NCBI GenBank assembly: GCA_017557525.1
Contig: JAFYYN010000086.1
Location: 1-34,021, forward strand
Length of the DNA: 34,021 nucleotides
Reading direction: 5' to 3'
Source of the DNA: Lachnospiraceae bacterium
GTDB taxonomy: Bacteria > Bacillota > Clostridia > Lachnospirales > Lachnospiraceae
Each line of letters starts with the position of its first letter. Position 1 is the first letter of the stretch. The notes below the pieces were generated by a model, which saw only the letters and a list, made by a program, of their open reading frames with translations, was not told where the DNA came from and did not search any database. A program made the translations under genes and the position numbers. Of this stretch, positions 1-34,021 are shown one piece after another.

Positions 1-1142
1 AGGGTTCACAGTTCAATCAGCCTCTCCTTGAGTTCTCAGGATCATGCGCAGGCTGTGCTGAGACCTCATATGCAAGACTTATTACCCAGCTCTTCGGTGA
101 GCAGATGTTCATTTCAAATGCAACAGGATGTTCATCTATCTGGGGCGGTCCTGCAGCTACATCACCTTTCACAGTTAACAAGGATAGCAAGCAGGGTCCT
201 GCATGGGCTAACTCATTGTTCGAGGATAATGCTGAGCATGGTCTCGGTATGTACTTAGGACAGAAGGTTCTCCGTGAGCAGGCAATCGCTAAGTTAAATG
301 AACTTGCAGGCAATGCTAAGGCTTCAAAGAGCTTAAAGGATGCTATCGCTAAGTTCTTAGAGACAAAGGATTCAACCAAGGAGAATCCTGCAGCAGCTAA
401 GGCTCTTGTTAAGGAGTTAGAGGCAGCTGCTAAGAAGGGCTGCGAACTTTCTAAGGAGATCTTAGAGAAGAAGCAGTATCTGTCAAAGAAGTCCGTATGG
501 ATCTTCGGCGGTGACGGATGGGCATATGATATCGGCTTCGGCGGACTTGATCATGTACTTGCATCCGGTGAGAATGTAAACGTATTCGTATTCGATACAG
601 AAATGTATTCAAATACAGGTGGACAGGCTTCAAAGGCTTCCAATATCGGTGAGGTTTGCCAGTTCGCAGCAGCAGGTAAGGAGATCGGCAAGAAGTCACT
701 TGCTGAGATCGCTATGAGCTATGGTTACGTATATGTAGCACAGATCGCTCTTGGTGCTAACCCTGCACAGGCTGTTAAGGTTCTTACCGAGGCAGAAGCT
801 TACAACGGACCTTCACTTATCATTGGTTACGCACCTTGCGAGCTCCACGGAGTTAAGGGGGGCATGAACCACTGCCAGGATGAGATGAAGAAGGCTGTTG
901 CAGCAGGCTACTGGAATCTGTTCAGCTTCAATCCTGCTCTTAAGGCAGAAGGAAAGAATCCTTTCACCCTTACATCTAAGGAAGGTGATGGTTCATACCA
1001 GGGCTTCCTTAACAACGAGACCAGATATACCTCACTTAAGGTTAAGTTCCCTGAGAGAGCAGAGAAGCTCTTCGCAGAGTCTGAGACCGCTGCTAAGGCT
1101 AGATATGATCACCTTATGAAGTTGGTTGAATTGTATAAATAA
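1..1142 (+). CDS. nifJ: Pyruvate:ferredoxin (flavodoxin) oxidoreductase, C-terminal part (5' end outside window)
   Basis: Partial gene; the frame is open from base 3 and ends at TAA 1140-1142. The enzyme oxidatively decarboxylates pyruvate to acetyl-CoA, CO2 and reduced ferredoxin in the cytoplasm of anaerobes. What is visible is the thiamine-diphosphate and proximal [4Fe-4S] region. It begins with the Cys-rich stretch SCAGCAETSYARL, then NATGCSSIWGG, then the TPP motif GGDGWAYDIGFGG with the distal Asn in YSNTGGQ, and the late Cys of GMNHCQDEM that supplies the fourth cluster ligand in this family. The C-terminal tail (KFPERAEKLF onward) matches the end of single-chain PFORs of about 1,170-1,200 residues, so roughly two thirds of the protein lies upstream of the window. 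The ATG at 105 is internal and is not a real start. A terminator follows directly, so this is the end of its transcript. Confidence 0.95.
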   Translation, partial: GSQFNQPLLEFSGSCAGCAETSYARLITQLFGEQMFISNATGCSSIWGGPAATSPFTVNKDSKQGPAWANSLFEDNAEHGLGMYLGQKVLREQAIAKLNELAGNAKASKSLKDAIAKFLETKDSTKENPAAAKALVKELEAAAKKGCELSKEILEKKQYLSKKSVWIFGGDGWAYDIGFGGLDHVLASGENVNVFVFDTEMYSNTGGQASKASNIGEVCQFAAAGKEIGKKSLAEIAMSYGYVYVAQIALGANPAQAVKVLTEAEAYNGPSLIIGYAPCELHGVKGGMNHCQDEMKKAVAAGYWNLFSFNPALKAEGKNPFTLTSKEGDGSYQGFLNNETRYTSLKVKFPERAEKLFAESETAAKARYDHLMKLVELYK

Positions 1143-1195
1143 TTTTGGCAGATTTGTATTAGTAGAAAAATTAACCCAAAAAATGTGCAATATTT

Positions 1196-1237
1196 ACAAA
1201 AATTCCGTGCCGGATTTCCGGTGCGGAATTTTTTTTG
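1196..1237 (+). terminator. Rho-independent terminator after the PFOR gene
   Basis: The stem AAATTCCGTGCCGG (1200-1213), with loop ATTT, pairs with CCGGTGCGGAATTT (1218-1231) including two G-U wobbles. A run of T follows (1229-1236). It lies 58 bases after the PFOR stop. Confidence 0.85.
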
Positions 1238-1392
1238 TAAAAAGTTAACAATTTCTATTGCTATTTTTTGTGAAATTTGATAGAATATTAAATTGGTATA
1301 AAGATAGAAAATTAAAACGATTTATTAAATGAATATTTACGAATTAAAAATCAGCAAAAATATAATAATTTGTCAGAAAACAAAATAAACCA

Positions 1393-1423
1393 TTGTTTGT
1401 GTATAGCTAAATAGTGGTAAAAT
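1393..1423 (+). promoter_or_regulatory. Possible promoter of the DAHP synthase gene
   Basis: TTGTTT (1393-1398) and TAAAAT (1418-1423) resemble sigma-A boxes, but the 19-base spacer is long. The whole 1240-1430 stretch is AT-rich, so chance matches are likely. I looked here for a T-box or other amino-acid-responsive leader and did not see the T-box consensus. Confidence 0.3.
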
Positions 1424-1436
1424 ATAAAGGTGATAA

Positions 1437-2462
1437 ATGAACGTAGATTTTGAGAAGAAACTGACCATCCCTATGGAGGTCAAAAAGATGTTCCCTCTTG
1501 ATGACGAGATGAGAAAGATCATCGAGGACAGGAGAGAGCAGATAAAAAAGATCATTTCCGGGGAGGATGACAGGCTGCTTTTGATCATTGGTCCATGCTC
1601 CGCCGACAATGAGGACAGTGTCTTAGATTACATTTTAAGGCTGAGGGCAATACAGGACAGGGTAAGGAGAAAGATACTGATCGTACCGAGGGTGTTTACC
1701 AATAAGCCGAGGACGACCGGTGACGGATATAAGGGCCTGCTTCACCAGCCCGATCCCGAAGAAAAGCCGGACCTGTTTAAAGGTATTATCGCTACCAGGG
1801 AAATGCACATGAGGGTAGTAAAGGAAACAGGTTTTGCTACAGCTGATGAGATGCTTTATCCGGAAAACTACAGATACCTTGACGATGTTTTAGGTTATGT
1901 GACGGTCGGCGCAAGAAGTGTTGAGGATCAGCAGCACAGGTTAGTAGCCAGCGGGGTTGAGGTGCCTGTGGGCATGAAAAATCCTACGGGAGGCGACTTG
2001 AGCGTTATGATAAACGCGATCAATGCGGCACAGCACAGGCATTCGTTCCTGTACAGGGGCTGGGCGGTGCACTCCTACGGAAATCCTTACGCTCATGCGG
2101 TTTTAAGAGGCTTTACTAACAACAGGGGCCGTTCGGTACCGAATTATCACTACGAGGATGTCCGCAATGTAATGGAGCTGTATGAAAACAGCAACTTAAG
2201 CTTCCCTGCGATAGTCATTGATACAAATCATGCTAATTCCGGTAAAAATCCTTTTGAACAGCCGAGGATTGTTGATGAGGTAATGAACTACCGCAAAAAC
2301 AACGCTGACATCAAAAAACTTGTTAAGGGCTTTCTCGTTGAAAGCTACATCGAGGACGGTGCCCAGAAAATAGGAGAGGGCGTTTACGGCAAGTCGATTA
2401 CGGATGCATGTATCGGCTGGGAGAAGAGCGAACGCATGATCCTGAGCCTTGCGGAATACTGA
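1437..2462 (+). CDS. 3-deoxy-7-phosphoheptulonate (DAHP) synthase, class I AroF/G/H type
   Basis: This enzyme condenses phosphoenolpyruvate and erythrose 4-phosphate to DAHP, the first step of the shikimate pathway, in the cytoplasm. The product is 341 residues, close to the 350 of E. coli AroF/G/H. Visible family motifs are GPCSADNEDSVLDY (metal-binding Cys), PRVFTNKPRTTGDGYKGL, TGFATADEMLYP, GARSVEDQQHR, GMKNPTGG, IDTNHANSGK (metal-binding His) and the C-terminal GVYGKSITDACIGW. The start ATG at 1437 follows AAGGTG with a 5-base gap. The N-terminal extension that carries feedback sites in the E. coli isozymes seems to be present (residues 1-45), but which aromatic amino acid inhibits it cannot be read from the sequence. 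The gene stands alone between a terminator upstream and the promoter of the transporter operon downstream. Confidence 0.93.
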   Translation: MNVDFEKKLTIPMEVKKMFPLDDEMRKIIEDRREQIKKIISGEDDRLLLIIGPCSADNEDSVLDYILRLRAIQDRVRRKILIVPRVFTNKPRTTGDGYKGLLHQPDPEEKPDLFKGIIATREMHMRVVKETGFATADEMLYPENYRYLDDVLGYVTVGARSVEDQQHRLVASGVEVPVGMKNPTGGDLSVMINAINAAQHRHSFLYRGWAVHSYGNPYAHAVLRGFTNNRGRSVPNYHYEDVRNVMELYENSNLSFPAIVIDTNHANSGKNPFEQPRIVDEVMNYRKNNADIKKLVKGFLVESYIEDGAQKIGEGVYGKSITDACIGWEKSERMILSLAEY

Positions 2463-2549
2463 ATTATTCCCTGCCTGTTTGCTAAAATTGTACAATGTGT
2501 GTCTAAATATTTGACAATTAGAGTTAAAAGATAAGCAATTTTAGGCAAG

Positions 2550-2576
2550 AATGATAAAAAAATATCAATTATCATT
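2550..2576. repeat. 8-bp inverted repeat upstream of the transporter operon
   Basis: AATGATAA (2550-2557) and TTATCATT (2569-2576) are a perfect inverted repeat with an 11-base AT-rich centre. There is no T tract after it, so it does not look like a terminator. It could be a protein-binding site about 55 bases upstream of the -10 box at 2630, or a chance feature of AT-rich DNA. Confidence 0.35.
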
Positions 2577-2593
2577 AGTATTATTGTAAAAAA

Positions 2594-2631
2594 TACAACA
2601 AAATTGTTTACAAATTGTGAATTTTGTTGTA
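2594..2631. promoter_or_regulatory. Perfect 12-bp inverted repeat overlapping the operon promoter (candidate operator)
   Basis: TACAACAAAATT (2594-2605) and AATTTTGTTGTA (2620-2631) are exact reverse complements separated by 14 bases. The repeat encloses the -35 box and reaches the first two bases of the -10 box, the layout expected of a repressor site. Regulator family is unknown, and no regulator gene is in the window. Confidence 0.6.
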
Positions 2632-2635
2632 TATT
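2607..2635 (+). promoter_or_regulatory. Sigma-A-type promoter of the transporter operon
   Basis: TTTACA (2607-2612), a 17-base spacer and TATATT (2630-2635) make a near-consensus promoter 48 bases before the first gene of the operon. The overlap with the inverted repeat at 2594-2631 suggests regulated transcription. Confidence 0.7.
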
Positions 2636-2682
2636 TATGTGAAGGAATTTAAAAACTTTATTTTCTATTTTAAGAGGTTGCT

Positions 2683-5600
2683 ATGAAAAAGAAGAAGTCT
2701 AACAGCGCAAGAAACAAAAAAATCATCATTGCAGTAGCCGTTGTAGTTGTTCTTATAGCTATACTTGTGCTCCTGTCACTGAGACCTGTTAAGAATTATT
2801 CCGAAAAGTATGCCGGAACTAATCTTGACGTGGATGTTGAAGGAATGGAGAGAACCGGTACATACAAGCTGTATGTAATGGAACATCAGGGCGCAGCTAA
2901 GCCTGCACAGTCCGTTGATGTTAATCTTTCTAATGTTGAAAATGCAGGTACAGGTTTGGTAGGACCTTATACAGGTGAGAAGAGCCAGACAGGTGACGTG
3001 CTTACTGAGATCAATTCCTTTGCTACATGGAAGGTTAATGTTCCCGAAGCAGGCTTCTATTATATTTATATAGAATACCTTGTACCTCAGTCACACGGTG
3101 TTCCTGCTGAGCGTTCACTCCTTATCAATGACGAGCAGCCTTTCCTTGACGCAAAGAACCTTTCATTCACCAGGATTTGGACAGATGCAGGTGAGAAGAA
3201 AATCGATAACCAGGGTAACGAGATCAGACCCAGTCAGGTAGAAGTATTTGACTGGCAGAATACATATCTTCGTGATGACAGAGGATATATAGCTGATCCT
3301 TACATGTTCTATTTCAAAGCAGGCGAGAACACCATCACTTTAGGTGGCGAAAATGAGCCTCTTGCTATCAGAAAGATCAGTCTTACTCCTGTACAGGATC
3401 TTCCTACATATGAGCAGTATTACGCTGCATGCTATAAAGCTCCCGAAACTATTTCAGACGTTGCAAAGAATTATATACAGCAGGTTCAGGGCGAGGATTC
3501 TACAATCCGTTCTGAGTCTTCACTTTATGCAAAATATGACAGATCATCACCCAGTACACAGCCTTCAAGCGTAACTAACACCGTACTTAACTACACTGGT
3601 GGTGAGGCTTGGAATATTAACGGCCAGTGGATCCAGTGGGATTTTGAAGTACCTGAGGATGGTTTCTATAACATCACCATCAAGGGCCGTCAGAATTATT
3701 CAAGAGGTAACGTAAGTAACCGTAAGGTTTATATCGACGGCGAAGTTCCTTTCAAGGAGCTCGAGCAGGTTTCATTCGCTTATGACAACAACTGGGATCT
3801 TAAGACCCTTGGTTCAGATGATGAGCATCCTTACTATTTCTGGTTAGAAAAAGGAAAACATACTTTAAGACTTGAAGCTACCATGGGTGACCTTGGTGAT
3901 ATCTTACAGCAGATTGAGGATTCTACATTCAGACTTAATCAGATGTACAGAAAGATCCTCGTTTACACAGGTGTTTCACCTGACCAGTACCGTGACTACC
4001 ATATAGAGAAGGTTTATCCCGAAGTTATGGAAGCTATGGAGCTTGAAATGAAGCGTCTGTACAAGATCGTTGATGATTATGTAGCATACAGCGGTCAGAA
4101 AGCTGAGAATATTGCTCCTGCACAGACACTTGCACAGCAGCTTGAGCGTTTCGTTGAGAAACCCGAGAAGGTTACAATAGAGTTCTCAACATTTAAGGAT
4201 AACATTACAGCACTTGGTACTTCTACACTTAACCTTACTACAACAAGACTTGATGTTGACTATGTAGTAATTAATGGTATTAACACTGAGCCCGAGAGTG
4301 ATGGCGAAAACATCTTCTCTAAATTATGGCATGAGATCAAGTCCTTCGTTGCATCATTCTTCGTTGATTACAACTCAGTCGGCGATGTTTATGATGGCGA
4401 AGTACTTAAGGTTTGGGTAACAACAGGTCGTGACCAGGGTACAATCCTTAAGTCAATGATCGATGATACATTTACACCTCAGACAGGTATTCCTGTTAAC
4501 GTAGAGATCGTTATGGCAGGCTCACTGCTTAACGCAGTTATGGCTAACCGTGGTCCCGACGTCGTACTTACAGTTGGTTCTGACCAGCCTGTAAACTACG
4601 CACTCCGTGGTGCAGCAGAAGATATCACTCAGTTCTCTGACTGGCAACAGGTACTTGATCCTGAAATCTTTACCGAGAGTTCATATTATCAGTATGAGCT
4701 GACAGATGAAAACGGACATGTAGGCATCTATGGTCTTCCTGAGACCCAGACCTTCAATGTTATGTTCTATCGTAAGGACGTTTTACAGGAACTTGGTTTT
4801 GTTTACACAGCAGATGATCCTGAGACACAGGATCCTACAACAGGTATTAAGGAAGGCGATGCAAAGCCTCCCAAGACATGGCAGGAGCTTATAGAAATGC
4901 TTCCTACCATCCAGGGTAACAACCTTTCAGTTGGTATACCTTCAGCAGCAGGTTCAAGTTCGACAGGTACTGCTTCAACAGCTATCATGTCAACATATCC
5001 TGACCTTTCATTATACTTCACACTGCTTTATCAGAACGGCGGTACAATGTATAACGAAAAGGGTACAAAGACAACAGTTAACGACGAAGCCGGAATGGCA
5101 GCATTCGATCAGTATGTAAGATTCTTCAATGATTACGGTCTTCCTACTATCTACGATGCAACCACCCGTTTCCGTCAGGGCGAAATGCCTATCATCGTTT
5201 CACCATACTCATTGTACAATACCTTGATGGTATCAGCTCCCGAAATCCGTGGTCTCTGGGATTTCACAGTTGTGCCCGGTACAATCAGGACAGATGAAAA
5301 CGGAAAAGAGATACTTGATTACAATGCTCATATTGCAGGAGCTGCTACCATGATGATCTCAACCGATAATGAAGAGATCAAGAAGAACGGTTGGGAGTTC
5401 ATGAAATGGTGGGTAAGCGAAGAAACCCAGACAAGATTCGGTCGTGAGATCGAGGCTCTGCTCGGTGCTTCAGCAAGATATGCAACAGCAAACAGAAAGG
5501 CATTCAAGAACCTTTCATGGAGTGCAGAAAATATCAAAGTACTTGATGATCAGTGGCAGCATACAGTTGGTATCGCCGAAGTTCCCGGCGGATACTTCAC

Positions 5601-5751
5601 AGGACGTCATATTTCAAATGCTATCCGTAAGGTTATCAATGACAGAGATGATACACGAGAAACAATCATTGACTACTCACGTCTGATCGATGACGAGATT
5701 GTCAAGAAACGTCGAGAGTTCGGTCTCCCGATGTATGAGGATGAAGAATAA
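2683..5751 (+). CDS. Membrane-anchored fusion of two carbohydrate-binding-like domains with an ABC extracellular solute-binding domain
   Basis: A 1,022-residue protein. Residues 12-32 form one hydrophobic segment after a Lys-rich start, with no lipobox Cys, so it should be a signal anchor with the rest outside the cell. Two related beta-sandwich-like segments follow, at about 40-235 and 275-445. Each carries an aromatic/VPExGFYxI strand motif (WKVNVPEAGFYYIYIEY; WDFEVPEDGFYNITIKG), a disposition resembling CBM6/35-type sugar-binding folds; this assignment is by resemblance only. After a helical linker, residues from about 571 to the end are a type I solute-binding protein (LKVWVTTGRDQG, NRGPDVVLTVGSDQPVNYA, GLPETQTFNVMFYRKD, GWEFMKWWVSEETQ). 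Ordinary solute-binding proteins have 400-550 residues, so the fusion is unusual. ATG 2683 follows AAGAGG. It is the first gene of the operon and probably captures a glycan for the permeases just downstream. Confidence 0.85.
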   Translation: MKKKKSNSARNKKIIIAVAVVVVLIAILVLLSLRPVKNYSEKYAGTNLDVDVEGMERTGTYKLYVMEHQGAAKPAQSVDVNLSNVENAGTGLVGPYTGEKSQTGDVLTEINSFATWKVNVPEAGFYYIYIEYLVPQSHGVPAERSLLINDEQPFLDAKNLSFTRIWTDAGEKKIDNQGNEIRPSQVEVFDWQNTYLRDDRGYIADPYMFYFKAGENTITLGGENEPLAIRKISLTPVQDLPTYEQYYAACYKAPETISDVAKNYIQQVQGEDSTIRSESSLYAKYDRSSPSTQPSSVTNTVLNYTGGEAWNINGQWIQWDFEVPEDGFYNITIKGRQNYSRGNVSNRKVYIDGEVPFKELEQVSFAYDNNWDLKTLGSDDEHPYYFWLEKGKHTLRLEATMGDLGDILQQIEDSTFRLNQMYRKILVYTGVSPDQYRDYHIEKVYPEVMEAMELEMKRLYKIVDDYVAYSGQKAENIAPAQTLAQQLERFVEKPEKVTIEFSTFKDNITALGTSTLNLTTTRLDVDYVVINGINTEPESDGENIFSKLWHEIKSFVASFFVDYNSVGDVYDGEVLKVWVTTGRDQGTILKSMIDDTFTPQTGIPVNVEIVMAGSLLNAVMANRGPDVVLTVGSDQPVNYALRGAAEDITQFSDWQQVLDPEIFTESSYYQYELTDENGHVGIYGLPETQTFNVMFYRKDVLQELGFVYTADDPETQDPTTGIKEGDAKPPKTWQELIEMLPTIQGNNLSVGIPSAAGSSSTGTASTAIMSTYPDLSLYFTLLYQNGGTMYNEKGTKTTVNDEAGMAAFDQYVRFFNDYGLPTIYDATTRFRQGEMPIIVSPYSLYNTLMVSAPEIRGLWDFTVVPGTIRTDENGKEILDYNAHIAGAATMMISTDNEEIKKNGWEFMKWWVSEETQTRFGREIEALLGASARYATANRKAFKNLSWSAENIKVLDDQWQHTVGIAEVPGGYFTGRHISNAIRKVINDRDDTRETIIDYSRLIDDEIVKKRREFGLPMYEDEE

Positions 5752-5790
5752 GATTGTTTACAGCAAGAGAATAATAAAAGGGAGAGTTTT

Positions 5791-6729
5791 ATGGGCGAGT
5801 ATCTGAAAAAGTATTTCACGTTGAGAAAACACAACGTGAGCACTGCATGGAAAAAAGCAAAGTTAGCAAAGAACTGCTATCTGTTCCTGCTTCCGTATGC
5901 AATCATTTTCTCGATGTTCTACGTATATCCCGTAGTTGCATCAATTTATTACAGCTTTACTTATTACAACATCCTGGAGTCCCCCAGATTCCTCGGATTT
6001 GCTAACTACATCAGCTTAATTCTTGAAGACGATATCTTCCTTATCGGTCTTAAGAACACACTGATGATAGCTATCATCACAGGACCTTTGGGATACCTGT
6101 TATCATTCCTTTTCGCATGGCTCATAAACGAACTTCCCAGAGCCGTACGAAGCGTAGCAGTTATCGTATTCTACGCACCTTCGATCGCAGGTACCTGTTA
6201 CACCATCTTCTCTGTATTCTTCAGAGGCGATGCTTACGGTTATGTAAATTCGATCCTTATGGATATGGGTATCATCGATACACCTATCCTTTGGTTCATA
6301 AATCCTCAGTACATGCTTCCTATATGTATGGGCGTTATCCTCTGGATGAGCCTTGGTACCGGATTCCTTTCATTCGTTGCCGGCCTTCAGGGTGTTGACA
6401 GATCCTTATTCGAAGCAGGTATGGTGGACGGTGTTAAGAACAGATGGCAGGAGCTCTGGTTCATCACCCTTCCCAGTATGAAGCCCATGCTTATATTCGG
6501 TGCGGTTATGGCCATTACCCAGTCTTTCTCAGTTCACGACGTTACCGCTGCACTTTGCGGATTCCCCAGTACAGACTACGCAGCACATACAATCGTTTCC
6601 TGTCTGATGGACTTCGGTTTCACCCGATTCGAAATGGGTTATGCATGTGCTATAGCAACCGTATTATTCTTGTTAATGATCGTATCTAACAAGGCAATTC
6701 AAAGTCTATTAAGGAGAGTAGGAACCTGA
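5791..6729 (+). CDS. Sugar ABC transporter permease, LplB/MalF type (first pair)
   Basis: A 312-residue inner-membrane permease with about six transmembrane segments, the first near residues 32-52. The ABC-contact EAA loop is visible at about residues 210-232 (EAGMVDGVKNRWQELWFITL, then PSMKP), where the cytoplasmic ATPase docks. Start ATG 5791 follows AAAGGGAG. It lies 39 bases after the binding-protein fusion and 1 base before the next permease, so the three form one transport unit. Family knowledge says such pairs import oligosaccharides; the substrate is not readable here. No ATPase gene is present in the window. Confidence 0.92.
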   Translation: MGEYLKKYFTLRKHNVSTAWKKAKLAKNCYLFLLPYAIIFSMFYVYPVVASIYYSFTYYNILESPRFLGFANYISLILEDDIFLIGLKNTLMIAIITGPLGYLLSFLFAWLINELPRAVRSVAVIVFYAPSIAGTCYTIFSVFFRGDAYGYVNSILMDMGIIDTPILWFINPQYMLPICMGVILWMSLGTGFLSFVAGLQGVDRSLFEAGMVDGVKNRWQELWFITLPSMKPMLIFGAVMAITQSFSVHDVTAALCGFPSTDYAAHTIVSCLMDFGFTRFEMGYACAIATVLFLLMIVSNKAIQSLLRRVGT

Positions 6730-6730
6730 T

Positions 6731-7639
6731 ATGAGTAAAAAAGCAAACGCTAAAACAGCAAATTATTACAAACCTTATCATAAGCCGCTTATTAGACGTA
6801 GAAAGCCTAACAGATCAGTAGGCGGTGATGTTGGTCTTTACATTTTCCTTGCACTTATGGCTATCGTCATGGTATTCCCGCTGGTATACGCCGTAGCCAA
6901 TGCGCTTAAGCCCTTGGATGAGCTGTTCAGGTTCCCTCCGAAAATCTTCGCCCAGAACCCGACACTCGATAACTTCTCCGACCTGTTCGTAACACTTGGA
7001 AAGTCATGGGTAACATTTACAAGATACTTATTTAATACAATATTTATTACCTTCGTTGGTACCGCAGGACATCTGCTTATCGCATCAATGGGTGCATTCG
7101 TTCTTGCAAAGTACGATTTCCCCGGAAATAAGCTGTTCTTCAAGATAGTAACCGTAGCGATCATGTTCGTACCTGCTGTTACACAGGTTCCTAACTACAT
7201 CTTACTTAGTAAGTTAGGCTGGATCGATACTTACTTCTCAATCATCATTCCTGCATTCGCATCACCTATGGGTATGTTCCTTATGAAGCAGTTCATGGAA
7301 GGTCTTCCTACAGCTCTTGTTGAGGCTGCTAAGATCGACGGTGCTTCAGAGTGGAGAGTTTTCACAAACATCGTTATGCCTAACGTTAAGCCTGCATGGA
7401 TGACACTGATCATCTTCTCAGTACAGGGTCTTTGGAATAACAACGGTGGTATGTACATCTTCTCAGAGCAGAAGAAGACTCTTCCTTACGCAATGGGCCA
7501 GATCCAGGGCGGTGGTATCGCAAGAACAGGACAGGGCGCAGCTGTTACAGTTGTACTTATGATAGTTCCTATCGCAATATTTATTTTCTCAGAGAGCCAG
7601 ATCCTTGAGACAATGGCTAGCTCAGGTATGAAGGATTGA
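6731..7639 (+). CDS. Carbohydrate ABC transporter permease, AraQ/MalG type (first pair)
   Basis: A 302-residue inner-membrane protein with about six transmembrane segments and an EAA loop (EAAKIDGASEWRVFTNIVMP, then NVKP). It is the usual partner of an LplB-type permease and forms a heterodimer with the upstream gene product. The start ATG is one base after the upstream stop, which points to translational coupling; AAGGAG lies 15 bases before it, inside the preceding gene. The N-terminal 35 residues are basic and cytoplasmic. Its C-terminus (LETMASSGMKD) matches the usual end of this family, which typically closes with a SSGMK/GVKG-like tail. Confidence 0.92.
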   Translation: MSKKANAKTANYYKPYHKPLIRRRKPNRSVGGDVGLYIFLALMAIVMVFPLVYAVANALKPLDELFRFPPKIFAQNPTLDNFSDLFVTLGKSWVTFTRYLFNTIFITFVGTAGHLLIASMGAFVLAKYDFPGNKLFFKIVTVAIMFVPAVTQVPNYILLSKLGWIDTYFSIIIPAFASPMGMFLMKQFMEGLPTALVEAAKIDGASEWRVFTNIVMPNVKPAWMTLIIFSVQGLWNNNGGMYIFSEQKKTLPYAMGQIQGGGIARTGQGAAVTVVLMIVPIAIFIFSESQILETMASSGMKD

Positions 7640-7654
7640 TACAGGAGGCATATT

Positions 7655-9181
7655 ATGAAGAAGTTTGGAATTAAAATTGCTGCTCTTACGATATGCTCAC
7701 TGTTCGCTTTGAGTATACCTATGGGCGTGGTAAGTGCAAAGGCTGAGACAAGCTACACTTACAACTATGATTACTGGGGTGAGTTTACGGATTCACCTGA
7801 CTCATACACACCTGCGTTGTGTGTTACTTCATCAGAGATCCTTGATGAAAACGGTGAGGTTGGTCTTGACAAGGTTATGAGAAACCCTGAAGGTCTTACC
7901 TGCTACAAGGACATGATCTATGTCTGCGACACCGGTAACAACAGGATTCTTGAGATGAAACTCGTTGACGGACCTAAGCTTCAGCTTGTCCGCGTTATCG
8001 AAGAATTTTCAGGTCACGAGAATAATACATTTAACGGACCCAGCGATGTACAGATTTCAGAAGAAGGCTGCTTCTATATCGCTGACAGAGGAAATGCACG
8101 TATATTAAAGCTTGATAAAGACTTAAATTACATCTGTGAATTTACCAAGCCTAATGATGCATCTCTTGATAAGGATCTTGAGTACAAGCCTTCAAAGATC
8201 GCTATCGATACAGCAGACCGTGTTTACTGTGTAGCTAACGGTATTAACAAAGGTCTTGTAAAGTATGAGGCTGATACAACATTCTCAGGCTTTATCGGTG
8301 CAACTCCTGCAACTTATAATTTCTGGGACTGGTTCTGGAAGCACTTCGCAACAGAGGCACAGCGTGAGAAGATGCTTAACTTCGTTCCTACAGAATATGA
8401 TAACCTTTATATGGATAGGGAAGGTTTCATATACGTAGTAACCGGCAAGCCTTCAGAAGAGGATATTAAGTCCGGCGCACAGAACGTTGTAAGAAAGCTT
8501 AACCTTCTCGGAAATGACATCCTTGTACGTAACGGTAACTGGGATATTTACGGTGACCTGTACATGGGTTCAGGCGGAAACATTTCCGGTCCTTCAAGAT
8601 TTACCGATGTTACCTGTCTCGATAATGACATTTACATCTGTCTTGACAAGACCCGTGGCCGTCTCTTTGGTTATGATGATCAGGGACGTTGCGTATTTAT
8701 CTTCGGTGGCACAGGTAACATGGATGGCTACTTCAAGAACGTAGCAGCTATCGACCATCTTGGAAATAACCTTTTCGTTCTTGACAGCAGTGACTGTGCA
8801 ATAACAGTATTTATGCCTACCGAGCACGGTAAGCTTATATTCCAGGCTATCGACCAGTTTGATCTTGGTCAGTACGATGACGCAGAGTTAACATGGCGTA
8901 AGGTTTTGGAAAATGACGGTAACTGTGACCTTGCTTATATCGGTATCGGTCGTTCACTTTTAAGACAGAAGAGATACAGCGAGGCTATGGAATATTTCGA
9001 GCTTAAGCATGATGCACAGAACTATTCAAAGGCATTCAAGCAGTACAGAAAGCAATGGGTTGAAGATCATATCGTTCTTATCGTAATTGTTCTCCTCGTA
9101 CTGATACTTGTTCCTTTCGGTATCGGCAAGTTAAAGAGCATCAAGCATGAGATTGATACAGCTGACATTTTTCAATTATAA
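7655..9181 (+). CDS. Exported NHL-repeat protein with a TPR-like segment and a C-terminal membrane anchor
   Basis: A 508-residue protein. Residues 1-30 are a signal peptide (basic start, hydrophobic core, probable cleavage after SAKA). Residues about 70-385 contain NHL-type beta-propeller repeats, seen as NPEGLTCYKDMIYVCDTGN, GPSDVQISEEGCFYIADRGN and later copies with the same spacing. Residues about 395-455 look like a TPR (DDAELTWRKVLENDGNCDLA, then IGIGRSLLRQKRYSEAMEYF). Residues about 467-487 are a single hydrophobic segment followed by a short basic tail, so the propeller should face outside and be anchored at its C-terminus. ATG 7655 has GGAGG seven bases upstream. It sits 15 bases after the permease. 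Its function is not known; the propeller could bind glycan or scaffold the transporter (inference). Confidence 0.8.
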   Translation: MKKFGIKIAALTICSLFALSIPMGVVSAKAETSYTYNYDYWGEFTDSPDSYTPALCVTSSEILDENGEVGLDKVMRNPEGLTCYKDMIYVCDTGNNRILEMKLVDGPKLQLVRVIEEFSGHENNTFNGPSDVQISEEGCFYIADRGNARILKLDKDLNYICEFTKPNDASLDKDLEYKPSKIAIDTADRVYCVANGINKGLVKYEADTTFSGFIGATPATYNFWDWFWKHFATEAQREKMLNFVPTEYDNLYMDREGFIYVVTGKPSEEDIKSGAQNVVRKLNLLGNDILVRNGNWDIYGDLYMGSGGNISGPSRFTDVTCLDNDIYICLDKTRGRLFGYDDQGRCVFIFGGTGNMDGYFKNVAAIDHLGNNLFVLDSSDCAITVFMPTEHGKLIFQAIDQFDLGQYDDAELTWRKVLENDGNCDLAYIGIGRSLLRQKRYSEAMEYFELKHDAQNYSKAFKQYRKQWVEDHIVLIVIVLLVLILVPFGIGKLKSIKHEIDTADIFQL

Positions 9182-9200
9182 TGGATGGAGATAAAATAGC

Positions 9201-9860
9201 ATGGCATCAAAGAGATCGATTCGAAGAAAAAAATTGAATAAGTATAAAGATTCCTTGAAGTTTGGCTTCTATTGTATTACCCATCCTATAGATGGCTACT
9301 GGGATCTGACGCATGAAAAACGCGGAACTATGGCTGCAGCAAACACCATACTTTTCGCAACAGTATTTATGCGTATATTTAGCTTAAAGTATACAAGCTT
9401 CATTTTCAACGATATCAACTGGGAAGAGGTTAACATACTGCTTTATGTAGCGACCATCATATTCCCGTTGGCACTCTGGGTAGTAGGTAACTGGGCTCTT
9501 ACCACTCTTTCAGATGGTAAAGGACGTCTGGGTCAGGTATATATGGCGACGTGTTACGGTATGCTGCCTTACCCGATAGTTCAGTTATTCCTGATGATAT
9601 TCAGTAATGTCGTTACTGTAGATGAAGCCGGATTCTATACCACAGTCGGTACCATTACACTTGTTTATTGTGCAATCCTTATCGTTTGTGCTATGGGTCA
9701 GATTCATGAGTATCGTGCAGGCAAGAACGTAATGTTCACGATTTTCTCAATATTTGCTATTCTTGTAGAAATATTCATTCTCTTACTGTTCTTCAGTATG
9801 ATTTCACAGGGTGTAGCTTACATCGTTTCACTTGTAAAAGAAATGCTGTTCCGTATATAA
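9201..9860 (+). CDS. Yip1-family multi-spanning membrane protein
   Basis: A 219-residue protein with about five predicted transmembrane segments (near residues 50-66, 80-103, 120-140, 150-170 and 180-205) after a basic cytoplasmic start. The opening ITHPIDGYWDLTHEKRGTMA and the later YGMLPYPIV motif are typical of bacterial members of the Yip1 family. Yip1 proteins were first known from eukaryotic vesicle traffic; bacterial relatives have no settled function. GGAG precedes ATG 9201. It is 19 bases downstream of the NHL gene and 33 bases upstream of the DUF5696-type gene, so it belongs to the same operon. Confidence 0.8.
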   Translation: MASKRSIRRKKLNKYKDSLKFGFYCITHPIDGYWDLTHEKRGTMAAANTILFATVFMRIFSLKYTSFIFNDINWEEVNILLYVATIIFPLALWVVGNWALTTLSDGKGRLGQVYMATCYGMLPYPIVQLFLMIFSNVVTVDEAGFYTTVGTITLVYCAILIVCAMGQIHEYRAGKNVMFTIFSIFAILVEIFILLLFFSMISQGVAYIVSLVKEMLFRI

Positions 9861-9893
9861 AAACAAAGGCATTAGAAAAGGATTGGAGTAACA

Positions 9894-12512
9894 ATGAGAA
9901 GAAAAAAGAGTGAAGAATTAAAAAAAGAGAGAAATGACAGAATAAAACAGTTCTTGAAGGACATGATAGCTCCTACAATCTTCGTCGTTGTAGTTGTATT
10001 TGTTCTCTACAAGATGGCTACATATGAGAGACCTGCTGAAGAGAATGACATTCCTGCTACATATGCTTATGACGGAGCAACAGATCCTGTTTTACTGGAA
10101 AATAATTTCCTCAAATTTGAATTGGATCCTGCAACAACTCAGTTTACAGTACTTCATAAAGAAACCGGCAGAGTTTGGACTTCTAACCCTGATATAAGCA
10201 TTGAGACTCAGGCTCTTCAGGAAGAGAAGAACAGATTGCAGTCACTTCTTTACATCACTGCTTCTGAGCAGACAGGTAAGATCCTTGACTACGATTCATT
10301 TTCAAAGAGCGTAGAAAATGAGATCTACAAGGTTGAGAAGGTATCGGATACAGAAGTTGTTATCCATTTCTCAATCGGTAATGTTGAAAAGACTTATATG
10401 ATCCCTCCTGTAGCACGTGAGCAGGAATTCCTTGATTACGTACAGCAGCTTACCGATCTTGGTGACACAGCTGCAGCCAAGGAAGTAAAAAATCGTTACA
10501 AGAAATGGGATAAGGATAAGCTCTCCAAGGCTGATAAGGAAAACTTCGATGCAATCGTTGAAAGATATCCCCTTGCAGCAGAAGAAGTTATCTATACATT
10601 AAGAGATGGTCTTAATTCTGTTACAATGAACAAGCTGTTGGCAGCTTTTGAATCGATCGGATACGATCAGGCTAAGTATGAAGAGGATCTTGCTCTTGAT
10701 ACTCAGGAAAAGACTTCCGATAAGCCTGTTTTCAACCTTGATCTTCATCTCGTTATCGATGGCGATCAGCTGGTTGTATCAGTACCTTTCAATTCAATCC
10801 AGAATCCTAAGAAGTACCCTATAACAAAGCTTACTCTGCTTCCTTTCTTCGGAGCAGGTTCAAAGGCTGAGAACGGATTCCTGTTTGTTCCTGAAGGCGG
10901 CGGCGGAATCATTAACTTCAACAATCAGAAGACCACACTTCAGTCATACTCATCAAGAGTTTACGGTTGGGATCTTTGCCTTATCCGTGATTCGATCGTA
11001 CATGATCCTATTACAAACTTCGGCGTATTCGGTATTGCAAAAGAGGATGCTTCCTTTATATGTGTACCCGGTGACGGTTCATCATATGCAACCATCCAGG
11101 CCGATATCAGCGGTAAGACAAACTCATTCAACTATGTAAACTGTGTATACGATCTTTATCAGAGAGAGCAGTTCGATGTAGGTTCGATTTCTTCATCAGA
11201 TATCTTTAAGTACATCGATCAGCTTCCTCAGGATGAAAAGATAGAGCAGAGATACATCTTCGTTGATTCTAACAGCTATGTAGATATGGCTAAGGAATAT
11301 GAGACATATCTTAAGAAGACCTACGGAGAGAAGTATTTCGAGATGAAGACAGATACCAATGCTCCCGTTAACGTAGAGATTGTTGGTGCTGTTGACAAGA
11401 CAGAACAGATTTTAGGTATACCTGTTTCCCGTCCTCTTGAGCTAACAAGCTTTGAGGAGGCAGGACAAATTGCAGATGATTTAAGCGCAAACGGATTTAA
11501 AAATGTAAACATCAGGTACACCGGCTGGTGTAACGGCGGTGTAAACCAGACAGTACTCTCAAGCGCAAAGCCTGTATCAAAGCTTGGCGGCAAGAGCGGT
11601 CTTAAGGATCTTTCAAGCAAGCTTTCCGGCATGGGCTACAAATTAGCACTTAACGGTATCACAACACTGGCACTTGACAGTAACATCTTTGACGGATTCT
11701 TCTCATTTACTGATGCAGCAAAGAACATCAGTGAGGAAAGAATGGAGCTTCATAAGTACAGTGCAGTTACATATGCATTAAGAGAAGGTACTGAAACATT
11801 CTACCTCCTTCATACCAAGCTTATCATGGAATATGCTGATAACTTAAGAGAAGCAGCAGATAACTTTGGCGCAGGGGTAGCTTTCGAAGACATCGGTAAG
11901 GATATTCCTTCAGACTTCTATGAGGATGATTATCACAGCCGTGAGAATGTTAGAAAACTTCATCAGGAACTTCTTAAGAAATACAATGACGAAGGTAAGT
12001 ACACTGTTGTTGAAGCAGGTAATGAGTACGCTATCCCTTATGTAGACATGGTTGTTGATATGGATCTTAGCGGAAGTAATTACACCATCATTGACTACAA
12101 CGTTCCGTTCCTTGAGCTTGCTATTCACGGTTATGTAGATTATACCGGTGAATCTCTCAATATCTGCGGCGATCAGAATGAAGAGCTTCTTTATTCTGCA
12201 GCATATGGCGCAGGCTTAAGTTTCACAGTAATGAAAGAGTCAGCATTTACTCTTCAGGACACTTTATATACTCACTACTATGGTTGTGATTATGATAAGT
12301 GGAAACATAATATGATCGATATCTACACAAGATACAACAACGAACTCGGTCATATATTCAACCAGAAGATGACAGACCATAAATATCTTGCACCCGGTGT
12401 ATCAGTTACAACATATGCCGATGGCACAAAGGTTTATGTAAACTTTAATTACGCTGCTTATAACGAAGGCGGAGTATCAGTTCCCGCAAGAGATTATAAG
12501 GTTGTAAGATAA
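9894..12512 (+). CDS. Large membrane-anchored surface protein resembling DUF5696 proteins
   Basis: An 872-residue protein. A basic N-terminus is followed by one hydrophobic segment (residues 25-42) and no lipobox, so the bulk should lie outside the membrane. Residues about 60-470 are rich in beta strands. Residues about 490-800 show the alternation of a TIM barrel (GFKNVNIRYTGWCNGG, MGYKLALNG, GVAFEDIG, YTVVEAGNEYA, NVPFLELAIHGYVDYTGESL). The NVPFLELAIHGY motif and the overall size match my memory of DUF5696 proteins that sit beside sugar ABC transporters. The acidic residues Glu665/Asp666 and Glu707 lie at barrel-strand ends and would be candidates for a glycosidase active site; this is inference. 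ATG 9894 follows GGAG. The gene sits between the Yip1 gene and the second permease pair. Confidence 0.7.
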   Translation: MRRKKSEELKKERNDRIKQFLKDMIAPTIFVVVVVFVLYKMATYERPAEENDIPATYAYDGATDPVLLENNFLKFELDPATTQFTVLHKETGRVWTSNPDISIETQALQEEKNRLQSLLYITASEQTGKILDYDSFSKSVENEIYKVEKVSDTEVVIHFSIGNVEKTYMIPPVAREQEFLDYVQQLTDLGDTAAAKEVKNRYKKWDKDKLSKADKENFDAIVERYPLAAEEVIYTLRDGLNSVTMNKLLAAFESIGYDQAKYEEDLALDTQEKTSDKPVFNLDLHLVIDGDQLVVSVPFNSIQNPKKYPITKLTLLPFFGAGSKAENGFLFVPEGGGGIINFNNQKTTLQSYSSRVYGWDLCLIRDSIVHDPITNFGVFGIAKEDASFICVPGDGSSYATIQADISGKTNSFNYVNCVYDLYQREQFDVGSISSSDIFKYIDQLPQDEKIEQRYIFVDSNSYVDMAKEYETYLKKTYGEKYFEMKTDTNAPVNVEIVGAVDKTEQILGIPVSRPLELTSFEEAGQIADDLSANGFKNVNIRYTGWCNGGVNQTVLSSAKPVSKLGGKSGLKDLSSKLSGMGYKLALNGITTLALDSNIFDGFFSFTDAAKNISEERMELHKYSAVTYALREGTETFYLLHTKLIMEYADNLREAADNFGAGVAFEDIGKDIPSDFYEDDYHSRENVRKLHQELLKKYNDEGKYTVVEAGNEYAIPYVDMVVDMDLSGSNYTIIDYNVPFLELAIHGYVDYTGESLNICGDQNEELLYSAAYGAGLSFTVMKESAFTLQDTLYTHYYGCDYDKWKHNMIDIYTRYNNELGHIFNQKMTDHKYLAPGVSVTTYADGTKVYVNFNYAAYNEGGVSVPARDYKVVR

Positions 12513-12535
12513 TAAAGAAAGGGACATAAAACGTT

Positions 12536-13441
12536 ATGAAGAAAGCAAAAAAACTGGCAGGCCTTGAAAAAAGAAAGGCCATATCAGGATACATATTTAT
12601 AGCGCCGTTCATAATCGGTTTCCTGGTATTTATGGTAAAGCCGTTCATCGACTCGTTAATGATGAGCTTCCAGCTGGTTGAACTGTCAGGTGAAGGTTAC
12701 ACCAGAACCTTTAATGGTTTTACCAATTATGATTATGTATTTAATGTAGATTCGCAGTTTAACAGACTGCTGACCGAAGAAATGATAAGAATGGTCATCT
12801 ATACTTTAGCGATCATTGTATTCTCATTCTTCATTTCCATCATCCTCAACCAGAAGTTCCACGGCAGAGGATTGGTAAGAGCGGTATTCTTCCTTCCGGT
12901 TATCCTTTCATCAGGTGTTATCTTAGGACTTGAAGATAATAACTCATATATGCAGGTTATGAAGGATACAGTTGAGGCTACCACACAGGGCATAAGCGTT
13001 TCTGCCGCGGTGGAGTCGATACTGAAGACCATGGATATCGGTGGTGCCGTCTTTGACAAGGTATTCGAAGTTATTGATAACATCTACGATGTTGCGATCT
13101 CCTCAGGTATGCAGATCATCATCTTCCTGTCAGGACTTCAGACCATATCATCAAGTATGTATGAAGCAGCCAGCATCGACGGATGTACAAAGTGGGAGAG
13201 TCTTTGGAAGATCACCTTCCCTATGATCTCTTCACTGTTCCTCGTAAACTGGATCTACACCGTAGTAGACTTCTGTATGAGATCTGATAACCAGGTTATT
13301 TCAAGAGTACAGTTCACCATGATCTCTCAGTTACGTTATGATTACGCATCAGCTATGGCGTGGATTTACTTCCTGGTAGTTGTCGTCTTCGTAGGTATTA
13401 CTTCACTAATCATATCAAAGGTGGTATATTATAATGACTAA
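12536..13441 (+). CDS. Sugar ABC transporter permease, LplB/MalF type (second pair)
   Basis: A 301-residue inner-membrane permease with about six transmembrane segments. The EAA loop is YEAASIDGCTKWESLWKI, then TFPMIS. Between the third and fourth segments there is a longer than usual polar stretch (about residues 130-185, EDNNSYMQVMKDTVEATTQG onward) that should be extracellular and may shape docking of the binding protein. AAAGGGA precedes ATG 12536. It overlaps the next permease gene by 8 bases, so translation of the two is probably coupled. It is the second MalF-type permease of the locus and is clearly different in sequence from the one at 5791. Confidence 0.9.
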   Translation: MKKAKKLAGLEKRKAISGYIFIAPFIIGFLVFMVKPFIDSLMMSFQLVELSGEGYTRTFNGFTNYDYVFNVDSQFNRLLTEEMIRMVIYTLAIIVFSFFISIILNQKFHGRGLVRAVFFLPVILSSGVILGLEDNNSYMQVMKDTVEATTQGISVSAAVESILKTMDIGGAVFDKVFEVIDNIYDVAISSGMQIIIFLSGLQTISSSMYEAASIDGCTKWESLWKITFPMISSLFLVNWIYTVVDFCMRSDNQVISRVQFTMISQLRYDYASAMAWIYFLVVVVFVGITSLIISKVVYYND

Positions 13442-14444
13442 AGGAAAAGCAAAAGTTAATTTCTGGGAGAGAAACAGACTGTCGAACGGATACCTTATGA
13501 GGAAAAAGGTTATGGCCGTTGGTGTAAGTATTGTTCGTTTCATACTTTTGTTCGGACTCTGCTTCCTTATCCTTCAGCCTATCCTGCAGAAGATATCAGT
13601 CAGCTTCATGGAAGAGCAGGATCTGTATAACCCGATAGTTATCAACATTCCGGAACATTTTACAACAGAAAATTACAGGCTTTGTGCTGATCCTCAGATT
13701 ATGGATTACTCAAACGGCCTTAAAAACTCACTTATCGTATCCTTTACAATAGCTATCCTTCAGATCGCTATGTGTACATTGGTTGGTTACGGTTTTGCAA
13801 GATTCAAGTTCCCGTTAAAGAAATTCTGGTTCGCGATGGTAATGCTTGTTATCGTCATACCTCCCCAGACAATTTCTTCATCACTGTATCTGCATTTCAA
13901 ATATTTCGATATCCTCGGAATATTCAAGCTGATAACAGGAGAGACTGTCAACCTGCGTGGTTCCGCACTTCCTTACTATCTGATAAGTGCAGGATGTATG
14001 GGTCTTAAGAACGGATTGTACATCTACATGGTACGTCAGTACTTCAGAAACATCCCTATCGACCTTGAAGAGGCTGCTTACATCGATGGCTGCGGTACCT
14101 TAAAGACATTCGTAAGGATCATGCTTCCTCAGGCTAAGCCCATCATTACATCATGTTTCCTGTTTGCATTTGTATGGCAGTGGACAGATGGTTTCTATTC
14201 ACAGATGTTCCTTTCACAGATCCGTCTGGTTAGTACATCACTTTCAACCATCGTTGACCGTATTGCCGTTTACCTTGCAAGAATTTCAGGTAGTGGTGTT
14301 GAGTCAGCTACAATTTCACCGGCACGTTCAAACCAGATCCTTTCAACAGGTACTCTGATGATCGTATTCCCGTTGATTTTCATCTACCTCGTTGCTCAGA
14401 GACAGTTCGTAGAGAGCTTATCAAGCACAGGTATTAAGATGTAA
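13434..14444 (+). CDS. Carbohydrate ABC transporter permease, AraQ/MalG type (second pair)
   Basis: A 336-residue inner-membrane protein with about six transmembrane segments and the EAA loop EEAAYIDGCGTLKTFVRIML, then PQAKP. It ends SLSSTGIKM, as these permeases usually do. ATG 13434 lies inside the end of the preceding gene and has GGTGG about eight bases upstream. A GSGVESATISPARSNQIL segment between the last two membrane helices is longer than normal for the family. It forms a heterodimer with the upstream permease and probably uses the lipoprotein encoded next (14638), from which it is separated by an internal promoter. Confidence 0.9.
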   Translation: MTKGKAKVNFWERNRLSNGYLMRKKVMAVGVSIVRFILLFGLCFLILQPILQKISVSFMEEQDLYNPIVINIPEHFTTENYRLCADPQIMDYSNGLKNSLIVSFTIAILQIAMCTLVGYGFARFKFPLKKFWFAMVMLVIVIPPQTISSSLYLHFKYFDILGIFKLITGETVNLRGSALPYYLISAGCMGLKNGLYIYMVRQYFRNIPIDLEEAAYIDGCGTLKTFVRIMLPQAKPIITSCFLFAFVWQWTDGFYSQMFLSQIRLVSTSLSTIVDRIAVYLARISGSGVESATISPARSNQILSTGTLMIVFPLIFIYLVAQRQFVESLSSTGIKM

Positions 14445-14474
14445 TAAAATTTTTATTAGATTTTAAAGAAAAAG

Positions 14475-14503
14475 TTGCAATTTTGTAACAAGTATGTTAT
14501 AAT
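14475..14503 (+). promoter_or_regulatory. Internal promoter before the lipoprotein solute-binding gene
   Basis: TTGCAA (14475-14480), a 17-base spacer and a consensus TATAAT (14498-14503). It would give the binding protein its own high-level transcript with a leader of roughly 125 bases. Confidence 0.8.
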
Positions 14504-14517
14504 TCCATCATTGTATG

Positions 14518-14614
14518 TAAACTGTTTTGGATCTGGGGGTCCCGGAAAATCTAAAAAGCCCCCACATCATGCAGTTTAGATAAATTAGCAATAATTAAAT
14601 AAAATTATTAGCTA
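14518..14614 (+). promoter_or_regulatory. Structured 5' leader of the lipoprotein solute-binding gene
   Basis: TAAACTG (14518-14524) pairs with CAGTTTA (14572-14578), and inside it TGGGGG (14534-14539) pairs with CCCCCA (14559-14564), leaving a 19-base purine-rich loop. A second imperfect hairpin follows: TTAGCAATAATT (14585-14596) with AAATTATTAGCTA (14602-14614). The ribosome site AAGGAGG (14626-14632) is left free. No T tract ends the first hairpin. It may be an mRNA stabiliser, a processing site or a regulator; it matches no riboswitch I recognise. Confidence 0.55.
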
Positions 14615-14637
14615 GTTCCTATGAGAAGGAGGAAAAA

Positions 14638-16146
14638 ATGAAAAAGAGAAACTTACAGAGAATCTTTGCTGCATTCATGGCAACAGCTATGGTAATCGGT
14701 GCAACAGGATGTAACGACAAGAAGGATGATAAGGCTAGTGATACTACCCCTACTCCTGAAACAACTAAGGCAGCTGACGAGGATAAGAAGGATCCTGAGA
14801 CTACAAAGGCTCCCGATACTACTACTCCCGAGGCTACACCTGAAGTTACAGCAGAGCCTACTCCTGAAGAGCCCGCTATCGATCTCGGTGGTATGACTAT
14901 TATCATCCGTGACTGGTGGAATCCCGCTCTTGACGCAGATTATCCTGCAGAAGCTAAGAGTGATTATGAAGAGGCAAGAAATGCTTACCGTGAGGAAGTT
15001 ATGGAGAAGTACAACTTCTACATGAGAGAAGCAGCTATATCGGATTGGGGCGGAGCTAACACAGACTTCGTTGACTACGTTACATCCGGTGGTGATGATC
15101 AGAACTACATCTTCACCCTTCATACAGATCCTACTACAGCTAATGCTATGGCATCAGGTCTTATGTATGATCTTTCAACACTTGACTGTCTTGATTTCTC
15201 AGAGGACAAGTTCCAGAGAAATAAGTTACATGAGCAGTACTGCTCAGGTAGCAGTATCTATGCATTCTTCCCTGGCTTCTCGGAGCCCAGAGATGGTGTA
15301 TACTTCAACAAGCAGGTACTTAAGGATGCAGGTATTGATCCTAACAGCATTTATGATGCTCAGAAGAACGGAACATGGACATGGGATATGTTCGATGAGA
15401 TCATGAGCAAGTGCCAGAGAGACCTTGACGCAGACGGCGTAGATGATATCTATGGTCTTACCCTTAATGAGGGCGTTATGACATCTGCAGCAGTATTCTC
15501 TAACAATGGTTCTTATATCGCTAAGGGCGCTGACGGAAAGTACAGCTACAACCTTGAAAGCGCTGAGACCCTTGAAGCTCTTAACTGGTGTGTTGACATG
15601 TTCACAAAGTATGATCAGCATGATCCTGAGGGCGCTACCTGGGATTACTATCAGGAAGAGTGGAGAACTGGTAAGGTTGCATTCCTCGTTGAGCAGGAGT
15701 ACGCAGCAGCACCTGGTAACCTCTTTGAGAACACAGACTTTGAGATGGGCTTTGTTATGTTCCCTAAGGGACCTAAGGCTGATCACTATGTTGCAGCTTG
15801 GGCTAACAATGCATATGTAATTCCTGCATGTTATGATGCTGACAGAGCTTGGAAGATCGCATTTGCTTGGAATGTATGGACAAATCCTGCACCTGGCTAT
15901 GAAGATTTCAATGGCTATATCGAGACAGCTTCTAATGGTAACTTCGACGAGAGAGCACTTGCTGAGACACTTCCTCTTATGTGTGAAGACAAGTCTGGTA
16001 TCGTTACATTCCATGACTTCGTTGCTGGTATCGAGATGGGTCCCGACCTTACATGGAAGATCGGCGCTAACGCTGATGTTACAGCTATCGTAGAAGCTTG
16101 CCGTGATAAGTGGAAGGCTTGCATCGATGAGGCTAACTCAAAATAA
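14638..16146 (+). CDS. Lipoprotein extracellular solute-binding protein of a sugar ABC transporter
   Basis: A 502-residue secreted lipoprotein. The signal peptide ends in the lipobox ATGC with Cys25 as the lipidated residue. Residues about 30-78 form a Thr/Pro/Glu-rich flexible linker (TTPTPETTKAAD and similar units). The rest is a family 1 solute-binding fold: a start strand IIIRDWWNP, NQVL-like PRDGVYFNKQVLKDAGIDPN, NGTWTWDMFDEIMSKCQRD, VWTNPAPGYEDFNGYIE. ATG 14638 has the strong site AAGGAGG five bases upstream. Because it has its own promoter and leader and sits right after the second permease pair, it is the probable receptor of that pair. Substrate is unknown; the downstream GH43 gene suggests an oligosaccharide with xylose or arabinose (inference). 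Confidence 0.92.
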   Translation: MKKRNLQRIFAAFMATAMVIGATGCNDKKDDKASDTTPTPETTKAADEDKKDPETTKAPDTTTPEATPEVTAEPTPEEPAIDLGGMTIIIRDWWNPALDADYPAEAKSDYEEARNAYREEVMEKYNFYMREAAISDWGGANTDFVDYVTSGGDDQNYIFTLHTDPTTANAMASGLMYDLSTLDCLDFSEDKFQRNKLHEQYCSGSSIYAFFPGFSEPRDGVYFNKQVLKDAGIDPNSIYDAQKNGTWTWDMFDEIMSKCQRDLDADGVDDIYGLTLNEGVMTSAAVFSNNGSYIAKGADGKYSYNLESAETLEALNWCVDMFTKYDQHDPEGATWDYYQEEWRTGKVAFLVEQEYAAAPGNLFENTDFEMGFVMFPKGPKADHYVAAWANNAYVIPACYDADRAWKIAFAWNVWTNPAPGYEDFNGYIETASNGNFDERALAETLPLMCEDKSGIVTFHDFVAGIEMGPDLTWKIGANADVTAIVEACRDKWKACIDEANSK

Positions 16147-16178
16147 TTAAGCATATCACTTGATTTATTATTAGATTT

Positions 16179-16214
16179 AAAGGGACGGTGTTTTCCGGGC
16201 ACCGTCCCTTTTTA
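16179..16214 (+). terminator. Strong Rho-independent terminator closing the transporter operon
   Basis: AAAGGGACGGTG (16179-16190) and CACCGTCCCTTT (16200-16211) form a perfect 12-bp stem with a 9-base loop, followed by more T. Its stem core GGGACGGT resembles the dispersed repeat seen elsewhere in the window. Confidence 0.93.
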
Positions 16215-16245
16215 TGATAATTTTCTACCATTTTGTTTATTTTTA

Positions 16246-16254
16246 TGTTATATT
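16246..16254 (+). promoter_or_regulatory. Probable extended -10 promoter of the GH43 gene
   Basis: TG (16246-16247), one base, then TATATT (16249-16254). The -35 region (CTACCA around 16225-16230) is poor, which is compatible with an extended -10 promoter. It lies after the terminator and 64 bases before the start codon. Confidence 0.45.
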
Positions 16255-16318
16255 GAATGAAGTGGATAAATAGATTTTCTATTTCATTGAATCTAACATA
16301 CAGACAAAGGAGGTCCAT

Positions 16319-17920
16319 ATGCCAGTTTTAGCACATAACCCCATATTACCCGGGTTTTTCCCTGATCCTTCTGCCTGTGCGGTAGGGGATGACTACTACA
16401 TTGTAAACTCGTCATTTACATATTTCCCCGGTCTGCCCATCCTTCACAGCAAGGATCTGGCTCATTGGGATCAGATAGGAAATGTACTTACACGTGAGTC
16501 CCAGCTGCCCTTAAAGGATGCAGAAGTTTCCCGTGGTCTTTTTGCTCCGACGATACGTTATCATAAGGGTACATTCTACGTAATCTGTACCAATGTTTCC
16601 TTTGGAGGAAATTTTATAGTAACTGCTGATAAGGCGGAGGGTCCATATTCAGAGCCTCATTATATTGAGGGTGCTGACGGTATTGATCCGAGTCTTTTCT
16701 TTGATGATGACGGAAAGTGCTATTACATCGGTACACATCCCAATCCTGAGGGTTGTAAATATGACGGTGACTGGTATATCTATATACAGGAGCTCGATAT
16801 CAAAAATTTTAAGCTTGTAGGTGAGAAGCATAACGTATGGAATGGTGCTATGCGTGGTGTACACTGGCCCGAAGGACCTCATCTTTATAAGAAAGACGGA
16901 TATTATTATATTCTTCATGCAGAGGGTGGTACAGGTCCTGAGCATGCAGTATCAGTAACCAGGAGTAAAGAGGTTTTCGGACCCTATGAGCAGAATTTCT
17001 GCAACCCCATCTTTACTCACAGAAATCTCGGAAAGAGCTATCCTGTGCAATACGTAGGACATGCTGACCTTTTCTCAACTTCTAAGGGAGACTGGTATAT
17101 GGTAATGCTTGCGGTACGTCCAACCCAGGGGTATACAACCATGGGCCGTGAGACCTTTATTGCAGCAGTTACCTGGGAAAATGACTGGCCGGTTGTTAAT
17201 CCAGGACTAGGTCATCTTTCTGATATGCTTAAGATCAAGCTTGACCCTTGTGAACCTGAGGTTGCCAGTTCATCAGAGCCCGGTACCGATAAATATTATG
17301 ATTTCACAAAGATAAAGGAATTTGGTCCCGAAATACTTAAACTCAGAAACCCTGAGCCTGATATGTATGAGCTAATTGAGAACAGAGGTCTGAAATTAAA
17401 ATGCTCAAAGAACCTGATAACCTCTCTGGGAAATGTTTCATACCTTGCAATCCGTCAGGACTGCCACAACTTTGAGATTGGCTGTACCGTCAATACAGAA
17501 AATCTTTGTACAGGTGCATCTGCCGGACTTATCATATTCCAGAACCATAGATTTAATATCAGATTTGAGGTTTCAAACTGGATAGGATATGTTTTGCTTA
17601 ATAAAGATGGCGAGGAGATCAAGTATGAGACCTGTCCTTTGGGAAATATCGCTACAACACTTATTATCCGTGTTATTGGACTAAGAGCTTTCTTCTTTGT
17701 AAGCTCACCGAAGGGCCCCATTTTAGTAGCGGGGAATATTGATATTTCAGCTCTTTCAACAGAGGTTGCTGGAGGTTTTGTAGGCTGTACCTGTGGTATC
17801 TATGCACAGGATTATGATCTTGTACGTGAGATAGATCTCTATGCAGGTTTTAAGGATTTCTATTATAACCGTATGCCAACCACTGATGAAAAACAATACA
17901 TGGAAGAAGATGTACAATAG
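16319..17920 (+). CDS. Glycoside hydrolase family 43, probable beta-xylosidase / alpha-L-arabinofuranosidase
   Basis: A 533-residue enzyme with no signal peptide, so it acts in the cytoplasm on imported oligosaccharides. Residues about 5-310 are the five-bladed propeller: GFFPDPS supplies the general base Asp16, GIDPSLFF the pKa-modulating Asp123 and HWPEGPHLY the general acid Glu185. Residues about 325-525 form a beta-sandwich C-terminal domain like that of two-domain GH43 xylosidases (KYYDFTKIKEFGPEILKLRN onward). Length and the NPILPGFFPDPSA opening fit the xylan 1,4-beta-xylosidase group; whether it prefers xylose or arabinose is not certain. ATG 16319 follows AAAGGAGG. It has its own promoter after the transporter terminator and is followed 12 bases later by the U32-like gene. 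Confidence 0.9.
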   Translation: MPVLAHNPILPGFFPDPSACAVGDDYYIVNSSFTYFPGLPILHSKDLAHWDQIGNVLTRESQLPLKDAEVSRGLFAPTIRYHKGTFYVICTNVSFGGNFIVTADKAEGPYSEPHYIEGADGIDPSLFFDDDGKCYYIGTHPNPEGCKYDGDWYIYIQELDIKNFKLVGEKHNVWNGAMRGVHWPEGPHLYKKDGYYYILHAEGGTGPEHAVSVTRSKEVFGPYEQNFCNPIFTHRNLGKSYPVQYVGHADLFSTSKGDWYMVMLAVRPTQGYTTMGRETFIAAVTWENDWPVVNPGLGHLSDMLKIKLDPCEPEVASSSEPGTDKYYDFTKIKEFGPEILKLRNPEPDMYELIENRGLKLKCSKNLITSLGNVSYLAIRQDCHNFEIGCTVNTENLCTGASAGLIIFQNHRFNIRFEVSNWIGYVLLNKDGEEIKYETCPLGNIATTLIIRVIGLRAFFFVSSPKGPILVAGNIDISALSTEVAGGFVGCTCGIYAQDYDLVREIDLYAGFKDFYYNRMPTTDEKQYMEEDVQ

Positions 17921-17932
17921 GGAGGAACCATC

Positions 17933-19111
17933 ATGCCTAAGAAAGAAACAGAATCTACAGATGTAGTAAAGAAAGAAACCCCAAAAACAGCTAAGACAAC
18001 TACAAAGACTGCATCAAAGTCTGAAACAAAAACAGCGGCTAAATCAACAACTAAGTCAACAGCTAAGACCGGAGCTAAAAATATAGTTGATATAACTAAA
18101 AAGACGGAAACCAAAAAGACAACTAAGAAAACTACCAAAAAGCAGGCAGATCCTAATATGAAGATAAGATTCCATCTGCCGGGTCTGCGCTATAACTATC
18201 CTCTCAATATGTTCTGGGTAAGCATGATGAAGACTTATCCTCATTTCTTTAAGGAAAATATTGAGATAGGTTCTTTCTTTGGTTGCTTTCCTTTTGCACT
18301 GTGGAACGGCGGAAGACTTATCATCCACGATCAGTGTGATGAGGAATTTATCGTTAACGTTGTTAAATCCATAAACAAAGAAGGCATCCCTGTACGTTAT
18401 ACCTTCACCAATCCCGTACTTACAGAAGAGGATGTACATGATCCTTACTGCAATTTCTGTATGAAGGCTGCTGACAACGGGATGAACGAGGTCATGGTTT
18501 TTTCTCCAATCTTAGAGAAATATATTCGTGAAAACTATCCTTCATACAAGATCAACAGCAGTACCTGTAAGGAAATCAAGAATGTTGATGACTTAAATGC
18601 TGAGATTGAAAAGGATTATAAGTATGTAGTTCTTGATTATAATCTGAACAATCAGTGGGATATGATCGAGGGTCTTAAGCATCCAGAAAAGCTTGAGGTT
18701 CTTGTAAATACTCTCTGTGTGCCTGCATGTCCGAGACGTGGTGAGCATTATCGCTACATCGGTGAGATGGAGAAAAAGGTTTATGAAAACAGAAAGCTTC
18801 CTCTCGACAAGCAGGAAAAGATTGTTGATACCTGGAGATGTGAGTACGGTGAGTATAATTTCTTATACAAGATCATGAATTATCCTACTTTTATCTCTAA
18901 TGAGATGATCCAGAATGAATATCTGCCGAGAGGTATCAATAACTTTAAGATTGAAGGGCGTACTGCAAATCTGTTCTCACTTATTGAGACTTACTGCTAT
19001 TACATGATCAAGCCTGAGTATATCGGTGAGGCAAGAGTTAGGTTGCTGACCAACCTGCAGGCTTCACACATCGTGCAGGTAAATAAGCCGCGTCCTTCGC
19101 ATTGGCCGTGA
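17933..19111 (+). CDS. U32-peptidase-like protein A with a Lys/Thr-rich N-terminal tail
   Basis: A 392-residue protein and the first of three paralogs in the window. Residues 1-75 are low complexity, made mostly of Lys, Thr, Ala and Ser (KTAKTTTKTASKSETK and similar). From residue 76 it aligns with the other two: FHLPGLRYNYPLN, GSFFGCFPFALWNGGR, YCNFCMKAADNGMNEV, then C262 and C266 in LCVPACPRRGEHY, and NNFKIEGR. The last motif is like the KIEGR signature of U32 proteins, a TIM-barrel group that includes Fe-S-dependent RNA and ubiquinone hydroxylation factors. The usual U32 Cys signature is absent and is replaced by CxxxCPxRxxHY. GGAGG precedes ATG 17933, 12 bases after GH43. Function unknown. 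Confidence 0.7.
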   Translation: MPKKETESTDVVKKETPKTAKTTTKTASKSETKTAAKSTTKSTAKTGAKNIVDITKKTETKKTTKKTTKKQADPNMKIRFHLPGLRYNYPLNMFWVSMMKTYPHFFKENIEIGSFFGCFPFALWNGGRLIIHDQCDEEFIVNVVKSINKEGIPVRYTFTNPVLTEEDVHDPYCNFCMKAADNGMNEVMVFSPILEKYIRENYPSYKINSSTCKEIKNVDDLNAEIEKDYKYVVLDYNLNNQWDMIEGLKHPEKLEVLVNTLCVPACPRRGEHYRYIGEMEKKVYENRKLPLDKQEKIVDTWRCEYGEYNFLYKIMNYPTFISNEMIQNEYLPRGINNFKIEGRTANLFSLIETYCYYMIKPEYIGEARVRLLTNLQASHIVQVNKPRPSHWP

Positions 19112-19128
19112 TAATTACGCATATCCAC

Positions 19129-19335
19129 GGTGCGGTGTCGACAGATAATTTCGTCTCGCGCTATGGCTGGGATTTGCGATGATCGGTGATATAGAAGGTT
19201 GAAGTATTTGACTAGGGTTTCTTGTAAGCACGCAAATCCCAGTTGACATTTTCGCAGCACGCAAACCCAGCGTGCTATGAGTGCGAAAACGTCAATTGGA
19301 AAGCGCGAGCTGAAACAATCTGCCAGCACCGCACC
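19129..19335. repeat. 207-bp element with 34-bp terminal inverted repeats and two internal hairpin arms (MITE-like or structured RNA)
   Basis: The gap 19112-19414 holds this element and little else. The ends 19129-19162 (starting GGTGCGGTG) and 19302-19335 (ending CACCGCACC) are reverse complements at about 26 of 34 positions. Inside, CTGGGATTTGCG (19167-19178) pairs perfectly with CGCAAATCCCAG (19231-19242), closing a 52-base loop. Next, TTGACATTTTCGCA (19243-19256) pairs with TGCGAAAACGTCAA (19282-19295) with one mismatch. Within that arm GCACGC pairs with GCGTGC around a 7-base loop. The result is a three-way junction in DNA or RNA. I see no transposase gene. A clear target-site duplication was not found. 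Confidence 0.7.
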
Positions 19336-19366
19336 TAGCTTATGGTAAATTCAAATAATTTAAATA

Positions 19367-19372
19367 TATAAT
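19367..19372 (+). promoter_or_regulatory. Possible -10 box for the oligoendopeptidase gene
   Basis: A consensus TATAAT lies 42 bases before the pepF-like start, but the matching -35 position (GGTAAA) is poor and the surroundings are all A/T. Confidence 0.3.
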
Positions 19373-19414
19373 ATGTTTCAACAATGAATAAAAGATGTAT
19401 AGGGGAATATAAAT

Positions 19415-21208
19415 ATGGCAAAACAGTTACCCAAAAGAAGCGAAGTAAAAGTAGAAGATACCTGGGATCTTACCGCTTTGTTTGAAAACGAAGATGCGTT
19501 TGAAAACGCTATAAAGAAGGTCCAGGATTTAGTAGAAGAGGTTTGCAAATACGAAGGCAAAGAGTGCGACTCTGCAGAAAACCTCCTTGCATGCGCCAAG
19601 CTTTCGGATGAGATTTTCTCACTCCTTGAGCGTGTATACAGCTATGCTTCAAAGCTTTATGATGTGGATACCGGAGATTCTTCAGCGCTCGCTAGGATTT
19701 CAAAGGTTAAGATGCTGTATGTTAAGATTATGGAAAAGACAGCTTTCTTGACTTCTGAAATCGGTGATGCTGATGAGGAGCTTATTTACAGTTTCTTAGA
19801 CAGAAATAAAGAGCTTGAAGTTTACAGACGTGATTTAAGTCTTATTTTCCGTAACAAGCCTCATAAGCTTTCTAAAGAAATGGAACAGCTGCTTGCGGCG
19901 TCACAAAATGCTACAGATGTTCAGAGTGAAGCTTTCTCGGTACTCAGCAATGCCGATATGGAGTTTGGTGAGATCAAGGATTCTGACGGTGAGATGGTTA
20001 AGATCAGTCAGGGACGTTATATTTCTTTAGTTAGCGAAGCTGACAGACGTGTGCGTGAGGATGCTTATAAAACATATTATGCATCATACAAAAAGCTTAG
20101 GAACACTTTTGCTTCCCTGTATTATGGTCAGGTGAAAAAACTATGTTTCTATGCAAATGCTAGAAAATATGACTCTACGCTTGATGCTGCACTTTTTAAT
20201 AATGAGATACCTGTTTCTGTATATGAAAACCTTATAGAGGCAGTTCATCAGAATTTAGATAAGCTTCATAGATATGTTGATATCAGGAAAAAGTGCCTCG
20301 GCGTTGACACCTTTAAGATGTATGATATTTATCCTCCTATGGTTAAGGACGTTAAGGTTAAATATACCTACGAAGAGGGTAAGGCTATAATCATGGAAGC
20401 CTTAAAGCCCATGGGTGAGGAATATCTTAAGGTTGTTCAGGAGGCTTTTGATAACCGTTGGATTGATGTTTACGAAAACGAGAACAAGCGCTCAGGTGCA
20501 TATTCTTCAACAGTTTTCGGCGTTCATCCTTATATGCTGCTTAACTTTGACGGTAAGCTCGATGACGTATTTACGGTTATTCATGAAATGGGTCATTCCA
20601 TGCATTCATATTATTCAGATAAGACGCAGCCCTTTGTATATTCTGATTACAAGATCTTTGTTGCAGAGGTTGCTTCGACCTGTAATGAGATCCTGTTACT
20701 AAAATATATGCTTTCTAAGACTACCGATAAAAATGAGAGAGCATATCTGTTAAATCATTACATGGATATGTTTAAGGGTACATTGTTCCGTCAGACTCAG
20801 TTTGCTGAGTTTGAGCTTACAACCAATAAGATGGTTGAAAACGGACAGCCCCTAACTGCAGAATCCCTTTGCAAGACCTATGATGATATTAACAGAAAAT
20901 ACTATGGAGATAACGTAGAATACGACGAAGAGATTTCCTATGAGTGGGAAAGAATTCCTCATTTCTACTACAATTTCTATGTATATCAGTACGCTACAAG
21001 CTTCTGTGCTTCAGTAGCAATTGCTGAGAAAATACTGAGTGATCCGTCATTCGTTTCAAAATATATTGACTTCCTTTCAGGCGGATGCAGTGCATCCCCT
21101 ATCGATTTGTTAAAGAAAGTCGATGTTAATGTTGAAAATCCTGAGTATATCAATACTGCCCTCAAGGTTATGGACGAAGTGATGGATGAGTTTGAGAAGT
21201 TAATCTGA
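19415..21208 (+). CDS. pepF: Oligoendopeptidase F, M3 family zinc metallopeptidase
   Basis: A 597-residue cytoplasmic peptidase that cleaves short peptides, usually 7-17 residues long in this family. The zinc site is plain: H390-E391-M-G-H394 with the third ligand Glu418 in FVAEVAST. The N-terminal helical region (ALFENEDAFENAIKKV, YSYASKLYDVDTGD) and the C-terminal SCxxxI helices (ATSFCASVAIAEKILS, LKKVDVNVENPEYI) are those of PepF. Length fits the usual 590-605. ATG 19415 follows AGGGGA. It is preceded by the 207-bp element and followed after 69 bases by metA, with no terminator between. Confidence 0.93.
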   Translation: MAKQLPKRSEVKVEDTWDLTALFENEDAFENAIKKVQDLVEEVCKYEGKECDSAENLLACAKLSDEIFSLLERVYSYASKLYDVDTGDSSALARISKVKMLYVKIMEKTAFLTSEIGDADEELIYSFLDRNKELEVYRRDLSLIFRNKPHKLSKEMEQLLAASQNATDVQSEAFSVLSNADMEFGEIKDSDGEMVKISQGRYISLVSEADRRVREDAYKTYYASYKKLRNTFASLYYGQVKKLCFYANARKYDSTLDAALFNNEIPVSVYENLIEAVHQNLDKLHRYVDIRKKCLGVDTFKMYDIYPPMVKDVKVKYTYEEGKAIIMEALKPMGEEYLKVVQEAFDNRWIDVYENENKRSGAYSSTVFGVHPYMLLNFDGKLDDVFTVIHEMGHSMHSYYSDKTQPFVYSDYKIFVAEVASTCNEILLLKYMLSKTTDKNERAYLLNHYMDMFKGTLFRQTQFAEFELTTNKMVENGQPLTAESLCKTYDDINRKYYGDNVEYDEEISYEWERIPHFYYNFYVYQYATSFCASVAIAEKILSDPSFVSKYIDFLSGGCSASPIDLLKKVDVNVENPEYINTALKVMDEVMDEFEKLI

Positions 21209-21226
21209 ATTTTCATTAGAGATAAT

Positions 21227-21248
21227 CAGAGGGACGGTTCTTTGATTG
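21227..21248 (+). repeat. Copy of the GGGACGGTTCTTTG dispersed motif
   Basis: The stretch around CAGAGGGACGGTTCTTTGAT sits in the 69-base gap between the oligoendopeptidase and metA. It shares GGGACGGTTCTT with copies at 23374, 26002 and 34005. Confidence 0.6.
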
Positions 21249-21277
21249 AAAAAAAATAAAGAATGGAGTTGATTTAA

Positions 21278-22198
21278 ATGCCGATAAGAGTTCAAAATGA
21301 CCTGCCAGCAAAAAAGGTAATGGAAGAGGAGAATATATTTGTGATGGACGAAAATCGTGCCATGTCACAGGATATTCGTGCGCTTGAAATAGGAATCTTG
21401 AACCTTATGCCTTTAAAGGAAGCAACCGAGGTACAGCTGCTCCGTTCACTTTCTAACACACCTTTGCAGGTAAACCTTACATTCCTTACAACTTCGACAT
21501 ATGTTGGAAAGAATACCGCAAAGAGCCACTTAGATCAGTTTTATCTTACTTTTGAGGAGATAAAGAATAAAAAGCTTGACGGGCTTATCATTACAGGTGC
21601 GCCTGTTGAAATGATGGAATTTGAAGAAGTTGCATACTGGAAAGAGCTCTGTGACATCATGGAGTGGTCAAAAAGCCATGTAACCTCAACTCTTCATATC
21701 TGCTGGGGAGCACAGGCAGGAATTTATTATCATTACGGGATAAACAAGATTGCTCTTCCTCAGAAAATGTTCGGAGTATTCCCTCATAATGTTCATCACA
21801 GGAAAGAGCCCTTTGTACGTGGCTTTGACGATGTATTTTATATTCCTCACAGCCGTCACACAACTATCGATCCTAAAGAGGTATGGGCTGATGACAGGCT
21901 GACTGTACTTGCAGATTCACCGGAAGCGGGTATCTGTATGGTACTTGCAAAAGAGGGACGTCAGGTATTTGTATTCGGACACCCCGAGTATGACAGGATG
22001 ACTCTCGACCAGGAATACAAGCGTGACCTTGGAAAGGGTCTTGATATCCAGATACCGAAGAACTACTATCCAAACGACGATCCTGAGCAAAAGCCGTTAC
22101 TTACCTGGCGTGCACATGCCAACACCATGTATACAAACTGGCTGAATTATTATGTATATCAGGCTACACCTTACGATGTAGAGTCAATCGGAATCTGA
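21278..22198 (+). CDS. metA: Homoserine O-acyltransferase MetA, predicted acetyl-CoA-dependent
   Basis: A 306-residue cytoplasmic enzyme that acylates homoserine as the first committed step to methionine. The catalytic triad is visible at the E. coli numbering: Cys142 in HICWGAQAG, His235 and Glu237 in FGHPEYD. Residue 111 is Glu (ITGAPVE), whereas the succinyl-CoA enzyme of E. coli has Gly there; in MetA proteins Glu111 is associated with acetyl-CoA, so the product is probably O-acetylhomoserine although automatic names will say succinyltransferase. GGAG precedes ATG 21278. No SAM riboswitch or T-box was seen in the 69-base upstream gap, so its regulation must come from elsewhere. Confidence 0.93.
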   Translation: MPIRVQNDLPAKKVMEEENIFVMDENRAMSQDIRALEIGILNLMPLKEATEVQLLRSLSNTPLQVNLTFLTTSTYVGKNTAKSHLDQFYLTFEEIKNKKLDGLIITGAPVEMMEFEEVAYWKELCDIMEWSKSHVTSTLHICWGAQAGIYYHYGINKIALPQKMFGVFPHNVHHRKEPFVRGFDDVFYIPHSRHTTIDPKEVWADDRLTVLADSPEAGICMVLAKEGRQVFVFGHPEYDRMTLDQEYKRDLGKGLDIQIPKNYYPNDDPEQKPLLTWRAHANTMYTNWLNYYVYQATPYDVESIGI

Positions 22199-22273
22199 TC
22201 TGGTTTTAAATATTTCATTTGTAGTATTCAACACGCAGACTGATATATTTAAGATGCATCAGGAGGTTGGATT

Positions 22274-23377
22274 ATGGGCGGAAGAGCAGAAAGAAAATCC
22301 GGCATAGAGCTTTTACGTATTTTTGCCGCTTGTGGAGTCATAGTACTTCATTATAACAACGGTAAGATCGGCGGAGGATTTGCTGTAGTTGAAGAAGGCA
22401 GTCTTAATGAAGCAATAATGACCTTATTCGAATCATTATTTATCTGTGCGGTAAATCTGTATGTTCTTATATCAGGATATTTCATGAGAGACTCTATGAA
22501 AAGAGATCTTTTAAAACCTGTGCAGCTTCTTGCCCAGTTTTTTATATTTGAGTCAATCTTTTTCCTGATAAAAGAAATCCCTCATTTAACTGAGCAGGAG
22601 AATATATTTAAGACACTGGTCTCATATTATACTCCCAGCTACTGGTTTGTATTTATTTACATAACTTTATACATAGTTTCTCCTTACATAAATTTTGTCT
22701 GGAAGAAGCTTGATAAGAAAAATAAAAGGATCCTGCTGTATTTTGTCGTTGGATTATTCAGCATTTTATCTATAATAACAGATATGTTCCAATATTATTA
22801 TAACGACAAGGTATATGGATTAAGTTTTATCAACATCTACGGTTCTTCTGAAGGATACACGATTGTTAACTTTGTACTAATGTATCTGATAGGCTGTTAC
22901 CTAAAAGAACTGGAAGAGGAAGGCAGAAAATATAACAGTCTCAAGTTATTTCTTTTACTGGTTGTAAATATCTTTGTCATTTTCGGCTGGATAATGCTCG
23001 ACCGGTTTATAACAGGAAACAATATATTTGCGACTCCGGCAATTAATTACAACAATCCGCTTGTAATTACTGCCGCAATACTGCTGTTTTTGTTATTCAA
23101 GAATATAAATATTGGCAGTAACAAGATAATAAACAAACTTGCCGAGGCATCGTTCCCGGCTTATCTGATCCACATTAATCTGCTGGAATATTGTGGTATT
23201 AAGGATATTGTAAACGGAAATACTGCTTTGCTTATCCTGCATATTATCGGGTCAGCGATAATACTCTACATGATAAGCTTCGCAATCTTTATAGTTTATG
23301 ATTTAATTACCAAGCCTGTATTTAAGAGTATTTCCGGTAAATGGAAAAAGAGAAGGTATATTAATTTAAATATGTGA
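22274..23377 (+). CDS. Acyltransferase family 3 multi-spanning membrane protein
   Basis: A 367-residue integral membrane protein with about ten hydrophobic segments. The opening (SGIELLRIFAACGVIVLHY) is the hallmark first helix of acyltransferase-3 proteins, with the His at its end. The final helices are preceded by FPAYLIHINLLEY, also typical (YLIH). These enzymes usually move acetyl or succinyl groups onto cell-surface sugars. GGAGG precedes ATG 22274. The stop codon overlaps the first bases of a dispersed repeat at 23374. Substrate unknown; no cell-wall or capsule gene cluster surrounds it. Confidence 0.88.
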   Translation: MGGRAERKSGIELLRIFAACGVIVLHYNNGKIGGGFAVVEEGSLNEAIMTLFESLFICAVNLYVLISGYFMRDSMKRDLLKPVQLLAQFFIFESIFFLIKEIPHLTEQENIFKTLVSYYTPSYWFVFIYITLYIVSPYINFVWKKLDKKNKRILLYFVVGLFSILSIITDMFQYYYNDKVYGLSFINIYGSSEGYTIVNFVLMYLIGCYLKELEEEGRKYNSLKLFLLLVVNIFVIFGWIMLDRFITGNNIFATPAINYNNPLVITAAILLFLLFKNINIGSNKIINKLAEASFPAYLIHINLLEYCGIKDIVNGNTALLILHIIGSAIILYMISFAIFIVYDLITKPVFKSISGKWKKRRYINLNM

Positions 23378-23437
23378 CAAGGGGACGGTTCTTCTGTCAC
23401 TAAAGCATATGATATGCGGAACGAAGAACCGGGTGAG
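23374..23437 (+). repeat. GGGGACGGTTCTTC repeat with an inverted partner, forming a large hairpin
   Basis: The core GTGACAAGGGGACGGTTCTT begins at 23374 and ends with TGTCAC at 23400, so GTGACA/TGTCAC flank it. CGGTTCTTC (23386-23394) pairs with GAAGAACCG (23423-23431), and the loop contains a second hairpin GCATA-TGA-TATGC (23405-23417). This inverted pairing is like REP-type elements. It overlaps the acyltransferase stop and reaches the ribosome site of the next gene. Confidence 0.65.
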
Positions 23438-23443
23438 AAATCT

Positions 23444-24370
23444 ATGGAAAAAGTATATTGGCATCTGCCGGGTTTTTGTTATTTCTATAAATTGAATACT
23501 CAGATCATAAAACTCTTACGCAAGTACCCTGAGAAATTTAATGATGGTTACGAGATCGGAAGCGTTTACGGTACATTCCCCGGAGCTATCTGGAATGGCG
23601 GTAGGGCAGTATTCGGTGTAATGTCTAAGAAAGACATAAAGCTGGTACTGGACAACTATAATAATCTTGGTGTGCCGGTACGTTTTACCTGGACAAACTC
23701 TATCCTTGAGGAAAAGCACATAAATGATACATATTGTAACCTCATTATGGAGCTTGCCAATAACGGAAAAAACCAGGTGCTTGTAAACAGACCGGTATTA
23801 GAGGAATATCTGAGAAATACATTTAAATCAGTTAATAAAGTTATAGCTGGAGGTTATGCCTCATACATGCAGCAGTTTGGTAAGGCAGCATCCGGCTTTG
23901 CATTCATTTCCTCAACCACCAAGCGCTTAACCGACATAGAATCAGTAAAAAAAGAGCTGGAAGGTGACTATGCACTCGTAGTCCTTGACTATGATCTTAA
24001 CTGTGATGAACTCACACTCAAAGCACTTGAGCCCTACGCAGACAGGCTTGAGATACTTGTGGATGAAATTTGTTACCCGCACTGTCCTAAGCGTAAAGAC
24101 CATTATGCAGATGAGTCTCTGATGCAGCTAACTTTTGATAAGGACACCCGTTATGAGTGTACTAATAAAATGACAAAACCTTCATTTGCTGAAGCAATGA
24201 AACGCCCTCATTTTATAGGAAACGACAAGCTGCCTCAGTATATCGAGAGAGGTTACCGTAACTTTAAGATAGTAGGCCGCGGCTTACCGCAGGATATGGT
24301 ACTTGAATCGTATCTATACTATCTTGTAAAACCGGAGTTTAGGGAGTTTATAAAATCTCAGTTGGTTTAA
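23444..24370 (+). CDS. U32-peptidase-like protein B
   Basis: A 308-residue protein, second of three paralogs. I chose ATG 23444 (MEKVYWHLPG) because it aligns with the start of paralog C; an in-frame ATG at 23414 lies inside the upstream repeat hairpin. GGTGAG (23432-23437) is the likely ribosome site. Conserved blocks are YWHLPGFCYFYKLN, GSVYGTFPGAIWNGGR, DTYCNLIMELANNGKNQVLV, C210/C214 in EICYPHCPKRKDHY, a later Cys in RYECTNK and RNFKIVGRG. Compared with paralog C it has about 22 extra residues (around IAGGYASYMQQFGKAASG). The KIxGR motif links it to the U32 TIM-barrel group; function unknown. Confidence 0.75.
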   Translation: MEKVYWHLPGFCYFYKLNTQIIKLLRKYPEKFNDGYEIGSVYGTFPGAIWNGGRAVFGVMSKKDIKLVLDNYNNLGVPVRFTWTNSILEEKHINDTYCNLIMELANNGKNQVLVNRPVLEEYLRNTFKSVNKVIAGGYASYMQQFGKAASGFAFISSTTKRLTDIESVKKELEGDYALVVLDYDLNCDELTLKALEPYADRLEILVDEICYPHCPKRKDHYADESLMQLTFDKDTRYECTNKMTKPSFAEAMKRPHFIGNDKLPQYIERGYRNFKIVGRGLPQDMVLESYLYYLVKPEFREFIKSQLV

Positions 24371-24405
24371 AAATCTCGCTAGTTAGTTTCAGGAGTTGTT
24401 GCATC

Positions 24406-26430
24406 ATGGAAAAAGCTGACCGCATAAAAGAACTTGTTGAAATTTTAAATAAGGCCTCGGATGCGTATTATAACGACCGGGATGAGATAATGAGCAACTA
24501 TGAATGGGATGCCATGTATGACGAGCTGGTACGACTTGAGGCAGAGACCGGTATTGTGCTCCCAGACAGCCCGACTACAAAGACCGGTGCAGAGGAAAAT
24601 ACCGGGAATGGTACACGTGAGGCACATGAGTATCCTGCATTATCCCTTGCAAAGTCAAAGGATGTTAATGTTATCCGTAAATGGGCAGGAGAAAGAGCCC
24701 TGTGGCTTTCCTGGAAAATGGACGGGTTAACACTCGTTCTTACTTATGATGACGGAAAGCTCGCAAAGATAATGACCCGTGGAAATGGTACAACCGGTAC
24801 CAACATTACATATTTCGCTGATTACATCAAGGGTTATCCGTTAACCATTAAGGATAAAGGTCACCTTGTTGTACGTGGCGAAGCAGTCATTTCTTACACT
24901 GATTTTAATACTATCAACAGTATGATAGATAATCCCGACGAGCAGTATGCAAACCCGAGAAATCTGGTTTCAGGTACACTCGGACTTGATATTTCAAGAG
25001 CAAAAGAGGTGTCTGATCGTGGAGTTACTTTCCATGCTTTTACCCTTGTTCATACAGATGAAGAGATTCTTTCATGGGGCAAAAGGATGGATTACCTGAC
25101 AGAACTTGGATTTACCGTAGTTGACAGGGAACCGACAGATTCAGAACATCTTCAGGAAACGATAGATAAATGGACCGCCACAGTTAGAAGCGGTAAGATG
25201 GATATCCCTGTGGATGGTCTTGTAGTAACCTTTGATGATACAGAATACGCATCGACCGGCTCAGTAACAGGACATCATGCGACCAATGCAGGTATGGCGT
25301 TTAAGTGGCAGGATACCGAGGCAGAGACAACTCTTGATCACATAGAATGGAGCTGCGCAGCATTTGCAATCTCACCTGTTGCGGTTTTTGATCCTGTTTC
25401 CTTAGAGGGCACAACTGTAACCCGTGCAAGTCTCTGTAATATCAGTGAAATGAAGCGTCTTGGTATTGGAGAGGACAGAAAAACGGCTCTTACAGTAATC
25501 AAGAGCAATATGATAATTCCTAAGGTTATAAGAGCTGACGCACACGGAACTAACTTTACGATACCTGAAAAATGTCCGGTATGCGGGGCACCTACGGATA
25601 TTGTCAGAAGTGAAAAGACTGAAACCGAGACTCTTCACTGCACTAATCCTGACTGTACTGCAAAGCATATCCAGAAATATACAAGATTTGTCAGCAAAAC
25701 CGGAATGGATATTGACGGTCTTTCAATCAGGACTCTGATGCGTTTCATTAATGAAGGCTATATCAGTGATTTTGCGGATATCTACAATATTTCATCATAC
25801 AAGGGTCAGATAATTGAGCTTGACGGTTTTGGTGAAAAGTCCTTTGCAAATCTGATAGCCTCGGTGGATAAGGCAAGACACAGACATCCTGCAAACTTTA
25901 TATATGCACTGTGTATCCCAATGATAGGTCTGGATGCTGCAAAAAGGCTGATAGCACATTACGGAACAACCGATTTCTTTGAAAAACTTATTGGGATAAA
26001 TCAGACGGGGGACGGTTCTTGTCCGGAGACCTTATCTGATTTTGCAGAGGTTGACGGTATAGGAGTCGAGCGTTCCAACGCAATCATTAAATGGATTTCT
26101 GAGTCTAAAAATATGGCTTTGCTTAAAAAGCTCCTGTCTATAGTGGAGCTTGAAACAATAGAAAAAGCCGGAGAAAAAACGGGCACCTGCGCAGGGCTTA
26201 CCTTTGTTATAACGGGTGATGTGCATATTTTCAAAAACCGCGATGAGTTTAAAGCTTACGTGGAGGCACAGGGTGGTCATGTAGCCGGCAGTGTTTCGGG
26301 TAAGACATCATTCCTTGTAAACAATGATATAAACTCCACAAGTTCCAAAAACACAAAGGCTAAATCTCTCGGAGTTGAGATAATAACCGAGGATACATTT
26401 GTTGAGAAATTCGGTGGCCCCGGTATTTAA
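24406..26430 (+). CDS. Divergent NAD+-dependent DNA ligase (LigA-like)
   Basis: A 674-residue protein with the whole LigA architecture: domain Ia (about 1-60), adenylation domain with Lys104 in KMDG, GE motif (Glu159) and Lys300 in AFKW, an OB fold, a Cys4 zinc finger (C390, C393, C412, C417), helix-hairpin-helix repeats and a BRCT domain (about 595-670). LigA joins 3'-OH and 5'-phosphate nicks using NAD+. Key residues differ: a gapless alignment of domain Ia puts Tyr22, Asn31 and Trp34 where E. coli has His23, Asp32 and Tyr35, and motif IV reads DGLVVT, with Thr275 at the position of Lys290. The usual VGRTG motif is also gone. A GGGGGACGGTTCTT repeat lies in frame at residues about 533-540. 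It is probably a second, specialised paralog rather than the housekeeping ligase. AGGAG precedes ATG 24406. Confidence 0.82.
   Translation: MEKADRIKELVEILNKASDAYYNDRDEIMSNYEWDAMYDELVRLEAETGIVLPDSPTTKTGAEENTGNGTREAHEYPALSLAKSKDVNVIRKWAGERALWLSWKMDGLTLVLTYDDGKLAKIMTRGNGTTGTNITYFADYIKGYPLTIKDKGHLVVRGEAVISYTDFNTINSMIDNPDEQYANPRNLVSGTLGLDISRAKEVSDRGVTFHAFTLVHTDEEILSWGKRMDYLTELGFTVVDREPTDSEHLQETIDKWTATVRSGKMDIPVDGLVVTFDDTEYASTGSVTGHHATNAGMAFKWQDTEAETTLDHIEWSCAAFAISPVAVFDPVSLEGTTVTRASLCNISEMKRLGIGEDRKTALTVIKSNMIIPKVIRADAHGTNFTIPEKCPVCGAPTDIVRSEKTETETLHCTNPDCTAKHIQKYTRFVSKTGMDIDGLSIRTLMRFINEGYISDFADIYNISSYKGQIIELDGFGEKSFANLIASVDKARHRHPANFIYALCIPMIGLDAAKRLIAHYGTTDFFEKLIGINQTGDGSCPETLSDFAEVDGIGVERSNAIIKWISESKNMALLKKLLSIVELETIEKAGEKTGTCAGLTFVITGDVHIFKNRDEFKAYVEAQGGHVAGSVSGKTSFLVNNDINSTSSKNTKAKSLGVEIITEDTFVEKFGGPGI
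26002..26025 (+). repeat. GGGGGACGGTTCTTGTC repeat inside the LigA-like gene
   Basis: The core lies at 26007-26023 and encodes about residues 533-540 (QTGDGSCP), between two helix-hairpin-helix motifs. The reading frame stays open through it. Same motif as at 21227, 23374 and 34005. Confidence 0.6.
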
Positions 26431-26502
26431 ATGCAACATATGACAATGCAATAAAAGTATTAAAAATCCAAATTACCATAAATTGATATTACAAAAATAA
26501 TC

Positions 26503-26530
26503 AAAGGAATCCCAGATTTATATCTGAGAT
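26503..26530 (+). promoter_or_regulatory. Hairpin between the ribosome site and start codon of the EAL gene
   Basis: AAAGGA (26503-26508) is followed at once by ATCCCAGAT (26509-26517), loop TTAT and ATCTGAGAT (26522-26530), which pair at 8 of 9 positions. The ATG at 26531 comes directly after the stem. A second in-frame ATG is at 26543. Confidence 0.45.
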
Positions 26531-28240
26531 ATGGTAAAAAACATGGCAGAAAACAAGATTACAGAAGAAGCTATAAAACAACTGGATTCTTTATATGAAG
26601 CATTCTCCATAGTAGCGGATGATACGCATGTATTTATCTGCGATATGAGGTATGATTATTCACGCTGGGACAAAATACTTGTTGAGACATTTGATTTACC
26701 ATCAGAATATATGTATGCTGCCGGAAAGCTTTGGGAAGAGCACATACATCCGGATGATCGTCAGGGTTATATTGACGGTATAGACGCAATTTTTAAAGGG
26801 GAGCAGAAAGGGCATGATATCCAGTACCGTGCTCAGCTTCCTAACGGGGAATATGTTATCTGTACATGCCGTGGTCTCGTTATTACAGATACAGATGGTA
26901 ATCCTGTATACTTTGGCGGAGCTATAAGAAATCACAGTCAGCACAGTCATATAGATACTCTGACCGGTCTGCGTAATCAGTATGGTTTCTTTGCCGATCT
27001 TGCAAGCTATATAAGAAACAAAACACCTATCCGCATAGGTATGGCAGGTGTTGGTAAACTGACCGAGATAAATGAAGTTTACGGTTATCATGTTGGAAAC
27101 AAGATTCTTCAGTATGTAGGACGCTATTTACTGGATAATGTAGCAAACCGCGGCGGTACATATCGTCTTGACGGTTCACGTTTTGCTATTATCTCGACTG
27201 TACAGACCGAAAAAGAGTTGCAGGATTCATATGAAGTTTTCCGTGATCATTTCCGAAAAGGTCTGCAGATTGATGATACCTTTATAATTGTAGAGCTTAA
27301 TGCAGGTATGCTTTCGCTCAATGATTTTAATGTTGATGACCAGACCATATACTCCTGTCTGAACTTTGCATATGAAGAATCAAAGTTGATTAAACACGGC
27401 GATCTTGTTACATTCCATGATGAGCTTACAGGGGAAAACAGGAAAAGTCTTGAGATGCTGCATGCTATACGCGCATCTATTACACAGGACTTTAAAGGAT
27501 TCTACCTTGTTTATCAGCCGGTAGTAGACGCAAAATCAGAAAATCTTATAGGAGTTGAGGCTCTACTCAGGTGGAAAAACGAAGAGTATGGAGTTGTACC
27601 GCCTGACCGTTTCATTCCGTTTTTGGAAAAAGACACTCTTTTCCCTGCACTTGGAGAATGGATACTTGAAACAGCTCTCGATGCGGCTCATAAATTGATA
27701 GAATATGTGCCCGATGCAGTAGTTAATGTTAACCTTTCCTATGCCCAGATAGAAAAGGCAGGTTTTACGGATGTGGTTTGGAATATACTGAGAAGATCAG
27801 GCTTTTCACCAAAACATTTATGCCTTGAGATAACAGAACGCTGCCGTCTGCTTGACATGGAACTCTTAAGAAATGTGATAGTGTCACTTCGTGCAGGTGG
27901 AATACGTGTTGCTCTTGATGATTTTGGTACCGGTTTCTCGTCAGTAGGACTGGTAAAAAATCTGCCGTTTGATACAATAAAGATAGACCGCAGCTTTGTA
28001 CAGCAGATAGAAGAGGACGAAAGAGAAAAACGCCTGCTTAACAACTTTACCGATATAGCCGGTACCTTTGGTGCAGACGTATGCGTTGAGGGTATTGAAA
28101 CCTCGGGAATGCGCAATATAATCCGTGATTACGGCATCCACAGCTTCCAGGGATATTTCTACTCAAAACCGATCCTTATCGACGAACTTCTTGAAATGCT
28201 AAAGAGTGGATCAGGGTGCTTTAAAAAACAGGATTTTTAG
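26531..28240 (+). CDS. PAS - degenerate GGDEF - EAL protein, probable c-di-GMP phosphodiesterase
   Basis: A 569-residue cytoplasmic protein without membrane segments. Residues about 20-140 look like a PAS_3 sensor fold ([37 protein letters not shown]). Residues about 145-300 are a GGDEF domain ([13 protein letters not shown]) whose signature is degraded to RLDGSRF, so cyclase activity is unlikely. Residues about 320-560 are an EAL domain with its catalytic residues kept: [39 protein letters not shown] and QGYFYSKP. It should hydrolyse c-di-GMP, with the GGDEF part perhaps sensing GTP. The start is uncertain: ATG 26531 directly follows a hairpin, and ATG 26543 is an in-frame alternative. Its end overlaps the convergent gene by 4 bases. 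Confidence 0.9.
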
Positions 28241-29097
28241 TATTTGATTGGTTCACTGCTGGAATCAGCGAGCATATCCTTTAATTCTTCCAGCTCCTTA
28301 GGAGTAAGATTTCTCCAGGTACCGGTCTTTAGGTGACCGAGCCTGATATTCATGATACGTACACGTGTCAATGCGCGGACTCTGTAACCCAGTGCCTCAC
28401 ACATACGCCTGATCTGGCGGTTGAGGCCCTGGGTTAATATAATTTTAAACACCTTTTTGTCAATCTGCTCTATTTTGCAGGGACGTGTGACGGTCTCCAA
28501 TATCGGCACACCGCTTGCCATGATCCTTAAAAATTCGGGAGTTATGTCTTTGTTAACGGTAACGATATATTCTTTTTCGTGATAGTTACCTGCTCTTAAG
28601 ATCTTATTTACTATATCCCCGTCATTTGTGAGGAGTATCAAACCCTCAGAATCTTTATCAAGCCTGCCTATAGGAAAAATACGCTTGCCGTAGTTTATAA
28701 AGTCGATGATATTGTCGGGCTCTCGTTTATCAGTGGTACTGACAATGCCAACAGGCTTATTGAAAGCAATAAGCACGAGATCATCCTCCTGTTTGATATC
28801 CTTACCCTGTACGGTAACCCTTTGCCCGGGGAGCACCTTGCTGCCCATAACGGCTATTTCACCATCTATCCTAACCTTGCCGTCAGCCACGAGCTTATCG
28901 GCCTCACGCCTTGAGCAGGTACCGGATTCAGCGAGATATTTGTTAATCCTTATTCCTGTATTGGCTGTATCAGTTTGAAATTCAGTTTTCTCTGCTTTAA
29001 CAGTACTATCATTGCGACCGGCTTTACCGATAGAAGCGTTGTGTGCATTAGGCTTGGAAAATGAGTTATTTCTAAATATTTCTTTCTTAGTCTTCAT
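28237..29097 (-). CDS. 23S rRNA pseudouridine synthase, RluF/RluB (RsuA) family
   Basis: A 286-residue cytoplasmic enzyme that isomerises uridine in ribosomal RNA. Residues about 48-95 are an S4 RNA-binding domain ([25 protein letters not shown]). The catalytic domain follows, with Asp147 in [17 protein letters not shown] and the KxYxV and GLNRQIRRM motifs of the RsuA/RluF family. The [20 protein letters not shown] stretch and the later IRLGHLKTG resemble RluF more than RluB, but the exact target uridine is not certain. A 47-residue polar N-terminal tail precedes the S4 domain. GGA precedes ATG 29097 at about ten bases. It is the only - strand gene in the window and converges with the EAL gene. 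Confidence 0.92.
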
Positions 29098-29135
29098 ATA
29101 TATTATGTCCTTTTTGAGCTATCTATTTATACTTT

Positions 29136-29141
29136 ATTATA
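29136..29141 (-). promoter_or_regulatory. Possible -10 box for the pseudouridine synthase gene
   Basis: On the - strand a TATAAT lies 38 bases upstream of the start codon, but the -35 position is not convincing. The 255-base divergent gap shows no riboswitch that I recognise. Confidence 0.25.
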
Positions 29142-29279
29142 CTTTAGAATTTTGATGTAAATTTAATGTATATCGTTATCCTGAGATACGGGATATCCAT
29201 CAACAGGGAATATCATACCATCAATAATGGTTTATATCAAGCCATAAGTTTACTATATTTTTCTTTTTAATATATTTTC

Positions 29280-29308
29280 TTGAATAATAAGAAAATTTGT
29301 GGTATAAT
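29280..29308 (+). promoter_or_regulatory. Promoter of the HD-GYP gene
   Basis: TTGAAT (29280-29285), a 17-base spacer and consensus TATAAT (29303-29308), 44 bases before the start codon. Confidence 0.8.
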
Positions 29309-29352
29309 ACAAAATTAGGTGTACTATACTCTTTTTTAATAAGGAGAAACGT

Positions 29353-31482
29353 ATGAACACTGAAAAAAAAGAATCCAAAATAGATGCAATAATTAATAGA
29401 AGACAAAGAAGAAGAAAACGCGGTGCACTACCGCAATATTTACTTCTCATAATACTTTTTGTATACTTAGCCTCTACTGTAATGATTAATTTGGTGGCCA
29501 GATCCGAGGGCGTTGTTCCGATCATGGGTGTAATGGTACCATTGACATCACTTACAGGAGTCTTTTCTTCGATTGGAAACCTGTGTATTATTTTCTGCGT
29601 GGTTTACTTTGATAAAATAGGCTTTGTCACAGGTTGTACCATAATCGGCATAGAGTTCCCGATTTTGATATTCCAGTTTTTTGCACAGCATAATCCCGCA
29701 AGCGTTGCCGGATTCTTCTTAAATATACTGACTTTGATAGCCATTGTTCTAATCTATCAAAGAAATAAGAAATTGGAGAGCTATTCAGAGGCAGAAGTAA
29801 AGCATATGCTTGAAAAACAGCAGTTTTCACAACGCCTCTTTGAACAGACGGCTACATCTCTAGTAAATGCGATAGATGCTAAGGATACTTATTCGCATGG
29901 ACATTCCATCCGTGTGGCACAGTATTCCGAAAAGATCGCAAGAGCACTGGGAAAAGACGATGACGAGTGCTATAAGATATTCTATGCAGCACTTCTTCAT
30001 GATGTAGGTAAGATTGGTATCCAGAATGCAATCCTTAATAAAAAGGGCAAGCTTACCGGAGATGAGTACGATGTGATAAAAACTCATCCGTATATGGGTT
30101 ATCAGATACTTTCAAGTATTACCGAATACCCTTATCTTTCGCTTGGTGCCCATTACCATCATGAAAGATATGACGGAAAGGGTTATCCCGATCATCTTAA
30201 GGGTGAGGATATTCCTGAGATTGCAAGGATTATTTCCGTAGCAGATGCATATGATGCTATGTCCTCCAACCGTAGTTACAGAAATGCGATACCTCAGCAG
30301 ATAGTCCGCGAAGAGATCGTAAAGGGTGCCGGTACTCAGTTTGATCCTAGATTTGCCAAGATCATGCAGAACCTGATAGATGATGATGTCGAATACATGA
30401 TGAAGGAAAAGGCTTTAAATACCGAGCTTACCGATAAAGGTGAATTCCAGTGTACAAGCTTTAAAAACGAAGTTTCCGAGGGCATTATCTTAACACCATG
30501 GATAACAAAATTCAACTTTAAGCTTATTGTAGATAAAAATGCAGATCAGAGTCGTGGAGCTGCTTTCCTGCTTTTTGATTCTCTTGACGGACGTGCTCAT
30601 ACAGAAGAGAAAGCAGTAAAAGAAATGAATTATTTTGAATACTGTACTGTATGGATGAACGGAGTAGTCGATAATGTAAACTTACGAAAGGTTCAGACAG
30701 ATATCAAGATGCATGAACCTGACAGGGACAGGGTTATCGGTACAAAAGAGTTCAAAACATATGAAGTTGAAGCTGTTAAACGTATGGATCACGCAATGCT
30801 AACGATAGATGACGGTGAAAAAACAGTTAAGATCGTTATGGCTTTACCTGACAGCTCGCGCTATGTTTATATCGGTGTTTCTGGTGAGCATTGCAGATAT
30901 ACTGATGGAAAGATTGACAGGACTCAGAAAAGGATCCCTGACGATTATATCCCGAGGATTGCTGAAAAGATATCATATATTAAAGGAAAAGACGGTGATG
31001 TGCCGAGTGTACAGGTGGATGGCCACAGAACCAGTTCAACACCCGGTATCCCCGTAGTAAACAGACTTGATGTAAGCTTCCATACCATGAGCCTGCCTAC
31101 TGCAAGACTTATCTGGCATTGCCCTTATCTGATACTTTTTAACTCGGATGATGGTATTCCGGGAGGCAGAAACTATAAAGAGTTTGCAATGGTTAGACTT
31201 GACGGCGAGCTTATCAATACCTCAAAAGACGGCGTAAATGACTTAAGTGTTGAGAAAGGCGAACAGTTTAAGGGCTGGGATGCATGGAAAGAGCTTAACA
31301 AGAAAGGCATGGACTGTGCTGTATCAATAGAAAGAAGCGGTAATAAGATAAAGCTGTCAACCTCTAACTTTGGTATTTACATAGAAAATGTTACAACGAT
31401 ATCAACTGATCAAAAGGATGTGCTTTTTGCACTTTCAGGTGACCAGTGCGCAATTACCAATATCAGGATTAAGAAATCCTAA
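29353..31482 (+). CDS. Membrane HD-GYP protein with extra C-terminal domains, probable c-di-GMP phosphodiesterase
   Basis: A 709-residue protein. After a basic start, residues about 28-135 hold four hydrophobic segments. Residues about 165-340 are an HD-GYP domain with the metal-binding HSIRV, His216-Asp217 in LLHDVGKIGI, and HHERYDGKGYPDHLKG (residues 269-284), all intact, so it should degrade c-di-GMP to pGpG or GMP. Residues about 375-709 do not match an output domain I recognise. They appear to be two related beta-rich units, each closing with a similar strand (YIGVSGEHCRYTDGKI; FALSGDQCAITNIRI). By topology these lie in the cytoplasm with the HD-GYP domain. AAGGAG precedes ATG 29353, and it has its own promoter. 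Confidence 0.88.
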   Translation: MNTEKKESKIDAIINRRQRRRKRGALPQYLLLIILFVYLASTVMINLVARSEGVVPIMGVMVPLTSLTGVFSSIGNLCIIFCVVYFDKIGFVTGCTIIGIEFPILIFQFFAQHNPASVAGFFLNILTLIAIVLIYQRNKKLESYSEAEVKHMLEKQQFSQRLFEQTATSLVNAIDAKDTYSHGHSIRVAQYSEKIARALGKDDDECYKIFYAALLHDVGKIGIQNAILNKKGKLTGDEYDVIKTHPYMGYQILSSITEYPYLSLGAHYHHERYDGKGYPDHLKGEDIPEIARIISVADAYDAMSSNRSYRNAIPQQIVREEIVKGAGTQFDPRFAKIMQNLIDDDVEYMMKEKALNTELTDKGEFQCTSFKNEVSEGIILTPWITKFNFKLIVDKNADQSRGAAFLLFDSLDGRAHTEEKAVKEMNYFEYCTVWMNGVVDNVNLRKVQTDIKMHEPDRDRVIGTKEFKTYEVEAVKRMDHAMLTIDDGEKTVKIVMALPDSSRYVYIGVSGEHCRYTDGKIDRTQKRIPDDYIPRIAEKISYIKGKDGDVPSVQVDGHRTSSTPGIPVVNRLDVSFHTMSLPTARLIWHCPYLILFNSDDGIPGGRNYKEFAMVRLDGELINTSKDGVNDLSVEKGEQFKGWDAWKELNKKGMDCAVSIERSGNKIKLSTSNFGIYIENVTTISTDQKDVLFALSGDQCAITNIRIKKS

Positions 31483-31553
31483 ACGGACTTAAACAAAATT
31501 TTATTGATGGAATAAGGAGAAATCCAATTAAAATATTGGGTAAAGTTAATACA

Positions 31554-32510
31554 ATGAGTAACGAAACAATATACTGGCATATACCGGGTATTTGCTACTT
31601 TGGACTTGTAAACCACATACTTCTCGATGCTATGCAGAAGTATCCAAGCCGTTTCAGGGATAATTACAAGATCGCATCATGCTACGGTACATTTCCCGGG
31701 GCTATCTGGAACGGCGGCAGAAACATCATTGATGGTTTCAGTAACAAGCGTGAGGTGGAAAATATCATAAAGGCATATAACTCAAAGGGTATACCGGTTC
31801 GTTTTACGTGGACAAATGTACTCTTAGAGGAAAAGCATACCTATGATACCTACTGCAATATGATCATGAAGGCCGGAGATAACGGCATGAATCAGGTACT
31901 CGTAAACACTCCGGTGCTTGAAGAGTATATAAGACGAGAGTATCCTAAGTATAAGATCATTTCCTCTACAACAAAAAGGATATTGGACGCTGATAAGCTT
32001 TTGGCTGAGATAGATAAGGACTATTTCCTTGTGGTGCTTGATTATGATCTTAATCACAATGATGAGATAATACAAAAGATCCTTCCGGCTGCGGGCAGGA
32101 TAGAGATACTTGTTAACGAGACCTGTAATGCACACTGTCCTAAGCGTGTCGATCATTACAGAGAGATATCACGTCACCAGCTCGAGTATGATACAAATAT
32201 CCAGTATCCATGTTGGGACCCTTCGCCCGACAAACGTACATTTGCAGGCTGCCAGAAACGTCCTTCGTTTATGTCGGTTAAAGACGTTGAAAAGTACGCC
32301 GAGATGGGCTTTAGAAACTTTAAGATCGTAGGTCGTGGTGAAGGAAAGGAATTCCTGATTGATTCCTATATTTATTATCTGGTAAAAGAGGACAGTCAGG
32401 ACTTTATCCGCAATCACATAATGACAACACTTATGGCAGCGTCCGGTCAGCGCCCGGCACCTGTCAGACCGTCATCACAGCGCATGCCTATTGGACCAAG
32501 GATGCGTTAA
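31554..32510 (+). CDS. U32-peptidase-like protein C
   Basis: A 318-residue protein, third of three paralogs and the one most like B. Conserved blocks are YWHIPGICYFGLVN, ASCYGTFPGAIWNGGR, DTYCNMIMKAGDNGMNQVLV, C191/C195 in ETCNAHCPKRVDHY, a later Cys in QYPCWD and RNFKIVGRG. The C-terminal 25 residues are Pro/Arg-rich and not shared. The start is unsettled: ATG 31554 matches paralog B, but the good ribosome site AAGGAGA (31514-31520) is 34 bases upstream; an in-frame TTG at 31536 and an ATT at 31527 lie nearer to it. It follows the HD-GYP gene by 71 bases. Function unknown; the KIxGR motif relates it to U32 TIM-barrel proteins. Confidence 0.75.
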   Translation: MSNETIYWHIPGICYFGLVNHILLDAMQKYPSRFRDNYKIASCYGTFPGAIWNGGRNIIDGFSNKREVENIIKAYNSKGIPVRFTWTNVLLEEKHTYDTYCNMIMKAGDNGMNQVLVNTPVLEEYIRREYPKYKIISSTTKRILDADKLLAEIDKDYFLVVLDYDLNHNDEIIQKILPAAGRIEILVNETCNAHCPKRVDHYREISRHQLEYDTNIQYPCWDPSPDKRTFAGCQKRPSFMSVKDVEKYAEMGFRNFKIVGRGEGKEFLIDSYIYYLVKEDSQDFIRNHIMTTLMAASGQRPAPVRPSSQRMPIGPRMR

Positions 32511-32529
32511 AATCAATTACAACATAAAG

Positions 32530-32577
32530 GCTTCCCCATGGGGGGAAGCTGTCAGCAAAGCTGACTGATGAGGGGTG
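32530..32577 (+). repeat. Double-hairpin dispersed-repeat-like element before tldD
   Basis: GCTTCCCC (32530-32537) pairs with GGGGAAGC (32542-32549); GTCAGC (32551-32556) pairs with GCTGAC (32560-32565); TGATGAGGGGTG follows. This two-stem layout with the TGATGAGG tail resembles a repeat that I remember as scattered in clostridial genomes; only one copy is in this window. Confidence 0.55.
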
Positions 32578-32618
32578 TAAACCTTGATAATTTTGTAAAT
32601 AAAAACACGGAGGTATAT

Positions 32619-34004
32619 ATGCTACAGGACATTTTAAGTAACAAAACTTCATTGTTCGCAGATGGCGTGCAGACCATCCTGCGCGGACATGAAAACAGAA
32701 ACCGCAGAGTCGTACTGTTAAAGGGGAATATGGTACAGAACTCGCGCAGTGCTTCAAACGGCATCAGTGCCAGGGTTAACAAAAACGGAACCTATGGTTT
32801 CGCATCAACGGCCGACTATACTGCTGAGGGAGCAGAAAAGGTATTAAAGGCAGCAACAGAGAATGCTCTTTTCTTATCAAAGCATTCAAACAGGAATATT
32901 GAGCTTCCTGCATCATTAGGTACAGGTTCGGTACCGCTTAACGCAGAGATAGTTGATACTGAACAGAAGATTATCATCGAGGCATGTCAGACTATTGATA
33001 ATTACATCGTAGAGAAATATCCAGATCTCTTGAGTCGTACAGTAGTGTACACTGAGGACTCACAGGACAGGATCGTTTATACATCGGACGCTTTTAATGG
33101 ACATCTTGTAACACCCAGGTGCTATATCTACGTTATGATGAGCGCTGAGTCTAAGGATGGAAGCCCTGTAGAGCTTTTTAAGGCATTTGGCGGATTCGGC
33201 AGTTTCAGTGATAATTTCAGTAAACTTGATGATGTATATGAGGGAATAGATCTTCTGTACAAGAGAGTAATGGATAAAAAAGAGGGCGTTTATGCAGAAG
33301 CCGGAATGAAGACTGTTGTTCTTTCACCTTTTATGGCAGGAATGCTCGCACATGAAGCAGTAGGACATACCGTTGAGGCCGATCTGGTACTCGGAGGCAG
33401 CGTTGCCGGTCCATCCCTCAATAAACGAGTTGGATCAGATCTAGTAAGTCTTGTGGATTTTGCAAACACGTATGACGGAAAGATGGCTCCCCTTCCTGTA
33501 TATCTTGATGATGAAGGTATCGTTGCCAGTGATGTCGAACTTATCAAGAACGGTATACTTGTAGGATATATGAACGACAGGGAAACAGCAAAGCATTTTG
33601 GCATGGAGGCAAAGGGAAATGCGAGAGGCTGGGGATTTGCAGATGAGCCCATCATCCGTATGAGAAATACCTGCGTCCTTCCGGGAAAGAATACAGTTGA
33701 GGAGCTTATCTCATCAGTAGAAGACGGATATTATCTTATTGACTCCGGAAACGGTCAGGCAGATCTTACCGGTGAGTTTATGTTCGGAGTAACCTGCGGT
33801 TACGAGATTAAAAACGGAAAACTTGGTAAGGCACTTCTTGATACCACGGTATCGGGCGTAGCATTTGAAATGCTTAAGACCGTTGATATGGTATCTGACA
33901 AGGTAGAATGGACATCCAGCGGTTTCTGCGGTAAGAAGCAGCCCATGGCTGTATCAATGGGTGGCCCTCACATGCGCTGCCAGATTATGATAGGTGGCCG
34001 TTGA
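32619..34004 (+). CDS. tldD: TldD-family metalloprotease (TldD/PmbA)
   Basis: A 461-residue cytoplasmic protein. The zinc motif HExxxH is at residues 245-250 (HEAVGH), in the family setting AHEAVGHTVEADLVL. Other family blocks are NARGWGFADEPIIRMRNTCV and SGNGQADLTGEFMFGV. TldD works with the related TldE/PmbA, which lacks the zinc motif, to cut unfolded or modified peptides; the partner is expected just downstream, outside the window. I chose ATG 32619 because GGAGG lies five bases before it. A longer open frame from 32568 would run through the double-hairpin repeat and add residues without homology. Confidence 0.92.
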   Translation: MLQDILSNKTSLFADGVQTILRGHENRNRRVVLLKGNMVQNSRSASNGISARVNKNGTYGFASTADYTAEGAEKVLKAATENALFLSKHSNRNIELPASLGTGSVPLNAEIVDTEQKIIIEACQTIDNYIVEKYPDLLSRTVVYTEDSQDRIVYTSDAFNGHLVTPRCYIYVMMSAESKDGSPVELFKAFGGFGSFSDNFSKLDDVYEGIDLLYKRVMDKKEGVYAEAGMKTVVLSPFMAGMLAHEAVGHTVEADLVLGGSVAGPSLNKRVGSDLVSLVDFANTYDGKMAPLPVYLDDEGIVASDVELIKNGILVGYMNDRETAKHFGMEAKGNARGWGFADEPIIRMRNTCVLPGKNTVEELISSVEDGYYLIDSGNGQADLTGEFMFGVTCGYEIKNGKLGKALLDTTVSGVAFEMLKTVDMVSDKVEWTSSGFCGKKQPMAVSMGGPHMRCQIMIGGR

Positions 34005-34021
34005 TGACAGGGGGACGGTTC
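34005..34021 (+). repeat. GGGGACGGTTC repeat, cut by the window end
   Basis: TGACAGGGGGACGGTTC begins right after the tldD stop and runs off the window. It has the same order (GACA, then GGGGACGGTTC) as the copy at 23374. Confidence 0.6.

Follow-up and report, generated by a model that had tools for sequence, protein, structure and literature searches.

Two sugar importers around a conserved NHL-Yip1-DUF5696 module: the probable transport half of a plant-polysaccharide utilisation system in a Lachnospiraceae bacterium

The window analysed here, a 34,021-nucleotide stretch of DNA from a Lachnospiraceae bacterium, contains a block of nine genes (2683..16146) in which two sugar permease pairs and two binding proteins surround three proteins that are not transporters. 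The question is what the accessory proteins are doing there, and whether, as the original prediction proposed, the whole is a single machine that hands one glycan to two importers. Its description of the block itself is borne out, since all nine ORFs are found where predicted, on one strand, with gaps of -8 to 39 bases and a single longer one of 193 bases before the last gene, SBP2. Pfam matching agrees with the assignment of NHL/TPR, Yip1, and DUF5696 proteins between the transporter parts (Table 1); the SBP_bac_1 match of SBP2 and the TPR match stay below the cut-off, and the other named families are above it. The source organism is a rumen bacterium.

Table 1. Features of the nine-gene block and of the sequence following it
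Feature	Coordinates	Strand	Evidence
SBP1 (XloE-like), 1022 aa	2683..5751	+	SBP_bac_1 79.6 bits, residues 584-916 (Pfam)
P1a, CUT1-type permease (XloF-like)	5791..6729	+	BPD_transp_1 27.5 bits; EAA-type loop in translation
P1b, CUT1-type permease (XloG-like)	6731..7639	+	BPD_transp_1 53.6 bits
NHL propeller, TPR-like helices, C-terminal membrane helix	7655..9181	+	NHL above, TPR below Pfam cut-off
Yip1-domain membrane protein	9201..9860	+	Yip1 (PF04893) 45.4 bits, cut-off 28.6
DUF5696 protein, membrane-anchored, GH129-fold	9894..12512	+	DUF5696 605.5 bits (Pfam)
P2a, CUT1-type permease (AxoF-like)	12536..13441	+	BPD_transp_1 32.3 bits
P2b, CUT1-type permease (AxoG-like)	13434..14444	+	BPD_transp_1 38.4 bits
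Promoter-like site TTGCAA-17-TATAAT, TG before second hexamer	14475..14503	+	Consensus scan, consensus match alone
Leader hairpin, apical loop CCCGGAAAA at 14541-14549	14518..14578	+	z -5.4, core held unpaired
SBP2, solute-binding protein (AxoE-like)	14638..16146	+	SBP_bac_1 25.8 bits, cut-off 26; orthologue profile
Terminator-like hairpin with T run, 3' of SBP2; loop TTTTCCGGG (16191-16199)	16182..16213	+	Sequence, fold
GH43 enzyme also carrying GH43_C2, following unit	16319..17920	+	Glyco_hydro_43 299.6 bits, GH43_C2 71.1 bits (Pfam)

The make-up of a CUT1 importer is recognizable in the block, with binding proteins, permease pairs carrying the conserved domain (BPD_transp_1 is above the Pfam cut-off in 4/4, P1a, P1b, P2a, and P2b), and a partner ATPase elsewhere in the genome. 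The nine-gene locus has no ATPase gene of its own; a MalK/MsmX-type ATPase is encoded on contig C42 of the same genome as a 374 aa ORF scoring 61.2 bits against OB_MalK. Each of the four permease translations contains an EAA-type loop, and the translated start of SBP2 is of the lipoprotein type. SBP1 is a hybrid in which an N-terminal membrane helix (residues 14-32 by hydropathy, in a region also aligned as A5) is followed by CBM35/golvesin-like stretches, a linker, and the C-terminal solute-binding domain, the CBM_35 and golvesin matches being weak ones below the Pfam cut-offs.

The window order SBP1-P1a-P1b-NHL/Yip1-DUF5696-P2a-P2b-SBP2 matches that of a described cassette, xloEFG-X-GH129-axoFGE. 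The cassette belongs to the xylan degradation locus (XDL) found in the heat-loving relative Caldicellulosiruptor/Anaerocellum bescii (Athe_0174-0185), a well-studied biomass degrader, and in C. saccharolyticus (Csac_2404-2420). Both run SBP-permease-permease-X-GH129-permease-permease-SBP and then GH43, and for both there is an MsmK-/MsmX-type ATPase to share. Gene X of the Caldicellulosiruptor XDL is a fusion of the NHL propeller and Yip1. The idea of a gene order without a defined function, with which the analysis began, is thus outdated and ruled out by the XDL literature, the block being the transport half of that locus as far as the accessible part of PMC8579813 describes it. The same part of that paper has the C. 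bescii counterpart as one operon, up on xylan, reports impaired growth on xylan without MsmK, lists XloEFG and AxoFGE as two CUT1 transporters, and gives a function for neither X nor the GH129 protein.

The C. bescii-type loci L156 and L157 have the window order followed by GH43-CBM6, CBM-GH10, GH39, GH10, an esterase, and GH39, and the published XDL operator 20-mer (PMC12285236) ends 150 bases before SBP1 in the C. bescii-type locus; among the fetched loci searched, the XynR operator is present in L156 and L063. The window differs from the XDL in having NHL and Yip1 as separate genes, in the promoter-like site and terminator that SBP2 has to itself, and in the absence of GH10 from the 23 window ORFs scanned with Pfam. 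It also differs in the GH43 gene, which, because a hairpin and T run lie 3' of SBP2, is probably a transcription unit apart from SBP2. Unlike the usual CUT1/MsmX importers, the window block combines two permease pairs, with a fixed module of proteins other than transporters between them.

How fixed that module is can be read from other genomes. The order NHL-Yip1-DUF5696-P2a-P2b is found in 40/40 phylum-wide loci, co-directional in all of them, and in 74/80 named loci, where contig ends truncate the remaining six (L083, L113, L119, L120, L133, and L145), and the block occurs in 15 family-level groups of the one phylum sample. All 37 of the 37 genomes with a strong DUF5696 match also hold NHL and SBP1 (Fisher p ~1e-50, with kinship of the genomes uncorrected), so the accessory proteins are not mostly found apart. 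Weak DUF5696 matches, barely above the cut-off in two genomes and below it in seven, were left out of these counts, and three of the weak matches were inspected (L187, a 662-aa ORF, L188, and L189). A class of 27 regions scored as having SBP1 or NHL without DUF5696 is mostly an artefact, because three or four candidates were scored per genome; DUF5696 does match in 15 of them, contig ends truncate six, and six are genuine SBP1-P1a-P1b triplets with neither NHL nor DUF5696 (L174-L177, L179, and L180). Conversely, an adjoining triplet is missing, within the stretch read, from 11/40 phylum-wide loci. In L164-L167 NHL-Yip1 stands beside a low-scoring DUF5696 match, and the stretch read contains no P2 pair, with contig ends near in L164, L166, and L167; the gene order differs in L162.

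The flanks carry enzymes of several kinds. Around L072-L107 (83 proteins scanned) there are GH43 (9), GH10 (7), GH3 (3), GH5 (3), and GH67 (1); phylum-wide (93 scanned) there are GH43 (4), GH10 (3), GH26 (3), GH3 (3), GH42 (2), and GH28 (2), a variety by which xylan is not the sole substrate. AraC- or LacI-type regulators flank some loci.

NHL and Yip1 are fused as one ORF in 22/40 phylum-wide loci. The structure model of the window NHL protein has a pLDDT of 79.5 and its best PDB matches are NHL domains and designed propellers; the Yip1 protein has four hydrophobic stretches. In tree distances NHL follows the P2 pair (0.90, 0.89) and DUF5696 (0.88) most closely, with lower correlations to the P1 pair (0.73, 0.72).

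The DUF5696 protein has the GH129 fold, which links DUF5696 to GH129 at 11-19% identity to NagBb, an alpha-N-acetylgalactosaminidase, and the GH129-like DagB/ZgGH129, a 3,6-anhydro-D-galactosidase. Unlike these it has an N-terminal membrane helix and is ~180-230 residues longer. Pfam GH129 (PF11308) does not match it up to E 10; that family also has no match across 199 phylum genomes, where the controls likewise gave none, so this is not proof of absence. The Asp of the NagBb LDGW motif, which by inference is probably the catalytic Asp330, is absent from DUF5696 (Thr543 in the window; T in 25/48 rows and S in 18/48). Conserved acids are present elsewhere, Asp360 in 18/18 rows, Asp674 in 17/18, and Asp734 in 16/18. 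A profile search using the C-terminal half of DUF5696 stopped short of the catalytic regions of NagBb and DagB, so these acids are unplaced on the two enzymes; no residue-level match came out between the region of Asp674 and that of the second catalytic Asp (NagBb Asp435, DagB Asp486). A Glu found in 17/18 (A1) and 44/48 (A2) alignment rows is lost in the window clade and is Ala770 in the window, so its own putative enzyme may be catalytically dead.

Our preferred reading, to which we give a probability of about 0.6, is that the locus supplies the uptake side of a system for using plant polysaccharides, in this lineage probably xylan, with two CUT1-type importers borrowing a shared MsmX-type ATPase. 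Secreted xylanases would cut the polymer, and SBP1, tethered to the membrane and having carbohydrate-binding-like domains, would keep long fragments at the surface and feed the P1 pair. The anchored DUF5696 protein would trim or hold branched ends, the NHL-TPR-Yip1 protein would be a scaffold placing it beside the P2 pair, and SBP2 would bring the product there. That so stable a block keeps two proteins of putative function tied to a single permease pair suggests that a component is still missing from the picture of how these bacteria take up plant-wall fragments.

The single machine of the original prediction survives in part. Its parts do keep together, and in C. bescii they form one xylan-induced operon (PMC8579813, in the part accessible); the lone and missing triplets and the closeness of NHL to P2 rather than P1 speak against one glycan being handed by a single machine to both importers. 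Its strictest form, in which NHL-Yip1 and DUF5696 bridge both permease heterodimers into one importer for a long glycan, draws on the co-direction and co-occurrence above and on SBP1 distances that correlate equally with P1a and NHL (0.87 each), but it is improbable given modules this separable, the lower P1-NHL correlation, and the EAA-type loop in every permease, by which each pair is predicted to be able to bind ATPases.

The opposite reading, in which the two importers work independently and share nothing but their regulation, with a surface glycosidase and its membrane anchor touching neither of them, suits both the triplets that occur alone and the listing of two separate transporters in the accessible part of PMC8579813; we consider it rather unlikely, as the accessory module stands directly before the P2 pair in 40/40 loci while the P1 pair moves, a fixed order that co-regulation alone does not demand. 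It is similarly doubtful that the module serves regulation and not transport, with DUF5696 a non-catalytic glycan-binding or sensing GH129 relative and NHL-Yip1 relaying a surface signal inward. Thr or Ser at the LDGW Asp in 43/48 rows, the loss of Glu770, and the regulators in some flanks would fit this, but the three acids are kept, and DagB is active though also without the first NagBb catalytic residue (PMC5698469, in the part accessible).

SBP2 has promoter-like and terminator-like signals of its own, and it is present in several copies at some loci. The loop of its terminator-like hairpin is complementary to the leader loop. Both hairpins with complementary loops are found in 27/71 loci, one alone in 3, and neither in 41; over 10 independent pairs they change together in 8.8 on average and oppositely in none (median p 0.004). 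Variation is confined to columns beside the loop core. Comparing three close relatives, two leader-stem pairs have both partners changed, a number that 61/500 shuffles also reach. Compensatory loop change was not found, other complementary loops being absent from the 33 pair-less loci that have a terminator (cognate mean 2.85 vs non-cognate 2.77 bases). The window has no Rfam match at gathering score, and the leader gave just weak, unrelated ones.

A generic terminator as the reading of the 3' hairpin is not supported; its 17-base core occurs exactly once in the draft genome. Looser searching gives twelve matches there with 2-3 mismatches, of which ten stretches were read by script; the one at C7:5071 resembles a terminator with the same loop and a T run, and the leader taken by the script has no complement to it. 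Across 200 family genomes, by a strict pattern that other stems would escape, two others match the core with a single mismatch, and neither match has a T run or a cassette gene close to it.

We give an even chance to a candidate 5'-3' kissing loop in which leader loop CCCGGAAAA and terminator loop UUUUCCGGG pair over 9 bases and close the SBP2 mRNA, raising its lifetime or output relative to the upstream permease genes. If true, this would be a conserved cis-acting setting of the binding-protein:permease ratio and a new conserved form of end-to-end pairing in bacterial mRNA. Pairing of 5' and 3' UTRs reportedly occurs in icaR of Staphylococcus aureus, and at SBP2 too a message could pair its leader with its own 3' end; unlike icaR, the pairing here would be loop-to-loop between a leader hairpin and a terminator hairpin, and the leader hairpin ends ~60 bases upstream of the SBP2 start codon.

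The nine co-directional open reading frames that the original prediction had placed at 2683-16146 are all found there on the forward strand, in the order SBP1, P1a, P1b, NHL, Yip1, DUF5696, P2a, P2b, SBP2 (SBP, solute-binding protein; P, CUT1-type permease). Short gaps join SBP1 through P2b, while 193 bases lie between P2b and SBP2 and 172 between SBP2 and the following GH43 gene. No NCBIfam model was over its cut-off for the nine proteins among the matches listed. The cassette is real and widely conserved. Two sets of loci were compared: a phylum-wide set of 40 of the 56 places with strong DUF5696 matches, at most 20 kb each, from an evenly drawn sample of 398 genomes, and a named set of 80 loci, the top-ranked among 576 confirmed relatives and hence biased toward near kin (Lachnospiraceae for the most part, plus other Clostridia, one Treponema MAG, L144, and one Christensenella MAG, L151). 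The gene-neighbourhood check proposed for the DUF5696 and Yip1 proteins bears the core out, since by six-frame profile scan NHL-Yip1-DUF5696-P2a-P2b keeps its order in 40/40 phylum-wide and 74/80 named loci, the remaining six being truncated by contig ends. Cassette genes are co-directional in every locus of both sets (40/40 and 80/80). SBP1-P1a-P1b adjoins this core in 29/40 phylum-wide loci (25 before, 4 after), and the full nine-gene order with SBP2 next is seen in 11/40 and 59/80. Loci L037 and L041 have at least 4 tandem SBP2-type genes after the cassette, which suggests swappable binding proteins serving one importer.

By genome, strong DUF5696 occurs in 37, and NHL and the SBP1 N-terminal part are present in 37/37; beyond these an NHL fragment is found in one genome and SBP1 in two, in each case on a contig shorter than 9 kb. 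This count leaves out two genomes barely above the DUF5696 Pfam cut-off and seven below it, four with NHL matches of 75-85 bits, and six with SBP1 N-terminal matches of 64-157 bits (family-level group f18, and genome G375), and keeps G103, where a contig end truncates the 116-bit SBP1 match next to a complete cassette. With no more than 3 or 4 candidates scored per genome, the copy numbers are minimum values. In group f18 (L185, L186 and the places in G007, G054, G093, G127 and G157), which has no strong DUF5696 match, SBP1 N-terminal parts lie in frames that span just 384-561 aa and so have no room for the binding domain.

Tree distances from 29 to 40 loci per gene, which still contain shared species history, correlate at 0.93 for P1a-P1b and 0.92 for P2a-P2b; NHL follows P2a (0.90), P2b (0.89) and DUF5696 (0.88), and the first pair less closely (P1a 0.73, P1b 0.72). 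Among 32 further regions, 27 with NHL or SBP1 seemingly alone and 5 with weak matches, SBP1-P1a-P1b stands without NHL or DUF5696 within the stretch read in 6, the order is altered in 1, and a low-scoring DUF5696 match lacks P2 in 4, three of them near a contig end. These rearranged or diverged cassettes are L162 and L164-L167, with NHL-Yip1 after the permeases or, where the P2 pair is absent from the stretch read, next to a low-scoring DUF5696 match; one such match lies within an open frame of 2239 codons.

The original prediction knew of no defined function for the accessory set. In one genus, Caldicellulosiruptor, the cassette is in fact known: it belongs to a xylan operon, the xylan degradation locus (XDL). 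The accessory proteins' roles are still putative. PMC8579813 gives a xylan-responding operon xloEFG-X-GH129-axoFGE-xynF-xynE-xynD-xyn10A-xynX-xynB, with a response of about 10- to 100-fold for proximal and 4- to 9-fold for distal genes, predicted regulation by XynR and AraR, and impaired growth on xylan when MsmK is absent. PMC12285236 reports that XynR binds the XDL operator with a Kd of 161 nM and gives 14 target genes; PMC5658599 assigns Csac_2411 (XynF), along with transporter genes Csac_2412 and 2417-2419, to the C. saccharolyticus XDL; PMC7142884 names the locus. The published operator 20-mer occurs at 1206-1225 of the C. bescii-type locus L156, where SBP1 starts at 1376, and among 157 loci only there and in L063. 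Downstream of SBP2, L156 encodes GH43-CBM6, CBM-GH10, GH39, GH10, an esterase and GH39. From the published operon and this matching locus it follows that the cassette is the XDL transport half; gene X is the NHL-Yip1 fusion and the XDL GH129 is DUF5696. Within the literature collection searched, no paper names DUF5696, and none mentions Yip1 alongside both Caldicellulosiruptor and an ABC transporter, or alongside both xylan and a solute-binding protein. GH129 and CBM35 proteins of a Paenibacillus, seen on cellulose only in PMC4867992, may be cassette proteins. Xylan is likely the substrate of the window cassette. Flanks of L072-L107 hold GH43 (9), GH10 (7), GH3 (3), GH5 (3) and GH67 (1) among the 83 proteins scanned of 258 non-redundant ones in the named set; phylum-wide flanks, with 93 of 135 proteins scanned, show a broader range of kinds.

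The best evidence that NHL and Yip1 act together is that they form a single open reading frame in 22/40 phylum-wide loci, laid out as N-terminal helix, propeller, TPR, membrane helix and Yip1. The window NHL model (pLDDT 79.5) has a propeller, a helical TPR part and a long C-terminal helix, and it most closely matches NHL domains and designed propellers in structure; we infer a scaffold. Fold and fusion now serve as handles on the accessory proteins' putative roles. At DUF5696 residue 770 (12201-12203), Ala replaces a nearly invariant Glu, as in L072, L073 and L096; L100 has Arg.

Complementary hairpins around the SBP2 gene are a new RNA lead at the cassette end. In the window the leader loop CCCGGAAAA is complementary to UUUUCCGGG in the terminator loop, with a duplex energy of -14.8 kcal/mol for the two pieces. 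Both sides are readable in 71 of 81 loci (the window and the 80 named); leader CCGGAA and downstream TTCCGG occur together in 28, leader only in 2, downstream only in 8 and neither in 33 (Fisher p 2.4e-10), where shuffled sequences give about 1.8 and 1.9 of 71 and a sense-swapped control gives 0 with both and 8 and 3 single. The leader motif sits within a hairpin of at least 5 pairs in 27/28 loci (mean z -4.3 over all 28), with stems differing in sequence among loci. Six core loop columns are fixed by the selection itself; unselected columns flanking them also pair (24/27, 24/27, 21/27). Demanding hairpins on both sides gives 27 loci with both, 2 with leader only (L101, L124), 1 with terminator only (L098) and 41 with neither. 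The SBP2 tree needs at least 9 changes of hairpin state, and among ten independent pairs an average of 8.8 have the two hairpins agreeing in direction, while none have them opposed (median p 0.004). Counting against pairing, the hairpin pair is missing from 44/71 loci, Butyrivibrio ones included, and a search of the 33 loci that lack the pair but have a terminator found no substitute loop pairing. Two stem pairs are changed on both sides in three close relatives, a result matched by 61/500 shuffles. The terminator loop may also contract to three bases via U-G pairs, and so shrunken it would compete with loop-loop pairing. No similar leader-terminator pairing appeared among the records listed in a literature search.

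Features of the window at and beyond the cassette end
Feature	Coordinates	Location	Remark
Leader hairpin	14518-14578	P2b-SBP2 gap	loop carries CCCGGAAAA
Terminator hairpin	16182-16213	after SBP2	loop carries TTTTCCGGG
ORF	17933-19111		weak Peptidase_U32 match below cut-off
ORF, 318 aa	23414-24370		no Pfam match up to E 10
PAS-GGDEF-EAL protein	26531-28240
HD-domain protein	29353-31482
ORF	31536-32510		weak Peptidase_U32 match below cut-off

The PAS-GGDEF-EAL and HD-domain frames near the cassette are signalling genes of the cyclic-di-GMP type.
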